From NCBI GenBank assembly GCA_028284125.1, contig JANQSI010000010.1:124001-188000 (forward strand): a DNA stretch of 64,000 nucleotides, written 5' to 3'. Under the pieces are notes generated by a model. The model was not told the DNA's origin and ran no database searches. It saw only the letters and a list, made by a program, of their open reading frames with translations. The position numbers and the translations under genes are program-made. This document shows, piece after piece, positions 1 to 64,000 of this stretch. Position 1 is the stretch's first letter. Each line of letters begins with the position of its first letter. This stretch comes from Cyclobacteriaceae bacterium. GTDB lineage: Bacteria > Bacteroidota > Bacteroidia > Cytophagales > Cyclobacteriaceae.

Positions 1-66
1 ATCCTGATCAAAGTCATTTTCTGATCCAATTCGAGTCATTCGTATAACAAGAGTAGACAAGTACAT
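1..66 (-). CDS. Possible 5' end of a divergent gene running off the left edge
   Basis: From an ATG at 66 the minus strand stays open for 22 codons to the window edge. The end of this reading (MTRIGSENDF) looks protein-like, but the stretch is too short to name a family. It could equally be non-coding sequence upstream of the gene that starts at 88. A palindrome at 4-17 lies inside it. Confidence 0.25.
   Translation of the reverse strand, partial: MYLSTLVIRMTRIGSENDFDQD
4..17. promoter_or_regulatory. Weak candidate Fnr-like box upstream of the cysteine dioxygenase-like gene
   Basis: CTGAT-CAAA-GTCAT. Read on the other strand this is ATGAC-N4-ATCAG, the same half-sites as the box at 8193-8206 upstream of the rrf2-nos operon. 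It lies about 71 bp before the ATG at 88. It sits at the window edge and may be inside a divergent gene, so it could be chance. Confidence 0.25.
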
Positions 67-87
67 TTAGTACAAAATTTGGAAATC

Positions 88-627
88 ATGGAAAAGATTA
101 GGACGGTGAAGAAACTCATTTCAGAGTTTGTGGATATACAAAACAATCCATCAAAAGTGTTGGAAATCATGAGACGTGTAGATATCCCAAGAGCAGAATT
201 GGAGAAGTATTACTCCTGGGATGATGACAACTATGCGCGCAATGTTTTGGCTAGGAATGAGGAATTCGAGTTGCTACTTGTCTGTTGGGAAGAAGGTCAA
301 AGTTCTCCTATCCATGACTTTAATTCTCAGGAGGCTTGGATTCATCCGGTACAAGGGTTAATAAAAGAGGAGCGTTTTAAGATAAATCCAGGTGATGACG
401 TAAGGCTAGAACGGGTGAGTTCTGTGCTTCTCGGGACGGATGAGTATTCTTACATGAACCACGTGGATATTCATCGGTATTCCAATGCCAATAAAGGAAG
501 GTCGGTGAGCCTTCATGTTTATTCTAAGCCAGTGATTGAATGGAGAGTTTATGAAGAAGAAACGTCAAATTCTGTTGTTAGGAAAACCTGGGAAAACAAG
601 AATTTTGATTTATTAAAGGAAGGTTGA
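88..627 (+). CDS. Cysteine dioxygenase-like cupin protein with a changed iron-ligand position
   Basis: The protein resembles type I cysteine dioxygenase, which oxidises cysteine to cysteine sulfinate using mononuclear iron in a cupin barrel. Counting from the TTG at 79, visible landmarks are YxRN near residue 52, ELLLVCW at 64-70, SPIHD at 76-80, HRY at 132-134 and SLHVYS at 144-149. These match the family's Arg, first iron His, third iron His and the Ser-His-Tyr triad. The second iron His of the usual HDH motif is Phe81 here, and a nearby H89 might compensate. ATG at 88 is preferred over TTG at 79. The gene stands alone, convergent with nosY. The fold is fairly sure; the substrate is not. 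Confidence 0.75.
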   Translation: MEKIRTVKKLISEFVDIQNNPSKVLEIMRRVDIPRAELEKYYSWDDDNYARNVLARNEEFELLLVCWEEGQSSPIHDFNSQEAWIHPVQGLIKEERFKINPGDDVRLERVSSVLLGTDEYSYMNHVDIHRYSNANKGRSVSLHVYSKPVIEWRVYEEETSNSVVRKTWENKNFDLLKEG

Positions 628-645
628 ATTTTGATTGCTTAGACG

Positions 646-1431
646 TTAAAAATCCTTTTTTGTAGATTTTTTCACCATTAAAAGCATCGGGCCAGCAACC
701 CATAACAGAAGCATAATGAATGCTACGATCAGCCCTTGTCCTGTTCCAAAGAATTTTTGAAAAAGAGCTCCAGTGTACCCAAGCAATGCTGATATATCCA
801 ACTTTAAAAGAATCATTATTCGTGACAAGTCAATGGGGTTAAAGAAGCTGGCGAAGAGTGTGAACTTATCCAGCGGGTAATCATCAAAGACAATCAAGGA
901 GATCAGGAATATTCCATCGTAGATCACTGCAAAGAACAGCCAAATCAGAATGGCATAACCGAATCCCTTGATCTTGTTGCTGTTCAAAAGTCCAATGTAA
1001 ATAGACAGGCCGGAGAAAATGAAGGTTAGGAAAGTGCCCGAGATGAGGAGTGTCGCAAAATCCCAGATTTGACCTGATTGTGTTATTCCATAGATAGTAA
1101 AGGGGATACCTAGTCCGAGAATGAGACTAAGTGAGAGTGAAAGCGCTACACCCAGGTATTGTCCCAGGAAGATTGTCCGTCTACGAATGGGTTGAGCAAG
1201 AAGCAGTTCGGTGAACTCTCGAGAATTATAGAAGTACATAATCCCGAAAATAGTCCCGATCATAGGAGTAAGCACCACCACGATGTTCATCAAAGTGATG
1301 ACTGCTTTGGATAAGTTCTCGTTGAGAAAGAGAAGGACAAACCCTAGGACCAAATAAAAAGCCAGATAAACATAACTCCATCTACTTCGGATGAGGTCGG
1401 AAAAGCTGTATTTCAGTACTTTCAACATCAT
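646..1431 (-). CDS. nosY: NosY, ABC permease of nitrous oxide reductase maturation
   Basis: An integral membrane protein of 261 residues with about six hydrophobic segments and no ATPase domain. NosY is the membrane part of the NosDFY complex, which hands copper, and sulfur in some models, to the CuZ site of N2O reductase in the periplasm. Its ATG overlaps the nosF stop by four bases (ATGA), so translation is probably coupled. It is the last gene of the minus-strand nos operon. Sequence alone would only say ABC-2 type permease; position after nosD and nosF fixes the call. Confidence 0.9.
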   Translation of the reverse strand: MMLKVLKYSFSDLIRSRWSYVYLAFYLVLGFVLLFLNENLSKAVITLMNIVVVLTPMIGTIFGIMYFYNSREFTELLLAQPIRRRTIFLGQYLGVALSLSLSLILGLGIPFTIYGITQSGQIWDFATLLISGTFLTFIFSGLSIYIGLLNSNKIKGFGYAILIWLFFAVIYDGIFLISLIVFDDYPLDKFTLFASFFNPIDLSRIMILLKLDISALLGYTGALFQKFFGTGQGLIVAFIMLLLWVAGPMLLMVKKSTKKDF

Positions 1432-2123
1432 TCGAGTAAAGAAGCAATTGAGTGTTCAATATCTTTTTCACCGGTTTTTTCCGAAAGATCCGCGAGCGAT
1501 CCCCGAAAATGGATGTGACCTTCCAAAAGAAAAATAATTTCATCCGCAAGCGATTCTACAAGACTGAGAATATGTGTGGTAATCAAAATGATTTTGCCGG
1601 CTGCTTTTTCCTTTTCTATTAACTCTTTTAGTCGAATCAATGAAACCGGATCTAACCCAGCAGTTGGTTCATCCAGAATTAGAATTGGACAATCAAACAT
1701 AAAGGTCAGGACGATATTGACCTTTTGGCGCGTACCTCCTGATAGATTACCTAATTTCTTATCAAGAAATTTTTCTAAGCCTAATAGCTCGATCAACTCA
1801 TCTTCTCTTGATGGCATGTTTCGTAAATCCTTGATCATTTTGATCAGTTCATTTACGGTTAGGTTGTCTGGAAACCTGGCGATCTGTGGTAAATAGCTGA
1901 CCTCTTTACGGTAGTCCCATGTTTTGAGGACTTTGCTGTCCCGAACAATAACTTCGCCTTTTTGCGGCAGAACCATTCCCAGGATAATCTTCAGAATGGT
2001 AGTTTTTCCTGATCCGTTCGGTCCTAATACTGCAAATGTTCCGCCATTTTCGATGGCAAAACTGATATTATCCAATACTGTAAGTTGGCCAAATCGCTTA
2101 GTGATATTTTCGAGTTGGATCAT
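1428..2123 (-). CDS. nosF: NosF, ABC ATPase of nitrous oxide reductase maturation
   Basis: An ABC ATP-binding subunit of 231 residues. The Walker A motif GPNGSGKTT is at 34-42, the LSGG signature at 127-130 and the Walker B stretch LILDEP at 147-152. It is predicted to power the NosD-NosF-NosY complex that delivers copper to periplasmic NosZ. It overlaps nosD upstream and nosY downstream, each by an ATGA, so the three products are likely made in fixed ratio. Generic ABC ATPases look alike; the neighbours make this NosF. Confidence 0.92.
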   Translation of the reverse strand: MIQLENITKRFGQLTVLDNISFAIENGGTFAVLGPNGSGKTTILKIILGMVLPQKGEVIVRDSKVLKTWDYRKEVSYLPQIARFPDNLTVNELIKMIKDLRNMPSREDELIELLGLEKFLDKKLGNLSGGTRQKVNIVLTFMFDCPILILDEPTAGLDPVSLIRLKELIEKEKAAGKIILITTHILSLVESLADEIIFLLEGHIHFRGSLADLSEKTGEKDIEHSIASLLE

Positions 2124-3352
2124 TGGAAAATAAAAGTAGAGGGTTGATTGTCGATGAGGTTGTCTGGTGTAAAAACAGGGGAGACCTTCTCGGAAAAATT
2201 AATGATGTCTACGAACAAACTTCTGAGCAAAATGATCGTCTCAGGAGTTTTGTTAACGATGTAGGAAAACAATTTAACAGGTCGATAGGGAACATCCCCA
2301 ATGCCATCTTTATCTAAATCATATCCCGTGTAGTCACTCCAGTAATTCCCGTCGAAGGTATTGTCATTCATTTTGGCATTATAAGAGATATCAAAGGAGT
2401 TGCCGATAAAATTATTCTTGAAGAATTTGTTGGTGTAACAACCACCGGAAACTTTTACTGCCCATCCGTTTTGTTCAAATAGGTTTTCAGTATAATTGAT
2501 CCTTGTCGAGCCATCGATGAAGATCCCAATTGTATTCTCTGTAAATGAATTATCAATGACTTCAGCATCGTAAATCTCTTTCAAGAGTAACCCGTACGAA
2601 GCTGTTCCCCAGTTGTGGGTGAACGTGTTTTCTTTCATCAGAATAAACTTTGAAAACATGACTGCTACACCGGCACCATTATTTTCGAAAATGTTCTCTA
2701 CGTATTCATCGCGATTGGAAAACATGAAATGCAATCCATACCTGATGTTGTCATGCGTGTAGTTATTCATGACTTTGCTGTCATCCACAAACTCTAGATA
2801 AATTCCATCTCTTAACCCGTAAACTTCATTCTGCTCAATAATCACATTGGAGCAATGCCATAAATGAATGCCATTTCCAGAATCATCTTCTCTTTGTGAA
2901 ACACCATAGACTTTATTGTGATGCACGTTTCCATTTTTTGATTTTTCGAGAAGAATGCCGAAGAAAGGATTGATGATCTCAAGATTTGATAGCGTAAAAT
3001 GATTTGCTCGGTAGACATAGATTGCAGCGAAATCTTTGGTGTAGCTTTTGCCTGCATTGATGATTTTCAGACCAGATATAGTGACACTGTCTGAAAGAAT
3101 TTTCAAAACATAACCTTTTTCCAGACCATCGATTACAGCTCCTTCATCTCCAATAATCACGACCGGCTTATTGATTTCAATATCTACACACTCATATAGC
3201 CCTTTTTGCACTCGAATCGTGTCCATGGGTTCAGCACGGTCAAGAGCTTCTTCAAGAGATTTTAACTGACATGATGGACAAATATTCCATACACTGGTAT
3301 TGCCAATATGGTTAATGAAAAAAAGCAGTATGATCACTATGGAAAGGCGCAC
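2120..3352 (-). CDS. nosD: NosD, periplasmic right-handed beta-helix copper maturation protein
   Basis: This 410-residue protein has an N-terminal signal peptide (hydrophobic residues 3-16) followed by many parallel beta-helix repeats rich in N, G and I. Examples are the HNKVYG and NNYTHDN type turns, typical of the NosD/carbohydrate-binding fold. NosD takes copper from NosL and docks on NosZ while NosFY drives release. The start is a GTG at 3352, since no in-frame ATG precedes the signal peptide. It overlaps nosF by four bases and is separated from nosL by about 106 bp. Confidence 0.92.
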   Translation of the reverse strand: MRLSIVIILLFFINHIGNTSVWNICPSCQLKSLEEALDRAEPMDTIRVQKGLYECVDIEINKPVVIIGDEGAVIDGLEKGYVLKILSDSVTISGLKIINAGKSYTKDFAAIYVYRANHFTLSNLEIINPFFGILLEKSKNGNVHHNKVYGVSQREDDSGNGIHLWHCSNVIIEQNEVYGLRDGIYLEFVDDSKVMNNYTHDNIRYGLHFMFSNRDEYVENIFENNGAGVAVMFSKFILMKENTFTHNWGTASYGLLLKEIYDAEVIDNSFTENTIGIFIDGSTRINYTENLFEQNGWAVKVSGGCYTNKFFKNNFIGNSFDISYNAKMNDNTFDGNYWSDYTGYDLDKDGIGDVPYRPVKLFSYIVNKTPETIILLRSLFVDIINFSEKVSPVFTPDNLIDNQPSTFIFQ

Positions 3353-3458
3353 GTATCTTTGGTTAGGTAGTAATAGTTTTTCTTGAGTGTGCTTCTATTT
3401 ATGCTTATTAAAGTAAAATAAAGATCCTAGAGTTACCAGCGTTTTCATAACGAAAACC

Positions 3459-3896
3459 CTATTGTTTTACATTGAATTCCTTTTTGAGTTCACTCCAATT
3501 TAGGGTTTCGCCTTCTGATTCGTTTACTATTTTTTGTCGTTCTTCAAGGTTTTCAAATGCAGTAAGAAATTCGCCCATAGGACTCGGAATTGCTTCAGAA
3601 ATCAGGTAATGTGATGTCGTAGCATCAACCAGTTTCCCTGGTGTTATGTAGTCTGTCACCAGAAAGTACTTCACCTCAGGTTCGTTCCATTTATTGAGGT
3701 GATTCATCATGCATTCAATTGCATCGTACTTAAATACTTTTCCTTTTACGGTGACTAATTGAGCTGCATGTTGGCGATCAACAATTGTCATTCTGCAGAA
3801 GTGGCAGGCATCTTGTCCATAGGTGATCTCCTGAGGTTTCACCTCACATGAGATCATCAAAATAGTGAACAATATGAAAGAGCCAACCTTACTCAT
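3459..3896 (-). CDS. nosL: NosL, copper-binding outer lipoprotein
   Basis: NosL is a lipoprotein copper chaperone that feeds Cu(I) to the NosDFY machinery. The product has 145 residues. The lipobox ISC gives lipidated Cys17, and the NosL copper motif C-H-F-C-R-M is at 31-36. A TTG ten codons upstream (3926) would extend the frame, but the ATG at 3896 puts the signal peptide at the true N-terminus. The ATG lies eight bases inside the upstream membrane-protein gene, so the two are probably translated together. Confidence 0.92.
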   Translation of the reverse strand: MSKVGSFILFTILMISCEVKPQEITYGQDACHFCRMTIVDRQHAAQLVTVKGKVFKYDAIECMMNHLNKWNEPEVKYFLVTDYITPGKLVDATTSHYLISEAIPSPMGEFLTAFENLEERQKIVNESEGETLNWSELKKEFNVKQ

Positions 3897-4476
3897 TTTG
3901 TTCTTTTTTATCTCTGTAAAAAGCAACCACAGACAATCCCATTCCCAGGAACATGAGGTAAGCTCCTAATCTTGGCCATGACTTTGCCTTGAAATTAAGA
4001 ATCATTTTGTTGCCTATAAGTGGAGGTTGATAAACCATTGGCTTTCCATCCTCATCTGTAAATTTTATTGCAGCTGTTTCTTTGAGATCGTGACCATACT
4101 CATATTCCCATAGGTAGAAATCATACATTGCAATGGATCCAAAGACAACCATCAGTGCAAACCAAACCAGGTATAGTTTTCTGTTGCCGATTAACCCGAA
4201 AAGAACTCCAAGAATTGTCATACCAATTGCGAAGTAGGGGAAGATCTCAAATTCTGGGATCATTTCCGGGATATCCTTCATGCCAACATAGTGATTCATA
4301 ATGTTGATGTTCTTGATATCATTGGGGTTTGCATCCTCGAACTTATTGATGTGAATGTCCATACCTATTGGATCCGGATACTGAGGAGCTTCCAAAGTGA
4401 TGTTCCACATAGGTAGAAAGAAAAGTGAAGTCAATAGAAGAGCCCCCACGATCATTATGATCTTTGACTTTTTCAT
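3889..4476 (-). CDS. Four-helix membrane protein of the nos operon, function unknown
   Basis: The protein has 195 residues and predicted membrane helices near 5-23, 79-97, 100-118 and 170-187. A loop of about 55 residues between helices 1 and 2 is probably periplasmic. It carries H41, H43, H62 and several Met residues that could bind copper. It sits between nosZ and nosL and overlaps nosL. In clade II nos clusters of other phyla a membrane protein called NosB holds a similar place, but homology to NosB cannot be judged here. A role in quinol or electron transfer, or in copper delivery, is inference from context only. Confidence 0.8.
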   Translation of the reverse strand: MKKSKIIMIVGALLLTSLFFLPMWNITLEAPQYPDPIGMDIHINKFEDANPNDIKNINIMNHYVGMKDIPEMIPEFEIFPYFAIGMTILGVLFGLIGNRKLYLVWFALMVVFGSIAMYDFYLWEYEYGHDLKETAAIKFTDEDGKPMVYQPPLIGNKMILNFKAKSWPRLGAYLMFLGMGLSVVAFYRDKKEQNE

Positions 4477-4502
4477 TATTATGTGTTTTAAAGGGAGAAG
4501 TA

Positions 4503-4534
4503 GAGCCCGCCTTCACAGTTGCTACGGCGGGCTC
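4503..4534. promoter_or_regulatory. Stable stem-loop between nosZ and the next gene
   Basis: A perfect 9-bp GC-rich inverted repeat, GAGCCCGCC and GGCGGGCTC, closes a 14-nt loop. It lies 18 bases after the nosZ stop and 26 bases before the next start. It is not followed by a T run on the minus strand, so it is less likely a full terminator. It could protect the nosZ mRNA 3' end or attenuate the downstream maturation genes. Confidence 0.65.
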
Positions 4535-4552
4535 GTAACCTAACCAAAGAGT

Positions 4553-6511
4553 CTACTCTCCATCCAGGGTCCACTTGAGTGGAACATTGGAGTTACGTGC
4601 CGAAACCCTCACGTAACCCTGCATTTCCTGGTGAAGCGCAGAGCAAAAATCTGTACAGTAGAATGGCCAAACCCCTTCTTTTTTAGGTTCCCAAACAAAC
4701 GTTTCTGTTTGCCCAGGCATGATCAAAAGTTCAGAGGTGTTTGCTCCGATTATACTTACTCCATGCGGAACATCGTAATCTTGTTCGAGATTGGTCACAT
4801 GGAAGTATACTTTATCACCTACTTTGATACCTTCTATATTGTCAGGAGCAAAGTGGCTTCTAATGGTAGTCATATAAATATGAACTTCCTTGCCATCTCT
4901 TTCAACACGAGTCTCACTCTCACTTTTAGCTGCATATGGGTGATTGTTTTCCTCTAGCTTGTAAATTTTCGTTTGATTTGGCTTAATCAAATCAGCGGGA
5001 GCACCCGCAGCGTAGTGTGGTTCGCCAATGGTTGGGAAATCTATAAGAAGTTCCATTTTTTCACCTGAGATATCATAAAGTTGAGCTGATTGACATAGCT
5101 CAGGACCTGTAGGAAGATATCGGTCTTTGGTGATCTTATTCATGGCCAACACATACTTACCGAAAGGTTTTCTTGAGTTACCTCCTGGGATCATCAAGTG
5201 ACCAACTGAGTAGTAAGTTGGTTGTCGGTCAATTACTTCCCAAGTACCTACTTTCCATTTTACCACTTCGGAAGAAATGAAGAAGGTGGTATATCCATTT
5301 CCTTTTTCGTCGAATTCCGTGTGTAATGGACCTAGTCCACCGGATTGAACAACACCTCCTACGATATCGTCATAATTAAGAATTGGAATTCCATAAGCAT
5401 CACCATCGAACTTTTCATTTTCGATTGCATCCAACATTTTGGTGAATGAGTGTGCGGTTAATGTAGCGGAAAGCTTTCCACTACCAATGATGTATTCTCC
5501 TGTTGGATCAACATCACAACCGTGTGGTGATTTTGGTGTAGGAAGTAAGTATACCAATCCAGGATATTTCGAAGCATCCAATACACGAACTTCTTTCTTC
5601 ATAGTAGAAGTAGCCATATGTGTAGATTCATCATACACGTTGTGAGCGTACTCGGTTGGCATGGTCTCAAAGTCTCCACTTGCAATCAACTCTTCAGCTT
5701 TTTTCCAGTTGATAGCGGCAATGAAGTCTTTATCATTTTGAGAAGCATTTACTTCCATTAGTGTGCTTGCCTCTTCAGAGTTATAAGTTGAGAAGAACAT
5801 CCAGCCGTGTGAAGCGCCTCTTCCAGGGTGTGCCAAGTCATAGTCAAACCCTGGCATGATCACCTGGAAACTCAAGTCAAACCTCCCAGTTTCTTGATCT
5901 ACACTGATGAATGAAATAGCACCTTTGAAGTTGCCTTTGTATTCATCAATTGGCATATCCCGCTGAGGGATAGGCACTGAGAATCGAGTTCCTGCAACAA
6001 CATATTCCGTATTCTCAGTTACAAAAGATGAACTGTGATTACCGGCACTGTTAGGTAACTCGATGATTTCTTCAGTCTCAAATGAAGACAAGCTGATTCT
6101 AGCAATTCTTGGTGTGTTGTTTGCGTTGATAAAACACCATCTTCCATCTATTTCACCATTGGTTTGTGAAAGATCCGGGTGGTGAGAATCATCCCAAGGA
6201 ATCTGACCAAATGAAGTGTTTAACAATGGCTTGGTCTCCTCATTGAATCCATATGCTTTTTCTGCATCTACAGAAAATACCGGGATCACTTTGAACAGTC
6301 TACCTGAAGGCAGACCGTGAATAGCCAACTGTCCGCTGAATCCACCGGATATGAAAGCATAAAATTCATCATGCTCACCGGGTGGTACATAGACTCGGTC
6401 CGCAACACTGCTACCTAAAGCGCCACCATTTCCGCCTTGGCTACATGAGCCAATGACAAATAGAAATGGCAATGCCATCAGTATGCTTAGTATTTTTTTG
6501 TTAATATTCAT
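4553..6511 (-). CDS. nosZ: Clade II nitrous oxide reductase, lipoprotein type
   Basis: NosZ reduces N2O to N2 with a CuA site and a CuZ cluster. The 652-residue protein begins with a Sec lipoprotein signal (GSC, Cys23) and not the twin-arginine signal of clade I, placing it in clade II. The CuZ region shows DDSHH at 107-111, and further His residues sit in the motifs SPHGCD and EPHYA. The C-terminal cupredoxin domain has the full CuA set: C619-x3-C623-x3-H627-x2-M630. The enzyme looks intact. The partner cytochrome c and maturation genes are in the same operon. Membrane anchoring by lipid on the outer leaflet of the inner membrane, or on the outer membrane, is inferred. Confidence 0.97.
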   Translation of the reverse strand: MNINKKILSILMALPFLFVIGSCSQGGNGGALGSSVADRVYVPPGEHDEFYAFISGGFSGQLAIHGLPSGRLFKVIPVFSVDAEKAYGFNEETKPLLNTSFGQIPWDDSHHPDLSQTNGEIDGRWCFINANNTPRIARISLSSFETEEIIELPNSAGNHSSSFVTENTEYVVAGTRFSVPIPQRDMPIDEYKGNFKGAISFISVDQETGRFDLSFQVIMPGFDYDLAHPGRGASHGWMFFSTYNSEEASTLMEVNASQNDKDFIAAINWKKAEELIASGDFETMPTEYAHNVYDESTHMATSTMKKEVRVLDASKYPGLVYLLPTPKSPHGCDVDPTGEYIIGSGKLSATLTAHSFTKMLDAIENEKFDGDAYGIPILNYDDIVGGVVQSGGLGPLHTEFDEKGNGYTTFFISSEVVKWKVGTWEVIDRQPTYYSVGHLMIPGGNSRKPFGKYVLAMNKITKDRYLPTGPELCQSAQLYDISGEKMELLIDFPTIGEPHYAAGAPADLIKPNQTKIYKLEENNHPYAAKSESETRVERDGKEVHIYMTTIRSHFAPDNIEGIKVGDKVYFHVTNLEQDYDVPHGVSIIGANTSELLIMPGQTETFVWEPKKEGVWPFYCTDFCSALHQEMQGYVRVSARNSNVPLKWTLDGE

Positions 6512-6537
6512 GATTCTATTTTGTTTAGGTTGAAACT

Positions 6538-7110
6538 TTAATTCGGTAAAATGACTTTGTCCACTACATTGATGATTCCGTTGGAAGTTTGTACAGTTCC
6601 GATGACTTTAGCGCCACCCACTGTTACATCATCACCATCCACCACGACCTCCAAATAGGTTTCATTGGCCATGAAAATTTTTCTTCCTTTTCTAGCCTCT
6701 TTTTTGAGACCTTCAAGGTTAAAAGAGCCAGGGGCCGCATGACCTTTAAGAATCGTAGACAAGGTTTCTTTATTCTCTGGCAACAACAGATTCTCGACTG
6801 TGCCTTCAGGTAGTGCTGCAAATGCGTCATTGACAGGAGCAAAGACGGTTAGTGGTCCCGCATTTACTAAGACATGTTCGATCTGCGCTGCCTGAACTGC
6901 AGCAACTAAAGTGCTATGAGCTTCTGAGCCAATAGCGACTTGCAAAATATTCTTGTCCGATACATCGTCGGAAACCGATGCTTGACCTAGCGGGTGAGTT
7001 TTAGCTCCCTCTGCAGATTCACCGCCAGATGCTTGAGGACTGGATCCGCATGCGCAGAGGATCATGAGGACCAAAGCGATAATTGGGATTTTAATTACGA
7101 TCTTTTTCAT
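6538..7110 (-). CDS. FAS1 (fasciclin) domain lipoprotein inside the nos operon
   Basis: A lipoprotein of 190 residues with the lipobox LCAC (Cys21), a Gly/Ser-rich linker and one FAS1 domain from about 53 to the end. The H1-type motif TVFAPVNDAFAALP and the closing NGIINVVDKVI stretch are both present. FAS1 domains usually mediate adhesion or protein-protein contacts. It lies 26 bp before nosZ and 19 bp after the cytochrome c gene, so all three are co-transcribed. It may hold the cytochrome or NosZ at the membrane surface. That is inference; no enzymatic motif is seen. Confidence 0.88.
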   Translation of the reverse strand: MKKIVIKIPIIALVLMILCACGSSPQASGGESAEGAKTHPLGQASVSDDVSDKNILQVAIGSEAHSTLVAAVQAAQIEHVLVNAGPLTVFAPVNDAFAALPEGTVENLLLPENKETLSTILKGHAAPGSFNLEGLKKEARKGRKIFMANETYLEVVVDGDDVTVGGAKVIGTVQTSNGIINVVDKVILPN

Positions 7111-7129
7111 ATCAAAATTGGTTTGGTTT

Positions 7130-7612
7130 TTATAATGTTCTGAAATATTCTAAGACAGCTCTGGCCTCATCTTCTGTAAGATTTTGATTGGCCATTGGCG
7201 ATCCATTGTATTCGATAAATAGCTTCTTAGCTATTGGATCTTTCTGTACCATTTCTTCTGGGTTAAGGATCATGTTCATGACCCAGGTTGCGGTTCTTCT
7301 TTCCAGAATCCCTTTAGGAGATGGACCTATGAATTTTTTCTCAGCCTTATGACAAGCTGTGCACTTGATATCATAAACTTCTTTCCCGTTAGCAACCATT
7401 TCCTGGTCTATTTCACCAGGTAACGTGAAGTTTTGGATTGGACCAACACCATCGTATGATTGCCAATTTTCATAAGGATCTGCAGGCTCCATTTGTGCTT
7501 GCTCTTTTATCCTATCTGCTGCGCTTTTACCATCTCCACCACCGCAGGAAAACAAGAAAACAGTGAGAGTAAGTCCCATCAGAATAGTCGAAATTTTAGT
7601 TAGGTCTTTCAT
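7130..7612 (-). CDS. Monohaem cytochrome c lipoprotein, likely electron donor to NosZ
   Basis: The 160-residue precursor has a lipobox FSC (Cys23), a CTACH haem motif at 84-88 and a probable axial Met140 in GSPM. This is a single class I cytochrome c domain anchored by lipid. Clade II nos clusters commonly carry small cytochromes thought to bring electrons to CuA. It is the first structural gene of the nos operon, 53 bp after the rrf2 gene. Which quinol-oxidising complex reduces it cannot be seen in this window. Confidence 0.9.
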   Translation of the reverse strand: MKDLTKISTILMGLTLTVFLFSCGGGDGKSAADRIKEQAQMEPADPYENWQSYDGVGPIQNFTLPGEIDQEMVANGKEVYDIKCTACHKAEKKFIGPSPKGILERRTATWVMNMILNPEEMVQKDPIAKKLFIEYNGSPMANQNLTEDEARAVLEYFRTL

Positions 7613-7665
7613 TTTTCTATTATTTAAGAATTTCGGATCGGTATATCTTTAATAAGAAATATTTT

Positions 7666-8088
7666 TTAATTTTTTAAACTATTTTTTCCTTTCAATAGAG
7701 CTTCATCATTCACTCGTGTCGACAGCAAGGACTCGGTCAACTGATTTTTCACCAATAAGAACTTATCATGTACTGGGCAAGGGTTTGCGCTGGAACATTC
7801 ATTAAGTCCTAGTATACAATCATTCAACAAGTGCGTTCCATCGATAGCAACAACAATGTCATGTAAGCGTATCTCCTTCTTGTCATTCAGTATAAATCCA
7901 CCTGATGGTCCACGGAAGGAGAGTAGTAGATCATTTTTAACCAATTGCTGCAAAATCTTGGCTGTAAATGCTTCGGGGGAGGAGATTGCTTCAGTTACCT
8001 CCTTTAGTCCGGTACGTTTACCCTCTTGCTCGTTTGCTGCAATGTAAATCATGATCTTAATGGCATATTCGCACGCTCTTGAAAACAT
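7666..8088 (-). CDS. Rrf2-family iron-sulfur regulator (NsrR/IscR type) heading the nos operon
   Basis: This is a 140-residue Rrf2 winged-helix protein. The N-terminal helix-turn-helix is followed by the GPSGGF wing and a three-Cys cluster motif, C91-x6-C98-x5-C104, close to NsrR spacing. Such proteins sense NO, iron-sulfur status or redox state. Its place just before the cytochrome-FAS1-nosZ genes suggests it controls them in response to NO or N2O respiration. A near-perfect palindrome at 8132-8145 upstream is a candidate operator. NsrR is likelier than IscR by context, but this is not proven. Confidence 0.88.
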   Translation of the reverse strand: MFSRACEYAIKIMIYIAANEQEGKRTGLKEVTEAISSPEAFTAKILQQLVKNDLLLSFRGPSGGFILNDKKEIRLHDIVVAIDGTHLLNDCILGLNECSSANPCPVHDKFLLVKNQLTESLLSTRVNDEALLKGKNSLKN

Positions 8089-8131
8089 TTGTCCTTATTT
8101 TTTTCTCGAATCTAATTCAGAAATTAATTTC

Positions 8132-8145
8132 GGACAAATTTATCC
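8132..8145. promoter_or_regulatory. Candidate Rrf2 operator upstream of rrf2
   Basis: GGACAAATTTATCC is a 14-bp inverted repeat with six of seven pairs matching, 44 bp before the rrf2 ATG. The half-site recurs as atttgtcctt at 8087-8096, overlapping the start codon, 51 bp away in the same orientation. This fits autoregulation by the Rrf2 protein, but no match to a published NsrR or IscR box was established. Confidence 0.45.
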
Positions 8146-8192
8146 TTAATTAGTTTACACCACGAAAATATGAGAGTATTCATCTCGATAGT

Positions 8193-8206
8193 ATGACATT
8201 CATCAG
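8193..8206. promoter_or_regulatory. Candidate Fnr-like box upstream of the rrf2-nos operon
   Basis: ATGAC-ATTC-ATCAG lies about 105-118 bp before the rrf2 ATG. It shares nine of ten fixed positions with ATGAC-N4-GTCAG upstream of ccoS and uspA-ccoI. A likely binder is the REC-Crp protein encoded at 22235-23281 or another Crp/Fnr protein. Confidence 0.45.
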
Positions 8207-8258
8207 TGGCTTTCATGATTTAGATAGCTATGAACTGTTGTGATTTGTAAATGAAATT

Positions 8259-8894
8259 TTACGGAGAAAGTATGCTTATTTTCCAGTCATCTTTATCCCT
8301 TGAATACATGACTCTATCATGCAACCGATTGGGTCGGCTTTGCCAAAACTCCATTGATTCAGGTACGATTTTGTAACCACCCCAGAAATCTGGGACTGGC
8401 ACTTTTCCTTCTGAAAATTTACGCTTCATTTCTTCCAGTTTGCCTTCAAGCAAGCTGCGTGAATTGATCACTTTGCTTTGATGAGAGATCCATGCGCCAA
8501 GTTGACTGCCAAACGGACGGCTCAGAAAATATTTAGCTGATTCTGTTGTAGATATTTTCGAAGCTTCACCAGTAATGATAACCTGGCGCTTGATTTCATA
8601 CCATGGGAAGAGGATTGAAACTGCATTGTTTACTTGAATATGCGCTGATTTTTTGCTCTTATAGTTTGTGAAAAAAACAAACCCCTTCTCGTCAAAATAC
8701 TTTAACAAGACCGTGCGTTGAGTTGGTTGTTTTGCTTTATCCACCGTAGTTAGAACCATAGCATTAGGTTCTAGTAATTCAGCCTTCAGGGCTTCATCAA
8801 ACCACTTTTTAAACTGCTCGAAAGGGTTAGCGTCAACTGTTTCTTTTGCCAGTTTGGCTTCTGAGAGTTTACGTTTTAAATCGGCGATGTTCAT
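8259..8894 (-). CDS. pdxH: Pyridoxamine/pyridoxine 5'-phosphate oxidase
   Basis: PdxH is an FMN enzyme that oxidises pyridoxine or pyridoxamine phosphate to pyridoxal phosphate. The 211-residue length is normal. Recognisable blocks are RTVLLKYFDEKGFVFFTN, the SRPFGSQLGAWISHQS block, PDFWGGYKI and the FWQSRPNRLHDR block near the C-terminus that contacts substrate and FMN. The usual ending RLAP is ILSP here. It lies 14 bp after hemN on the same strand and is probably co-transcribed with it. Confidence 0.95.
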   Translation of the reverse strand: MNIADLKRKLSEAKLAKETVDANPFEQFKKWFDEALKAELLEPNAMVLTTVDKAKQPTQRTVLLKYFDEKGFVFFTNYKSKKSAHIQVNNAVSILFPWYEIKRQVIITGEASKISTTESAKYFLSRPFGSQLGAWISHQSKVINSRSLLEGKLEEMKRKFSEGKVPVPDFWGGYKIVPESMEFWQSRPNRLHDRVMYSRDKDDWKISILSP

Positions 8895-8908
8895 TCGACC
8901 GCTTAAAA

Positions 8909-10249
8909 CTAAATCGACTTGCTGAATTGTGGTGATTTTCCGGATTCATTGAGACGTGCATCAAATGCACTACAGATTATTCTGAGGATTTCTTTCCCTT
9001 CGGACAACACTTTGACTCCATCTTTTTTTAGTTTGATGAATCCTTCATTTTCAAGTTGCTCTAGTAAGTCAAAATTGGTAGAAATACCAAAGCTCAAGAT
9101 TTCATCTTCGGTCCATGTGGTTTCGAAATTGCACATCAGATTCAAGATTTGTTTTCTGATGAAAAGATCCTTGCTGGTCAATAAATGGCCTTTCGTGATT
9201 GGTAACTGTCCAGAATCGAGTATTTCGTAATAGGATTCGACGGTCTTGGCATTTTGAGCAAAACCTGTCCATGAATCGCTAATTGCACTGACGCCCAATC
9301 CTACTAAAAGCTGACTTGAGAATGGCGTGTAACCCATGAAGTTGCGATGTAATTCTCCATTTTTCCGAGCTAATAGTAGTTCGTCGGTACGCTTCACAAA
9401 GTGATCCATGCCCACTTCTTCATATCCCGATTCCTTTAATCGTTCTTTTCCAAACTGCATGAAGGCTAGCTTTTCTTCGGAAGCTGGCAAGTACTTTTCA
9501 TACGACTTTTGTGCTGGTTTCATGCTAGGAACATGGGCATAGCTGTAATAGGCGATTCTATCTGGTGACAATGAGATAACCTTATCCAATGTCTCATCTA
9601 GTGAAGCCAGTGATTGTCCTGGCAGCCCATAAACCATGTCAAAGTTGACTGAAGTGTATCCGATTTTTCTGGCTTCATCAGTCACTTTTTTTACCTGCTC
9701 AAATGTTTGTAATCGATTAATCAGCTTTTGAACATTTAAATCAAAATCTTGTATCCCAAGACTCAAACGATCAAAACCCTGCTGTTCTAGTACTTTTAAA
9801 TGCTTGAGTGTTGTATTTGCCGGGTGTCCTTCAAAGCTCATGCTTATTGATGGAGAAATTTTAGCTTTTTCAATAAGTCCGCCGATCAACCTTTCCAGGT
9901 TTTCAGGTGAGAAAAAGGTAGGTGTTCCACCTCCAAGGTGAATCTCTCGAATGATTGGAGCGTCTGGAAGTTTTTCTAAATAGAGATCCCACTCTTTAAG
10001 CAAGTGATTGATGTAAGGTTCTTCAACCGAGTGATTCTTTGTAATTCTGGTGTTGCAAGCACAATAGGTACACAGGCTTTCGCAAAATGGGAGGTGAATG
10101 TAAATACTGACTTCTTTATTGCTTAACCAGAACGCCGTTTGAATTGATTGTTCATATCCTTCCAGTGTAAAATCTTCGGAATTCCAAAATGGGACTGTAG
10201 GATAACTCGTGTATCGCGGGACAGGAACGTTGTATTTTTTGATATCCAT
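8909..10249 (-). CDS. hemN: Oxygen-independent coproporphyrinogen III dehydrogenase, radical SAM
   Basis: HemN decarboxylates coproporphyrinogen III to protoporphyrinogen IX without oxygen, supplying haem under low O2. The 446-residue length and the radical-SAM motif FCESLCTYCAC (CxxxCxxC plus the extra Cys typical of true HemN), with YIHLPF just before it and GGGTPTF after, identify it. A HemN C-terminal domain is present. An Fnr-like palindrome lies 56-69 bp upstream of its start, matching its use in microaerobic growth. The gene sits between the nos and cco clusters, both of which make haem proteins. Confidence 0.95.
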   Translation of the reverse strand: MDIKKYNVPVPRYTSYPTVPFWNSEDFTLEGYEQSIQTAFWLSNKEVSIYIHLPFCESLCTYCACNTRITKNHSVEEPYINHLLKEWDLYLEKLPDAPIIREIHLGGGTPTFFSPENLERLIGGLIEKAKISPSISMSFEGHPANTTLKHLKVLEQQGFDRLSLGIQDFDLNVQKLINRLQTFEQVKKVTDEARKIGYTSVNFDMVYGLPGQSLASLDETLDKVISLSPDRIAYYSYAHVPSMKPAQKSYEKYLPASEEKLAFMQFGKERLKESGYEEVGMDHFVKRTDELLLARKNGELHRNFMGYTPFSSQLLVGLGVSAISDSWTGFAQNAKTVESYYEILDSGQLPITKGHLLTSKDLFIRKQILNLMCNFETTWTEDEILSFGISTNFDLLEQLENEGFIKLKKDGVKVLSEGKEILRIICSAFDARLNESGKSPQFSKSI

Positions 10250-10304
10250 GGGTTGGAGGTAGTTTAGGAATCAAAATTGTGAATGAATCAGGTTTGTGAT
10301 TATG

Positions 10305-10318
10305 ATGATCCTAATCAA
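10305..10318. promoter_or_regulatory. Fnr-like box upstream of hemN
   Basis: On the minus strand the site reads TTGAT-TAGG-ATCAT, nine of ten matches to the Fnr consensus TTGAT-N4-ATCAA. It is 56-69 bp upstream of the hemN ATG. hemN is an Fnr-family target in many bacteria. The hsp20 gene in this window has the same half-sites upstream. Confidence 0.6.
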
Positions 10319-10339
10319 TGAATATGATAAAAATCAGGA

Positions 10340-11020
10340 CTATAATCCGCAGATAGTGATGAGTCCAGCGGCTTTTGCCTGTACTAGCTGGTTGAAATTG
10401 GGGGAGGAGATAAGAAATCCACGAATGATTAGTAGACTTCCAGATAAAATTGCGATGAATGAAATTGCTCCAGGAATCAGTTTCCTCAGTTTCTGAGAAA
10501 CGATTGTACCTCCGATAGTCACCAGTAATAAAGCTGGAACTGTGCCGAGCCCAAATAACAACATGAACAAAATGCCTTCAGAAAAGCCTCCGATTGCAAT
10601 CGCGCTTGCAGCCGCAACGTAGGTAAGACCGCAGGGCAAAAATCCGTTAGCCATGCCGCTGAAAATCCATCTTTTTCTCTTAGAGATGCTATTGGATAGT
10701 TTCTGTTTGACAAATCGATAGAAGTTGGATTGATAATAGAATCGTTCTAGACGATTTCTGAAATTTGGTATGCCATACAGCAGGAGTAAGGTGATGCCAA
10801 GAAAGAAAGTTACAAACTGTTGGGTTTGAAACATTTGCAGAGAGTAACCAAGCGCTCCCAACAGAATACCAAGAAGTGCGTACGAAAGAATTCTACCACT
10901 ATGGTATAACGAGAATGCAGTAGCTGATCTATGTTGTCCCATCGCAAAAAGTGTCAGCGGCCCACACATACCAACGCAGTGTAAGCTTCCAACAAATCCT
11001 ATGACGAGAGCTGCGATCAT
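10340..11020 (-). CDS. TauE/SafE-type membrane protein of the cbb3 oxidase operon
   Basis: A polytopic membrane protein of 226 residues with about six helices. It carries HCVGMCGP near the N-terminus and NGFLPCGLTY in mid-protein, typical of the small TauE/SafE-DsbD-like family found next to ccoH in Bacteroidota and other phyla. The Cys and Met residues suggest a role in copper handling for oxidase assembly, inferred from position. The ATG at 11020 overlaps the ccoH stop by ATGA. An upstream TTG at 11071 would add a non-typical polar leader, so it is not preferred. Confidence 0.88.
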   Translation of the reverse strand: MIAALVIGFVGSLHCVGMCGPLTLFAMGQHRSATAFSLYHSGRILSYALLGILLGALGYSLQMFQTQQFVTFFLGITLLLLYGIPNFRNRLERFYYQSNFYRFVKQKLSNSISKRKRWIFSGMANGFLPCGLTYVAAASAIAIGGFSEGILFMLLFGLGTVPALLLVTIGGTIVSQKLRKLIPGAISFIAILSGSLLIIRGFLISSPNFNQLVQAKAAGLITICGL

Positions 11021-11445
11021 TTGAGTAGAATTTTCTCTTGTTGGAAGTACTCTTTTCCATCTGACTTCCATGTAATGTTGACTCGATAATTGCCGGCAAT
11101 CAGTTTATCCCTATCAACGACTTGTTGATTTTCAGGATCGATAGCTATCGCAATCTTCTTGTCGAATAATTTTCTAGAAGGATGGTAGAAATGAATTTCG
11201 CCTTCTGGTTTTTGATCCTTAGGAAAAACCAAAACAATGGATTTCTCATTTAAAGCCACAGAAACTTTTTGGTCTAGTTTTCTGAGGTTTTCTTTTTGCT
11301 CAATTTTCTTTTGATAACCGATCTCTTGAGCATAATAATCTTCAGCTACCAGGTCGTTGTTTTGCTGAAATGCAATTACCACCATGTAAAGGATGAATCC
11401 TGCAAAAAAGACAAATGCGACTACAATTCTATTTCCCCAATTCAT
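11017..11445 (-). CDS. ccoH: CcoH/FixH, cbb3 oxidase assembly protein
   Basis: FixH/CcoH is a single-pass membrane protein needed for stable assembly of cbb3 oxidase and associated with CcoI-dependent copper delivery. The 142-residue product has one N-terminal helix (about 8-27) followed by the family motif EDYYAQEIGYQ and a periplasmic beta-rich domain. It is followed, with a four-base overlap, by the TauE/SafE-like gene. A gap of about 80 bp rich in AATTA repeats separates it from ccoG. Confidence 0.92.
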   Translation of the reverse strand: MNWGNRIVVAFVFFAGFILYMVVIAFQQNNDLVAEDYYAQEIGYQKKIEQKENLRKLDQKVSVALNEKSIVLVFPKDQKPEGEIHFYHPSRKLFDKKIAIAIDPENQQVVDRDKLIAGNYRVNITWKSDGKEYFQQEKILLK

Positions 11446-11526
11446 ATTTTTTCAATTACGAGTTTTCAATTATTAATTACGATTTTGTTTGACTTCAATT
11501 AATTCGTAATTCTTCATTCTTAATTA
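11446..11526. repeat. AATTAC/GTAATT-rich intergenic repeat between ccoG and ccoH
   Basis: The 81-bp gap holds repeated TTAATTAC and its inverted form GTAATT in several copies, with poly-T stretches. Similar low-complexity inverted repeats are common between genes in Bacteroidota. It could form weak hairpins within the oxidase transcript. No gene was seen in it. Confidence 0.5.
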
Positions 11527-12954
11527 CTATTTCGCTGGTCCCAAAAACTTCGTTTTCACTTTCTCAACCATCTCGTCACCGGAAAAAACTCCAATGGAAA
11601 TCTGAGAACTCATTTTCTCAAGATCATCCGGGTGAATGGCTACAAAAAAAGCGCCCTCACCAATTCCTTGCTCTTGTAATTGAATAGCGCTTCCAACAAG
11701 TTCAATTGAACCTTTTGGTTCTATTAACTCAAGTCGAACATCCATTGCAGTATTCGTCTTGTTGACCATTTTTAGCTGGTATAAGTTAGTGATTAATCCA
11801 TCTTCTCGTTCTTGGAACATCATTCCGGGAGTTCGCAGTATGGTGGTTTCGAAATCCGATCGAATGATGAGAAGAGAAACCAATACTCCTGTTAAAACGG
11901 TTAAAACAGCAGTGTAGGCCTTCATTCTACCTGTGAATTTGAAAGGAAGTTTGTCGGCGATGTTTTGCTCAGATGCGTATCTAACCAAACCTCTAGGTTT
12001 TCCAATTCGATCCATAATCGAATCACAAGCATCGATACACGCTGTACAGTTTACGCACTCCAACTGTGTTCCGTTTCGGATATCGATTCCCGTTGGGCAG
12101 ACATAAACGCACTGTTTACAATCGATACAATCGCCTTTCCCAACCGCTTCTCGGTCTTCGTTCTTTCTGAATTTACTTCTCGTTTCACCTCTTTCATGAT
12201 CATACGCTACTACAATGCTTTGGCGATCAAGAAGTACACCCTGAAGTCTTCCATATGGACAAATGGCGGTACATACCTGCTCACGCATTTTGCTGAAAAC
12301 ACCGTAGAATAATCCTGTCATCACAATCATGGCTATAAAACCACCAGTGTTTTCCACCGGTCCCTCGTCGATGATCTGCCACATCTTTTCGATCCCGACC
12401 AGATAGGCCATGAACGTGTGCATGATAATCGCACTGACTAGTACAAACAGAAAGTGTTTACTGATTTTCTTGGCTGCTTTTTCTCGATTCCACGGCATCT
12501 TGTCTAGCTTTTTCTGAGCCATGTAATCTCCTTCGATCCAATATTCAATTTTCCTGAAGACTCCTTCCATGAAGATGGTCTGAGGACAAATCCATCCACA
12601 AAAAATTCTTCCAAAGACAACTGTGAAGAGAATGATGAAGACAACTGATGTAATCATACCGATTACAAACAAGAAGAAATCCTGAGGCCAGAAAACTTGA
12701 CCGAAAATGATAAATCGTCGCTCGAGAATATCGAGGAGGAGTAGGGGCTGTCCGTCTATTTTTATGAAAGGTCCACCAATCAGAACGATCAATAAGAAAT
12801 AACTGACCAGGTTTCTGTAATTAGTGAACCTTCCTTTAGGTTTTTTAGGGTAGACCCAAAGCCTTTTCCCTTTTTCGTCCATCGTAGCGAGATGGTCTCG
12901 AAAGGTCTCTTCTGCTACGTCCTGCTCCTCATATAGGTCTTTTACTTCTGCCAT
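11527..12954 (-). CDS. ccoG: CcoG, cbb3 oxidase accessory polyferredoxin
   Basis: CcoG is a membrane iron-sulfur protein that reduces Cu(II) during cbb3 oxidase biogenesis. The 475-residue protein has helices in its first half, with FCGWICP near 118-124 and CTAICP near 228-233. Two 4Fe-4S motifs follow, C276-x2-C279-x2-C282-x3-C286 and C300-x2-C303-x2-C306-x3-C310. A further helix and a C-terminal periplasmic immunoglobulin-like domain complete the family layout. ATG at 12954 is chosen over TTG at 12957. It overlaps the ccoP stop by one base (TGATG). Confidence 0.95.
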   Translation of the reverse strand: MAEVKDLYEEQDVAEETFRDHLATMDEKGKRLWVYPKKPKGRFTNYRNLVSYFLLIVLIGGPFIKIDGQPLLLLDILERRFIIFGQVFWPQDFFLFVIGMITSVVFIILFTVVFGRIFCGWICPQTIFMEGVFRKIEYWIEGDYMAQKKLDKMPWNREKAAKKISKHFLFVLVSAIIMHTFMAYLVGIEKMWQIIDEGPVENTGGFIAMIVMTGLFYGVFSKMREQVCTAICPYGRLQGVLLDRQSIVVAYDHERGETRSKFRKNEDREAVGKGDCIDCKQCVYVCPTGIDIRNGTQLECVNCTACIDACDSIMDRIGKPRGLVRYASEQNIADKLPFKFTGRMKAYTAVLTVLTGVLVSLLIIRSDFETTILRTPGMMFQEREDGLITNLYQLKMVNKTNTAMDVRLELIEPKGSIELVGSAIQLQEQGIGEGAFFVAIHPDDLEKMSSQISIGVFSGDEMVEKVKTKFLGPAK

Positions 12955-13883
12955 CAACTACCCGCATTGGCAACAGAATCTGCTGGAGCCACCGTCTCTT
13001 CCACACGCTCGAATAATTCACCTTGAGCTTCCTTAGGGTTAGCTGAAGGCTGGCCTTCCATGTTGTAGATGTAGCTGGCCACTTGCTGCATTTTCTTAGG
13101 TGGAAGTTGAGATTCCCAAGAAATCATTCCTTTTTCAGGCACACCATATTTAATGGTGCTAAATATGGATTTCATATCTCCTCCGTGGATCCAGTATTTA
13201 TCGGTGAAGTTAGGGCCTACACCACCTCCACCATCATTGGCGTGGCACACGGCACAGTTTGCATCATAGATAGCTTTACCGGCAGCAATGTCAACGCTTT
13301 CTGTGAGTAAAACGACAGAGTTTTCGTCGACTAAATTGTCCAGTGAGGCAAGATATAGCTTCACTTTTTCGTCAGCCTCTTGCATTTCTGTTAGATACTC
13401 TTCTTCCTGACTCATACCTGTACCTATCACGTGATAGTTGATCAAATAAGCGACTCCAAATAAGATGGTGAAATAGAACCCATATAGCCACCAGGAAGGA
13501 AGCCTGTTGTCCAACTCACGGATTCCATCGTACTCATGGTCAGTGACTACCGATTCTTCTTTTGCAACCGGAACAGCCTCATGGAATCGATTCCAGAAAC
13601 GTCCCCAGAAGTCCAACCCTTCCTCACCTTCTCTCGCTTTGATCAGTTCTGTCTCTTCCTCAACTCCATCTTCAGCGAGCTTCATTCGTAGCATTGTTTT
13701 CATCGCTACTAGCAATGTATACATGGCAATAACTGCGACCAGACAAACAACAACTGCAAGTCCTAAGACAATTTCAACTTGATATAGCTCAAGAAAACTT
13801 TTGGCAGGAGCTTCATCCTGTGCCATCGTTAGGCCAGGGAATACAAAGGTTAATGTCAATAGTATGTATTTAAGCTTATTCAT
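12954..13883 (-). CDS. ccoP: CcoP, cbb3 oxidase cytochrome c subunit with a single haem
   Basis: CcoP passes electrons into cbb3 oxidase. The 309-residue product has an N-terminal signal or helix (4-20), a helix at about 36-60, a FixP-type helix at about 131-150 (DNRLPSWWLYGFYFTI) and one CAVCH haem site at 210-214. Classical proteobacterial CcoP has two CxxCH sites, and only one is present here. The ATG at 13883 is preferred to an upstream start at 13955 because it begins the signal sequence and overlaps ccoQ by eight bases. The C-terminus is an acidic, probably flexible tail. Confidence 0.93.
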   Translation of the reverse strand: MNKLKYILLTLTFVFPGLTMAQDEAPAKSFLELYQVEIVLGLAVVVCLVAVIAMYTLLVAMKTMLRMKLAEDGVEEETELIKAREGEEGLDFWGRFWNRFHEAVPVAKEESVVTDHEYDGIRELDNRLPSWWLYGFYFTILFGVAYLINYHVIGTGMSQEEEYLTEMQEADEKVKLYLASLDNLVDENSVVLLTESVDIAAGKAIYDANCAVCHANDGGGGVGPNFTDKYWIHGGDMKSIFSTIKYGVPEKGMISWESQLPPKKMQQVASYIYNMEGQPSANPKEAQGELFERVEETVAPADSVANAGS

Positions 13884-14061
13884 GATCAGTTGAATTTGAG
13901 TCAAGTGGAATGTTTGAAATTTTGTCGAACACCTTCTTGTCGGTTTTGAAGACATAAATGGTTAGGCCGACGAAGAAGACAAAAAAGATGACGAGGGAGA
14001 TTAGCGGATATATATCAATACCCGCGATTGTCTCCATATGATGTTTGATAAATTTTAGCAT
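13876..14061 (-). CDS. ccoQ: CcoQ/FixQ-like small subunit
   Basis: A 61-residue single-helix protein (about 18-39) located between ccoNO and ccoP, the usual place and size for CcoQ, a small stabilising subunit of cbb3 oxidase. The sequence is too short and variable for a firm call without context. It begins 5 bp after the ccoNO stop and overlaps ccoP by eight bases. Confidence 0.8.
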   Translation of the reverse strand: MLKFIKHHMETIAGIDIYPLISLVIFFVFFVGLTIYVFKTDKKVFDKISNIPLDSNSTDHE

Positions 14062-14066
14062 GATTT

Positions 14067-16241
14067 CTATTTATTGGAGATCTCCTCTGATTTTTTAATG
14101 TCTGTTCCAAGTCGTTGCAAGTAGGCAATAAGTGCTACTATTTCAGTATCCGGATTCACCCGAAGACCTTCAGTTGCAAGTCCATCCGAAATACCTTTGG
14201 CTTGAGATTCTGCATCCGATAGGGCTTGATTGTCATATCCTTCAGCGTATGGCACCCCAAGCGTTTGCATTGCTCTGATTTTGGCTGGCAGCCTGTCTTT
14301 ATCCCAGGTCTGTTCGAAAAGCCAAGGGTAAGGTGGCATTATTGATCCTGGGGACATACTTTCAGGTTCGAGCATGTGGTAGAAATGCCAGCTGTCCGGA
14401 TATTTCCCACCAATTCGATGAAGGTCAGGTCCAGTTCTCTTAGATCCCCACTGGAACGGGTGATCGTAAACATATTCTCCTGCCTTCGAGTATTCCAGGT
14501 CATTGGGATCGTAACGCATTACCTCAGACCGGAATGGTCGAATCATCTGAGAATGACAGGTATAACAGCCTTCTCTTACGTAAATGTCTCTTCCATTTAG
14601 TTCTAGTGGAGTATAAGGTTTTACACTTGAGATCGTAGGAACGTTAGACTTTACAAGGAAAGTAGGAATGATTTCAATTGCACCTCCAATTGCAACTAAC
14701 ACTAAACTGAAAACGAGCATTCGAACCGGTTTCCATTCGAAAATTTTTCTATGCCAGTGCTCTGATTCAGCAGGTTTGTAATCTTTCTCTAAAGGAGCTG
14801 CTTCTGCTTTTACTTCGCGAATCAGGCTTCCAGCTTTGGCAGTCTTGATCAAGTTGTAAACCATAATGAAGACACCTGCTAAGTACAATACGCCACTGAA
14901 TGCGCGTAATGCGTACATTGGAATGATCTGCGTAACAGTTTCAAGGAAATTGCTGTAGACCAAAGTGCCGTCTGGGTTGAATTGTTTCCACATCAAACTT
15001 TGGGTGAAACCGGCCCAGTACATTGGTAGCGCATAAAAGATGATTCCCAATGTACCTATCCAGAAGTGTGCATTTGCAAGTTTTTGAGAGTGGAGTTTAG
15101 TGCCGTACAGTTTTGGAATCAAGTAGTAAAGCATAGCGAAAGTCAAGAATCCATTCCATCCTAACGCCCCAACGTGTACATGAGCAACAACCCAATCCGT
15201 GAAGTGGGCGATTGCGTTCACACTTTTTAGTGACATCATTGGTCCTTCGAAAGTCGACATACCGTAACATGTGACCGCAACGACCATGAACTTAAGTGTT
15301 GCACTTTCTCTTACTCTATCCCATGCGCCTCTCAATGTCAGAAGTCCGTTTAGCATACCACCCCAGGATGGAGCGATTAGCATGACGGAAAATACAACAC
15401 CTAATGACTGTGCCCAATCTGGTAAAGCATTATATAGTAAGTGGTGTGGACCTGCCCAGATATATATAAAGATCAACGCCCAGAAGTGAACAATCGAAAG
15501 TCGGTACGAATAAATGGGACGTCCCGAAATCTTAGGAATGAAATAATACATCAAACCTAGGTATGGTGTAGTAAGGAAGAATGCCACAGCATTATGGCCG
15601 TACCACCACTGTACGAGAGCATCTTGTACTCCTGCGTACCAGGAATAGCTTTTCATGAAATCAATAGGCAACTCAATTGAGTTGACAATGTGAAGCATGG
15701 CTACTGTCACGAATGTCGCGATATAAAACCAGATAGCTACATATAAGTGTCTCTCACGTCTCTTAATGATCGTCATGAACATGTTAAGACCGAACACTAC
15801 CCAAATTAGAGCGATTGCTATATCAATTGGCCATTCTAGCTCAGCGTACTCTTTTCCACTGGTAAGACCGAGTGGTAAAGTGATTGCTGCAGCAAGAATG
15901 ATTATTTGCCAGCCCCAGAAATGGATTTTGCTCAGTGTATCACTGAACATTCGGGTTTTACATAAGCGCTGAAGAGAGTAGTAGACTCCAGCAAAAATTC
16001 CATTTCCGACAAATGCAAAGATCACTGCGTTTGTGTGTAGTGGTCGAACCCTTCCAAACGTCGTATACTGAAGGCCAAAATTGGCTTCAGGCCATACAAA
16101 CTGAAGCGCGACCAGCAAACCAACGGTCATTCCCACCACACCAAAAACAGTAGCTGCGATAAGGAAATTTCGAACGGTGGTATTGTCGTAGTAAAAAGTA
16201 TCCTGTCCGGTACTTAATTCTTGTTCGTTGTTTTCTGACAT
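14067..16241 (-). CDS. ccoNO: Fused CcoN-CcoO, cbb3-type cytochrome c oxidase subunits I and II
   Basis: The catalytic core of a high-affinity terminal oxidase, in which the haem-copper subunit CcoN and the cytochrome c subunit CcoO form one 724-residue chain. The CcoN part (about 20-470) has multiple helices, a haem ligand in RPLHTN (H69), the CuB/Tyr region WWYGHNAV, GPHH and VAHVHVG with the haem ligands. The CcoO part (about 500-715) has a helix and one CYTCH haem site at 559-563 followed by SQMIRPF. This fusion is normal in Bacteroidota. It is the second gene of the cco operon. Confidence 0.97.
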   Translation of the reverse strand: MSENNEQELSTGQDTFYYDNTTVRNFLIAATVFGVVGMTVGLLVALQFVWPEANFGLQYTTFGRVRPLHTNAVIFAFVGNGIFAGVYYSLQRLCKTRMFSDTLSKIHFWGWQIIILAAAITLPLGLTSGKEYAELEWPIDIAIALIWVVFGLNMFMTIIKRRERHLYVAIWFYIATFVTVAMLHIVNSIELPIDFMKSYSWYAGVQDALVQWWYGHNAVAFFLTTPYLGLMYYFIPKISGRPIYSYRLSIVHFWALIFIYIWAGPHHLLYNALPDWAQSLGVVFSVMLIAPSWGGMLNGLLTLRGAWDRVRESATLKFMVVAVTCYGMSTFEGPMMSLKSVNAIAHFTDWVVAHVHVGALGWNGFLTFAMLYYLIPKLYGTKLHSQKLANAHFWIGTLGIIFYALPMYWAGFTQSLMWKQFNPDGTLVYSNFLETVTQIIPMYALRAFSGVLYLAGVFIMVYNLIKTAKAGSLIREVKAEAAPLEKDYKPAESEHWHRKIFEWKPVRMLVFSLVLVAIGGAIEIIPTFLVKSNVPTISSVKPYTPLELNGRDIYVREGCYTCHSQMIRPFRSEVMRYDPNDLEYSKAGEYVYDHPFQWGSKRTGPDLHRIGGKYPDSWHFYHMLEPESMSPGSIMPPYPWLFEQTWDKDRLPAKIRAMQTLGVPYAEGYDNQALSDAESQAKGISDGLATEGLRVNPDTEIVALIAYLQRLGTDIKKSEEISNK

Positions 16242-16269
16242 GGATCGTTAGGTTTTGTAGATTTTATAT

Positions 16270-16467
16270 TCATTTTTTCCTTTGAGATGTTTCCATTTTA
16301 TTGTTGCTCTTGGGCTCCTTTAACTCAGGATCGTCTTCAAAGAGCATGCGGACAGAAGGAGTGTAGTCATCCTCAAACTGGCCAGATTTGGAAGCCCATA
16401 GAAAAGCTAAAAGGAACCCAGTGGCCAATAGTAAACTGCATGTTATAAGAATGAATATGACACTCAT
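16270..16467 (-). CDS. ccoS: CcoS, cbb3 oxidase assembly protein
   Basis: CcoS is a small membrane protein needed to insert cofactors into cbb3 oxidase. The 65-residue product has one helix (about 3-25) followed by WASKSGQFEDDYTPS, close to the family motif WAxxxGQFDDxxxP, and a polar C-terminus. It is the first gene of the cco operon and lies 28 bp before ccoNO. An Fnr-like palindrome is centred about 72 bp upstream. Confidence 0.93.
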   Translation of the reverse strand: MSVIFILITCSLLLATGFLLAFLWASKSGQFEDDYTPSVRMLFEDDPELKEPKSNNKMETSQRKK

Positions 16468-16532
16468 GATCTCGTGGAGACAAGATTAGATGAGTAGTCA
16501 AGTTTGTATGATGAGCGCCGTTAGTGGGGGAT

Positions 16533-16546
16533 ATGACTTTTGTCAG
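16533..16546. promoter_or_regulatory. Fnr-like box upstream of the ccoS operon
   Basis: ATGAC-TTTT-GTCAG lies 66-79 bp before the ccoS ATG on the opposite strand. The same ten fixed bases occur as ATGAC-AGAT-GTCAG (minus strand) upstream of uspA-ccoI at 20528-20541. Spacing and symmetry are those of Crp/Fnr-family sites. Confidence 0.6.
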
Positions 16547-16618
16547 TTTTTGGTGCTGAATCCCTCATTGGAAGATGCTGAAATGAATTCAGGAGGCCTT
16601 AATGCTTCCAACATATTC

Positions 16619-16639
16619 ATCCTGAACCTGTTTCAGGAT
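16619..16639. repeat. Palindromic intergenic repeat ATCCTGAA-N5-TTCAGGAT
   Basis: A perfect 8-bp inverted repeat with a five-base loop lies in the gap between ccoS and the membrane-protein gene at 16724. Palindromes of the form CCTGAAnnnnnTTCAGG are dispersed in many Bacteroidota and alphaproteobacterial genomes. A 66-codon frame across it (16490-16690) is not believed to be a gene. The rest of the gap holds the box at 16533-16546. Confidence 0.6.
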
Positions 16640-16723
16640 TTACTGGAAAAATCATTTATCATCCTGATGCGGGTCATTCATTGCGATTAACTGCACCTGT
16701 AGTTTTACCACAAATAATGAGCT

Positions 16724-17107
16724 ATGGAAACATCAATTTTAATAGCAAGAGTTCTAACTGTGATTTATCTCTCCGTAGGTTTCGGACTATTGTTCAATCC
16801 TTCTTATTACAGGAATGCCTTGCTCAGGTTGTTGGATAATCCCACTTATCTATTCCTGGGAGGCTGGGTTGCAGCTTCGGTGGGAGTTGTACTCGTTCAA
16901 TTTCATAACATCTGGGTCAATGATTGGCGCTTGCTTATCACCATTGTTTCCTGGGTGGCATTAATAAAAGGAATATTACTATTAGCATTCCCTCCATTCA
17001 TTCGAGCATTTAAATCTTGGTTTCGACCAAAAGCGCTCAGGAACTACATCATGCCAATGGTATTTATATTGGGATTCATCTTTGGTTGGTTCGGCTACTT
17101 CGCTTAA
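16724..17107 (+). CDS. Small membrane protein of unknown function
   Basis: A 127-residue protein with four predicted helices (about 5-24, 42-60, 68-88, 107-126) and short loops. The GLLFNPSYYRN and LFLGGWVAASVGVV stretches resemble conserved small integral membrane proteins but no family name can be given. It is transcribed away from the cco operon and towards hsp20. It may share the regulatory region at 16468-16723 with ccoS. Confidence 0.75.
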   Translation: METSILIARVLTVIYLSVGFGLLFNPSYYRNALLRLLDNPTYLFLGGWVAASVGVVLVQFHNIWVNDWRLLITIVSWVALIKGILLLAFPPFIRAFKSWFRPKALRNYIMPMVFILGFIFGWFGYFA

Positions 17108-17114
17108 CCCGGTT

Positions 17115-17128
17115 TTGATTAAGATCAT
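17115..17128. promoter_or_regulatory. Fnr-like box upstream of hsp20
   Basis: TTGAT-TAAG-ATCAT begins 8 bp after the stop of the preceding gene and 93-106 bp before the hsp20 ATG. Half-sites are identical to the hemN box. The distance is rather long for direct activation. Confidence 0.5.
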
Positions 17129-17220
17129 TTTTTAAGCTGCCCGAAATCATTTCCTTCCGGCGCTCAGTTCAGGACTTTTGATAAGTAAACAAATGTTCAA
17201 CTTTTAAATAATTAAGAATC

Positions 17221-17637
17221 ATGTCACTTATCAAAAGGGATTCTCCGATGCTCACCAATCTTTCGGATTTTTTTGAAAATGATTGGTTCCCATCCGGTTT
17301 TAGAAATGAATGGTCTCCTGCAATTAATGTCGCTGATAATGAGGGACAGTATGAAATCGAAATTGCAGCTCCAGGTATGAAAAAGGATGACTTCAATGTC
17401 ACGCTAGAGAACGGTATACTAACGATTAATGGAAAATCAGAGAAGGAAGAGGAAGAGAAGAAGAAGAACTATACTCGAAAAGAGTTCAGCTCCAGATCGT
17501 TCATGAAATCTTTTACACTGCCAGACAATGTGGATGAGGAGGGTTTGACAGCCAAATATGATGATGGAATTCTAAAACTTGTTCTTACAAAATCAGACAA
17601 AGAACTTCCTCCTAAAAAAGAGGTTACAATCGACTGA
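17221..17637 (+). CDS. Small heat shock protein, Hsp20/alpha-crystallin family
   Basis: A 138-residue holdase chaperone. The alpha-crystallin domain covers about 35-130, with NVADNEGQYEIEIAAPGM, an EEEEKKKNYTRKEF loop, FTLPDNVDEEGLTAKYDDGIL and the LVLTKSD strand. The length is normal. It sits between respiratory operons and has an Fnr-like palindrome upstream, so it may be induced on oxygen loss. A hairpin at 17646-17671 follows the stop. Confidence 0.93.
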   Translation: MSLIKRDSPMLTNLSDFFENDWFPSGFRNEWSPAINVADNEGQYEIEIAAPGMKKDDFNVTLENGILTINGKSEKEEEEKKKNYTRKEFSSRSFMKSFTLPDNVDEEGLTAKYDDGILKLVLTKSDKELPPKKEVTID

Positions 17638-17645
17638 TTTACAAT

Positions 17646-17671
17646 AAGGCTGTCACATCCGTGATAGCCTT
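17646..17671. terminator. Terminator hairpin between hsp20 and ccoI
   Basis: The stem aaggctgtcac pairs with gtgatagcctt (11 bp with one G-T pair) around a 4-nt loop ATCC. The hairpin follows the hsp20 stop (17637) and precedes the ccoI stop on the other strand, so it can serve both directions. The U tract is weak on both sides. Confidence 0.7.
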
Positions 17672-17676
17672 ATATA

Positions 17677-20049
17677 TTAACCACCAATTTCTTTACCCAA
17701 ACGACTTACGAAAAGAGTAACAAACCCAACTACGGTTACGGAGCTTATTGGCATCAAAATGGCCGAAACCAGAGGAGTAAGATGACCAGTAACTGCAAAA
17801 GATAATCCTACTATATTGTATAGAAAAGAAATGCCAAATGCGATAAAAACAATGGAGATTACCTGTCTAGAAAACTTAAGGATTTTTGGGATTTTGGTAA
17901 TCCCGTCAGAACTGAGAATCGCGTCACATGCAGGAGAAAACTGATGGATGTCCTCAGATATAGCTATTCCTACATCGGCTTTTTTAAGAGCTCCTGCATC
18001 ATTCAATCCATCTCCAATCATTAGTTGGTGCCCATCATTTTGAGAGAGAAATTCAAGTTTATTTGCAGGCTTTTGATTGAAATGCATCTCATCAAAAAAG
18101 GACTGAAGACGTATTTTTTCTGAATTGTTATCTCCAGAAAGCAGTTTGAGTGTAAATTTTCTTTTTAGCTCCTTCAGCATTTCAAATACGTTGATTCTGT
18201 ACTGAGAAGGGATAGAAAAGTATCCTAGATAGTTGTCAATGCTGATATGAACCTGGGACTCATTGGGGGTTTCTTCCACTTCTACCTCCAAATAATTGGC
18301 AGATCCTACCTTAACGATTTGTCCAAAAATTTCGGCAGAGAATCCTTTGCCTGTTTCTTCATAAAAGGAGGTAATTGGAACTTTCTCGCAATCCGGAAGT
18401 GCTTGATAAATCAACCTGCTAAGAGGGTGTGCAGAATTCGAAAGCGCTGACTTCAATAAATACACGTGTTCTCTGTTCAATTCAGGACCGACAAATGTAA
18501 CTCTTGATTCGTTCGTCGTGAGCGTACCGGTCTTGTCAAAGATGATAGTATCAGTTTTCGAAAGCGACTCTACGATTTCCGCATTTTTTAAATAGAGCTT
18601 ATTCTTTCCAAACACGCGCATTGCATGACCATAGGCGAACGGAAGTGTAAGTGCCAGGGCACAAGGACAAGCAACAATTAACACTGCCGTGATTGCATTC
18701 CATGTAACAGTTGGATCTGTGTTCCACCAATAAACACCGGTTCCTGCTGCGATTAGTATGATTGAAAGTGTGAAGTATTGACTGATTTTGTCAATCCATG
18801 TCGCAAGGTTTTTTTCTTTTTTTCTAAAGACATCACTGTTCCAGAGTTGCGTCAACTCGCTGTTATTCACACTTTTATCCAGTTGAATAACTAACTCATT
18901 TCCTTTTTGCCTACCGCCTGCAAATACCAGCTGACCTTTTTGTTTTTGATCAGGTTTAGATTCTCCGGTCACGAAGCTGTAGTCAATGTTGCCATTGCCT
19001 GAGATAATTTTTCCGTCGGCAGGAATCAATTCATCATTATGCACAATAACAATATCACCCTTGCGAAGGTCTTTGAGTGGTCGTTGAAATTCTTGATCAT
19101 CAATCAAGCAAGTGATTGAGACTGGAAAGTAGGAGGTATAGTCTCGCTCAAAAGAAAGTGCTTGATATGTTTTTCCCTGGTACCATTTTCCGATCAAAAG
19201 AAAAAAGACCAAACCTGCTAAAGAATCGACATATCCAGCTCCGGTTTGTGTCAAAATCTCAAAGAGGCTTCTTCCAAAAAGGGCCGCGATTCCCAAAGCG
19301 ATTGGTACGTCGATGTTTAGATTTTTATGTGTAATACCTTTCCAGGCTTTAATGAAGTAATCGCTTCCGGAATAGAAAAGTATTGGAAGCGCAAGTGCCA
19401 GGTTAATCCATCCAAAGAGATGTTTAAAATCCTCTGTCAAAAGAGAATTCCGATCAAGGTACTCTGGCATACTCATTAGCATTGCATTACCAAAGCAAAA
19501 TCCGGCAACAGCTATCTTAATTCCAATGTTTGATTTAGCTACATGTTCTTTGGTCTTATCGAGACTTTCTAGTGAAATATCAGGAGGGTAGCCAAGCTGT
19601 GAGAGAAGAATAGCTACTTCTTTCAAAGATCTTTTCGTATGATCATACGAAATGGTGACTTCCCTCTTGACGAAATTCACCTCAGCTCGAACAATACTTT
19701 TTTCAAGTTTCGGTAAATGCTCTAAAAGGTAAATGCAAGAGCTACAGTGAATACCGGGTAAGAAAAACTTAATAACTGAAAGCGTTTCACTTCTAAACTT
19801 CAGCAGTTGTTTTTGAATATCTTCATTATCTAGGAAACCGTACTTACGTTCTCCCTTTAATTCAGACCAAGATCGGTTCTCTAATGAAGTTTCCGAATAA
19901 TACTTATCTAGTCCACTTGTCTCAAGAAGCTCATAAACTGCCTTGCATCCATAACAACAAAATACCTCGTCATTGTTAATTATTGATTCATCGCAAGGAT
20001 CTCCACAATGACTACAAGTAGTGTTGTTCAGAATTTCAACGCTTGACAT
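17677..20049 (-). CDS. ccoI: CcoI/FixI-type copper-translocating P-type ATPase
   Basis: A P1B-type ATPase of 790 residues that moves copper across the inner membrane for cbb3 oxidase assembly. The N-terminus has a Cys-rich CSHCGDPC...CCYGC module (12-35), followed by a heavy-metal-associated domain with GIHCSSC (about 99-105). Catalytic landmarks are CPC at 461-463 in the membrane, phosphorylated Asp505 in DKTGTLT, TGES near 371-374 and GDGLNDAGAL near the C-terminal end of the P domain. It begins one base after the uspA stop and lies on the far side of hsp20 from the cco operon. Confidence 0.95.
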   Translation of the reverse strand: MSSVEILNNTTCSHCGDPCDESIINNDEVFCCYGCKAVYELLETSGLDKYYSETSLENRSWSELKGERKYGFLDNEDIQKQLLKFRSETLSVIKFFLPGIHCSSCIYLLEHLPKLEKSIVRAEVNFVKREVTISYDHTKRSLKEVAILLSQLGYPPDISLESLDKTKEHVAKSNIGIKIAVAGFCFGNAMLMSMPEYLDRNSLLTEDFKHLFGWINLALALPILFYSGSDYFIKAWKGITHKNLNIDVPIALGIAALFGRSLFEILTQTGAGYVDSLAGLVFFLLIGKWYQGKTYQALSFERDYTSYFPVSITCLIDDQEFQRPLKDLRKGDIVIVHNDELIPADGKIISGNGNIDYSFVTGESKPDQKQKGQLVFAGGRQKGNELVIQLDKSVNNSELTQLWNSDVFRKKEKNLATWIDKISQYFTLSIILIAAGTGVYWWNTDPTVTWNAITAVLIVACPCALALTLPFAYGHAMRVFGKNKLYLKNAEIVESLSKTDTIIFDKTGTLTTNESRVTFVGPELNREHVYLLKSALSNSAHPLSRLIYQALPDCEKVPITSFYEETGKGFSAEIFGQIVKVGSANYLEVEVEETPNESQVHISIDNYLGYFSIPSQYRINVFEMLKELKRKFTLKLLSGDNNSEKIRLQSFFDEMHFNQKPANKLEFLSQNDGHQLMIGDGLNDAGALKKADVGIAISEDIHQFSPACDAILSSDGITKIPKILKFSRQVISIVFIAFGISFLYNIVGLSFAVTGHLTPLVSAILMPISSVTVVGFVTLFVSRLGKEIGG

Positions 20050-20050
20050 T

Positions 20051-20476
20051 TCAAGTGTAATTGTTAGGAATTACTAGTATTGGAGTATCACTTAGCTCAA
20101 TTAGTTTTTTTGTATGACTACCTGGAGAATTGTCCTCACCGCTGCTGTTAACGCCTACAATTACTAAGTCATACGCATGCTTTGCAGCAAAATCGATCAA
20201 CTGCTGTTCAATATTCCCCGACACAACAAGGTTGTTAATTTTGGTACTTTCATCCTTGCGCAGATCTTCGCTGAGCTTTATCATGTTTTCTTTCACTTCA
20301 TTCAATTTTGGTATCAAATTGTCAGTACCACTCTCATTGGAAAACCTAGAGGCAACGGGGTAGATGTGTAAAATGGAAATTTCACATTGATATTGATCAC
20401 TAAGATCTATACCAACTTCAACAGCCCTCCACGCAGCAGGCGAGAAATCTGTAGGTATGAGTATATGAGTAAACAA
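20051..20476 (-). CDS. Universal stress protein, UspA family
   Basis: A 141-residue single UspA domain. It starts with THILIPTDFSPAAWRA and ends with the nucleotide-binding motif GVNSSGEDNSPGSHTKKLIEL followed by TPILVIPN, close to the ATP-binding G-2x-G-9x-G-S/T pattern. A TTG at 20476 is used as start because the first beta strand begins directly after it and no ATG fits. It is one base from ccoI, so both form an operon. Usp genes are often induced with low-oxygen regulons. Confidence 0.9.
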   Translation of the reverse strand: MFTHILIPTDFSPAAWRAVEVGIDLSDQYQCEISILHIYPVASRFSNESGTDNLIPKLNEVKENMIKLSEDLRKDESTKINNLVVSGNIEQQLIDFAAKHAYDLVIVGVNSSGEDNSPGSHTKKLIELSDTPILVIPNNYT

Positions 20477-20527
20477 ATTTCGAGTAGTCTAACAGGTCAA
20501 AACTAGAATATGCGTAAAAACACAATC

Positions 20528-20541
20528 CTGACATCTGTCAT
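20528..20541. promoter_or_regulatory. Fnr-like box upstream of uspA-ccoI
   Basis: On the minus strand the site reads ATGAC-AGAT-GTCAG, with half-sites identical to the ccoS box. It is 52-65 bp upstream of the uspA start. It also lies about 100 bp upstream of the divergent histidine kinase gene. Confidence 0.6.
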
Positions 20542-20639
20542 ATCGGAATTTGAACTTTATCACATAAAATGATCCAAAGAGTCATAAGGCTTTACTAGGT
20601 TTATCATTTCAAAACGAACTCCCCGAGTAGACCTTAGCT

Positions 20640-21938
20640 ATGAAATTAAATAGCGAATATCTTATGTCTGGAAAAGGACGAGAACTTTTAGGTCAGTTGT
20701 TTCACAACTCCGGGGAAGGAATTATGCTTTTTAGTAAAAAAGGTGTGATAGAAATGTCTAACCCCAGGGCATTGGAAATGTTTGGCTATTCTGAAGATGA
20801 ACTTATGGGACGAAAAGTGGAGGATTTGGTGCCAAAAGGTTCACGATCCAAACATGAAGTTCATCGAAATGAATACATGAAAAACCCATCACCACGTTCA
20901 ATGGGACAAGGACTTGATTTAAAGGGAGTTAGGAAGGATGGGTCCATGTTTCCTGTAGAAATTAGTCTGAACTACCTAAGTCATCAGAATGAAACGATGA
21001 TTGTTGCTTTCGTGACTGACATTACCATCCGAAAAGAGAGCGAACGAGTGGTTGAAGAACAGCAAAAAAAGCTAGCTGAATATGCCGATGAATTAGAGAA
21101 AAAGGTAAGATCTAGAACCAGGGCACTTGAGCAAATGAATTTGGGATTGAAGAGCCAGATTCAAGAGCGGAAGCTTGCAGAAAATGCATTGAAAAAGAGC
21201 CTCGATGATCTAAAAAAGGCAGAACAAGAAATTTTGGCTTCACTTGAACGTGAGAAGGAGTTGGGGCAAATGAAATCCAGGTTTGTTTCTATGGCTAGTC
21301 ACGAGTTCCGTACTCCACTAACCACGATCTTATCCTCTGCAAATTTGATTGGAAAATATGCGGAAAGTGATCAGCAATCTTCGCGAGAAAAACACATCAA
21401 ACGGATCAATAAAAGTGTTCAAAATCTGACCGGGATATTGAATGATTTTCTTTCCATGGAAAAATTGGAAAGTGGTGTTATAAAAATTGAAGTGAAGGAG
21501 TTAGACTTGGAGCCGCTGGTGATAGAGGTATGTGAGCAGTTGGAAGCCGCATTGAAAAATGGTCAGAAGATTGAACTCAAAAGTGAACCTGCGACTATTC
21601 GTTCTGATGATCACATCATTAGAAATGTTTTGATTAACCTAATTTCCAATGCGAGTAAATACTCATCCGAAGGCGATCCCATTGAAGTAAGTGCGCTTGT
21701 GGAAGAAAATGACGTCTGTCTGAAGGTGGTAGATCATGGAATTGGGATACCAGAGGAGGAACAGAAGAACCTATTTGAACGATTCTTTCGAGCGGATAAT
21801 GTGACGAATATTCAAGGAACAGGTCTTGGACTCAATATTGTCAAAAAGTATGTTGAATTACTTGGTGGAAAAATTGAGTTCGAAAGCAAAGAGGGTGTAG
21901 GAAGTACTTTTTGTGTGCGGATTCCGCTAGCGTTTTGA
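20640..21938 (+). CDS. Soluble PAS-domain sensor histidine kinase
   Basis: A 432-residue kinase with no membrane helix. A PAS domain lies at about 15-130, a coiled coil at 133-215, the HisKA helix with phosphoacceptor H221 in SHEFRTPL, and an HATPase domain at about 315-430 with DHGIGIP and GTGLGLNIV. The PAS domain is FixL-like in pattern, including a His72 that aligns by eye with the FixL haem ligand. The FixL Arg after GIG is Leu here, so haem binding is uncertain. The neighbouring REC-Crp regulator (22235) is the likely partner. A cytosolic redox or oxygen signal is inferred. Confidence 0.93.
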   Translation: MKLNSEYLMSGKGRELLGQLFHNSGEGIMLFSKKGVIEMSNPRALEMFGYSEDELMGRKVEDLVPKGSRSKHEVHRNEYMKNPSPRSMGQGLDLKGVRKDGSMFPVEISLNYLSHQNETMIVAFVTDITIRKESERVVEEQQKKLAEYADELEKKVRSRTRALEQMNLGLKSQIQERKLAENALKKSLDDLKKAEQEILASLEREKELGQMKSRFVSMASHEFRTPLTTILSSANLIGKYAESDQQSSREKHIKRINKSVQNLTGILNDFLSMEKLESGVIKIEVKELDLEPLVIEVCEQLEAALKNGQKIELKSEPATIRSDDHIIRNVLINLISNASKYSSEGDPIEVSALVEENDVCLKVVDHGIGIPEEEQKNLFERFFRADNVTNIQGTGLGLNIVKKYVELLGGKIEFESKEGVGSTFCVRIPLAF

Positions 21939-22106
21939 AAGAGACTTTCTGAGGAAGAAGTAAGCAAGTGGACCTACTATAGGTACGAGAATAACAATAG
22001 GGTACCAGATAAGCCTCACTTTCTGGGGATAACTTCTCAAAGCAAGATCTACCATAGCAAAAATTGCGACAGAAGCTCCAACAATTCCTATAATTATCAA
22101 GTCCAT
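21927..22106 (-). CDS. Small PLDc_N-type membrane protein
   Basis: A 59-residue protein with two helices (about 3-20 and 35-53). It follows the pattern of the PLDc_N (phospholipase D nuclease N-terminal) family of stand-alone small membrane proteins, with RLIWYPIVILVPIVGPLAYF as the signature. The ATG at 22106 is chosen; an upstream start at 22190 would add a polar extension reaching into the regulatory region. Its end overlaps the histidine kinase gene tail to tail by 12 bases. Function is unknown. Confidence 0.7.
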   Translation of the reverse strand: MDLIIIGIVGASVAIFAMVDLALRSYPQKVRLIWYPIVILVPIVGPLAYFFLRKSLSKR

Positions 22107-22154
22107 GATGTAACTATTTTGGTGACAAGTTGGCGTTATAAATGTAGATCGATA

Positions 22155-22190
22155 ATGACACAACTCAGTGATAATCATGACATTTCTCAA
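22155..22190. promoter_or_regulatory. Two degenerate Fnr-like boxes upstream of the REC-Crp gene
   Basis: ATGAC-ACAA-CTCAG (22155-22168) and ATGAC-ATTT-CTCAA (22177-22190) share the left half-site of the ccoS box and differ in the right half. They are 22 bp apart, two helix turns, and 45-80 bp before the ATG at 22235. This suggests autoregulation but the sites are imperfect. Confidence 0.35.
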
Positions 22191-22234
22191 ACATAACCCC
22201 TTGGATATGATTAATTTGCTGACAAAAATTAGCT

Positions 22235-23281
22235 ATGAATAAGAAGGCCGTTTTAGTAATCGAAGATCAAGAAGATGTAAGAGATAACATTGCTGAATTA
22301 CTGGAGCTTTCTAACTACAATGTAATCAGTGCACCCAATGGTAAGGACGGAGTAAAAAAAGCCTTGGAATTACCTCCTGACCTAATTCTTTGCGACATAA
22401 TGATGCCGGAAATGGATGGTTATGAGGTATTGTATCTTTTGTCAAAGAATCAATCCACAGCGTCTGTTCCTTTTATCTTCTTAACGGCGAAAGCAGAGAA
22501 AACAGACTTTAGAAAGGGGATGAATATGGGTGCGGATGACTATATCACCAAGCCATTTGAAGAAATCGAACTGCTGAGTGCCATTGAGAGAAGAATACAA
22601 CGGCATGAAGCACTTTCTAGCTCTACTGAGATCGATGAATTCGTTAGTTCTGCCAAAAAATATCACAGCATCGGCGACCTTGATAAGGAACGAAAAACGA
22701 GGACCTTTAAAAAGAAGGATATCATTTATCGTGAAGGTGATTTCGGATCTTATGTTTATAAAATCAAGAAAGGGAAAGTAAAAACGTACAGAATTAATGA
22801 GGACGGAAAGGAGCTGGTTCACGACCTCTTAAAGGAAGGTGATTTTCTTGGCGAGAGAGCTGTAATTCAGGATGACACGCGTACCGAATTTGCGGAAGCC
22901 ATGGAAGAAACTGAATTGATCTTAATTCCGCGATCTGATTTTCAAGAACTTATTTTTGGAAATAGGGAAGTCTCGGCACAGTTTATCAAGCTGTTATCAA
23001 AGAACCTTTCGGAGCGAGAACTTGAGTTGATGGAAATGGCATACAATACCGTCCGAAAGAGGACTGCTGACAGCTTAATGAAGCTATACGATACATATAA
23101 AAAGAGTGATCCAGTTGTAAGCTTCGAAATTTCCAGGGCAGACCTTGCCGGAATGGTAGGTACAGCTACAGAATCTGTTATCCGAATTTTATCTGAATTT
23201 AAAAAGGACAATTGGATTGAGATCAATGGAAGTACCATTTCCGTTCTGGATGCTGATAAAATCAAGGAGGTTAAATACTGA
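22235..23281 (+). CDS. Response regulator fused to a Crp/Fnr-type DNA-binding module
   Basis: A 348-residue regulator with a receiver domain (5-120; acidic pocket E10-D11, phosphoacceptor D54 in LCDIMMPEMDG, K106 in TKPF). A cyclic-nucleotide-binding-type beta-roll follows at about 160-245 (YREGDFGSYVYKIKKGKVK), then a long dimer helix and a Crp-type HTH near 300-335 (ISRADLAGMVGTATESVIRIL). No Cys cluster of the Fnr type is seen in the beta-roll, so oxygen sensing is probably by phosphorylation. It merges the roles of FixJ and FixK in one chain. The upstream kinase at 20640 is the likely partner, and Fnr-like boxes nearby are likely targets. Confidence 0.93.
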   Translation: MNKKAVLVIEDQEDVRDNIAELLELSNYNVISAPNGKDGVKKALELPPDLILCDIMMPEMDGYEVLYLLSKNQSTASVPFIFLTAKAEKTDFRKGMNMGADDYITKPFEEIELLSAIERRIQRHEALSSSTEIDEFVSSAKKYHSIGDLDKERKTRTFKKKDIIYREGDFGSYVYKIKKGKVKTYRINEDGKELVHDLLKEGDFLGERAVIQDDTRTEFAEAMEETELILIPRSDFQELIFGNREVSAQFIKLLSKNLSERELELMEMAYNTVRKRTADSLMKLYDTYKKSDPVVSFEISRADLAGMVGTATESVIRILSEFKKDNWIEINGSTISVLDADKIKEVKY

Positions 23282-23386
23282 GAACTAGACTTAAAAACCG
23301 CCTATATAGCTTCTTGTTCGTTCTATCCTAAAAAGAATCTTTCATTCGAGTAAGAATTCATAATTTGTGGTTCAATCCTATGAACC

Positions 23387-25972
23387 ATGAATTATTACAG
23401 ATCATTTGTTTCCTCGCTGTTTGTTTTATTGCTGATTGGATCAGCCTTTGCCCAGGATTATTTCCTCAAGGACCAAGGGCCATTTGATCCTAACATTCCC
23501 ACTCCAGAACAATTTTTGGGTTACGGAATTGGTGAACATCACACACGTCACGACCGTATCGTTGCCTATCTTGACAGGCTTGCGGAAGTATCAGATCGAG
23601 CCACAATCGAACGATATGGAATGACCCATGAATATCGTCAATTAGTAATCCTAACAATAACAGATCCTTCTAACCACAGCAATCTTACATCAATAAAGGA
23701 CCAACATCTTGCTGCAGTCGATCCAAATTCAACCACAGATCTTTCCAATATCCCGATTTTCATTAACCTGGGCTATAATGTTCATGGAAACGAACCTTCA
23801 ACTTCTGAAGCTGCGCTCCTGACAGCCTACACGTTAGTAGCTTCACAAAGTGATGAAGTAAAGAATTACCTTCAAAATGCAGTGATTTTCATCGATCCTA
23901 CACTCAATCCGGACGGGAGAGATCGACACTCAAGTTGGGCGAATACCTACAAGGGAAATCCGTTGGTTAAAGATCCACTGGATGCCGAACACAACGAAAT
24001 GTGGCCAAGAGGAAGAACTAACCATTATTGGTTTGACTTGAACAGAGATTGGTTATTGGGAATCAATCCAGAGAGTCGAGGCAAGTTGAACTGGTACCAT
24101 AGCTGGTATCCAAATGTGGTAACAGATTTTCATGAAATGGGAACAAATAGTACTTACTTCTTTGAGCCAATGAAGGCTATTGCAAGTAAAGACCCAATCA
24201 TGCCGAAGGAGAATTACACAACATTGAATGACACATTTGCAGAATACTTCAAAGAAGATTTGGACAAAATCGGATCCTTCTATTTCACCAAAGAAGTATT
24301 TGATGGCACCTATCCAGGCTATGGGTCTTCATACCCGGATCTGCAAGGAGGATTGGCATTACTGTTCGAACAAGCAAGTTCAAGAGGTCATGCGCAAAAG
24401 ACACGAATGGGTGATATCACATTTGCATTCACCATTCGAAACCAATACATCACCAGTTTATCGACAATAAGAGCTTCAGTTGAGAACAAGGCGATGCTTT
24501 ATAATTATCAACGTGATTTTTTTAAGTCCGCTATTTCCAATGCACGTTCCACCAATGTGAAAGGCTATGTGTTTGGAGATGATCACGACGCTAATCGGGT
24601 ACGAGATTTTGTTGATAAGTTGCTGCTTCACCGCATTAAGGTATATCAATTAGATGGACGAGTTACTGCTGGCGGAAAACGGTTCAACCCAGGAAAAGCT
24701 TTTGTTGTTCCAACAGATCAACCTCAGTACCGCATGGTGCAGACCATGTTTGAGACTTACAGGGAATACTCTGATAGTGTCTATTATGACGCATCTGCAT
24801 GGTCTGTAGTAAACTTCTACAACATGCAGTATGCACCATTGACTTCCAATTTCAAACGAGGCGCAGAAGTGACTGGAAAAGATATTGAAAGATCCACTTT
24901 CAACCTTCAGCGAACAGAATATGCATACTTGATACCATGGGAAGATTATTACGCTCCGGCATTGTTGAATGGACTTCACCAAAGTGGTGTCCGAGTGAAT
25001 TCAGCCTTCAAGCCATTTTCAATTCAGGTTCAGGGAGGAGTCAAAAACTTCGGCTATGGCACTTTGGTGGTTCCTGTCAGCAAACAAGCGATTTCTTCAG
25101 ATTCTCTTTATCAGGTATTGAAATCACAAAGCGATAAGTACGGAATAGAGATATCAAGTGCTAGTTCCGGCTACAGCGCTTCAGGAATCGACCTGGGAAG
25201 TAGGAATGTTCGTACGCTCGAACCTCCAAAAGCATTGATGTGGATAGAAGGCGGAGTATCTTCCTATGAAGCGGGTGAAGTTTGGCATTTACTGGATACA
25301 AGAGTTGAAATGCCAATTACCAAGGTTCCACTCCGGATGTTCAATTGGGTGGACTTGAATGATTACAATGTGATGCTGATGGTTTCTTCTTCTTACAATG
25401 AACTTGATTCGGCTAAGCGTCGGAAAATTAGTGATTGGGTGAAAGATGGAAACACACTCATCACCAGCCGATCTGCCACTGCATGGGCCATTAATAAAAA
25501 GCTTGTCAGTGAGGAATTGATCAAGGAAGAGAAGAGTGAGGACGAGAAAAAGAAGAAAGAAGCACCTACTCGCAAACCATATGTTGATGCTCCTTATAAT
25601 TCAGGAAAGAAAGAAGTGGGGGGAGCAATTTTCCAGGTAGATCTTGATTTGACACATCCTTTAGCTTTCGGGTATAAAAATTCTAAACTTCCCGTGTATC
25701 GAAATAGTGAAGTTTGGTTGGCACCTAGCAAGAATTCCTATTCTACAGTCGCCAAGTACACCTCGAACCCTCATATTGATGGCTTTATTTCAGATGAGAA
25801 TATGAACAAATTCCTAAAGCCTTCAGCTTCTCTAATTGTAAGTAGGCTGGGAAGTGGTCGAGTAATCATGTTCGCAGACAATCCAAATTTCAGAGGATCC
25901 TGGTACGGAACGAATCGACTGTTTTTGAATGCGATCTTCTTAGGTCAACATGTGTATGTACCGAGTGAATAA
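23387..25972 (+). CDS. Secreted M14 family zinc carboxypeptidase, large type
   Basis: This 861-residue protein has a signal peptide (about 1-22, ending FAQ). The peptidase M14 domain follows with zinc ligands H133 and E136 in NVHGNEPS and H249 in TDFHEMG, plus NPDGRDR and DLNRDW substrate-site motifs. The C-terminal half (about 400-861) includes a region resembling a glutamine-amidotransferase-like fold and a Lys/Glu-rich insert near 700-722. The protein is probably exported to the periplasm or surface to digest peptides. A second, shorter M14 enzyme is encoded at 53087-54301. Confidence 0.9.
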   Translation: MNYYRSFVSSLFVLLLIGSAFAQDYFLKDQGPFDPNIPTPEQFLGYGIGEHHTRHDRIVAYLDRLAEVSDRATIERYGMTHEYRQLVILTITDPSNHSNLTSIKDQHLAAVDPNSTTDLSNIPIFINLGYNVHGNEPSTSEAALLTAYTLVASQSDEVKNYLQNAVIFIDPTLNPDGRDRHSSWANTYKGNPLVKDPLDAEHNEMWPRGRTNHYWFDLNRDWLLGINPESRGKLNWYHSWYPNVVTDFHEMGTNSTYFFEPMKAIASKDPIMPKENYTTLNDTFAEYFKEDLDKIGSFYFTKEVFDGTYPGYGSSYPDLQGGLALLFEQASSRGHAQKTRMGDITFAFTIRNQYITSLSTIRASVENKAMLYNYQRDFFKSAISNARSTNVKGYVFGDDHDANRVRDFVDKLLLHRIKVYQLDGRVTAGGKRFNPGKAFVVPTDQPQYRMVQTMFETYREYSDSVYYDASAWSVVNFYNMQYAPLTSNFKRGAEVTGKDIERSTFNLQRTEYAYLIPWEDYYAPALLNGLHQSGVRVNSAFKPFSIQVQGGVKNFGYGTLVVPVSKQAISSDSLYQVLKSQSDKYGIEISSASSGYSASGIDLGSRNVRTLEPPKALMWIEGGVSSYEAGEVWHLLDTRVEMPITKVPLRMFNWVDLNDYNVMLMVSSSYNELDSAKRRKISDWVKDGNTLITSRSATAWAINKKLVSEELIKEEKSEDEKKKKEAPTRKPYVDAPYNSGKKEVGGAIFQVDLDLTHPLAFGYKNSKLPVYRNSEVWLAPSKNSYSTVAKYTSNPHIDGFISDENMNKFLKPSASLIVSRLGSGRVIMFADNPNFRGSWYGTNRLFLNAIFLGQHVYVPSE

Positions 25973-25976
25973 TTGG

Positions 25977-26066
25977 GACTGTAGATTTGGTTGATTGATG
26001 ATTGTAGATTTCCGAGTTGAAATCGAATCTTTGAATCCAAAATCCACAATCTAAAATCCACAATCT
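25977..26066. repeat. Intergenic tandem and inverted repeats between the M14 gene and accA
   Basis: aaaatccacaatct occurs twice in perfect tandem (26039-26052 and 26053-26066). Near-inverse copies lie upstream: gactgtagattt (25977-25988) and gattgtagattt (26000-26011). The set can fold into a long hairpin just after the carboxypeptidase stop and may act as a terminator. Otherwise it is a common type of Bacteroidota intergenic repeat. Confidence 0.55.
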
Positions 26067-26162
26067 CTATGTCCTCAGTAATCAGCATTCTGTATAAATA
26101 CTTAACATGGTGATGAGAATCAACGAGTCAGTATTAAGTTTGCCCTGTCAAAAATCAAATGC

Positions 26163-27104
26163 ATGCTAGATTTTGAAAAACCAATCGCGGAGCTGGAAGG
26201 GAAATTAGAAGATATGAAGGAGTTGGCTAAGTCCAGTGACGTGGATGTTTCTGATGCGATCAAGACACTTGAGACTAAGATCGTAGAATTGAAAAAGGAA
26301 ACATTCTCCAACCTAACCAGATGGCAGAGGGTACAATTGTCGAGGCATCCTGATCGGCCTTATACGCTCGATTATATTTATGAAATCACTGATGAATTTG
26401 TTGAGCTCCATGGCGACCGAGCAGTAAAAGATGATAAAGCGATGGTAGGAGGGTTTGGCCTGATCGATCAACAGCCGGTGATGATTATTGGTCAACAAAA
26501 GGGTCGAACCACGAAGCAACGCCAGGAACGAAATTTCGGGATGGCTAATCCTGACGGCTACCGCAAGGCGCTTCGCTTGATGAAGCTGGCCGAGAAATTT
26601 AATAAACCCATAGTTACACTCATCGACACTCCAGGAGCTTACCCAGGCCTTGAAGCAGAGGAACGCGGGCAAGGAGAGGCGATAGCGCGAAACCTAAAAG
26701 AAATGATGATGCTCAAAGTTCCGGTGATCTGCATCATAATAGGTGAAGGGGCATCAGGAGGTGCTCTTGGAATTGCGATTGGCGACAAAGTCATGATGAT
26801 GGAGAATACCTGGTATTCGGTGATATCCCCTGAATCTTGTTCGTCAATTCTTTGGAGAAGTTGGGACTACAAAGAGCAGGCCGCCGAGGCGCTGAAATTG
26901 ACAGCAAAAGACATGCTCAAGAATAAGTTGATTGATGATGTGATTAAAGAACCTCTTGGTGGAGCCCATACGGATCTTCAGGCATCAGCAAAAGAGCTGC
27001 AAAAAGTGATTTCCAAGAATCTTAAACATCTTCTCAAGAAAAAACCTGAAGACCGAATTGCAGACCGAATTGAGAAGTTTGGGGGCATGGGTGCCTACAA
27101 GTAA
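26163..27104 (+). CDS. accA: Acetyl-CoA carboxylase carboxyltransferase subunit alpha
   Basis: AccA with AccD transfers the carboxyl group from biotin to acetyl-CoA, the first step of fatty acid synthesis. The 313-residue length is normal. Family motifs include the N-terminal LDFEKPI coiled coil, [34 protein letters not shown] and [11 protein letters not shown], the oxyanion region of the crotonase-like fold. The gene stands alone here, with no accD in the window. Confidence 0.96.
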
Positions 27105-27215
27105 TCTTGATGTGCTAAATTCAAAGTTGTAATTTGGTAATCAATTTAATTATTCGCCTGAATTAGCTCAACAGTTTTTGATGGGCCCTGTCTACGGCAG
27201 TCAGGTACTATACTC

Positions 27216-27866
27216 ATGAAGCAGATAAATTGGCCTGATCATATTCTTAATTTCATAGCCGTTATTATTGGAGTATCTCTAGCATTCTATGTCAATGACC
27301 GTTCAGAGCGCTCACAAGATCGAAGAGAGCAGAAAAAGATCCTTCAATCAATGATTGATGAATTAGACTTTGATATGGAAGTCTATGAAAATCACCAAAT
27401 AAATTTAAATCAGAGTCAATCAGAATTGATCCAAGAAGTGATTGATATGATTAGGAGGGAAGAAACTGATAGTCTCAGTCATAAATTTCTTAAATGCCTG
27501 AATTATACAAATTATTCTCCCAGAAGTGTCACATTCAATTCCATTCTTGCATCTGGCAAGTTGGATTTAATTGAAGATTTTGATTTGAGGAGGCAGCTAT
27601 CTGTATACCATGAGATATGGGTATCGGAGGTAGAATTCAGGGTCTCAAAACAGATAAGTTTTGCTGAGAATAGATTGATACCATGGGTAATGGCTAATAC
27701 GGATTTTCAAACTCCTGATCCCAAAGATCTTCAAAAACGCGAGCTTGTTAATATGTTGTTCGTTTATCAAGGTTTGATTGATGGGAAGATTAGAAATTAC
27801 AATCAGCTTTTAAGTGAGGCCAAATCCCTCCAGGAAAACCTTCAGAAATACCTTGATGAAGAATAG
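27216..27866 (+). CDS. Single-pass membrane protein of unknown function
   Basis: A 216-residue protein with one helix (about 9-26, LNFIAVIIGVSLAFYVND) followed by a charged, largely helical domain containing TFNSILASGKLDLI. The layout resembles the DUF6090-type proteins common in Bacteroidota, which have no known role; the family match is from memory. It overlaps the acyltransferase gene by 11 bases, so the two are co-expressed. Confidence 0.75.
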   Translation: MKQINWPDHILNFIAVIIGVSLAFYVNDRSERSQDRREQKKILQSMIDELDFDMEVYENHQINLNQSQSELIQEVIDMIRREETDSLSHKFLKCLNYTNYSPRSVTFNSILASGKLDLIEDFDLRRQLSVYHEIWVSEVEFRVSKQISFAENRLIPWVMANTDFQTPDPKDLQKRELVNMLFVYQGLIDGKIRNYNQLLSEAKSLQENLQKYLDEE

Positions 27867-28419
27867 ATCTCTAAAAGAGCTTTTTTTTGGTTGGTTGTTT
27901 AAACTATCTGGTTGGAAGCATGAAGGTGCCCCGCCTAAAGACATAAAGAAATACGTCATTATTGTAGCACCTCATACCAGCAACATAGACTTTTTTGTAG
28001 GGTATGGCTACAAGCATCTGGTAGGTTTTCATCCAAACTTTCTTGGCAAGAAATCACTATTTAAGATTCCTATCGTTGGCTGGTTTCTTAAATCTATAGG
28101 AGGACACCCTGTCGATAGATCTAAGCACTCAAACCTTGTCGATCAAGTGGTAGAAATATTTGAGAAGCAAAAGGAATTTGTCATGACTATCACACCCGAA
28201 GGAACCAGATCATACTCACCCAAGTGGAAAACAGGATTCTATCGGATAGCTCAGAAAGCAAATGTTCCTATTGTCAAAATCGGATTTGACTACCCTTCAA
28301 AAACGGTGCACGTGGATGAGCCAATGTACGTTAGTGGAGACATGGACCAGGAAATGATAACCATTCAAAATCATTTCAAACAATTCACTGGAAAACATCC
28401 TGAAAAGGGAGTGAGGTAG
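27856..28419 (+). CDS. PlsC-like 1-acylglycerol-3-phosphate acyltransferase
   Basis: A 187-residue acyltransferase. The catalytic H-x4-D motif is H40-TSNI-D45 and the substrate motif is PEGTR (114-118), in normal order and spacing. This short form lacks extra domains and may act on lysophosphatidate or a related lipid. An ATG at 27856 is chosen; a start at 27814 would run further into the preceding gene. A hairpin at 28468-28507 terminates the unit. Confidence 0.88.
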   Translation: MKNRSLKELFFGWLFKLSGWKHEGAPPKDIKKYVIIVAPHTSNIDFFVGYGYKHLVGFHPNFLGKKSLFKIPIVGWFLKSIGGHPVDRSKHSNLVDQVVEIFEKQKEFVMTITPEGTRSYSPKWKTGFYRIAQKANVPIVKIGFDYPSKTVHVDEPMYVSGDMDQEMITIQNHFKQFTGKHPEKGVR

Positions 28420-28467
28420 ATATTCATTAAGCTTAATGAATGATCACAAAATCAAAAATAACTCTAG

Positions 28468-28507
28468 GTGAATTGAAGGGGCCGCTTAATATGGCCCTTC
28501 AATTCAC
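28468..28507. terminator. Bidirectional terminator hairpin
   Basis: A stem of about 15 bp (gtgaattgaagg... pairing with ...ccttcaattcac, one bulged G) closes a short loop gcttaatat. It lies between the convergent acyltransferase and surface-protein genes, and TTTAG follows on the plus side. Confidence 0.8.
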
Positions 28508-28515
28508 TTTAGTTA

Positions 28516-31500
28516 TCATTCTTGGGAAACAATCACTTTTTTAGTTGCTTTCAATTCTTCATCAACGAACAAGGAATAGAAATACAATCCCTCCGGTAGG
28601 TTATCAATTGTTACTTCAGTTCTTCCTCTTTGATAAACGGGTAGTTCCTCTACTAATGACCCTTTAATGTTATATATCTTTAACTCAGCTTTCTTGATAT
28701 TTTTTGGTAGTTCTAGCTGAATGGTAGATCGTCCATTTGTTGGGTTAGGGTAGACGTCTCCCATTTGAATACTAATTACGGATTCCAGGTCCCCATTCGA
28801 CTCATTTCCTTCAATTTGAGTCAATCGAACATTAAGATCGGCCATATCGCTAGAAATCTCCATTAATAATGATCTGAGTTCATCATTTTCATTTTTCAGT
28901 TCCTGGATTATATCATCCTTTTCTTCTACCGATTTTACAATCTCCTTCATCGATTCTACAAGTATTGGGATCATTCCTGTATAATTGACACCTTTTTTAC
29001 CGTCTTTTAATTCATGAACTAGTTCAGGGATTACGGCCTCTATTTCCTGAGCGATAAATCCGTATTGTTTTCCTTTCGGAAAATTCCTTGAAGTATAAGC
29101 TCCGCTCTTTTTAAACTCATAGCTTTTTCCACTTAATTGCCTAACGATTTCCATAGCATTACCAAACGCCCTCACATTTTCTTTGTATCTTTTATCTGAG
29201 GCTACGACAAAGTTAACCGCACGAACATTATTTAGTGCGTCTACATTATTGACCTCCAGATCGCCAGATATAATCTGATTACCTGTAACATCAAGGCTAC
29301 CATCGACATCCAAATCTCCACCAATTCCCACAAATTCGTTTCCAGCACTAAAATTTCCGAATATCAGTGAAGTATTCGGGTTGTTAGCTATATGCAGCTC
29401 ATCAGAACCTGTCACATTATACCCAGCTTGATATCCGAGAAAAACGTTACCAGTACCGGTATTGTTGTATCCTGCACTCCACCCTAATGCTGTATTGTTA
29501 GACCCATTGACATTGCTAAACATCGTGGCAGTGCCTACTGTTGTATTAAAGGATCCTGTTGTAAGCGAGGGCAATGACAGAAATCCTAAGGCAGTATTAG
29601 CATTTCCGTCGTTGTTTTGATCGAGCGCACTATTTCCAAAAGCTACATTCTGTACCCCAATATCGTTTGCACCTAAGGCTCCGTTACCAACAGCGGTATT
29701 ATCTTGTCCCGTCGTATTTGCATTAAGTGTCGAATAACCAATGGCTACATTGGCCACTCCTGTAGTATTATTTTCTAAGGCAAGAGATCCAAAAGCAGAA
29801 TTAGACGATCCGGTAGTGTTTTGCGCCAATGATCTATAACCCAAGGAAGAATTGTAATTACTGGTTTGGTTTAATTCTAATGCCTCATACCCAACCGCGG
29901 TGTTGCCGAGCCCTGTTGTATTTTGTTTTAGTGATCCAGTTCCAACCGCTACATTTAAGTCGCCTGAAGTGTTGTTGCGCATAGACTCATGTCCGATAGC
30001 TGTATTGTCAGACTCCTCGTTATTCTCCAGAGCATAATGACCAATTCCAACATTATGATTCCCGGACGCATTTTCAGCTAATGATCTAACACCAATAGCA
30101 ATATTCTCACTTCCATCACTATTGTTGAATAAAGACGAATTGCCAATGGCTATGTTTAAGTTTCCAGAATTATTAAACCTTAAAGCATCTTTACCGAAAG
30201 CAGAATTTGAAAGTCCGTCAATATTGCTCTCCATTGACCTATGCCCAATTGCGGTGTTGCTAGATGCTTCATTCAATCTCAATGATTCATAACCAATGGC
30301 CACATTGTGTATTCCAGTCACATTAGATTCTCCAGCTCTTTCCCCAATAAACACGTTATGATTACCAGTTAGATCATCGTTACTACCAGCATTCTGCCCT
30401 ATGAAAATAGAAGAACCTGTATTGTTGGGCTCAATTCTCGGTCCAACCATGAGCCACCGTTCTAACCCTGCTATATCAAAACGAATGATATCATCATCGG
30501 AGGTTTCTTCCACTTGAATTTTTGTATCATTATCTGCATCAACTATATCATCACTTGTGCTAGCCCAGCTAAGATTCCCAGCACCATCAGTTACTAGTGA
30601 TTGATTCGCATTTCCATCAGATGATGGGAATGAAAAAGCGCTATTGATATTTAAAGTGCCGTTTATTTGAACTAAATTATTGTCAAACTCACCATATATC
30701 AATGAGTTATTGAACTGGTTCCCAATATGTAATATTTGAGATCCTGTTTCGTTGGTTCCTGCTCCGCTTCCTAAGAACACATTATAACTACCGGAACTGT
30801 TAGTACCACTACTTGAGCCCAATGATGTATTACCCCTTCCGTTCGAGTTTCCAACAAGTGCCTGGAATCCTACTCCTGTGTTATCTGAGAACAGGTTATT
30901 GGAAAGTGCTCCATCACCTACCGCCACATTGTTTTTACCGATTATATTAGTAATACCCGCTTGACTTCCTATAAACACATTTTTATTATCAAGAAGGTTA
31001 TCGTTCAGACCTGCTTCTTCACCAATGAAGACAGACGATCCAGAGTTTTTTGGCTCAAGCCTAGATTCAACCATAATCCATTGTTCTACACCAGCTAGGT
31101 CAAATCTTATAATATCTTCGTTTGGATTTTCTTCTACCTGAACTTTTGTATCGGCATCTAAATCTGAAATATGATTAGGGATACCACCAGGTACAGACCA
31201 TGTTATGTTTCCAGCACCATCTGTTACCAGTGTTTGTCCACTTATACCATCAGTAGTAGGAAAGGAAAAGGCCCCATTGACGTTAAAGGTTCCATTTACT
31301 TGTACAAGACCATTATCGAATTCACCGTAAATGAGAGAATTATTTAGTTGATTACCAATATGTAATCTGTTAGAGCTACTTTCATTGGTTCCAGCCTGGG
31401 GACCAATGAAAACATTGTAATCACCGATAGACCCATCTCCACTTAAGTATCCAATGGCCGTATTGTAAGAACCTGTTTGATTTCCTCGAAGTGATAAATA

Positions 31501-31884
31501 ACCAAATGCCGAGTTGTAATCACCAGAGATTAGATCATTCAAAGAAAACATACCAAATCCCGAGTTATATGAGCCATTAGTGATTTGGTAAAGTGAAAAT
31601 TTTCCAAAACCAGAATTTCTTTCTCCATCGACATTTGAATAAAGAGAGAAGCTACCAAAACCAGAATTATCACTCCCAATAGTATTTGCAGGTAAACTGA
31701 AATGTCCAAAAGCCGAATTGTAAATCCCAGTCGTAGTATTAACTAGGGCATCAGTTCCTTGGCTGGTATTTGTTTGCCCTAAAGAGCTGAAACAGCCCAG
31801 AAGGATTAGCATAGTTAATAGTTGATGAATTTTTTGTAACCTAGAACCTCTCATGGGTTTAATGATTAGACTAACTTTTTTCAT
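28516..31884 (-). CDS. Large surface protein: YadA-head-like repeats, S74 endosialidase chaperone domain, T9SS type A tail
   Basis: A 1122-residue secreted protein. After a signal peptide (about 17-36) it carries many 14-16-residue repeats of the pattern N-x-AxGxxSLxxNxxG, like the beta-roll of trimeric YadA/Hia heads (about 45-145, 300-370 and 490-830). Two copies of a longer unit (about 150-325 and 367-536) contain HIGNQ, NNSLIYGEFDN and GQTLVTDGAGN-like blocks. An S74 intramolecular chaperone domain follows (DKRYKENV at 897-904 through GMIPILVE near 970), then a coiled coil (980-1025). A C-terminal secretion domain (about 1043-1122, DVYPNPTNG) completes it. It probably forms a trimeric fibre exported by type IX secretion. 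Confidence 0.9.
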   Translation of the reverse strand: MKKVSLIIKPMRGSRLQKIHQLLTMLILLGCFSSLGQTNTSQGTDALVNTTTGIYNSAFGHFSLPANTIGSDNSGFGSFSLYSNVDGERNSGFGKFSLYQITNGSYNSGFGMFSLNDLISGDYNSAFGYLSLRGNQTGSYNTAIGYLSGDGSIGDYNVFIGPQAGTNESSSNRLHIGNQLNNSLIYGEFDNGLVQVNGTFNVNGAFSFPTTDGISGQTLVTDGAGNITWSVPGGIPNHISDLDADTKVQVEENPNEDIIRFDLAGVEQWIMVESRLEPKNSGSSVFIGEEAGLNDNLLDNKNVFIGSQAGITNIIGKNNVAVGDGALSNNLFSDNTGVGFQALVGNSNGRGNTSLGSSSGTNSSGSYNVFLGSGAGTNETGSQILHIGNQFNNSLIYGEFDNNLVQINGTLNINSAFSFPSSDGNANQSLVTDGAGNLSWASTSDDIVDADNDTKIQVEETSDDDIIRFDIAGLERWLMVGPRIEPNNTGSSIFIGQNAGSNDDLTGNHNVFIGERAGESNVTGIHNVAIGYESLRLNEASSNTAIGHRSMESNIDGLSNSAFGKDALRFNNSGNLNIAIGNSSLFNNSDGSENIAIGVRSLAENASGNHNVGIGHYALENNEESDNTAIGHESMRNNTSGDLNVAVGTGSLKQNTTGLGNTAVGYEALELNQTSNYNSSLGYRSLAQNTTGSSNSAFGSLALENNTTGVANVAIGYSTLNANTTGQDNTAVGNGALGANDIGVQNVAFGNSALDQNNDGNANTALGFLSLPSLTTGSFNTTVGTATMFSNVNGSNNTALGWSAGYNNTGTGNVFLGYQAGYNVTGSDELHIANNPNTSLIFGNFSAGNEFVGIGGDLDVDGSLDVTGNQIISGDLEVNNVDALNNVRAVNFVVASDKRYKENVRAFGNAMEIVRQLSGKSYEFKKSGAYTSRNFPKGKQYGFIAQEIEAVIPELVHELKDGKKGVNYTGMIPILVESMKEIVKSVEEKDDIIQELKNENDELRSLLMEISSDMADLNVRLTQIEGNESNGDLESVISIQMGDVYPNPTNGRSTIQLELPKNIKKAELKIYNIKGSLVEELPVYQRGRTEVTIDNLPEGLYFYSLFVDEELKATKKVIVSQE

Positions 31885-32193
31885 ATGTTAAGCTTGTTAA
31901 AATTATCATTTGATAAGAAATCACAATTTTGAAATCTTTGACTTATTGATTATCAGAAATGACGATACAAATGGTATACATACCAAAATGTCTGTTCATC
32001 ATGCATAACCATTACAGAATGGGATTTTTAGTTACTTAAAAAGAAGCTGAATTTTGATATAGTAAGTTCTCAATAGCCTACTTTTTGGAAGTATTAAGTG
32101 TTAATCACCAAGTGATGAGGTGTACTATTAGGAATAGAATAAAAAAGCCATTTACTTCTCAGCAAATGGCTTTCTATAAGTTTTGATTGGTTG
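31885..32193. other. 309-bp gap without a gene
   Basis: The gap is AT-rich. It presumably holds the promoter of the surface-protein gene at its left and the terminator of the zinc-ribbon gene (32144-32173) at its right. No convincing reading frame, RNA gene or operator was recognised. Confidence 0.6.
32144..32173 (-). terminator. Intrinsic terminator after the zinc-ribbon gene
   Basis: AAAGCCATTT pairs with AAATGGCTTT (10 bp) around a 10-nt loop. On the minus strand it is followed by TTTTTTATTC, and it lies 20 bp after the gene's stop. Confidence 0.9.
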
Positions 32194-32991
32194 TTACTTT
32201 GCTGCAGTTTTCTTTGCAGTCGTTTTTCTTGTAGTTCTTCTTTTTGGTTTTGCCTCTTCAACTACAATCTCATCTAGGACATCTGAAAGAATTCGTCCAC
32301 AGTGCTCGCACACAATGAGTTTCTTCTTTTCACGGATCTCAGCTTGCTTTTGAGGTGGAACGATGTTGAAACATCCGCCGCATGCACCTCGGTTCACAGG
32401 AACTACTGCCAGACCGTTTCGCATGTTGTTACGAATTCTCTCGTAAGATTTAAGCAATCGTTCTTCAACATTCTTTTCAGCTTTCTTCCGATCTTTTGCG
32501 ATCTTCTGCTCATCTGATTCTGACTCCTTGGTGATGGTCTCTAATTCACCTTTTTTTCCTTCAAGATCTTTCTTTCTTTCTGCTAAAATCCCTTTTGTTT
32601 CTTCTGCTTCCTCTTTCTTTCCTTCAATCTTTTCATATGATTCTTTTATCCTTTTCTCAAGGATTTGAATTTCCAACTGTTGAAGTTCTACTTCCTTAGT
32701 GATAGCATCGTACTCACGATTGTTTCGAACGTTCATTTGCTGCTCCTCGTACTTCTTGATCAACTTCTCTGCATCTTTGATTGCAGCCTTGTTTGCAGCT
32801 ATTGCGTCTTCAAAATCTTTTTGATCTTGGGTCTGCTTATCCAGTCGTGTTTCGTATCCTGCTATTTCGTCTTCGAGATCCTGAACCTCCTCTGGGAGGG
32901 CTCCTCGCACCTTTTTAATCTCGTCAATTTTTGAATCTAATTCTTGTAGTTTGGTTAGCGCTTCGAGCTTTTGGGCTACTGTATTTTCCAT
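32194..32991 (-). CDS. Coiled-coil protein with C4 zinc ribbon and basic tail
   Basis: This 265-residue protein has a long coiled coil (about 5-190). A C4 zinc ribbon follows (C204-x2-C207 and C228-x2-C231, with VPPQKQAEIR between), then a Lys/Arg/Thr-rich tail (about 249-265) that could bind nucleic acid. This architecture is widespread in bacteria; chlamydial CdsZ is one studied relative, but the general role is unclear. It lies 7 bp after the Nif3 gene, a pairing seen in many genomes, and forms an operon with it. Confidence 0.9.
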   Translation of the reverse strand: MENTVAQKLEALTKLQELDSKIDEIKKVRGALPEEVQDLEDEIAGYETRLDKQTQDQKDFEDAIAANKAAIKDAEKLIKKYEEQQMNVRNNREYDAITKEVELQQLEIQILEKRIKESYEKIEGKKEEAEETKGILAERKKDLEGKKGELETITKESESDEQKIAKDRKKAEKNVEERLLKSYERIRNNMRNGLAVVPVNRGACGGCFNIVPPQKQAEIREKKKLIVCEHCGRILSDVLDEIVVEEAKPKRRTTRKTTAKKTAAK

Positions 32992-32998
32992 TCAGTAT

Positions 32999-34093
32999 TT
33001 ATAAATATTTGATAGGATTTGTGTCTACCTCCGATAAACGGAACGCAAATTTAGCGAAATTTTTAGTTAATCTTTCGTATAGTAGTTCTTTAGTAGATAC
33101 TTCACTTTCATAGTGACCGATATCAGCAATGATTAGTTCCCCATTTGCTTCGAAAAAGTCATGATATTTGAAGTCAGCGCTTATAAAAACATCAGCTCCG
33201 GCAGCAATGGCCGTTTCTAGTAAAAAGCGTCCAGAACCACCGCAAACTGCCACTTTCGAAACCTTATCTTTTACTAAATCAGTATGCTCTATGGTATCTA
33301 GATTCATTGCTTTTTTTAAATGAGCCAGGAAATTATCAGCTGATTGAGTATGTTCAAGTTTGCCAATCATTCCTGAGCCTATTTCTTGGTTTACATTCTC
33401 AAGGGAGGAGAGATAATAAGCCACTTCTTCATAAGGATGATGCGAGCGCATAGCGCTCAATACTTTGGACTTTGAATGAGCAGGAAGGATGACTTCAATC
33501 CTTGTCTCACTGACCGATTCATCTTCTCCTGCCTTCCCGATGGTTGGATTAGCAGCTTCATTAGGTCGAAAAGTTCCTTCTCCAGTTAACTGAAAGCTAC
33601 AGTGATCATAATTGCCAACTTCTCCTGCACCGACACTAAACAGACCGGCCAACAAGTCTGATTTATTATCAGTTGGTACAAAAACGGTAAGTTTTAAAAG
33701 GGTATTGTTTTTAGGTTTTAATAGTTGTGTATTGGTAAGACCAATCTTCTCCGCGATCTTTTTGTTTACTCCAGAGACAACATTATCCAGATTGGTATGT
33801 ATCACGTAGATGTTTAGGTCATGCTTTATGGCTTTTCTGATGCATTTATCCACCCAATGTGAAGTGCCAATTTTCTTAATGCCTGAAAAGATCAATGGGT
33901 GATGAGCAATAATCAAGTTACATTTTTCAGCGATGGCTTCATCAATCACAGCCTCGGTGACATCTAAGGTGATTAGCGCGCTATTTGTTTCATCATTTCT
34001 GTCGCCAATTATCAGTCCTGAATTATCATAGGACTCCTGCAAAGAGGGTGGAGCCCAGCTTTCAAGAAATGAGGTAATGTCTTTTATTTGCAT
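32999..34093 (-). CDS. Nif3-like dinuclear metal centre protein
   Basis: A 364-residue Nif3/YbgI-type protein with IIAHHPLIFSG near 60-70 and IADIGHYESE near the C-terminus, both providing metal ligands. The inserted central domain (about 130-240) is usual in the longer forms. Nif3 proteins form toroidal hexamers with two metal ions; proposed roles include GTP cyclohydrolase-like activity, but function is unsettled. It is co-transcribed with the zinc-ribbon gene. Confidence 0.92.
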   Translation of the reverse strand: MQIKDITSFLESWAPPSLQESYDNSGLIIGDRNDETNSALITLDVTEAVIDEAIAEKCNLIIAHHPLIFSGIKKIGTSHWVDKCIRKAIKHDLNIYVIHTNLDNVVSGVNKKIAEKIGLTNTQLLKPKNNTLLKLTVFVPTDNKSDLLAGLFSVGAGEVGNYDHCSFQLTGEGTFRPNEAANPTIGKAGEDESVSETRIEVILPAHSKSKVLSAMRSHHPYEEVAYYLSSLENVNQEIGSGMIGKLEHTQSADNFLAHLKKAMNLDTIEHTDLVKDKVSKVAVCGGSGRFLLETAIAAGADVFISADFKYHDFFEANGELIIADIGHYESEVSTKELLYERLTKNFAKFAFRLSEVDTNPIKYL

Positions 34094-34203
34094 ATCGATT
34101 GATTCAAAAACTGAATTTTTATTGATTCTTCAAATATCAGGAACACTTTTTGTAAAAGGTAAAAAAAGTTCATCGACTATATCTTCATCCCTTAATTTTG
34201 CTT

Positions 34204-36072
34204 GTGCGAAAATTAGTACTGATCCTATCTATTCTCTGCGCCTTCCAGTCTTTTTCTCAACTGCTGGATGATTCAACCAAACTTGTATATGGAGCTCATA
34301 CAACCAAGTTTGTATATGAGTCAAATATCCTCAATAATGAGGCCTCAAAAGAGGAGTATTTCACTTTAGATACCTCGCTCAATCAATTTGATAGACAGTC
34401 TTTTATAGATAGAAATGCACGAAAATATCAGAACCTTGGAAATTTTGGTACTGCTCTGACTCCCGTCTTTTTCGAACCTCAAGAATTAATTGGAAGAACC
34501 TCCGGTTTCAATGCTTTTGTACCTTATTCAAGAAGAGGATTGAACACCATAAAATATTACGATACAAAATCTCCCATGATAGACCTTTTGGCTTTCATTG
34601 GAGGAGGAAATAAAAACCTTGTCAATGTTGATTTCTCTAGAAATGTAAGGGAAGGCTGGAATCTTGGTTTTGACCTTCATAAGATCACGGCCGATAAAAT
34701 CTTTGCCAGAAACGCTGTTGGGGATCGACAAACCAATGCAACTTCATTTGATATTTACACGCATTATAAACATCAGAAAATCCCGTATCAAGCACTTTTT
34801 TACTATGAAAAAACGACTCACAATGTTTTTGAGCTAGGAGGGATGAGATTTGGAAATGATTCAACCATCTCAGAGTTGTTTCGGTTGAATAATGGTTCAT
34901 TAAGATTGGAAGAAGCTCGGAATGAACGAAGCGAATCCACCTTACATCTTTACCATGATTATCAAATTGCTGAGCAATTTCAGCTCTACCACACTCTGGA
35001 TATATACAATGAAAAGAACTTGTATTTGGATTTTCAAGACGGAGCGGCCACTGACTATGATACTTACAGAGACGCTTACAATGGTGTCTTCCAAATAGAT
35101 CCGGACAGCACACAAGAACGAGCCCAGTTTTCAGCACTTACCAACGAAGTAGGAATTAAAGGTGATTTGTCAAGTATTTTTTATCGAGCATACATCAAAT
35201 TACGTACTGTCGACTTTGATTATTTACTTATTGATCCGGTTGGGAGAACTACTGAAACCTACGTTGGCGGATATGCGAGATTTAACTGGAAAGAAAAATT
35301 CAGGGTTATCGGTGAAGCTGAAGTATTACAAACGGGTGAGTATAAGTTTGGCGGAAGCTTGGTTAGCGATTTGATTAATTTGAAGTACACTTCTATGAGC
35401 TACCGAGCTCCATTTCTTCATGAGAGCTATTTTGGAAATCACTACGAATGGAACAATGATTTTTCTCCAGTTTTCGTGAATAAGTTGGATGGAAGTTTGA
35501 GATTAACTTACAAGTCATTCTCGTTCATTCCCAAGGTTTCGTTCACTGCATATAACGACTTCTTGTATTTTGGAACAAACCAAGAGCCTATTCAGGCTTC
35601 AGAAGGAATTGCTATTGCTACTATTGGCGGTGAGATCAATACGGTGATAGGAAATCCGGATTTTGAGGGATTTCACATTGAAAATGAAGTTCTAGCCACA
35701 GATGTTTCTGGAGGTTCTGCTGACGCTGTTCGAATCCCGGAGCTTTTCTATAATGGCCGATATTATTGGAAGGGAAAGGTTTTCAATAACGCCATTCCGA
35801 TACAAGTAGGAGTAGATACGCATGCAAGAACAGCTTATTTTGCTAATGCTTACAGTCCGGTTTTACAACAATTTTATGTGCAAGATGAATTCGAAATAGC
35901 TGGTTACTTCAAAGCGGATTTCTTTTTCAACATGCAAGTGGATAAGTTTTTCGTAGGTGTAAAATGGGGTTATTTCAATCAACCTCCGGATGAGGGTTAT
36001 TTTGTCACTCCTTTTTATCCAGGGCAGCCAAGAAACTTTGACATAATTATCAGATGGACCTTTTTTGACTAA
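34204..36072 (+). CDS. Putative outer-membrane porin
   Basis: A protein of about 622 residues with a signal peptide (about 1-19, ending SFSQ). A long series of amphipathic beta strands follows, with alternating aromatic and polar residues, ending in the typical outer-membrane C-terminal aromatic residue (IIIRWTFFD). It resembles the large 'putative porin' family of Bacteroidota. No ATG fits; GTG at 34204 is taken, with TTG at 34198 possible. Its stop overlaps the miaE start by one base (TAATG). Substrate is unknown. Confidence 0.78.
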   Translation: MRKLVLILSILCAFQSFSQLLDDSTKLVYGAHTTKFVYESNILNNEASKEEYFTLDTSLNQFDRQSFIDRNARKYQNLGNFGTALTPVFFEPQELIGRTSGFNAFVPYSRRGLNTIKYYDTKSPMIDLLAFIGGGNKNLVNVDFSRNVREGWNLGFDLHKITADKIFARNAVGDRQTNATSFDIYTHYKHQKIPYQALFYYEKTTHNVFELGGMRFGNDSTISELFRLNNGSLRLEEARNERSESTLHLYHDYQIAEQFQLYHTLDIYNEKNLYLDFQDGAATDYDTYRDAYNGVFQIDPDSTQERAQFSALTNEVGIKGDLSSIFYRAYIKLRTVDFDYLLIDPVGRTTETYVGGYARFNWKEKFRVIGEAEVLQTGEYKFGGSLVSDLINLKYTSMSYRAPFLHESYFGNHYEWNNDFSPVFVNKLDGSLRLTYKSFSFIPKVSFTAYNDFLYFGTNQEPIQASEGIAIATIGGEINTVIGNPDFEGFHIENEVLATDVSGGSADAVRIPELFYNGRYYWKGKVFNNAIPIQVGVDTHARTAYFANAYSPVLQQFYVQDEFEIAGYFKADFFFNMQVDKFFVGVKWGYFNQPPDEGYFVTPFYPGQPRNFDIIIRWTFFD

Positions 36073-36671
36073 TGGATGCGCAAAAAACCACATTAGGACT
36101 TGAGCTTCCTACCGACCCGAGGTGGGTGAATATCGCTGAGAAAAATATTGAAGACATCCTGGTAGATCATGCGTATTGTGAGCAAAAAGCAGCCTCTTCA
36201 TGTATTTCACTCATCATTCAATTTCCAGAAAGAGAAAAGTTGGTGGAGGTATTGACGCCCGTTGTTGCGGAAGAATGGGCACACTTTGAATTGGTCATTG
36301 AGCATTTGAAAAAGCGTGGCTTTAGCCTGGGTAAAGCACGTAAGGATGAATATGTCGTTCGGTTGAATGACATCATGAAGAAAGGTGGAAGTAGAGATGA
36401 GCAGTTGGTCGAGCGGTTATTAATGAATGCTCTGATTGAAGCGCGTAGTGCTGAACGTTTTAAGTTGTTGTGGAAAAATTTGGAAGACAAGGAACTGCAA
36501 CGATTTTACTACGACTTAATGGTTTCTGAAGCGGGACACTATCACAATTTTATAGAGCTGGCCAAGGAATACTTACCTGCTGAAAAGGTGGAAAAAAGAT
36601 GGCGAGAATTTCTGAAGGAGGAAGCTGAGATTATGAAGTCATTAGAAACTCGGCCTGACAGAATGCACTAA
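36072..36671 (+). CDS. miaE: tRNA 2-methylthio-N6-isopentenyl adenosine hydroxylase, MiaE
   Basis: MiaE is a di-iron monooxygenase that hydroxylates the isopentenyl group of ms2i6A37 in tRNA, an oxygen-dependent step. The 199-residue protein is all-helical, with ferritin-like iron motifs DHAYCEQKAA, EEWAHFE, IEARSAERF and SEAGHYHNF in order. The length is normal. It overlaps the porin gene by one base and is convergent, with a four-base overlap, with the next gene. Confidence 0.94.
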   Translation: MDAQKTTLGLELPTDPRWVNIAEKNIEDILVDHAYCEQKAASSCISLIIQFPEREKLVEVLTPVVAEEWAHFELVIEHLKKRGFSLGKARKDEYVVRLNDIMKKGGSRDEQLVERLLMNALIEARSAERFKLLWKNLEDKELQRFYYDLMVSEAGHYHNFIELAKEYLPAEKVEKRWREFLKEEAEIMKSLETRPDRMH

Positions 36672-37108
36672 TCATTCAAGATTTCTATTTCTTGATTGTT
36701 TTTTTGAATAGCCTCAATGAACTTATTTTCATCTTGTGGTGAAACCGGGATTTCGTCATATTTATTGTAGCGGATAAGCAATGGTTTTGATGAGAGAATA
36801 GGTTTAACCACCGAACTAATTTCTCTGGAAGACTTAGCTTTTTTGATCGAGCGTATTGAGTCCAAAGACACCTTACCTCCAAAAGGACCTTTTTGCCAAT
36901 AAAGGTATTGATTGTCGAGTGAGTAATAAGTATTAAAGAAAATGCTAATTATCAATGCTGTGCTTACAATCAACGTAATCATGACTAACCAGAAGTTGCC
37001 GGTTGTCATTCCTGAAAGGATGGGAGCACAGATCCCCCAACAAAGTAATACGGGTCCCCACAGAACAACGGCAACCCATCGGTCCACCTTGGAATAATAC
37101 TTTTTCAA
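36668..37108 (-). CDS. Membrane protein with a bacterial PH-like domain
   Basis: A 146-residue protein with two helices (about 11-31 and 39-60) followed by a beta-rich domain (YYSLDNQYLYWQKGPFGGKVSLDSIRSI) that resembles bacterial PH domains. The final EEIPVSP-like stretch, with DENKFIEAI, fits that family. Role unknown. Its ATG overlaps the stop of the upstream gene by ATGA, so the pair is co-translated. Confidence 0.72.
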   Translation of the reverse strand: MKKYYSKVDRWVAVVLWGPVLLCWGICAPILSGMTTGNFWLVMITLIVSTALIISIFFNTYYSLDNQYLYWQKGPFGGKVSLDSIRSIKKAKSSREISSVVKPILSSKPLLIRYNKYDEIPVSPQDENKFIEAIQKNNQEIEILND

Positions 37109-38400
37109 GTTTTCTGCTTTTTCTTCTTAGCAGCAGGGAATAAGATATTGTTTAGAATGAGTCGATATCCCGGAGAATTTGGGTGTAGGTTTAGATCTGT
37201 TGGAGGTTCATTCACAAAGTGCTGATAATCTTCTGGATCATGACCCCCATAGAAAGTCCAAAAACCTCTTCCAAGCACTCCATGGATGTATTTCGCTTCA
37301 TTGATTGATTTGGCTTGACCCATGATGATTACATCGCCTTTAACTAGTTCCTTTTTGAAACCAGTAGTCTGGCCCATGAATCCATGAATGATTTGCTGAT
37401 GATTCTGGGTGAGCATCGTTGGAATTGGATCCCATTTTGCTGAAAACTCAAACAATGAGAAAAAATCATTCTGTTCAACCAATCCGCGTTCATTGGCTTG
37501 GTTATCGATGTTGGAATATTCGTAACGCATGGGATCGCGTTCAATGGAGAAATTTTCGAATGCCATGGTGCGCGAGTAGTCCAATTTTGTCTGTGCTCGT
37601 GGATCTGCTGGATCACCGTCGTAAATGCTTTCAACGATATCTATTCCTTCCGAAGCAAGAGCAATATCATACGTATCGGTGGCAGAGCACATCGCAAACA
37701 AGAAGCCTCCACTTGCTACATAGGATTTGATGTTTTTTACAATCGCCAGCTTGAGATGTGAGACTTTGGTGAAACCGTGCTTCTTCGCTGAATTTTCATA
37801 TTCTCGTTGCTGTTGTTGATACCAGGGAAAATGATGATAAGCCCGGTAGAATTTTCCATATTGGCCAGTAAAATCCTCATGGTGTAAATGGAGCCAGTCG
37901 TATTTGGGTAGCTCGTTTTGAATGATTTCGTCATCAAAAACCACGTCATAAGGAATTTCAGCATAAGTAAGCACGAGTGTCACAGCGTCATCCCACGGTT
38001 GCTTACTTTTTGGAGAGTAGACGGCAATCTTCGGATATTTTTCTAGTTTCATCACATCCATATTGGACGATGGACTGGCAATCGTGCTCAGTATTTGATT
38101 CGCTTCAGCATCTGAAATCACATTGTAAGAGACACCCCGAATAATGCATTCATTTTCAAATACCTGAAGGTACTTTACCATGAAGCTTCCACCTTTGTAG
38201 TTAAGCATCCAATCCACATTCACTTCCTTTGTAAGGATCCAATAAGCAATGCCATACGCTTTTAGATGATTTGTTTGCGTCTCATCCATTGGAATTAGGA
38301 TGTAAGCTGCTTTAATTGGCAGGATGATACTTAACAGTATTATAGTGAAAATTCCCCTCATTTGGCTCATTTTTGTAATAACAACGTTAACGTGTTTCAT
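37105..38400 (-). CDS. Conserved Bacteroidota exported protein of unknown function
   Basis: A 431-residue protein with a hydrophobic leader (about 16-31; a start at ATG 38361 would place it at the N-terminus) followed by AYILIPMDETQTNHLKAYG. Relatives in databases are often labelled asparagine synthetase B, but no glutamine-hydrolase N-terminal Cys or ATP-pyrophosphatase SGGxDS motif is seen, so that name is doubtful. A central region (about 120-290) with KIAVYSPKSKQPWDDAV, WLHLHHEDF and GGFLFAMCSAT recalls a class I glutamine-amidotransferase-like fold without a clear triad. Function unknown. Confidence 0.75.
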   Translation of the reverse strand: MKHVNVVITKMSQMRGIFTIILLSIILPIKAAYILIPMDETQTNHLKAYGIAYWILTKEVNVDWMLNYKGGSFMVKYLQVFENECIIRGVSYNVISDAEANQILSTIASPSSNMDVMKLEKYPKIAVYSPKSKQPWDDAVTLVLTYAEIPYDVVFDDEIIQNELPKYDWLHLHHEDFTGQYGKFYRAYHHFPWYQQQQREYENSAKKHGFTKVSHLKLAIVKNIKSYVASGGFLFAMCSATDTYDIALASEGIDIVESIYDGDPADPRAQTKLDYSRTMAFENFSIERDPMRYEYSNIDNQANERGLVEQNDFFSLFEFSAKWDPIPTMLTQNHQQIIHGFMGQTTGFKKELVKGDVIIMGQAKSINEAKYIHGVLGRGFWTFYGGHDPEDYQHFVNEPPTDLNLHPNSPGYRLILNNILFPAAKKKKQKT

Positions 38401-38572
38401 GTGTTATACTGAATGTGGTAGACGGCAATATGAATACATAAAAACGCTAAGGTTGAAAGGTGTAACATTTTTAATAGAAAACCAGTCAACCATTTAACTA
38501 ATTTACTATTCAATTTGGTTTCAACCATTACCCTAATAGATCGTTTGTCTTAAATATTGCTAACACAATCAA

Positions 38573-39814
38573 ATGAACCTCCGAGAGAACATAAGAGAAG
38601 GGATCAAGTCAATCAAAGCGAGCAAGCTACGGACATTTCTTACTGCAGCGATCATTTCAATAGGAATCACATCTCTTGTGGGAATTTTGACAGCCATTGA
38701 TGGGATTCAGGCCTCAATAGATAATAGTTTTTCCAATATTGGAGCAAATACTTTTGACATTGAAAGTAAAAGAGCAAATAGGGGTTCGAATGAAGGTAAG
38801 AAGGAAAAAATATTTCCTCCGATCAAATATGAGGAACTAGCTCAGTTCAAAGACGAATACTCAGGGCCTGGAATTGTAAGCGTAAATACGGTAGTATCAT
38901 TTAACACTGAAGCTAAATACAAGTCCAAAGTCACCAACCCAAACATGATGGTGAGAGGTGGTGATGAAAACTTTCTACTAGTTGACGGTTATGATATTGG
39001 AAAGGGCAGAAGCTTTTCCAATGCTGAAATAGAGAACGGAGCTTATGTATGTATCATTGGTAGCGACGTAGTTGACGCACTATTTGAAGATAATGAAACT
39101 CCGATAGGGAAAAAGATTACCGTTTTAGGAGCAAAATTTAAGGTTCTTGGAACTGTCCAAGAGCAAGGTGGTGTCAGTGGAAATACCGGAGTAGATCGCA
39201 GGATTATGGTTCCGTTAAGGACTGCTCGTATTATTGGTGCCGATCGTCAATTTGGTTATGAGGCGACAGTTGCTGTACCGGATACCAGGCAGATTGAGGA
39301 AGCTACTGGAATTGCAACGGGCCTGATGCGATCTATCAGGCGAGACCCAATTACGCAAAGAGAAAATTCTTTTGAAGTTCGGGTAAGTAAGTCGTTGGCT
39401 GAGCGAATTGGTGAAATCACCGGCTACCTCAGAGCAGGCGGATTTACTATTGGCTTTATCACATTGCTGGGAGCTTCCATTGGTTTAATGAACATCATGC
39501 TCGTTTCAGTCACGGAACGGACCAGGGAAATTGGTGTAAGAAAGGCACTAGGCGCAACACCTTTGAAAATTCGACAACAATTTCTGATTGAGGCGATCGT
39601 AATTTGTCAGATGGGAGGTATCGGCGGAATTGTACTTGGTATTCTGATTGGAAATGCCACTTCCAGTTTAATAGGTTCCGGCGGGTTTATCGTTCCCTGG
39701 TTATGGATTTTGTTCGGTGTAGCTGTTGGTACAATTGTTGGTCTTATCGCAGGAGTCATACCAGCTTACAAAGCCTCTAAACTTGATCCTATCGAGAGCT
39801 TGCGATTTGAGTAG
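38573..39814 (+). CDS. MacB-type ABC transporter permease
   Basis: A 413-residue permease with an N-terminal helix (about 18-40), a periplasmic MacB_PCD domain (about 45-255) and three C-terminal FtsX helices (about 290-310, 340-365, 375-400). The ERTREIGVRKALGATP motif follows the first FtsX helix. No ATPase gene is adjacent. The family exports peptides or lipoproteins, or acts as a mechanotransmitter. Substrate is unknown. Confidence 0.9.
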   Translation: MNLRENIREGIKSIKASKLRTFLTAAIISIGITSLVGILTAIDGIQASIDNSFSNIGANTFDIESKRANRGSNEGKKEKIFPPIKYEELAQFKDEYSGPGIVSVNTVVSFNTEAKYKSKVTNPNMMVRGGDENFLLVDGYDIGKGRSFSNAEIENGAYVCIIGSDVVDALFEDNETPIGKKITVLGAKFKVLGTVQEQGGVSGNTGVDRRIMVPLRTARIIGADRQFGYEATVAVPDTRQIEEATGIATGLMRSIRRDPITQRENSFEVRVSKSLAERIGEITGYLRAGGFTIGFITLLGASIGLMNIMLVSVTERTREIGVRKALGATPLKIRQQFLIEAIVICQMGGIGGIVLGILIGNATSSLIGSGGFIVPWLWILFGVAVGTIVGLIAGVIPAYKASKLDPIESLRFE

Positions 39815-39929
39815 GATTCTGATTGTTTTTCTCACAAAGTATTAAGTTAACGTGCATTATTTCTGATCGAAGTTGTAAAGGTATCAGCAACATTTGCTAT
39901 CATTTTACTGATTACCATTCCGAGATATG

Positions 39930-39937
39930 TAAATTTG
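39930..39937 (+). promoter_or_regulatory. Candidate -7 element of a Bacteroidota promoter
   Basis: TAAATTTG matches TAnnTTTG and lies 8 bp before the ATG at 39945. No clear -33 TTTG at 19-21 bp spacing is seen, so support is partial. Confidence 0.3.
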
Positions 39938-39944
39938 ACTGCAT

Positions 39945-41156
39945 ATGAAAAAATGCCTTCTGATTTTGTGTTTAGTTATCGGTTCGGGAGCTGCTTTGCA
40001 AGCTCAAGTAAAAGTCGGAGCAACACCGACCGGTAGGCATGCAAAGGCAGTCAATTCTGCAAAGACGGCAAAAGAACAGGCAAAGGCAAGAAAGGAACAA
40101 GCGAAACAAATCAAAGAACAGAAGAAGGCCATTAAAAAGTACGAGACTAATTATGGCAAGCTCAAAAAGAAAAAGTTGAAGAAGTGGAGCAAGGATTCGA
40201 TCAATACTCCGGTCTTCAAAAGAGATTCGTTGGGATCAGTGGTTTGGACAAAAGAAGATTCCCTGGCTGTTGCTGAAGAAGTTCTGGCTGATTTACCATT
40301 AGAGTACCGAGAGATCGTCTTGAACCCTGTGGACCTTGATTCTTTGGCATTGGCTTATGCTAAGGATTCTGCGACCATACCAGAAGCGGCATTGGAAAAT
40401 CAGGCCAAGGAATTTTTACCTGACGAACTAGGACAGCCTGGTGAAGATCCCCTCGGAGCACTTCCCACAGATCCAACACAGGGGCAAGTGGCACCCGGAA
40501 TTGAAGCCCTTAAGAAACCATCCAGGCCAAACCCTAACTTAGTAAAACCTGAGGCTGCTAGGGATCTTTTCAAGAAAATTGACCCTGAGCAATTTCAGAA
40601 AGTCCAGGAAGATATTACTAAACTCAAGAATAAGTACTCGAGCATGCCTGATACAAGGTTTCCTGAGGAGGGGAGAAAGCGAAATTCTTTGGAAGATATT
40701 CCATTCAAGAAACGATTGTATCTGGGCGGAACTATCAATGCTACTTCAACAGATCCTTTGATTATGGACATCAATTTGCAGCTGGGCTACTGGATTAATA
40801 AAAAGTGGCTATCAGGCGTGGGCTTGGTTATTCGTGAGCAATTCAATCAACAGGACTCGGTATCTCTTACAGGAGATGCGCATGGCTTCAGTCTCTTTAT
40901 GAGATATGACATTCTCAAACAATTTTATGCATGGGGTGAATCACAGTTCCAGGTGAATCGATCCATTATCAATGCTGAGACTACAACGCCGGCCAAATGG
41001 GACCGTGCCAATTTATTGGGTATTGGCAGAGAATTTAAGATTGGAGTTGTACGGATGAATTCACTGATCATGTATGATTTCAACTACCAGAATAACGACT
41101 TGAATAGCCGGCCTTGGGTATTTAGGCTTGGTGTTCAATTGACCAGAAAACCGTAG
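39945..41156 (+). CDS. Exported protein with Lys-rich coiled coil and beta-rich C-terminus
   Basis: A 403-residue protein with a signal peptide (1-20, ending LQAQ), a Lys/Ala/Glu-rich helix (about 30-75), a Pro/Asp-rich linker (about 90-240) and a C-terminal domain (about 255-403). The last domain looks like outer-membrane beta strands (LYLGGTINATSTDPLIMDI, WINKKWLSGVGLVIREQ, FRLGVQLTRKP). It may span from the periplasm into the outer membrane. No named family was recognised. Confidence 0.7.
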   Translation: MKKCLLILCLVIGSGAALQAQVKVGATPTGRHAKAVNSAKTAKEQAKARKEQAKQIKEQKKAIKKYETNYGKLKKKKLKKWSKDSINTPVFKRDSLGSVVWTKEDSLAVAEEVLADLPLEYREIVLNPVDLDSLALAYAKDSATIPEAALENQAKEFLPDELGQPGEDPLGALPTDPTQGQVAPGIEALKKPSRPNPNLVKPEAARDLFKKIDPEQFQKVQEDITKLKNKYSSMPDTRFPEEGRKRNSLEDIPFKKRLYLGGTINATSTDPLIMDINLQLGYWINKKWLSGVGLVIREQFNQQDSVSLTGDAHGFSLFMRYDILKQFYAWGESQFQVNRSIINAETTTPAKWDRANLLGIGREFKIGVVRMNSLIMYDFNYQNNDLNSRPWVFRLGVQLTRKP

Positions 41157-41184
41157 ACGTTACAACCAACAATTCCGGCATTTC

Positions 41185-41235
41185 TCACAATCAATCATTC
41201 ACCCATTCATTCAAACCCTTATTCAATCATTCATT
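41185..41235. repeat. Low-complexity ATTCA/CATTC repeats
   Basis: Between the two convergent genes the sequence repeats variants of CAATCATTCA and CATTCATTC over about 50 bases. It resembles a microsatellite-like tract and holds no gene. Confidence 0.5.
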
Positions 41236-43849
41236 CATCCTTCAACACATGAGCAGGATTAGCTAAAGCAGTTTTATAAGCTTTAATGCTCACAGTAATA
41301 ATGGTTAGGATTAGTGCACCCAATAATGCATACAAAATGAAAAACCAATCAAAGGAAACATGATAAGTGAAAATGTCTAGCCATTCTTCCATTAGTAAAT
41401 AAGCAACCGGACTTGCTACAATTCCTGAGATGATGATCAGGTAGAGAAAGTCCTTATTAATCATTGTCAAAATCTCATAAACGGAGGCGCCAAGTACTTT
41501 TCTTATTCCAACTTCTCTTATTCGCCTATTTGTATTGGCTGTTGCCAAACCAAATAATCCAAGACAACCAATGACGATGGAAATAACAGAAAATACCATG
41601 AAAATAGACTGGAAATTATAGACGATGGTATACTGATTCTTGAGATCTTCATTCATGAAACTGGCATCAAAAGGAACAGCAGGTATAATCTCTTTCCAGA
41701 CACTTTCTAATTGATCGTAAACAGCCTTTGGGTTTGAAAGATCAGCATTGACAATTAGTGAAGTATAGTAATAGTCATTGCTGACAGGAAGAATTCGGAC
41801 TGGTTCAATTTTCTTATAAAGACCTTCAATGTTGAAATCACGTACGACACCAATAACTTTTCTTAAGTATGGCTCTCTGCCAAATTTTTTTCCTATGGCA
41901 TCTTCAACATCCTTCCATCCGAAATTTTGGATACAGGCCTCATTAATAACAATTGATTCAGTTGTGTCGCTTGGAAAATCTCTCGAGAAAAATCTTCCTG
42001 CAATGAGTTCAAGACCTAAAGCATTGGAAAAATCCTGATCAACTCGAAGCGTATAAATACTAGATGTTATCATTGTTCCATCTCCGGTTTCAACATCTGT
42101 CGTGCTGTTGCTAACACCAAAAACCGGGTATGAATTGTAGGCGAATGATGCATGGTTTACTTGTGGTAATTGTGAAACTCTCTGTCTCAATACATCCACT
42201 TGATCTCGTACTTCATCATGACCGTGAAAATCAATATTAATGACTCCATCAGTTTTCATCCCAAGGTCTTTGTTTTCAATAAATGCTATTTGATCATTCA
42301 TCACAAGTATAGAAATGAGTAGCACGACCGTGGCTGTGAACTGAGTGACCACCAAAGCTTTTCTTAACAAGCTGTATTGTGATCCACTTTTTAGATTTCC
42401 TTTGATGACCTTGATTGCCGCTACTTTTGATATCAAAAGTGCTGGTAGTAGCCCTGCCATAATAGTCAATAATACTATGAGTGATAGAAAGTAGATCAAA
42501 TTCCTTATCGTCAATAGTTCAAAGTGTTCATAACCGGTTATTTCCTGAAAAGAGGGAAGAACCAATCCAACTAAACTGATTGCGATGATTACAGAAATCG
42601 AAACGATCAAAAATGATTCTACCAGGTATTGAAGTACTAATTGTCTTCTTTCCGCACCAATAACTTTTCGGATTCCAACTTCCTTGGAACGGTTAATAGC
42701 ATTGGCTGTTGCAAGGTTTACATAATTGATGCATGCAAGCAATAAAATAACAATTGCTACAGCTATGAAAATCAGAACAATTCTCATGTCCCCATTCGGA
42801 GTATCATACCTTAAGTTTGAATTGAGGTGAATTGATTTTAATGGTTGCAGAAAGTATTCATAAGACATTCCTCTTTCTGCCCATCCTTCAAGAGCAAGTT
42901 TTTCTCCAATAAATGCCGTAATATCATGCCCTAATTGATCAGGATCTGTCCCTTCTGAAAGTAGAAGATAGGTCAGAAATGATCCACCGCCCCATTCTTC
43001 ATCAATTGATTCAAAGTCCCAAAGTTGTTTTACGATCATTAATGGTATCAAAGCCTCAAACTGTATCTGTGAAGTCTCAGGAGGAACTTCCATCAGTCCG
43101 GTTACTGTAAGTTCAATTCCATCAATTTCCAACGACTCACCAATAGGGTTTTTGTCTCCAAAATACTTTTTGGCAAGGGATTCTGTAAGGATGATTGATT
43201 GTGGATCGTTTAATGCTGTATTCCTATTTCCAGCTAGTAATTTGAAGTCAAATATTCTTAGAAAATTATGATCAACTAATCTCAGCCCTGATTCAAAGAA
43301 GTATTCATTATTTACAAATACACGTTCGGAGGTATGTCCTACTCTTGCAGACTCTTCTATTTCTGAAAAAATATCATCCAATTGTGCGCCAAGAGCAGGA
43401 CCGGAAGGTGCCTGGCTGAATGACTCACTCTCACTTTTAAAAGTGTTAGAAATGCGATAAATGCGATCTCCTTTCTCGTGAAAGGTGTCGTAGTTTAACT
43501 CTTTGTTTACCCAAAGGAATATCAGGATGAAACAGGCCAGTCCAGAGCCCAGACCAACGGTATTCAGAATAGTCGATAGTTTTTGTTTACGGATGTTTCG
43601 AAAAGAAACTTTAAAATGACCTAGTAGCATTGTATTTGAGTTTTGACTTTTTATGTTGATTGTATAGGGTCGAAAGTGCATGAACACATCAAGTATGAAC
43701 ATCCACTTTGCTTTATTGTAGAAGCCAGCAGTTATCCTCTCATGGTAATATTCATAGAAAGCGCCTTGAAGATCTTCCAATAGTTCTGGTTTGCAATACC
43801 ATTCCAGAAATCGGTTCGCCCACTTCGGTGGATTGGCTGATTCTTTCAT
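41231..43849 (-). CDS. ABC permease with N-terminal prefix domain, under PadR control
   Basis: An 872-residue protein. A prefix domain (about 1-70, PPKWANRFLEWYCKPELLEDLQGAFYEYY) of the permease-prefix type is followed by two MacB_PCD/FtsX units, each with a periplasmic domain. The membrane helices carry NRSKEVGIRKVIGA near 390-405 and NRRIREVGIRKVLGA near 778-792. It is directly downstream of a padR gene, with stop and start overlapping (TGATG), the usual arrangement for prefix-domain permeases in Bacteroidota. The ATPase must be encoded elsewhere. Confidence 0.92.
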   Translation of the reverse strand: MKESANPPKWANRFLEWYCKPELLEDLQGAFYEYYHERITAGFYNKAKWMFILDVFMHFRPYTINIKSQNSNTMLLGHFKVSFRNIRKQKLSTILNTVGLGSGLACFILIFLWVNKELNYDTFHEKGDRIYRISNTFKSESESFSQAPSGPALGAQLDDIFSEIEESARVGHTSERVFVNNEYFFESGLRLVDHNFLRIFDFKLLAGNRNTALNDPQSIILTESLAKKYFGDKNPIGESLEIDGIELTVTGLMEVPPETSQIQFEALIPLMIVKQLWDFESIDEEWGGGSFLTYLLLSEGTDPDQLGHDITAFIGEKLALEGWAERGMSYEYFLQPLKSIHLNSNLRYDTPNGDMRIVLIFIAVAIVILLLACINYVNLATANAINRSKEVGIRKVIGAERRQLVLQYLVESFLIVSISVIIAISLVGLVLPSFQEITGYEHFELLTIRNLIYFLSLIVLLTIMAGLLPALLISKVAAIKVIKGNLKSGSQYSLLRKALVVTQFTATVVLLISILVMNDQIAFIENKDLGMKTDGVINIDFHGHDEVRDQVDVLRQRVSQLPQVNHASFAYNSYPVFGVSNSTTDVETGDGTMITSSIYTLRVDQDFSNALGLELIAGRFFSRDFPSDTTESIVINEACIQNFGWKDVEDAIGKKFGREPYLRKVIGVVRDFNIEGLYKKIEPVRILPVSNDYYYTSLIVNADLSNPKAVYDQLESVWKEIIPAVPFDASFMNEDLKNQYTIVYNFQSIFMVFSVISIVIGCLGLFGLATANTNRRIREVGIRKVLGASVYEILTMINKDFLYLIIISGIVASPVAYLLMEEWLDIFTYHVSFDWFFILYALLGALILTIITVSIKAYKTALANPAHVLKDE

Positions 43850-44181
43850 CAGGTCTTAGCTACGGATTGTTCATTAATCATTGCCCATAACATATCTCTA
43901 TGAGATTTTGCAAGTTCCAAAGCTTTTCTTCCTGCCGCCGAGATAGAATACATTCGCTTTCTGCGTCCACCTCTTTCAGCCGTAGCTTCGCCCATCTTAG
44001 AGTCCACTAATCCTTTTTTTAATAGTCTTGAAAGAGAAGCGTGAACCACACTGTGGACTACTTTTCTTCCAGTTATTCGTTCCAGCTCTTTCGCAATGGC
44101 TACACTGTATGCATCATCTGGTTTGGCAACTACAATAAGCAAGACTAACTCTTCAAATTCTCCGAGGTTTGTTCCTTTCAC
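43849..44181 (-). CDS. PadR-family transcriptional regulator
   Basis: A 110-residue winged-helix repressor with LGEFEELVLLIV, DAYSVAIAKELE, VVHASLSRLLKKGLV and the wing GGRRKRMYSISAAGRKAL, all typical of PadR. It has little of the C-terminal helix seen in long PadR proteins. It overlaps the downstream permease by one base, so it probably represses its own operon. Two TGTATACA palindromes upstream are likely operators. Confidence 0.93.
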   Translation of the reverse strand: MKGTNLGEFEELVLLIVVAKPDDAYSVAIAKELERITGRKVVHSVVHASLSRLLKKGLVDSKMGEATAERGGRRKRMYSISAAGRKALELAKSHRDMLWAMINEQSVAKT

Positions 44182-44192
44182 TTTATTAGTGT

Positions 44193-44247
44193 CGTTTTTG
44201 TATACATTATACTCTCAAAAATAATATATGTTACGTTTTTGTATACA
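44193..44247. promoter_or_regulatory. Paired PadR operators upstream of padR
   Basis: CGTTTTTGTATACA occurs at 44193-44206 and again at 44234-44247, each ending in the perfect palindrome TGTATACA. They are 41 bp apart, about four helix turns, and 18-66 bp before the padR ATG. PadR family sites usually carry ATGT...ACAT or similar symmetry. Confidence 0.6.
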
Positions 44248-44367
44248 AAATATTTTGATACTACGATAAATGACTATTCATTGATGTCAGGGACGAATTG
44301 AACCACATATAAGGTTCTAATCAGCATTTTTTGTTATCCTTGAACATTCTAACCTAAAACTATACCA

Positions 44368-46287
44368 ATGGAAAAACCCTACATTGATTCGAATACCAGT
44401 CTTCCTGAAATCACCGTTAAAGCTATTCTTCTCGGTGCGATATTGTCGATTGTCTTGTCAGCGGCTAATGCATACTTCGGCCTTTTTGCCGGCTTGACTG
44501 TTTCAGCATCAATCCCGGCTGCAGTGATTTCGATGGCTCTATTGAAGCTTTTCAAGAATTCGAACATACTGGAAAATAACCTGGTCCAAACGGCTGCCTC
44601 AGCAGGTGAATCTTTAGCTGCTGGAGTGATCTTCACTATGCCAGCTTTAGTCATCATGGGCTACTGGAAAGAGTTCAATTATTTTGAAACAATGGCGATT
44701 TCGATGTGTGGGGGAGTGCTAGGGGTGTTGTTTACAATTCCACTTAGAAATGCCCTCATAGTAAAAGAGAAGTTGAAGTTTCCGGAAGGGGTTGCGACAG
44801 CTGAAGTATTAAAAACCGGAGAAGAAGGAGGAAAAGCTGTAAAGTATTTGGTATGGGGCTCTTTGATTGGTGGGATATTCAAACTAGGTGATTCTGCCAT
44901 GAATCTTTGGAATGGAACTTGGCAAAAAGCCACCTTGATCAATGAAAAAATATATGCCTATTTCGGCCTTAATCTTTCTCCCGCGCTTATCGCGGTGGGT
45001 TATATCGTTGGATTGAACATTGCCTTCCTAGTCTTCTTAGGAGGTGCTATCAGCTGGTTCGTCGCTATTCCGGCTTATATCGCGATTAATGGAGGTCAAG
45101 AGGGAGTTGACCCTGTAACCTTAGGTGGTAACATTTGGAATTCACAGATTAGATTTTTAGGAGTGGGATCAATGGTTGTTGGAGGATTATGGGCGTTGTT
45201 GAGCCTTGCTAATTCTTTAGGAGCTGCTTTCAAATCAGGAGTTGATGCCTTCAAGGGAAGTGGAACCAAGATGAAAGATCTCATTAGAACGGAAATGGAT
45301 ACACCAATGTCCTGGGTGTTGATTGGTATTGGCGTGTTGGTTGTTCCAATTTTCATGATTTACCTCACAGCGATCAATGATGTTCCGATAACCATAACCA
45401 TGACGTTGATATTAGTTGTTGCAGGATTCCTTTTCTCCGCTGTGGCAGGATATATGGCCGGATTAGTTGGAAGTTCGAATAACCCAATTTCTGGTGTAAC
45501 CATTGCTACGATATTAGCTTCTTCACTTTTACTACTCACACTGATGGGTACTGGAAATGAGTTGAGTGGTGCAGCTGGCGCAATTCTAATCGGAGCGGTT
45601 GTTGCATGTGCGGCGGCAATCGCAGGAGATAACATGCAGGATTTGAAGGCGGGTCACATTTTAGGTGCTACACCATACAAACAGCAGATCATGCAGATGG
45701 TTGGGGTAATCGCCGGAGCATTGGTAATACCTTTCGTAATGAATGCACTTTTGATCGCATACGGAATGGGAGCTCCAACAGCGGAGCAACCAAATTCTTT
45801 AACAGCTCCACAAGCAACTTTAATGCAGAGTGTGGCCCAGGGAATTTTTGGAGGAAACCTTCCGTGGAATATGGTCTACATCGGGGCAGGAATTGGAATA
45901 GTAATCATCATCATAGATCAGTATCTTAAATCGAAAGGATCAGAATTTAGAATGCCTGTTCTTGCTGTCGCTGTAGGTTTGTATTTACCGTTCCAGTTAG
46001 ACTCAGCAATTTTTGTCGGTGGACTTTTGGCTCATTTCTTAAACAAGGCAACCAAGAATAGTAGTGGCAAGGAGAGAGCAGGAAATGCAGGCTTGCTACT
46101 TGCATCCGGTTTGATTACCGGAGAAGCTTTGATGGGTATTTTCATAGCGATTGCAATAGTTCTTGGGTTCCAGACAGCCTCTGCTCATGACTTTACATTT
46201 ATCTATGAAAACATCGGGTTGGCGATACTCATTTTGATCATTTGGTTTGTGTACAAATCCGTAATTAAGGTTTCCAAAGAAGAATAG
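44368..46287 (+). CDS. OPT family oligopeptide transporter
   Basis: A 639-residue membrane protein with about 15 helices. Family motifs are NAYFGLFAGLTVSASIPAAVISMA near the N-terminus, ENNLVQTAASAGESLAAGVIFTMPAL, and the later GDNMQDLKAGHILGATPYKQQ. OPT proteins import small peptides or metal chelates using the proton gradient. It stands alone and is closed by a strong hairpin at 46315-46352. Confidence 0.94.
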   Translation: MEKPYIDSNTSLPEITVKAILLGAILSIVLSAANAYFGLFAGLTVSASIPAAVISMALLKLFKNSNILENNLVQTAASAGESLAAGVIFTMPALVIMGYWKEFNYFETMAISMCGGVLGVLFTIPLRNALIVKEKLKFPEGVATAEVLKTGEEGGKAVKYLVWGSLIGGIFKLGDSAMNLWNGTWQKATLINEKIYAYFGLNLSPALIAVGYIVGLNIAFLVFLGGAISWFVAIPAYIAINGGQEGVDPVTLGGNIWNSQIRFLGVGSMVVGGLWALLSLANSLGAAFKSGVDAFKGSGTKMKDLIRTEMDTPMSWVLIGIGVLVVPIFMIYLTAINDVPITITMTLILVVAGFLFSAVAGYMAGLVGSSNNPISGVTIATILASSLLLLTLMGTGNELSGAAGAILIGAVVACAAAIAGDNMQDLKAGHILGATPYKQQIMQMVGVIAGALVIPFVMNALLIAYGMGAPTAEQPNSLTAPQATLMQSVAQGIFGGNLPWNMVYIGAGIGIVIIIIDQYLKSKGSEFRMPVLAVAVGLYLPFQLDSAIFVGGLLAHFLNKATKNSSGKERAGNAGLLLASGLITGEALMGIFIAIAIVLGFQTASAHDFTFIYENIGLAILILIIWFVYKSVIKVSKEE

Positions 46288-46314
46288 CCTGTCCGAATAC
46301 GAACGAATTCAGTG

Positions 46315-46352
46315 TACACCGCTAGTCACATTCTTGAGTGATTAGCGGTGTA
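46315..46352 (+). terminator. Terminator after the OPT transporter gene
   Basis: TACACCGCTAGTCAC pairs with GTGATTAGCGGTGTA (15 bp with one G-T pair) around an 8-nt loop, 28 bp after the stop. The following tract is ACTATTTAAT, so the U run is weak. Confidence 0.8.
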
Positions 46353-46429
46353 ACTATTTAATAACCAATACCTTACCAATACTGGCATGGTTTTGATCAT
46401 TGGAATAGTATCAACAAAACCATTGTCCC

Positions 46430-48856
46430 ATGCTCAAGAATTATTTTAAAACGGCTCTACGTAATCTGTCCAGAAAAAAAGCGTATAGCATTCTTAACAT
46501 TATTGGTCTTGCCCTAGGAATTGGATGTTCACTTGTGATTTACAAGGTGATCCTTTTTGAAAAGAGTTTTGATAAACACCATTCAAACTATGATCGAATC
46601 TACCGCATTGTAAATGAGCAAATCCGTCCAGATGAGGTGGACAAGGGAATGGGTACACCGCATCCCGTGGCACCAGCCATCCATGAAGATTTCCCAGAAA
46701 TAGTTGATGTAGTAAGAACTCACTATATATGGGGAGATCAAATCAATGTAACAGAAGGTGATGAGGTAAAGAAATTTCTTCTTGAAGATGGAGTCTTATT
46801 CACTGAAAACAGCTATTTCAAAATCTTCGATGTAGAATTTAAGGCTGGAAATCCTGAAACTGCCTTGACGGAACCTGGCACAGCAGTTATCTCTGAATCT
46901 GAAAGTAGGAGATTTTTTGGTTACGGTATAGGGGCTGAAGTAGAAGCGGTGGGCAAAACAATAAACGTTGGAAATCAAATTGATTTCGAGATTATTGCTG
47001 TCATAGCCGACCCTCCCGAAGCAACCAATTTTCCATTTACTGTTTTTCTCGAATATTCAGGACAGGAAGTGCACAATCCTTATTTTGGAGATGGCCAACG
47101 TTGGAATTCTACAAGTTCAAATACGAACACCTATTTGTTAGCAAATGATGGATTTGATCCCATCGCCTTTGATGAGAAGTTGGTTGACTTTGTGGAAAAG
47201 CATTACGAAGAAGGTGCGTCCAAAAGAAGAGTGTTTCTTTCACAGCCACTTTCTGCGATTCATTCAGATGGAGAATATGGGAATTATGTTTACGCTACTT
47301 CTCCTGAATTGATTACGGCATTGAGTTTTATTGCAGTTTTCCTGGTTTTGACTGCTTGTATCAACTTCATAAACCTTGCGACAGCTCAGGCCGCTAATAG
47401 ATCCAAAGAAATTGGAATCAGAAAAGCGATCGGTGGTTACACCCGACAATTGGTACTTCAATTTTTCTCGGAAATTACTGTGATCTCGTTCTTGGCGATT
47501 CTTCTTTCGCTGGTAGTGGCAGAGTTTATGTTTGTTCAATTGGAGGAGATTATTGGCACTCGTTTACAACTAGATCTTTTCGTAGATATTCAAACGATAG
47601 GCTTTTTACTCATCTTGTTTATTGCGGTAAGCTTCCTGTCAGGATTTTATCCATCTATTCTTCTATCGCGAATGAATACAGTGATGGCGCTTAAAAATAA
47701 GATCACTGCTAAAACCCATTCTGGTGGATTGAACTTGAGAAAGGCTTTGGTTGTGACTCAATTCACCATTTCTCAATTTCTGATTATTGGTACGGTGATT
47801 ATCTCCGCACAGATGGACTACTTCACTACAAAAGATTTGGGCTTTGATAAGGAAGCAATTGTCAAATCTTACCTTCCTGAACAGGATGTAACCAAGACCG
47901 AACGATTCAAGCAATTTCTTCTTTCTGACCCTTCCATTGCAGATGTGACATTTGCGCTTAGTTCTCCGACCGGAAATTCGAATTCACACTCGAACTTCAA
48001 TTACGCTCCATTGAATTCTGAGGAAAGTTATGACGCAAGCTTTAAATGTGCGGACGAACGCTATATGGATGTGTATGGCCTTGAGTTGTTGGCTGGGAGA
48101 AACTTTGTAAAAAATGACAGCAGTGATTACTTAATCATCAATGAGAAGACTGCTCGATTGATGGGTTTTGGAGACAACTATGAAGCTGCAATAGGTGAGA
48201 CCTTCACCTCTGGCTGGAGAGGTGACAAAAAAATCATCGGAGTGATGAATGATTTTCATTCGAGGGATCTGAGTGAAGATCTCGGATATGTTTTCCTTAT
48301 TTATCAGCCAGATGTTTTTTATGAAATAGCTTTCAAGACTGCTGAAAATACGAACGTGAAAAATGCATTGAGTCACTTTGAAGATACGTGGGAAAAGGTA
48401 TATCCTGAATATGTAGTTGATTGGCAGTTCTATGATGAAGAGTTGGCAGAAAACTATGATCAAGAACAAAACATTGCCTCTTTGATGAACACCTTCACCA
48501 TTGTTTCCATTTTGATTGGTTGTCTAGGCCTTTATGGTTTGATTTCGTTTATCGCTGCAAACAGAACCAAAGAAGTGGGAATCAGAAAAGTTCTTGGAGC
48601 AAGTGTAGGAGCGATTATTCAGAAGTTCACCATGGAAATATTGATCTTGGTAGGAGTTGCTTTTGCAGTAGCTTCACCATTGGCTTATTTCATCTTGAAT
48701 CAATGGCTGGATAGCTACATGTTCAGAATAGATATTGGTGTTGAATTCTTTATCATCGCCTTTCTTGCGACTTTGATTGTAGCGGTTTTGACGGTGAGTC
48801 ATCGAACTATTTCTACAGCCATGCTAAATCCTGCAAGAACTTTGAAGGACGAGTAG
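46430..48856 (+). CDS. MacB/FtsX-type ABC transporter permease, two-unit form
   Basis: An 808-residue permease with the family start LKNYFKTALRNLSRKKAYS, a first helix at about 20-42, and a periplasmic MacB_PCD domain to about 280. FtsX helices with NRSKEIGIRKAIGGY near 323-337 follow, then a second periplasmic domain (about 450-670) and final helices with NRTKEVGIRKVLGAS near 704-718. It has no prefix domain, padR neighbour or ATPase in view. It is related to the permease at 41231 but on the other strand. Confidence 0.92.
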   Translation: MLKNYFKTALRNLSRKKAYSILNIIGLALGIGCSLVIYKVILFEKSFDKHHSNYDRIYRIVNEQIRPDEVDKGMGTPHPVAPAIHEDFPEIVDVVRTHYIWGDQINVTEGDEVKKFLLEDGVLFTENSYFKIFDVEFKAGNPETALTEPGTAVISESESRRFFGYGIGAEVEAVGKTINVGNQIDFEIIAVIADPPEATNFPFTVFLEYSGQEVHNPYFGDGQRWNSTSSNTNTYLLANDGFDPIAFDEKLVDFVEKHYEEGASKRRVFLSQPLSAIHSDGEYGNYVYATSPELITALSFIAVFLVLTACINFINLATAQAANRSKEIGIRKAIGGYTRQLVLQFFSEITVISFLAILLSLVVAEFMFVQLEEIIGTRLQLDLFVDIQTIGFLLILFIAVSFLSGFYPSILLSRMNTVMALKNKITAKTHSGGLNLRKALVVTQFTISQFLIIGTVIISAQMDYFTTKDLGFDKEAIVKSYLPEQDVTKTERFKQFLLSDPSIADVTFALSSPTGNSNSHSNFNYAPLNSEESYDASFKCADERYMDVYGLELLAGRNFVKNDSSDYLIINEKTARLMGFGDNYEAAIGETFTSGWRGDKKIIGVMNDFHSRDLSEDLGYVFLIYQPDVFYEIAFKTAENTNVKNALSHFEDTWEKVYPEYVVDWQFYDEELAENYDQEQNIASLMNTFTIVSILIGCLGLYGLISFIAANRTKEVGIRKVLGASVGAIIQKFTMEILILVGVAFAVASPLAYFILNQWLDSYMFRIDIGVEFFIIAFLATLIVAVLTVSHRTISTAMLNPARTLKDE

Positions 48857-48875
48857 CAGACATCAGAACTTTACA

Positions 48876-48883
48876 TATATTTG
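48876..48883 (+). promoter_or_regulatory. Candidate -7 element upstream of the NSS transporter gene
   Basis: TATATTTG fits TAnnTTTG and lies 28 bp before the ATG at 48912. A matching -33 element is not evident. Confidence 0.3.
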
Positions 48884-48911
48884 ATGCTTTCGCAAATGCT
48901 AATCATCATAT

Positions 48912-50399
48912 ATGAGTAAAGAACAGTTTAGTAGCAGGTGGGGAATCGTTTTGGCTTCACTAGGGATGGCAATTGGTGCCGGAAACCTATGGAGATTTCC
49001 CCGACTGGCTGGACAATATGGTGGTTCATTTATCCTGCTCTGGATTCTCTTCTTATTTATCTGGTCCATTCCGCTCTTGCTTTCTGAGTTTGCGATTGGT
49101 AAAAAATACAAGAGTGGAGTTATTGGTTCATTCGCTCAGTTTGCAGGGAAAAAGTACACCTGGATGGGATTTTTCATTACCATGTGTACCCTGGGAATCG
49201 CCTTTTATTATTCGATCGTAACTGCGTGGGCCTTTCGATACCTGACTTTCTCAGCAAGTGATATTTTCTCATCTTCTTCGCTTCAAGACAGACTCAATGG
49301 AAACCCCGAATACCTGAATATTTTTTGGAACAGTATCTCCAATGGCGATTGGGTTACAGTGATTGTCTATATCGTCGTGATTTTTCTTGGAGCTTTTATT
49401 TTGATACGAGGAGTTCAAAATGGTTTGGAAAAAGCAAACAAGTTATTGATCCCAAGCTTATTTGTTTTGCTTGTCATTATTGTGATTGTATCACTGAATA
49501 TGGAAGGTGGAATCAGAGGACTGGAGTACATGTTTGCCATTGATTTTGCTCATTTCTCTAACCCAACGATATGGATAGAAGCGCTTTCGCAATCCGCCTG
49601 GTCAACTGGAGCTGGATGGGGCTTGCTAATGACTATTTCTTCTTTTTCTCGGGACACTGAAGATGTTACACTGAATACATTCATCGGTGCCTTTGGAAAT
49701 AATACAGCTTCGCTATTAGCTGGAATGGCTATTCTACCTGCTGTTTTTGCACTTTCTGCCTCTGATGCAGATGCTATCACTTATTTACAGTCTGGAAACC
49801 AGGCTTTGACTTTTACGATTATCCCAATGCTCTTTGCTAACGTTCCAGCTGGAGCTTTTCTATCCATGGTCTTCTTCTTGGCATTGTTCGTGGCGGCATT
49901 CAGTTCACTGTTACCAATGATCGAGCTGTTCATGAAAAATGTGAAAGACCTGGATGTCAATAAGAGGTCCACATTGGCAATCGTTTTGATTTGCTTCATC
50001 ATTTTCGGTTTTCCTTCGGCTATGTCCCTGGATTTTTTCTCTAATCAAGATTGGGTTTGGGGCGTAGGATTGATCCTTAGTGGATTTTTTATACTTATTG
50101 CAGTTGCGATGAATGGTCCGATCGCGTTCAAAAAAGAAAGCATTGATGTTAACTCAGATATGAGATTCTCATCCATATTTTTCAAGTTTGCCATTTTTGG
50201 AAACATTGCTTTGGCAATTTTCCTCATTTATTGGTGGATGTCACAAGGATATAGCTCTAACCCTTGGTTTGATGAAAATGGAAACTGGAATGTGATAGAT
50301 GTATATAGTAACGCATCAATTGTTACCCAGTGGGGTTTGATAATTGTGCTCGGGATCTTATTAAATAAATACCTCTACAAAAAATTTGTGAAGCAATGA
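48912..50399 (+). CDS. Sodium-dependent NSS family transporter
   Basis: A 495-residue neurotransmitter:sodium symporter homologue with 12 predicted helices. TM1 has the signature GMAIGAGNLWRFPRLAGQYGG (substrate and Na site), and TM6 has the WSTGAGWGL region near 232-240. Bacterial members import amino acids with sodium. It overlaps by ATGA with a 34-codon gene for a small membrane subunit, as in MetPS-type transporters, so Met, Ala or a similar amino acid is a reasonable substrate guess. Confidence 0.94.
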   Translation: MSKEQFSSRWGIVLASLGMAIGAGNLWRFPRLAGQYGGSFILLWILFLFIWSIPLLLSEFAIGKKYKSGVIGSFAQFAGKKYTWMGFFITMCTLGIAFYYSIVTAWAFRYLTFSASDIFSSSSLQDRLNGNPEYLNIFWNSISNGDWVTVIVYIVVIFLGAFILIRGVQNGLEKANKLLIPSLFVLLVIIVIVSLNMEGGIRGLEYMFAIDFAHFSNPTIWIEALSQSAWSTGAGWGLLMTISSFSRDTEDVTLNTFIGAFGNNTASLLAGMAILPAVFALSASDADAITYLQSGNQALTFTIIPMLFANVPAGAFLSMVFFLALFVAAFSSLLPMIELFMKNVKDLDVNKRSTLAIVLICFIIFGFPSAMSLDFFSNQDWVWGVGLILSGFFILIAVAMNGPIAFKKESIDVNSDMRFSSIFFKFAIFGNIALAIFLIYWWMSQGYSSNPWFDENGNWNVIDVYSNASIVTQWGLIIVLGILLNKYLYKKFVKQ

Positions 50400-50500
50400 C
50401 AACATCGACAATTGTAAGCATGATCGTAATCCTCACGATAATTGTTGGAGGATTCGTTTACTTTTTATCTAAAGCTCTAAAGAAAGAAAACAAATTGTAG
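50396..50500 (+). CDS. MetS-like small subunit of the NSS transporter
   Basis: A 34-codon gene starting at ATG 50396, overlapping the transporter stop by four bases (ATGA), and ending at TAG 50500. The product is one hydrophobic helix (about 5-25, IVSMIVILTIIVGGFVYFL) followed by a basic tail KALKKENK. Size, position and pattern match the small subunits that pair with bacterial NSS transporters (MetS of MetPS). It is easily missed by gene finders. The family link is from pattern and context. Confidence 0.8.
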   Translation: MTTSTIVSMIVILTIIVGGFVYFLSKALKKENKL

Positions 50501-50546
50501 CTAGTTCAGGAAGAACGGCTTTATATAAAAGACACAAAAACCTAAC

Positions 50547-51020
50547 ATGGATAAAATAGATTCACTAAACCAAGTGGCAGAATTTCACAAGACATTCAGA
50601 CACCCAATTCTAGATACACCACAAATACCATCGGAAGAACGATGTAAACTAAGAGTTTCACTGATTGCTGAAGAATTGAAAGAATTGGAAGAAGCGATCG
50701 AAGAGGGAGACATAGTTGAAGTAGCGGATGCGCTTTGTGATATTCAGTACGTTCTTTCTGGTGCGGTCCTCGAATTCGGGCTTGGAGAGAAATTCAGAAC
50801 ACTTTTTGATGAAGTCCAAAGATCAAACATGAGTAAGGCTTGTGATTCAGAAGGAGAAGCACTAGCAACCGTGAATTTCTACAAGGAGAAGAAAGGTACT
50901 GATGCTTATTATGTAGAACAAGAAGGTAAATTCCTTGTGTATCGAAAAGGAGATAAGAAAACCTTAAAATCCGTCAATTATTCTCCCGCCGATTTGGAGT
51001 CAATTATTGAAGATGAATAA
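50547..51020 (+). CDS. MazG-like nucleoside triphosphate pyrophosphohydrolase
   Basis: A 157-residue all-alpha NTP pyrophosphatase. The metal-binding pattern EExxE followed by ExxD is seen in IAEELKELEEA and EVADALCDIQYV. The N-terminal FHKTFRHPI and the C-terminal half (NMSKACDSEGEA) match the PRA-PH/MazG-like family that clears non-canonical nucleotides. Exact substrate is unknown. A terminator follows at 51023-51046. Confidence 0.88.
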   Translation: MDKIDSLNQVAEFHKTFRHPILDTPQIPSEERCKLRVSLIAEELKELEEAIEEGDIVEVADALCDIQYVLSGAVLEFGLGEKFRTLFDEVQRSNMSKACDSEGEALATVNFYKEKKGTDAYYVEQEGKFLVYRKGDKKTLKSVNYSPADLESIIEDE

Positions 51021-51022
51021 AA

Positions 51023-51046
51023 AAGCAGCCTGAGAACAGGCTGCTT
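51023..51046. terminator. Bidirectional intrinsic terminator
   Basis: AAGCAGCCTG pairs with CAGGCTGCTT (10 bp) around the tetraloop AGAA. The upstream A run becomes TTTTTTATT on the minus strand, so it serves the convergent gene at 51074-51541 as well as the MazG-like gene. Confidence 0.92.
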
Positions 51047-51073
51047 GATATGGGAATTAAACTTGGTGTTTTC

Positions 51074-51541
51074 TTAATCAACCTTTGTCATATAAACATT
51101 GCGATCATCTTCATGATCGTCACTTATGAGTAGGCCATCGATCAATTTCCATTCGTCATCATCTGCGGAAATGTGGATGTTGTTGTCGTCATTATCAATG
51201 TCTTCAATCACTAGATAACCTCTTTTGTTGATATACCAGGTTCCTTTTTCTTCTTCTACTTCATCGTAGGCATCGACAGTAACATTAACCCTTCCACCTT
51301 TTTTGAACTCGAAGTAGATATCAATATTCTCCATTATGCCGGAGACAAGTCCAGAAACCGACTTGATAATAATTTCTTCCAGCATTGTATCCGCCTCATC
51401 TGCTTCATTATCGAGTTCCTCTTCGATATCAATAACCAACTTCCATGTTCCCAGAATGTCTTTTTCCTGGACTTTTTGTGCTTGAGTGCTATAACCTAGT
51501 AATAGTATCAAGCTTAATAAGGTAAGTGATCTAAGTTTCAT
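51074..51541 (-). CDS. Small exported acidic lipocalin-like protein
   Basis: A 155-residue protein with a signal peptide (1-21, ending TQAQ) and the sequence DILGTWKLVIDIEEE near 28-42, like the first strand of lipocalin-like domains, followed by GTWYINKRGYLVIED. The mature part is very acidic (many D and E) and may bind cations. No named family is certain. Confidence 0.7.
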   Translation of the reverse strand: MKLRSLTLLSLILLLGYSTQAQKVQEKDILGTWKLVIDIEEELDNEADEADTMLEEIIIKSVSGLVSGIMENIDIYFEFKKGGRVNVTVDAYDEVEEEKGTWYINKRGYLVIEDIDNDDNNIHISADDDEWKLIDGLLISDDHEDDRNVYMTKVD

Positions 51542-51624
51542 TGTTCTATTGTGTAATACAAGGTACTAGTTATACTCCTTAATGAGAATAAAGTTACACT
51601 TTGGTTAATAGTTAACTAGATAAT

Positions 51625-51706
51625 GGTTGAATAGTTAATTAGTTACAGTTTGATAAATAAATATTTTATGAAATGAAGTTTGTCTTTTCCAATTAACTAT
51701 TCAGCC
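51625..51706. repeat. Long inverted repeat upstream of ffh
   Basis: GGTTGAATAGTTAATT (51625-51640) is the inverse of AATTAACTATTCAGCC (51691-51706) with one mismatch, around a 50-bp AT-rich loop. The related string AACCAGTCAAC follows, and also occurs upstream of the permease at 38573. It is probably a dispersed intergenic repeat. Confidence 0.5.
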
Positions 51707-51726
51707 AATTAACCAGTCAACTAATA

Positions 51727-51734
51727 TAAATTTG
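51727..51734 (+). promoter_or_regulatory. Candidate -7 element of the ffh promoter
   Basis: TAAATTTG matches the Bacteroidota -7 consensus TAnnTTTG and lies 21 bp before the ffh ATG. A -33 TTTG at standard spacing is not clear. Confidence 0.4.
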
Positions 51735-51755
51735 CAATGATTTTGAGCAAAAGGT

Positions 51756-53084
51756 ATGTTTGATAATTTAAGTACAAAACTGGATAGAGCGTTTAAGACG
51801 CTCAAAGGGCAAGGACAGATCACCGAGATCAATGTAGCTTCCACGATTAAAGAGATTCGTAGGGCGCTAATTGATGCCGACGTTAATTATAAAGTAGCAA
51901 AAGAAGTTACTGATAAGATCAAAGAAGAGGCGTTAGGAAGAGATGTACTAATTTCTGTTTCTCCAGGTCAATTACTCACTAAAATTGTCGCAGAAGAATT
52001 AACCATTCTAATGGGCGAAAGTAACGTGCCCATTAATCTGGACGGAAATCCGAATATCATTTTGGTATCTGGACTTCAAGGTTCGGGTAAAACTACCTTC
52101 ACTGCGAAACTGGCCAATTTGCTCAAGAAGCAAGGAAGAACCGTGTTGCTTTCAGCTTGTGATATCTATCGACCTGCAGCCATCGACCAATTGAAAGTTC
52201 TTGGTGAGCAAGTAGGAGTGGAGGTTTACGCTGAGCCAGAAAACAAAAACGCAGTTGAAATTGCCAAGAATGCCATTAAATATGCCAAAGAAAACGGCAA
52301 AAGAACTTTAATCATTGATACCGCGGGCCGTTTGGCAATCGATGAGGAGATGATGAATGAGATCGAGACGATCAAAAAAGAAGTTCAGCCAGCCGAAACA
52401 CTTTTTGTAGTCGATTCGATGACTGGACAAGACGCGGTTAACACTGCAGCAGCTTTTAACGAACGACTTGATTTTGATGGAGTCGTCCTAACCAAGTTAG
52501 ATGGTGATACACGAGGTGGTGCCGCGCTTTCCATTCGTAAAGAAGTTACCAAGCCTATTAAGTACATAGGAACTGGCGAGAAAATGGATGCCATTGATCT
52601 GTTCCACCCTGATCGGATGGCGAACAGAATCCTTGGTATGGGTGATGTCATTAGTTTGGTTGAGCGAGCTCAACAAGCCTATGACGAAGAGGATGCCAGG
52701 AGGATCAATAAGAAGATCCGCAAGAATCAATTTGGATTTGATGATTTTCTTGCTCAGATGGAGCAGATGAAGAAGATGGGAAGCATGAAAGACCTCATTG
52801 GTATGATTCCCGGGGTTGGTAAAGCGGTGAAGGACATTGATATCGATGATGATTCGCTCAAGCCGATTGAAGCAATCATTAAATCAATGACACCAAAAGA
52901 AAGATCTACACCGGAAATACTGAACGGCACACGTAAGCAACGAATAGCCAAGGGAAGTGGAACCTCCATTCAAGAAGTAAATCAACTCATTAAGCAATTT
53001 GATCAGATGCGCAAAATGATGAAGATGATGAACAAGTCGGGAGGGAAGCGTGCATTAGCAAATATGCTAGGAGGGATGAAGTAA
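51756..53084 (+). CDS. ffh: Signal recognition particle GTPase Ffh
   Basis: Ffh binds signal sequences at the ribosome and targets them with FtsY to the membrane. The 442-residue protein has the N domain (1-90), the G domain with GLQGSGKTT near 110-118, DTAGR near 190, TKLDGDTRGG near 247-256, and a Met-rich M domain (about 325-440, FDQMRKMMKMMNKSGGK). Length and order are normal. Confidence 0.97.
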   Translation: MFDNLSTKLDRAFKTLKGQGQITEINVASTIKEIRRALIDADVNYKVAKEVTDKIKEEALGRDVLISVSPGQLLTKIVAEELTILMGESNVPINLDGNPNIILVSGLQGSGKTTFTAKLANLLKKQGRTVLLSACDIYRPAAIDQLKVLGEQVGVEVYAEPENKNAVEIAKNAIKYAKENGKRTLIIDTAGRLAIDEEMMNEIETIKKEVQPAETLFVVDSMTGQDAVNTAAAFNERLDFDGVVLTKLDGDTRGGAALSIRKEVTKPIKYIGTGEKMDAIDLFHPDRMANRILGMGDVISLVERAQQAYDEEDARRINKKIRKNQFGFDDFLAQMEQMKKMGSMKDLIGMIPGVGKAVKDIDIDDDSLKPIEAIIKSMTPKERSTPEILNGTRKQRIAKGSGTSIQEVNQLIKQFDQMRKMMKMMNKSGGKRALANMLGGMK

Positions 53085-53086
53085 CA

Positions 53087-54301
53087 CTACTTCGTTTCAA
53101 GCAAAACCTTCATCATTCCTTCAGCGGAAACCTTTCCTTTCTTTTCTATGAATTCCGGAGGTGTGTCGTCACCGATTTCATAGGTAATTCCAGGAATGTT
53201 GAATTGAGTAATGAACCATCCTTTTGAAACAGGAGATCCTAAGCCCGATGGCTGATCGTTGACTTCATACCCATCGATATTTGATTCGATGTAGCTCAGC
53301 CAATCGTCTGTAAAGTTTCTGTACTTGGTTTCCATTGATCTGGAAGTGGTATAATATACATCGTAATAGGTACTATGGAAATCAAGGCCAGCAGCTACTT
53401 CTGAGTTGTTTTGCTTTACCGTATTAGCAATATGATCAACAGTTTGTTTGATCTCAGGTTGTCGATAATAGCCCCAATCTCGATTCAGATCAATACCTCC
53501 GGTGTTGTGTCTCCAATGACCCATGTCAACTCCGTCAGGGTTTAAGAGAGGGTAAATATGAACGGTATATTTCTTGAGAAATTTCTTGCTAAGTTTTGAG
53601 TCATCAGCTATTCTCTCTACAAATGCTTTTAGGGCATAGTATCCAGTCACTTCTGGAGGATGTTGTCTGCTGATCAAAACCACTGTTTTCTTTCCTTTCC
53701 CCAGTTTGATGTGCATCAGGTCTTTTTCCATTCGACTCTTCCCAATCACATCAAATGAACCTAGTTTGTTCGATGCAATTTCTTTGCTCCAAGCCCTGAC
53801 ATCCTCAGAGGTTTCTAAAGGCTGAGCAGCTACCCAGGTAGTATCCGGTTTAACATTGAAAGAAAAAGTAACAGATAAAGTGTCTGCTGCAACGGAAACT
53901 TGTGATTCATCTAGTTCGGACCAACTCTTTCTATCGTCGCTTATCTTAGGCCAATAGCGATGCTTTACGTTTTCAAAGTAATCGATGGTAATCGTTACAT
54001 TTTTTGATTCTCCATTATTTGTCCATAGACGGAACGCGTACCAGGGGCTTGGATTGATTGGAGAGTTTTCAGGATCAATTTGAATACTGATGGTGGAATC
54101 ATTTACAAACTCAAGTGCATTTAGTCGGGCACCATCGAACTTGTTATCCACAAATAACCCGTTCCGATCAAAAGTTTGTTTCTTTTGAATTGTGATTTCC
54201 TTATCGTTTGTGTCAATCGGATTTGGGAAATCATAAGTTGTAGCCTGAGAGAAGACTACCCTCGAAAAAAGTAAAGCTAGGCCAATCAGGCTAGCTCTCA
54301 T
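53087..54301 (-). CDS. M14 family zinc carboxypeptidase with N-terminal beta domain
   Basis: A 404-residue exported enzyme. It has a signal peptide (1-19, ending VFSQ) and a beta-sandwich domain (about 25-150) like that of cytosolic-carboxypeptidase-type M14 proteins. The catalytic domain has H214 and E217 in RQHPPEVTG, NPDGVD, DLNRDWG, H309 in GLDFHSTYYD, and the general base E375 in ITYEIGD. All key residues are present. Its ATG overlaps pdhB by four bases, although no functional link is evident. Confidence 0.92.
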   Translation of the reverse strand: MRASLIGLALLFSRVVFSQATTYDFPNPIDTNDKEITIQKKQTFDRNGLFVDNKFDGARLNALEFVNDSTISIQIDPENSPINPSPWYAFRLWTNNGESKNVTITIDYFENVKHRYWPKISDDRKSWSELDESQVSVAADTLSVTFSFNVKPDTTWVAAQPLETSEDVRAWSKEIASNKLGSFDVIGKSRMEKDLMHIKLGKGKKTVVLISRQHPPEVTGYYALKAFVERIADDSKLSKKFLKKYTVHIYPLLNPDGVDMGHWRHNTGGIDLNRDWGYYRQPEIKQTVDHIANTVKQNNSEVAAGLDFHSTYYDVYYTTSRSMETKYRNFTDDWLSYIESNIDGYEVNDQPSGLGSPVSKGWFITQFNIPGITYEIGDDTPPEFIEKKGKVSAEGMMKVLLETK

Positions 54302-55278
54302 GATTGATAAGTGACTGCTTTTACGGCCTCTATCGTTCGTTGAACATTTGGAAGAACTTCTTCAATGAGTGTTGGTGCATATGGAAGAGAAACATCCTTA
54401 TTCGTAATTCTGTGAATAGGAGCGTCCAGATAATCAAAGGCATTTCTCTGAACGTGATGGCTTAATTCGCTTGAAATTGAAGAGAGCGGCCAAGCTTCTT
54501 CTACAATGACTAACCGGTTCGTTTTCTTGACAGATTCAATAATTGTCGGATAATCGATAGGGCGGACGCTTCTCAAATCTATTACTTCTGCTTCAGTTCC
54601 TTCTTTAGATAATTCTATAGCTGCTTCATCTACCACCTTCATCATTTTTCCGAATGAAACCAATGTCACATCAGATCCTTCTCTGACAGTATTCGCTTTT
54701 CCAATTTCTAGTAGATATTCTTCTTCTGGAACTTCACCTTTGTCAGCATACATCAATTCCGATTCCATGAAAATAACCGGATTATCATCTCGGATTGCTG
54801 TCTTCAAAAGACCTTTAGCATCATAAGGATTGGATGGAACGACGACTTTTAATCCGGCAGTATTCGCATACCAGTTTTCAAAGTTTTGCGAGTGCTGTTG
54901 ACTAAGTTGTCCGGCATTTCCAGTAGGCCCGCGAAATACCATTGGAATGTTATACTGTCCACCAGACATAGATAGCATCTTCGCTGCACTATTGATTACT
55001 TGATCAATGGCTACCAGTGAGAAGTTAAAAGTCATGAATTCGATAATAGGGCGAAGGCCATTCATTGCCGATCCTACACCAACTCCTGCAAATCCCAATT
55101 CAGTAATTGGAGTATCAATCACTCGCATGGGACCAAATTCATCCAACATCCCCTGACTCACCTTATACGCACCATTATACTCTGCTACCTCCTCACCCAT
55201 AAGAAAGACGTTCTCGTCTCTTCTCATCTCTTCACTCATTGCCTCACCAAGGGCTTCTCTAAATTGGATTTCTCTCAT
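54298..55278 (-). CDS. pdhB: Pyruvate dehydrogenase E1 component, beta subunit
   Basis: The 326-residue beta subunit of the thiamine-diphosphate E1 enzyme. It shows FREALGEAMSEEM, the MGEEVAEYNGAYKVSQG block, DTPITELGFAG, GPTGNAGQLSQQHSQNFENW and VVPSNPYDAKGLLK. The C-terminal domain has EAWPLSSISSEL. It decarboxylates pyruvate together with PdhA, which is not in this window. A branched-chain 2-oxoacid enzyme is less likely from the motif wording but cannot be ruled out by eye. Confidence 0.93.
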   Translation of the reverse strand: MREIQFREALGEAMSEEMRRDENVFLMGEEVAEYNGAYKVSQGMLDEFGPMRVIDTPITELGFAGVGVGSAMNGLRPIIEFMTFNFSLVAIDQVINSAAKMLSMSGGQYNIPMVFRGPTGNAGQLSQQHSQNFENWYANTAGLKVVVPSNPYDAKGLLKTAIRDDNPVIFMESELMYADKGEVPEEEYLLEIGKANTVREGSDVTLVSFGKMMKVVDEAAIELSKEGTEAEVIDLRSVRPIDYPTIIESVKKTNRLVIVEEAWPLSSISSELSHHVQRNAFDYLDAPIHRITNKDVSLPYAPTLIEEVLPNVQRTIEAVKAVTYQS

Positions 55279-55330
55279 TGATTGGTATGATTAATTGGGC
55301 TGCTAAATTACTTTTCGAATGGTAATAAAA

Positions 55331-55364
55331 AAAGTCCTGTCGGCACTCTGGCGGACAGGACTTT
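55331..55364 (-). terminator. Intrinsic terminator after the OmpA/TPR lipoprotein gene
   Basis: AAAGTCCTGTC pairs with GACAGGACTTT (11 bp) around a 12-nt loop. On the minus strand it is followed by TTATTACC after an A/T run, 21 bp after the gene's stop. It may also separate pdhB from this upstream gene. Confidence 0.88.
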
Positions 55365-55385
55365 AAATTTTTTATCGAGCTCTAT

Positions 55386-57152
55386 TTATTTAACTGCTTC
55401 GTTTACTGCAGTTGCATATTTTGAGAACTCAAGATCGTTCAATGCAGTGTTTTTCAAATCAGGATCTGCGTCAACTGCTTTTTTAAGGTTGCTTCCAACT
55501 CCAGCAGCATCGTTGTTTCTTGCAGATGCAACAGCTGAAAGGTAAGCAGCAGTTCCAGCAAGATCATCACCTGATACTTGTCCGAATGCAGCGCTTGCTT
55601 GAGAGTACTCTCCGCTAAGAAGATAAGCAAGACCTTTGTCAATGTTTGCAGCATCATCAAGTTCAGCAGAATTGAAAGAAGCTTTTGCTTTGTCATATTC
55701 CGCCATTCGAACTTCTAAAGCACCCTTCATTGAGTTTACTTTTGAGTTAACATCATTTGATCCGCCACTTACTCCACCAAGTGTTGCATAAGCTTTTTCG
55801 TAATCATTTTGAAGTGCTTGAACTGCACCAAGATTTGCTTGAACTATTGCAGAACTTGAATTTTTGTTAGCAGCAATTTCTAATTGAGTTGCAGCATCAT
55901 CAAGATTGTTCATTTCAAGATAAGTAGCTCCCAAGTTGTTGTGTGCTTGCCATGCTCCAGTCTTATCAGCAGCAGCTTTGTAAATAGCAGCTTTTTCCTC
56001 TAGAGAAGGAGTCAAAGTAGCACTGAACATAAGCTCTTCGTTCGAAAGTGTGTCAGCTTCAGCATCACCGCTTGTGATTGCTTTTGCTAGCACTGCTATC
56101 TGAGCGTTTGATTTTTTAGGCTTAACAGTAAGTACTTCAGTTTTTGCAGATCGCAATCCAGGATAAACATCATTGAATACTTTTCTGTAAGAAGAAAGCT
56201 TTTGCATTTCTTTTTCTTTTTCCTCGAAAGATCCAGATCCGTTAATGATGTTGTTGTATTGAGATTTAGCAGAAGCATCAATACCGTCATACTCTGCCAA
56301 AGCATTTCTGAAAGCAGCCCAATCCTGAACTACTGGCTTAAGAATGAATTCGATTGAATCTGCAGCACCTGCATAATCATATCTGTCCATTCGGCCTCTG
56401 TAGTATTTTTCAATCGTTCCAGCACGATCTCCAGAAAGGTCAGTGTTTATTGTTTCAGTACCTTCAGGTGAGTGAGTACCTGTAATGGTTACTGTTCTTG
56501 TAACGTTCTTTTCAGCGATGAAAGCGCTAAGCTCGTCTCTTTTTGAACGGTTAGAAGTTCCATCATAGCTAAGAGAAGTTCTAAGGTTTGATCTTCCTTG
56601 ATCAAAGTAGAAATCCACGTTAGTTGGGATAAGCTCTTCTCTGTCATCATATCCGTGATCTGCATAAGAAGCAAAAGCCACATTTTGAACCCACTGAGAA
56701 GTAAGTACCAAACCTTGAGCTACTGCAAGTCTTTCAGTAGATTTAGATTTTCCATTTCTTGTGTCAGTAGCAACTCCTTGGATGTACAATGTACCTGGGT
56801 TCATACCGTCAACGTATGGGAATGAAAAATTTTCCGCTTTTCTTGAAGTAGTTGTAGAACTATTTGGGAAATCGTCAGCAGTGAATACCACAGAACCTAC
56901 ATTCACTTCCTGGTCTCCGTATTGATAAATTGTATTTAGCGTAAAGCTTGTGCTTGCAGGAAGCATTTTAGGAGGAAGGACCGCAGACAATTCGAACGGT
57001 ACATCACCACCATGGACTTCAAGAGGATTTGGATTTACCTGAAGGTCATTTTCCTGAGCCAGCTTTATCATCTGGTCTAGCTTACAGCCAGAAAGCAGGA
57101 TAGCGAATGCAGCTACCGCTATGGCTAGGTTAAATTTTCTCATTTGATTCAT
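55386..57152 (-). CDS. OmpA-like lipoprotein with TPR repeats
   Basis: A 588-residue lipoprotein (lipobox LLSGC, Cys about 23) with a beta-rich N-terminal half. An OmpA-like peptidoglycan-binding region follows (FYFDQGRSNLR, ITGTHSPEGTETIN, LSGDRAGTIEKYY; about 180-270). C-terminal TPR-like helices (about 390-580, AHNNLGATYLEMNNLDDAATQLE) complete it. It probably anchors the outer membrane to peptidoglycan and may scaffold partners. The ATG at 57152 is used; a TTG at 57173 lies further upstream. High expression is suggested by the strong terminator. Confidence 0.85.
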   Translation of the reverse strand: MNQMRKFNLAIAVAAFAILLSGCKLDQMIKLAQENDLQVNPNPLEVHGGDVPFELSAVLPPKMLPASTSFTLNTIYQYGDQEVNVGSVVFTADDFPNSSTTTSRKAENFSFPYVDGMNPGTLYIQGVATDTRNGKSKSTERLAVAQGLVLTSQWVQNVAFASYADHGYDDREELIPTNVDFYFDQGRSNLRTSLSYDGTSNRSKRDELSAFIAEKNVTRTVTITGTHSPEGTETINTDLSGDRAGTIEKYYRGRMDRYDYAGAADSIEFILKPVVQDWAAFRNALAEYDGIDASAKSQYNNIINGSGSFEEKEKEMQKLSSYRKVFNDVYPGLRSAKTEVLTVKPKKSNAQIAVLAKAITSGDAEADTLSNEELMFSATLTPSLEEKAAIYKAAADKTGAWQAHNNLGATYLEMNNLDDAATQLEIAANKNSSSAIVQANLGAVQALQNDYEKAYATLGGVSGGSNDVNSKVNSMKGALEVRMAEYDKAKASFNSAELDDAANIDKGLAYLLSGEYSQASAAFGQVSGDDLAGTAAYLSAVASARNNDAAGVGSNLKKAVDADPDLKNTALNDLEFSKYATAVNEAVK

Positions 57153-57265
57153 TTTTTTAGTTAGTACAAACAATAATTATGTTTAATCCAAGTTTAAGTG
57201 TGCAAATTAAAAGAAAAATTACCTTCTCGAACAATAAACACGTACATATCTATTTTGATATGCAT

Positions 57266-57273
57266 TATCTTTG
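57266..57273 (+). promoter_or_regulatory. Candidate -7 element upstream of the PspC-like gene
   Basis: TATCTTTG fits TAnnTTTG, 17 bp before the ATG at 57291. The -33 element is unclear. Confidence 0.35.
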
Positions 57274-57290
57274 TGTAACTATTAAGAATT

Positions 57291-57500
57291 ATGCAGGAAT
57301 TTTTTGAAAAATATGCCTTTGGAGTGTGTAATAGGCTAGGAGAGAAATTCAAGATACCTACGTCAAGTATCCGCCTATTTTTCATCTACAGCTCCTTTTT
57401 AACGTTTGGATCTCCTGTAATTCTGTATCTGGCACTTGCTTTCATTATGAATTTCAGAAAAGTGCTCAGAAGAAGACATAATACACTCTGGTATTATTAA
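57291..57500 (+). CDS. Small PspC-domain protein
   Basis: A 69-residue PspC-like protein. The pattern AFGVCNRLGEKFKIPTSSIRLFFIYSSF matches the PspC signature (GVCxGLxxYFxxxxxxVRLxF), followed by one helix and a basic tail. PspC proteins act in membrane stress responses, and short forms are common in Bacteroidota. It ends in a TTAA shared with the convergent glycosyltransferase stop. Confidence 0.85.
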   Translation: MQEFFEKYAFGVCNRLGEKFKIPTSSIRLFFIYSSFLTFGSPVILYLALAFIMNFRKVLRRRHNTLWYY

Positions 57501-58486
57501 AGATCTGAAAACCGCTTTTCCTGTTTTATAAAGTATCTGAAAACAATCGAATAAGGTGTGGCAATTGGTGTGAAAGGTTTCTTCCGCTTACGTAATGTTT
57601 TAAATAATAGCAGTAAAGCTTTAGCATGAGCCCTGAATACGGCGAGTGTATGTCTTGGGCCTCCATCCAACAAGAATTTAAGTGCCGCAATCCAATCGAG
57701 TAAAATCCTAACTGGCAGTTTCCATATAAGTTGTGAGAAAGGCATATTCTTGATAATCAGGCTTAAACCATTTCTGAAATTTAGATAGGTCTTGAAAGGA
57801 CTTGATTTTGAGAGCGTTCCACCACCTACATGATAAACAACTGAAGAAGGAATGCTTTTGATTTTATGTCCTTTGCTTTGAATACGCCAGCAAAGATCAA
57901 TTTCCTCCATATGAGCAAAGAAATCGGGATCGAAACCTCCAACTTCTGAAAAAACCTTTGATCGAACTATCAAACAGGCTCCTGAAGCCCAATTAATGTC
58001 AGTGGGCTCATCATATTGTCCTTCATCTTTTTCCAACGAATTAAATACTCTTCCTCTGCAAAAAGGATAGCCAAACAGGTCAAGAAATCCGCCGCAAGCA
58101 CCAGCGTATTCGAAATGTTCCTTTTTGTTGAAGTCCAGGATTTTAGGTTGGCAAGCGGCGTAAGAATTATTTTGGTCTAAAAATTCGGTGATTGACTTTA
58201 GCCAACCTTCGGAAACTTCAACGTCTGAATTCAAAAGCACAAAGTACTCGGCTTCAACTTTCTTCAAGGCCTCATTGTAACCTCCAGCAAATCCTAAATT
58301 TTCTGATAATTCTATTCGCCTGATTTCAGCGAAATTGTCCTTTAAGAACTGTATTGAGTCGTCGGAAGAAGCATTGTCCGCCACAATAACTTCCGCTTCT
58401 TGAGAGTGTTGAATGACTGATGGAAGAAACTGATCTAAGTAATCTCGACCATTGTAATTAAGTATGACAACAGCAACTTTTGCCAT
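57497..58486 (-). CDS. Glycosyltransferase family 2
   Basis: A 329-residue GT2 enzyme with VILNYNGRDYL at the start, ADNASSDDS, NLGFAGGYNEAL, the LLNSDVEV metal-binding motif and HMEEIDLCWRI, the acceptor-site ED-type motif. The rhamnosyltransferase-like layout suggests cell-surface polysaccharide synthesis. ATG at 58486 is used and overlaps the ybaB stop by one base (TGATG). C-terminal hydrophobic segments near 250-290 may associate it with the membrane. Confidence 0.92.
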   Translation of the reverse strand: MAKVAVVILNYNGRDYLDQFLPSVIQHSQEAEVIVADNASSDDSIQFLKDNFAEIRRIELSENLGFAGGYNEALKKVEAEYFVLLNSDVEVSEGWLKSITEFLDQNNSYAACQPKILDFNKKEHFEYAGACGGFLDLFGYPFCRGRVFNSLEKDEGQYDEPTDINWASGACLIVRSKVFSEVGGFDPDFFAHMEEIDLCWRIQSKGHKIKSIPSSVVYHVGGGTLSKSSPFKTYLNFRNGLSLIIKNMPFSQLIWKLPVRILLDWIAALKFLLDGGPRHTLAVFRAHAKALLLLFKTLRKRKKPFTPIATPYSIVFRYFIKQEKRFSDL

Positions 58487-58824
58487 CAACCCAATCCCAT
58501 TCCTGATAGATCCAATCCCGGGATGTTAGGAATCAGTCCTTCCGTTGATTTTTTGATGTGTTCCCTCGATTTTTCTTCGGCTTCTCTTAGCGCTTTATTT
58601 GATGCTGCGATAATCAAATCACGCATCATGTCTTTATCGGTGAGGTTGATTAACGATTCATCAATTTCCAATCCAATAATCTCCTTTTGTCCATTAGCTG
58701 TGGCTTTTACCATTCCACCGCCAGATTCGCCAACAGTCGTAATATCCTTAAGCTGATCTTGGGCTTCTTTCATCTTTTGTTGGACCTCCTTCATCTTGCC
58801 CATCATTTTCATCATGTCAAACAT
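58486..58824 (-). CDS. ybaB: YbaB/EbfC nucleoid-associated protein
   Basis: A 112-residue YbaB/EbfC homologue, a small dimeric DNA-binding protein. Motifs are the Met/Lys-rich N-terminal helix, VGESGGGMVKATANGQKEI and LIIAASNKALREAEEKSREH. The usual neighbours dnaX and recR are absent here; instead it is linked to a glycosyltransferase gene by a one-base overlap. Confidence 0.93.
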   Translation of the reverse strand: MFDMMKMMGKMKEVQQKMKEAQDQLKDITTVGESGGGMVKATANGQKEIIGLEIDESLINLTDKDMMRDLIIAASNKALREAEEKSREHIKKSTEGLIPNIPGLDLSGMGLG

Positions 58825-58829
58825 GTTCG

Positions 58830-60455
58830 CTATTTTTTGATTAATGCAAAAGTACCTTTTTGTACCACCTTTTCTCCGTCAGAATCTTCAAATGTTACTT
58901 CGTACAAATATGCTCCTGCTGGAGCGAGGCTTCCACTTATTAAACCGTCCCAGCCTGGAGTAGGTTCTGTTGAGGAATAAACGAGTTGTCCCCATCTTGT
59001 GTAAATTTTAGTAGTTGCTTCTTCAGTGGGCAGGCCAAATAATTCTAAAGTATCATTCAAGCCATCTCCGTTTGGAGTAAAAGCAGTCGGCACATGAATG
59101 ATTGATTTATACTTATAGGTGATTTGATTTGAAGTAACCATCGGGCCGTCTTGGTATTCAACGGTTGCCTGCAGGAACTGACGTGTTCCATTCAAAGGAT
59201 CAAGTCCAATGTCAAATGTGGAAGAGGTGATTGGCTCGGTGACTGTCGTTTGATTTCCGAGCTCGTAGGTAGTGGACAAAACGTTTGAGAAAACATTTGA
59301 AGGTTCGGTGTAAGAAATTCGGTAACTGTTTTCTTCTAATGTCTCTGAAGTTAGTAACGGTGGGTTTGTTTCCGCTGAAAAAAGCACTTCTCCACAAGAA
59401 TCTACGTAATCGATTCGGTAGAAATAGGCTCGAGCCAGGGATCCAATAGGATCGGAGTGAGCGTTTTGGACAGAGTTTCGCAGTTCAAAGTTTCCCGTTT
59501 CTCCAAGCTTCCGATAGATTTCAAGATTTCCAGAACTTACTGAATCGAGATTAATGAAAACTGAATTAGCCGTATAGCTGGAATACAAATTCGCAAAAGG
59601 CGTTGACGATAGCTCATTAATGTCTTGACAAAGTGGCTGGCCTTCTCGCGTGTTGCTGGTACAATTGTCGATCGCATTGATTTGAACACAATATTGGATT
59701 TCAGTTTTTGTATAAGGAATATCTTCAACAAGAACCTGATTATCATTGATCTTTCCAGTATAGATAACCGATGTACTCGATTGTTCGATTTCAATTTGGT
59801 ATTCGATCAAGGAGTCATAACCCGATATGTCCATTTCAAGAACGAAAAAGTCTCGGCAAGTCTCTTTTACTGAAGCAGAATTAATAGTCGGAGTGGTGAG
59901 TGTCGATAGTGGGTCGATGGTATGATTGAACACTGTACAGTTTTCCTTTCCACCGTTATAAAAACCCTTGGTCTGAAAAGACTGGCTTGTATTGGTTGAA
60001 TACAAATGAAATGCTGACTGACCTAGAGTTAATGTAGCTGAATCAGTAGGGGTGAAATACACGCGAATGAAATCATAGGTCTCTTCCTCTGATGTAACTG
60101 AGATTCCGTTTAAGCCACATTTCTCGACAGAGAAGTTAGTCTCAGTTGGATCAAAGACGTTCACAGCGAGTGTGTCCCTGGCCGTGGTTGCCCCAGTTCC
60201 AATGATTAGCACCAATTCATAGCTTCCGGACGTATTGTAAGTGTAAGTTGTAGAAGTGGTTTCTGGAGAACCGTCACCATAGAAGTAGAATCGTGGTGCA
60301 CCTGGACCAAATGAGTCCAAAGGTGTCACATTGATTTCAAAGGGATTACAGCCATTGTCAAAGTCCACGGAAAAGAGTCCATTATTGCTGAGCATCTGTG
60401 CAAAAAGCACCGATGGAATCATAAGCAAAAAAGAAGTGACTATCCTCGTGGACAT
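58830..60455 (-). CDS. T9SS type B secreted protein with gliding-motility C-terminal domain
   Basis: A 541-residue exported protein with a signal peptide (about 4-20). A PKD-like domain follows at about 30-105 (FYFYGDGSPETTSTTYTYNTSG), then fibronectin-like beta domains, and a C-terminal CHU_C/type B secretion domain at about 450-541 (VPTAFTPNGDGLNDTLE, WGQLVY, WDGLISG). The type IX system probably exports it to the cell surface. ATG at 60455 is chosen over TTG at 60473. Its function after export is unknown. Confidence 0.9.
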   Translation of the reverse strand: MSTRIVTSFLLMIPSVLFAQMLSNNGLFSVDFDNGCNPFEINVTPLDSFGPGAPRFYFYGDGSPETTSTTYTYNTSGSYELVLIIGTGATTARDTLAVNVFDPTETNFSVEKCGLNGISVTSEEETYDFIRVYFTPTDSATLTLGQSAFHLYSTNTSQSFQTKGFYNGGKENCTVFNHTIDPLSTLTTPTINSASVKETCRDFFVLEMDISGYDSLIEYQIEIEQSSTSVIYTGKINDNQVLVEDIPYTKTEIQYCVQINAIDNCTSNTREGQPLCQDINELSSTPFANLYSSYTANSVFINLDSVSSGNLEIYRKLGETGNFELRNSVQNAHSDPIGSLARAYFYRIDYVDSCGEVLFSAETNPPLLTSETLEENSYRISYTEPSNVFSNVLSTTYELGNQTTVTEPITSSTFDIGLDPLNGTRQFLQATVEYQDGPMVTSNQITYKYKSIIHVPTAFTPNGDGLNDTLELFGLPTEEATTKIYTRWGQLVYSSTEPTPGWDGLISGSLAPAGAYLYEVTFEDSDGEKVVQKGTFALIKK

Positions 60456-60484
60456 TATGCTATAACGCAACAATCAGAATAAAA

Positions 60485-61867
60485 TTAACCCTGAAGTGAT
60501 TTTATCAGCTCATTCAGCGGAAGCTTTTGTTGCTCACCACTCACCATATTTTTAAGTGAATAGGTCTTACTTTCTCGTTCCTCATCTCCAACCACAATCA
60601 CATACGGAACTTTGATTTTGTCCGCATACTTGAATTGTTTTTGAATTTTTACGGGATCAGGATACAGTTCTGAATCGATTTCTTGAGTCCTTAACTCTGT
60701 CACAAGTTGTTGGCTGTGCTCGAAATTTTGTTCGCCAGAATCGCCTGCTTGATGCACAACAAGCACTTGTAAAGGTTGGGATATATCTGAGTGAAATAAA
60801 TTGAGTTCTTCCAATACATCATAAATTCGGTCAAGACCAAAAGAGATTCCAACACCAGAAATATCCGGTAATCCAAAAATACCGGTCAAATCGTCATAGC
60901 GTCCACCACCGCAAATACTTCCCATTTGAACGGATGTAGGCTTTACTTCGAAAATCATTCCCGTATAATAGGAGAGACCTCTTGCCAGGCTTAAGTCAAT
61001 TTCAAAAGGAACATTACTTCTTGCAGTACGCTTAACTGATTTGAAGAAGTTAGAAGCTTCTGAAATGCCTTGATTTTCTGGATCAATGGTTTTTACTTTT
61101 TCTACCACATTTTCCAATGAATCAATGTCAGTAACTGGGGAGCCAATCAATTCCATTACTTCTTGGATTTTGTTTTGATCACCGCCCATCTCCGTTAGCT
61201 TTCCCATTACTGTATCTGCTCCAACCTTATCTAACTTATCAAGCTCAGCACAAAAGCCGACTTTGTTGTCATTCAAACCTACATAACCAGCCAGGGCAAA
61301 AAGAATTTCACGGTGATTCACTTTGATCACTACATCTTCTAATCTTAAATCTTTAAAGACATCTTGGATCAGAAGCGCTAATTCCACTTCATTCCAATTG
61401 GACCTACTTCCAATGATATCCGCGTCACATTGATAGAATTCTCTGTATCTACCTTTTTGGGGTCGATCGGCTCTCCATACCGGTTGGATTTGAAATCTTT
61501 TGAAGGGAAATGCAATGTCATTTTGGTGCATCACCACATAGCGGGCGAATGGGACAGTTAAATCATACCGCAATCCTTTTTCGGAAATTTTTGGAGTGAT
61601 GCTTTTGCTTCCAGTCCTATAGTCTTCCTCGTTTGTTTTGCTCAGAAAATCACCGGAATTCAAAATTTTAAATAGTAATTGATCACCTTCTTCGCCGTAT
61701 TTTCCTGTCAAAGTGGAGAGATTCTCCATCGAAGGAGTTTCCAACTGACTGAAGCCATACCTTTTGAAATTACGCTTGATTACATCGATGATGTAGTTCC
61801 TTTTTGCTGAAACTTCAGGGCCGAAATCGCGAGTTCCTTTGGGTAATGAAGGCTTGGCTTTAGACAT
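60485..61867 (-). CDS. hisS: Histidyl-tRNA synthetase
   Basis: A 460-residue class II synthetase charging tRNA-His. KPSLPKGTRDF opens the protein, with LFKILNSGDFL, the motif 2 region RPQKGRYREFYQCDAD, LARGLSYYTGMIFE (the HisA motif), GGGRYDDL and motif 3 GVGISFGLDRI. A C-terminal anticodon-binding domain (about 365-460) is present. Length is normal. Confidence 0.97.
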   Translation of the reverse strand: MSKAKPSLPKGTRDFGPEVSAKRNYIIDVIKRNFKRYGFSQLETPSMENLSTLTGKYGEEGDQLLFKILNSGDFLSKTNEEDYRTGSKSITPKISEKGLRYDLTVPFARYVVMHQNDIAFPFKRFQIQPVWRADRPQKGRYREFYQCDADIIGSRSNWNEVELALLIQDVFKDLRLEDVVIKVNHREILFALAGYVGLNDNKVGFCAELDKLDKVGADTVMGKLTEMGGDQNKIQEVMELIGSPVTDIDSLENVVEKVKTIDPENQGISEASNFFKSVKRTARSNVPFEIDLSLARGLSYYTGMIFEVKPTSVQMGSICGGGRYDDLTGIFGLPDISGVGISFGLDRIYDVLEELNLFHSDISQPLQVLVVHQAGDSGEQNFEHSQQLVTELRTQEIDSELYPDPVKIQKQFKYADKIKVPYVIVVGDEERESKTYSLKNMVSGEQQKLPLNELIKSLQG

Positions 61868-61878
61868 TCAGAATTGAT

Positions 61879-61910
61879 TTTGGACAAAACTACTGAATCC
61901 CCTAATTTTG
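61879..61910 (+). promoter_or_regulatory. Bacteroidota-type promoter of the H1-like gene
   Basis: TTTG at 61879-61882 and TAATTTTG at 61903-61910 match the -33 (TTTG) and -7 (TAnnTTTG) consensus with 20 bp between, and lie 28 bp before the ATG at 61939. This is the best promoter match in the window. Confidence 0.6.
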
Positions 61911-61938
61911 CACCTCGATTTTAAAAGCATAGATAAAA

Positions 61939-62376
61939 ATGGCTGTTACCAGACTAGAGCGAAAAGGTAGAAAAAATAAGAACGTTGCTAAAAACCGTGT
62001 AAATACCATCAAGCGGTTGAACTCACGTCCGACAATAAAAAATGTAGACATTGAGGCTATAAAAGCTGAATTTGCCAAAAAAGGAAAAGCTAAGGCTGAA
62101 CCCAAAGCTGAAAAAGAAGAAGTCAAAGCAGCCGCACCTAAAGCCGAGACTCTTAAAAAGGAAGCAGCTCCAAAAGCCGAAAAGAAAGAGGCGGCTCCAA
62201 AGGCAGAAAAGAAGGAAGCTCCAAAAGCGGAGAAAAAACCTGCTGCAAAGAAAGAATCAAAGCCTGCTGCTAAGAAAACAGAAAAGAAGGAAACTGCGCC
62301 TAAGGCCGAGAAAAAGGAAACAAAGGCTGCTCCCAAGAAAAAGGCAGCTCCGAAGGCAAAAAAGGAAGATAAATAA
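61939..62376 (+). CDS. Histone H1-like Lys/Ala/Pro-rich protein
   Basis: A 145-residue very basic protein. The first 50 residues form a conserved-looking helical region (TRLERKGRKNKNVAKNRVNT and IKNVDIEAIKAEFA). The rest is about a dozen repeats of PKAEKKEA and PAAKK type, low-complexity and like histone H1 tails. It probably binds DNA or RNA electrostatically. It is transcribed from a good promoter at 61879-61910 and ends at a terminator. Long open frames on the other strand and in the +2 frame across the repeats are coding artefacts. Confidence 0.85.
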   Translation: MAVTRLERKGRKNKNVAKNRVNTIKRLNSRPTIKNVDIEAIKAEFAKKGKAKAEPKAEKEEVKAAAPKAETLKKEAAPKAEKKEAAPKAEKKEAPKAEKKPAAKKESKPAAKKTEKKETAPKAEKKETKAAPKKKAAPKAKKEDK

Positions 62377-62396
62377 CTATCGCCTTAAAGACTTAG

Positions 62397-62427
62397 AAGT
62401 CATCCATTTGATGGGTGACTTTTTTTG
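62397..62427 (+). terminator. Intrinsic terminator after the H1-like gene
   Basis: AAGTCATCC pairs with GGGTGACTT (9 bp, one G-T pair) around a 7-nt loop and is followed by TTTTTT. It lies 20 bp after the stop codon. Confidence 0.92.
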
Positions 62428-62495
62428 TTTCATTAACCGTATCAAATTGGGGTTCGTCAGGTTTTTATTTAACTTAATACTAAACCCAAGCGATT

Positions 62496-62936
62496 ATGTC
62501 ATCACGATTTAAGTTTGTCCCTTTTCTTGTTGTATTCATCACAGTTGCTCATGCTGGTTTTGGACAGTCACAGATTGATCCAAGCAAGTTCCGAACAAGC
62601 TTTGGAAAATTATTCAATGAAACTCCGGATTTTTATTTCAACCTAAACAAGAATAAACCGTTCAGGTATTCTGGTTTGAGGTATTTCCCTACCAAAATCA
62701 ATGATCTGCACGTCGTATCTATAGCTCAGCCTAATAATATGTTTGATAACGTTTATTACATAAACCAGAAGGGTCAAACTGTTTTTCAAAGCATTAATAT
62801 TACAGCTCCGATGAACAGATTTCCTAATTCTATTGGATACGACAGTTTCAATCCTACTGGGGCAGCCTCCTTACAAGGAGCAGTTCTCCAGGGGCTATGG
62901 GATACATTTTTGACATTTAAAATAGATACTAGATAA
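62496..62936 (+). CDS. Exported protein of unknown function
   Basis: A 146-residue protein with a signal peptide (about 5-23, ending GFGQ). The mature part contains FGKLFNETPDFYFNLNKNKPFRYSG and no recognised domain. It has no further membrane segment and no Cys in the mature part. It abuts the next gene (stop 62936, start 62937), so the two form an operon. Confidence 0.65.
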   Translation: MSSRFKFVPFLVVFITVAHAGFGQSQIDPSKFRTSFGKLFNETPDFYFNLNKNKPFRYSGLRYFPTKINDLHVVSIAQPNNMFDNVYYINQKGQTVFQSINITAPMNRFPNSIGYDSFNPTGAASLQGAVLQGLWDTFLTFKIDTR

Positions 62937-63866
62937 ATGATTCGATTATTTTCAACTTTATTGTCGCTTTCATTAGTACTCACACTCATAAGTTGTACCA
63001 ATAGCGAATTTAGTGGTCCGCCAACTATCACGTTGACTCCTAATTTTGGTAATGCTGATGTTGGAGAAGAAATTACTACTTCTGTAGATGTTGAAGCTCC
63101 AAATGGGTTTAAGTCACTAACAATCACAACAATTGTGGATGAAGTTAGAGATGATGTAAATGCCACGGTAAGACCTCCTCAAGTGCCTGGTCAGACAGGA
63201 GAGATTTTTCAATACAGATTTACGGAGACTACAAAGGAACTGGCTGCTGCCTCAGTTGTGGATGTAGAGTTCCTGTTGAGAGATGATGATGATCAGACAG
63301 CTATTGCTTTCTTTCGCGTCGGGGTGAATCCGCCTTCGATTTTAATCGCACCTGAATTTAGTCTTAATCCACCTCAATCGGGTGTTGGAGGAGCAAGTAC
63401 ATCGACTACTTTTTTCACCACATCGAATGAGCAGTCTTCTTGGACGATCGCACAGATTAACTCGGAGATGACAGACATCACGGGAGATATTGATTTTGGC
63501 TATTATTATGACGCTACCAACAACAGTGCAGTACTTGCATCGATTTTTGATTACCCGCTCGTCAACTTTGAAGGAATAGATCAATGGTCCCAGAGGAATT
63601 CAACTGTTTTTAGAAAAACCGATCTAACAGAGGCTGAATTTGATGCTGCTACGTTTCCTGAAATTTATAATGCGTTTGAAGCTGGAACTGCTGGAACGAG
63701 AGAACAAAGGAGTGAAGACCTTGCTGCCGGTGATGTGATCGCGTTCGAAACGGATAGCGAAAAAGAATCTCAGGCAAGTGAAAGAGGCCTTATTTTCGTT
63801 CATGAAATTCAGGCGGGAGACGGGGCAAGCGATTTTATTCGTTTGACGGTAAAGTTTGAGAACTAA
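62937..63866 (+). CDS. Lipoprotein of unknown function
   Basis: A 309-residue lipoprotein (lipobox LISC, Cys20) with immunoglobulin-like beta domains: the first (about 28-130) has PPTITLTPNFGNADVGEEIT, and a second part (about 150-309) begins after a Ser/Thr-rich linker. No catalytic motif is seen. It starts directly after the preceding stop and probably works with that exported protein at the cell envelope. Confidence 0.7.
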   Translation: MIRLFSTLLSLSLVLTLISCTNSEFSGPPTITLTPNFGNADVGEEITTSVDVEAPNGFKSLTITTIVDEVRDDVNATVRPPQVPGQTGEIFQYRFTETTKELAAASVVDVEFLLRDDDDQTAIAFFRVGVNPPSILIAPEFSLNPPQSGVGGASTSTTFFTTSNEQSSWTIAQINSEMTDITGDIDFGYYYDATNNSAVLASIFDYPLVNFEGIDQWSQRNSTVFRKTDLTEAEFDAATFPEIYNAFEAGTAGTREQRSEDLAAGDVIAFETDSEKESQASERGLIFVHEIQAGDGASDFIRLTVKFEN

Positions 63867-63904
63867 TCCCCGGTTCAATACGTCAACTATGGCTATAATA
63901 AAAA

Positions 63905-63930
63905 AAGCATTGAACTCACGTCCAATGCTT
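63905..63930 (-). terminator. Intrinsic terminator of the gene entering from the right
   Basis: AAGCATTG pairs with CAATGCTT (8 bp) around a 10-nt loop. The upstream AAAAAA reads as TTTTTT on the minus strand, which fits a transcript arriving from the right edge. It could also stop the plus-strand lipoprotein gene. Confidence 0.8.
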
Positions 63931-63952
63931 CGATTAGGTTAGGTGAAAAATC

Positions 63953-64000
63953 TTATTCGATAATATCTCGTCGAATCCTCTTAAGTTCTATCGTGATATC
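63953..64000 (-). CDS. 3' end of a gene continuing past the right edge
   Basis: On the minus strand the frame reads DITIELKRIRRDIIE and ends with TAA at 63955-63953, 22 bp before the terminator hairpin. Only 15 residues are visible, so no family can be named. Confidence 0.5.
   Translation of the reverse strand, partial: DITIELKRIRRDIIE

Follow-up and report, generated by a model that had tools for sequence, protein, structure and literature searches.

Among the closest described systems are the rhizobial FixL-FixJ-FixK (FixK2) cascades, in which a PAS kinase, a receiver, and a Crp-type activator without an iron-sulfur cluster control the cbb3 oxidase at low oxygen through TGA-N6-TCA boxes. 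FixJ is a REC domain with a LuxR-type output. The Bradyrhizobium FixL-FixJ-FixK2 cascade also controls nos genes, according to one study (PMC5582078), and another gives the rhizobial anaerobox as TTGAT-N4-ATCAA (PMC7888657). The latter also describes how hFixL-FxkR-FixK operates alongside FnrN in Rhizobium leguminosarum, the two-component and Fnr routes sharing one box (PMC7888657). There the response regulator induces fixK, whereas the protein considered here would itself bind the box. A literature search confined to open-licence papers turned up no description of cbb3 control by a REC-Crp protein.

The window, which is the whole 64,000-nucleotide stretch of DNA analyzed, contains on its forward strand a gene for a soluble PAS histidine kinase of 432 amino acids (positions 20640 to 21938) and a gene for a REC-Crp response regulator of 348 amino acids (22235 to 23281). 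Both are open reading frames whose Pfam domains all lie above the Pfam cut-offs, as the original prediction of a PAS kinase beside a REC-Crp fusion had it. In the kinase these are PAS (residues ~19 to 136, with the match at 26 to 129), HisKA (211 to 279), and HATPase (325 to 430), and the H-box, SHEFRTP, is intact with His221 as the phospho-acceptor. The regulator comprises Response_reg (6 to 118), a low-confidence linker (129 to 145), cNMP_binding (156 to 240), and HTH_Crp_2 (276 to 345) with the recognition helix GTATESVIRILSEF. Unlike in the rhizobial cascades, receiver and Crp activator are here a single protein. We favor, at a probability of roughly 0.7, the reading that the kinase phosphorylates REC-Crp and that REC-Crp then activates a low-oxygen regulon in place of Fnr. 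Such a switch would probably serve low-oxygen respiration and heme genes in the marine source bacterium and many related ones.

The two genes do not form an obvious operon here because they are separated by 296 nucleotides and a small opposite-strand PLDc_N gene (87 amino acids; 21927 to 22190, reverse strand), not part of the circuit, lies between them. Elsewhere, a kinase with an intact H-box is found directly upstream of REC-Crp in 65 of the 80 named loci, the genes overlapping in 44, and the PAS kinase and REC-Crp are a common module of the Bacteroidota. The filter used gave no adjoining kinase open reading frame in 13 of the 80, one of which (L065) has kinase-like sequence at that place.

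The heme PAS of FixL is the nearest relative of the kinase PAS domain both by sequence and by fold. FixL makes up 7 of the 8 solved-structure sequences that match at 1e-8, and the best 14 by fold are heme PAS domains without exception, FixL accounting for 13, although the alignment used to build the fold model contained FixL-like relatives. These matches favor a reading in which the kinase is a true FixL that senses O2 directly through a heme PAS, the pair then amounting in function to FixL plus a fused FixJ/FixK. His72 aligns without gaps to His200 of BjFixL, the proximal heme histidine, but Glu and Leu occupy the positions of Arg206 and Arg220. Unpaired PAS domains often share the FixL histidine (12 of 16), so it is not diagnostic, and it was dropped as a heme marker. 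Of 86 paired kinases, 26 retain all three residues, and 21 of these are from Daejeonella, Pedobacter, or Mucilaginibacter according to their sequence titles. The PAS domains of the paired kinases were located with an HMM, which detected none in 9 of the 86 and which replaced a motif pass and a first PAS alignment that had overlooked kinases with other layouts. On balance, direct O2 sensing by a true FixL seems a real possibility, at somewhat less than even odds.

The regulator has the makings of a phosphorylated receiver. Across 25 aligned proteins D11, D54, and K106 never vary and T84 hardly does, and the REC domain shows the acidic pocket, phospho-Asp, Thr/Ser, and Lys of two-component receivers. 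Its output, cNMP_binding plus HTH_Crp_2, is unlike that of FixJ, and the NCBIfam FixJ model matches residues 3 to 134 only, below its cut-off. The cAMP receptor Crp has a conserved phosphate-binding Arg/Ser. A Crp half that is still gated by a cyclic nucleotide, with REC merely modulating it, would suit the good Pfam cNMP_binding match and the Arg-Thr found at what is presumably the site of the CRP phosphate-binding loop. Across the 25 family members, however, neither this Arg-Thr nor the Crp-type Arg/Ser is conserved, whereas the phosphorylation residues are, and we regard ligand gating as very improbable.

The original prediction was also right that the regulator has no Fnr-type cysteine cluster: the translated Crp half has no cysteine at all, and the six columns of the N-terminal Fnr cluster hold gaps or T, K, I, or S. 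In this it resembles FixK, which stands alone and is not fused to a REC domain. In a quick tree, run without bootstraps or a clade test and including no rhizobial protein, the Crp halves of REC-Crp grouped as a clade next to the Fnr proteins of Bacteroidota, with REC-Crp and stand-alone Fnr on separate sides (100 SH-aLRT) and one long-branch group (L148 type) among the REC-Crp rows. The idea of a shortened rhizobial cascade is therefore unsupported, and the proposed condensation of FixL/FixJ/FixK appears fair as an analogy of function but not as an account of descent.

In its recognition helix REC-Crp differs little from GTATETVIRLLSEF, the most frequent form among Fnr proteins. TTGA-N6-TCAA, the plain Fnr pattern, was not enriched in the window, with 82 matches at up to one mismatch against 72 ± 7.5 in shuffles, 13 of 100 of which reached 82. 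Enumeration yielded instead TGAY-N4-RTCA, which was then tested on other genomes; in the first enumeration it was not top-ranked for the hemN set. The window has 16 matches against 7.3 ± 2.9 in shuffles, none of 100 reaching 16, and 9 of these matches lie between genes, even though intergenic DNA makes up only 7.9% of the window. Of the Fnr-like boxes anticipated around the pair, then, the Fnr geometry stood and the plain consensus did not. Of 15 independent relatives that have REC-Crp, 12 show the box upstream of ccoN/ccoNO (mean 0.7, maximum 4 in 200 shuffles), no test stretch being 97% or more identical to any discovery locus. It occurs as well in 14 of 20 ccoNO upstream regions from genomes without REC-Crp, so the box is not specific to REC-Crp. 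The T directly outside the box, the first T of the rhizobial anaerobox, is depleted to 12% among 181 spaced boxes.

A -7-like element stands at preferred distances from the box. Around 39 boxes, the 51-nt distance accounted for 15 such elements and the 29-nt distance for 10, against a mean of 0.5 per position, and the retest on the named loci gave 93 at 51 nt and 88 at 29 nt (mean 7.7), compared with 1 and 1 for the reversed box. The Bacteroidota -7 element spans -12 to -5 (PMC9723704), so the 29-nt spacing puts the box center at -41.5. The two peaks thus center the box at -41.5 or -63.5, like a Crp/Fnr activator. Over the organism's own genome, TGAC-N4-GTCA alone gave 54 matches per strand, equal to the control, and the box exceeds the control only when the -7 spacing is required (15 against 3 and 26 against 9).

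It could be that another Crp-family protein, such as the cysteine-less C21:22037 of genome G000, binds these boxes and that the pair controls something else. The organism has three further Crp-type proteins, and the box is present in genomes without REC-Crp; however, those three proteins carry different recognition helices (GTARESLGR, GTSRQTVTT, and GTAREVISR), and none of the five HTH_Crp_2 proteins in G005, a relative with a one-contig genome that keeps the boxes, is of the C21:22037 type. In five Ekhidna-group genomes, G005 included, the GTATE helix was encountered only in REC-Crp proteins, and G006 has another Crp protein with a partly similar helix, GIRVETVIRTVKQL. Moreover, the first gene after a correctly spaced box is the kinase in 18 named loci and REC-Crp in 14. 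We consider binding by another Crp protein unlikely, and we infer that TGAY-N4-RTCA is probably the DNA box of REC-Crp.

Genes for cbb3, nos, and hemN form the island foreseen in the original prediction, with ccoS, a fused ccoNO, ccoP, ccoG, ccoH, hemN, nosZ, nosL, and nosD identified near the pair; measured from the kinase, the starts of ccoS, hemN, and nosZ are 4, 10, and 14 kb away, respectively. Control of cbb3 through the boxes is predicted from the sites that face these genes. On the reverse strand, the box TGACATCTGTCA (20529 to 20540), 29 nt from an exact -7 element, TAGTTTTG (20498 to 20505), faces a predicted target operon (17677 to 20476) of Usp (20051 to 20476) and a P-type ATPase (17677 to 20049) called CcoI-type by family and position; Usp is preceded by a box at this spacing in six other Ekhidna-group loci. 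The box TGACTTTTGTCA (16534 to 16545, reverse), 51 nt from TAATCTTG (16481 to 16488), faces the predicted target operon of ccoS (16300 to 16470), the ccoNO fusion, ccoP, ccoG, ccoH, and a DsbD-like protein (10340 to 16470, reverse), and the same spacing and -7 element recur in G005, G006, and G007. The predicted target hemN (8909 to 10249, reverse) is faced by TGATAAAAATCA (10325 to 10336, reverse), 51 nt from CAATTTTG (10272 to 10279), with a second box at 10306 to 10317; the 51-nt arrangement is again found in those three genomes. Further along, TGACATTCATCA (8194 to 8205, reverse), 29 nt from TATTTTCG (8163 to 8170), faces a predicted target cluster (646 to 8088, reverse) of Rrf2, cytochrome c, FAS1, nosZ (Sec type), nosL, nosD, nosF, and nosY, the last two named by position only. 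This box was not found upstream of Rrf2 in G006 and G007, and a comparable site in G005 lies upstream of FAS1.

Three sites are on the forward strand. The box TGATGCGGGTCA (16665 to 16676), at 29 nt from TAGTTTTA, faces an open reading frame for an unknown 127-residue protein (16724 to 17107) and has equally spaced counterparts in G005 and G007; TGATTAAGATCA (17116 to 17127), at 51 nt from GACTTTTG, faces Hsp20 (17221 to 17637); and TGATCAAAGTCA (5 to 16), at 51 nt from TACATTTA, faces a cysteine-dioxygenase-like gene (79 to 627). Outside the window, spaced sites precede two hemA genes and a Usp gene in the same genome.

The genome survey for co-occurrence with cco that had been proposed bore out the linkage: of 39 REC-Crp loci with complete flanks, 20 have cco or hemN within 10 kb, and in 20 of the 51 genomes that possess both REC-Crp and ccoNO the two lie within 15 kb of each other. 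It did not bear out co-occurrence at the genome level: ccoNO is present in 22 of 29 genomes with REC-Crp and in 21 of 30 without, which leaves the linkage and the pattern relative to Fnr as the only informative comparisons. The CxxC-type Fnr of Bacteroidota has nearly the same recognition helix as REC-Crp, goes with the same box and spacings in genomes without REC-Crp, and lies beside cco in other genomes as REC-Crp does, but it carries a cysteine cluster where REC-Crp has a REC domain. Relatives that lack the fusion also carry this box, and most of them have a stand-alone, cysteine-bearing Fnr. Two draft genomes (G012 and G015) lack both REC-Crp and the core Fnr although they possess cco and the box. 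Among 43 ccoNO genomes, REC-Crp occurs alone in 18 and Fnr alone in 19, 4 have both, and 2 have neither. The two regulators thus tend to exclude each other, partially and more weakly in a wider draw (19 REC-Crp only, 12 Fnr only, 10 both, 6 neither; p = 0.04). Within 15 kb of ccoN, REC-Crp occurs in 20 of 90 genomes and Fnr in 22, never both.

The pairing, which is conserved, together with synteny, the enriched box, and its spacing as for an activator, speaks for the circuit that had been suggested, with phosphorylation as the likely input. Low oxygen, or a linked redox signal, would lead the cytoplasmic kinase to phosphorylate D54 of the REC domain. Phosphorylated REC-Crp would then bind TGAY-N4-RTCA boxes centered near -41.5 or -63.5 and bring RNA polymerase to promoters that carry a -7 element, with putative targets that include the cbb3 oxidase, Usp and the copper-type ATPase, hemN, hemA, the nos genes, and Hsp20. 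REC-Crp would thereby do the job probably done, through the same boxes, by a stand-alone cysteine-type Fnr in related Bacteroidota.

We see about an even chance that, across the Bacteroidota, TGAY-N4-RTCA at -41.5 or -63.5 is one microaerobic promoter code with two interchangeable inputs, depending on the lineage either an iron-sulfur Fnr or a REC-Crp phosphorylated by a PAS kinase, and that the latter, with a FixL-type heme PAS in Sphingobacteriaceae, would be a single-step evolutionary counterpart of the rhizobial FixLJ-FixK. The literature searched has little on oxygen control in this phylum, for a large part of which a low-oxygen regulator would now be named, and cbb3, heme, and N2O-reductase genes gain a concrete, testable box and promoter layout. 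The finding touches on when bacteria with Sec-type NosZ turn on N2O reduction, and it would be a clean case of a regulon kept while its sensor was exchanged between an iron-sulfur cluster and a phosphorelay.

The host genome (4.55 Mb in 23 contigs) is that of an Ekhidna-like member of the Cytophagales, with E. lutea as its closest relative bearing a species name. Open reading frames, domain matches and gene neighbors confirmed that a PAS kinase and a REC-Crp fusion lie in an island with cbb3, hemN, and nos genes. Domain matches identified a soluble PAS-HisKA-HATPase kinase (20640-21938) and a REC-cNMP_binding-HTH_Crp_2 regulator (22235-23281), separated by a small PLDc_N gene on the opposite strand. 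To the left of the kinase, on the minus strand, are genes for a universal stress protein (Usp) and a CcoI-type ATPase, ccoS-ccoNO-ccoP-ccoG-ccoH, hemN, and a nos cluster whose NosZ is of the Sec type.

Relatives of REC-Crp are encoded in at least 575 genome contig stretches, the best 80 of which are our named loci. Of these, 79 carry a Bacteroidota title; the exception, L042, is a draft assembly whose REC-Crp is 69% identical to the query, and its Rickettsiales title is taken to be a mislabelling. Among 247 genomes drawn from the phylum, 38 gave a match at an E value of 1e-60, all within the host's own class. A kinase with an intact H box lies directly upstream in 65 of the 80 named loci, and 44 of those pairs overlap, 16 have a gap of less than 60 nt, and 5 a larger one. 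The broad gap in the window is thus an exception, because most named pairs overlap or nearly touch. The filter detected no upstream kinase in 13 of the 80, including L065, which shows kinase-like sequence there, and 2 are truncated by a contig end at that position. A cco or hemN gene lies within 10 kb of REC-Crp in 20 of the 39 loci having complete 10-kb flanks. The kinase/REC-Crp pair is a real, conserved module that would act as a two-component route. In the Ekhidna-group genome G007, a piece of another REC-Crp-like gene, with stops, is found at C7:362430-362672; a second copy, which is intact, lies roughly 8 kb away.

REC keeps its phosphorylation residues (Asp, Thr, and Lys) across the family alignment. 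As the original prediction had it, the regulator has no Fnr-type Cys cluster, the Crp half being without the Fnr cysteines. An Arg of the Crp half, at what we take to be the nucleotide-binding position, is not conserved across the family. In the predicted structure of REC-Crp (pLDDT 78.5, pTM 0.58), a low-confidence linker (129-145) joins the REC domain to a Crp fold that has a long dimer helix. FixL is nearest to the kinase PAS domain by sequence and by fold, the PAS model (pLDDT 90) having had FixL-like relatives in its input alignment. His200 is present in 73 of 86 paired kinases and accompanied by Arg206 and Arg220 in 26, 21 of them titled Daejeonella, Pedobacter, or Mucilaginibacter. The window kinase keeps the His200 equivalent, with Glu at the Arg206 position and Leu at that of Arg220; among 16 unpaired PAS domains from the same loci, 12 have the His and 7 have Arg220. 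These residue counts make direct O2 sensing by PAS plausible for part of the kinase family, and the window kinase may or may not sense O2 in this way.

Palindromes (5-nt arms, spacers of 2 to 10 nt, 9 of 10 arm bases matching) were enumerated in upstream regions of REC-Crp loci and Ekhidna-group stretches. The top palindrome was GTGAC-N4-GTCAC before ccoNO (8/13, expected 0.2) and CTGAC-N4-GTCAG before Usp (6/13, expected 0), and ATGAC-N4-GTCAT was joint first before the kinase (14/49, expected 0.4). For hemN (n = 27), other patterns led, and this type was not first. The relaxed box, TGAY-N4-RTCA, was tested on ccoNO upstream regions from other genomes, all less than 97% identical to any discovery locus. 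It occurred in 12 of 15 from genomes with REC-Crp (shuffle mean 0.70, maximum 4; one of the 15 regions spans just 231 nt) and in 14 of 20 from genomes without it (shuffle mean 1.0, maximum 4). Since the box is present with and without REC-Crp, it is tied to the promoter and not to a single regulator type. Two genomes, G012 and G015 (L235 and L236), have the box at cco promoters, with neither a core Fnr, the stand-alone Cys-type protein of Bacteroidota, nor REC-Crp found; either a different protein reads the box there or the assemblies have gaps.

The distance from the box to a -7-like element (TAnnTTTG, at most one mismatch) has two preferred values. Around the 39 boxes of the ccoNO set, window included, such elements are most frequent 51 nt away (15 cases) and 29 nt away (10 cases); the mean per position is 0.5, and the third-highest count is 2. 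The two distances account for 10 and 4 of 19 boxes in REC-Crp genomes and for 4 and 6 of 16 in genomes without it. The named loci, which had no part in finding these peaks, gave 93 and 88 among 359 boxes (mean 7.7 per distance; next highest 22, at 52 nt), and a reversed control box, with 44 occurrences, gave 1 and 1. Positions -41.5 and -63.5 are class II and near class I positions, respectively, of Crp/Fnr activators. Excerpts of a Flavobacterium psychrophilum transcription-start map locate the -7 element between -12 and -5, which would center the box at -41.5 (29 nt) and -63.5 (51 nt); they also report that cbb3 and heme enzymes are strongly induced when oxygen is limiting and name no regulator for this response (PMC9723704).

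In the window, Usp-CcoI is faced by such a spaced box with an exact -7 element, and spaced boxes with one mismatch each precede cco, hemN, the Rrf2-nos genes, ORF 16724, Hsp20, and a cysteine-dioxygenase-like gene. Counting the window, the site is kept in 7/7 Ekhidna-group loci containing the Usp stretch, and in 4/4 each for cco and hemN; the nos site is not conserved in G006 and G007 of that group. The 127-amino-acid product of ORF 16724-17107, behind its spaced box, has no Pfam or NCBIfam match, and two matches to it are adjacent in locus L037. Adjoining the left edge of the window, at C14:123937-124001 of the same genome (G000; L288), an exact box and -7 element 51 nt apart precede a two-domain Usp. 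Elsewhere in G000, spaced boxes precede pyridine-nucleotide-disulphide oxidoreductase and PPK2 genes and, at 29 nt with a single mismatch, in either the box or the -7 element, two hemA (glutamyl-tRNA reductase) paralogs (C7:52828, L281; C14:121216, L284). The neighboring gene was annotated for 8 of the 33 matches outside the window, and 3 of these genes gave no family. The spaced patterns match 15 and 26 times in this genome versus 3 and 9 for reversed controls, so part of the target list is chance. An ORF follows 167 of the 181 spaced boxes in the named loci, most commonly a D-2-hydroxyacid (lactate) dehydrogenase (21 loci), followed by the kinase (18), Usp (17), REC-Crp (14), and ccoNO (8).

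In most genomes that lack REC-Crp, there is a stand-alone Fnr bearing CxxC and additional Cys. The commonest recognition helix is GTATETVIRLLSEF in Fnr and GTATESVIRILSEF in REC-Crp. Among HTH_Crp_2 proteins read in five Ekhidna-group genomes (G000, G003, G005, G006, and G007, leaving out two weak G007 matches), the GTATE helix is confined to REC-Crp; one G006 protein, with helix GIRVETVIRTVKQL, partly resembles it. Of 43 relatives' genomes with ccoNO, REC-Crp alone is found in 18, Fnr alone in 19, both in 4, and neither in 2 (p = 2e-6, or 8e-5 with Ekhidna as one, the tree being otherwise ignored). A looser Fnr definition moves three to "both": G014 and G052, with a more distant CxxC-bearing Crp protein, and G018, whose Fnr-helix protein lacks Cys. 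For another 47 members of the class, with Fnr called by E value alone, the counts are 19, 12, 10, and 6 (p = 0.04, ignoring the tree). REC-Crp lies within 15 kb of ccoNO in 20 of 90 genomes, Fnr in 22, and both in none (expected 4.9; P = 0.0016, or 0.004 with one Ekhidna), some linkages being hidden by contig breaks. In a quick tree, a branch of 100 SH-aLRT separates the REC-Crp and Fnr sets, and a long-branch group (L148 type) falls among REC-Crp. A clade of Fnr-helix proteins with neither Cys cluster nor REC (L129, L191, L194, L154, and L216) has 99 SH-aLRT. A Cys-less Fnr-like protein with helix GTARESLGR (G000 C21:22037, L147) was observed in G000, G003, and G004; none was observed in G005 or G006.

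In rhizobia, according to excerpts of the sources, FixL phosphorylates FixJ, which in turn induces fixK, and FixK binds to TTGAT-N4-ATCAA (PMC7888657), with FixK2 also activating nos (PMC5582078). Here, in contrast, the receiver and the Crp activator form a single polypeptide, and the outer T is missing from the box (12% T at that position). The idea of a FixL/FixJ/FixK cascade minus one step holds as a predicted way of working; in membership tests, the proteins did not belong to those families. No earlier description of the kinase/REC-Crp route was found in the open-licence literature searched. Judged from sequence, the pair is probably a route to the microaerobic regulon in many Bacteroidota.
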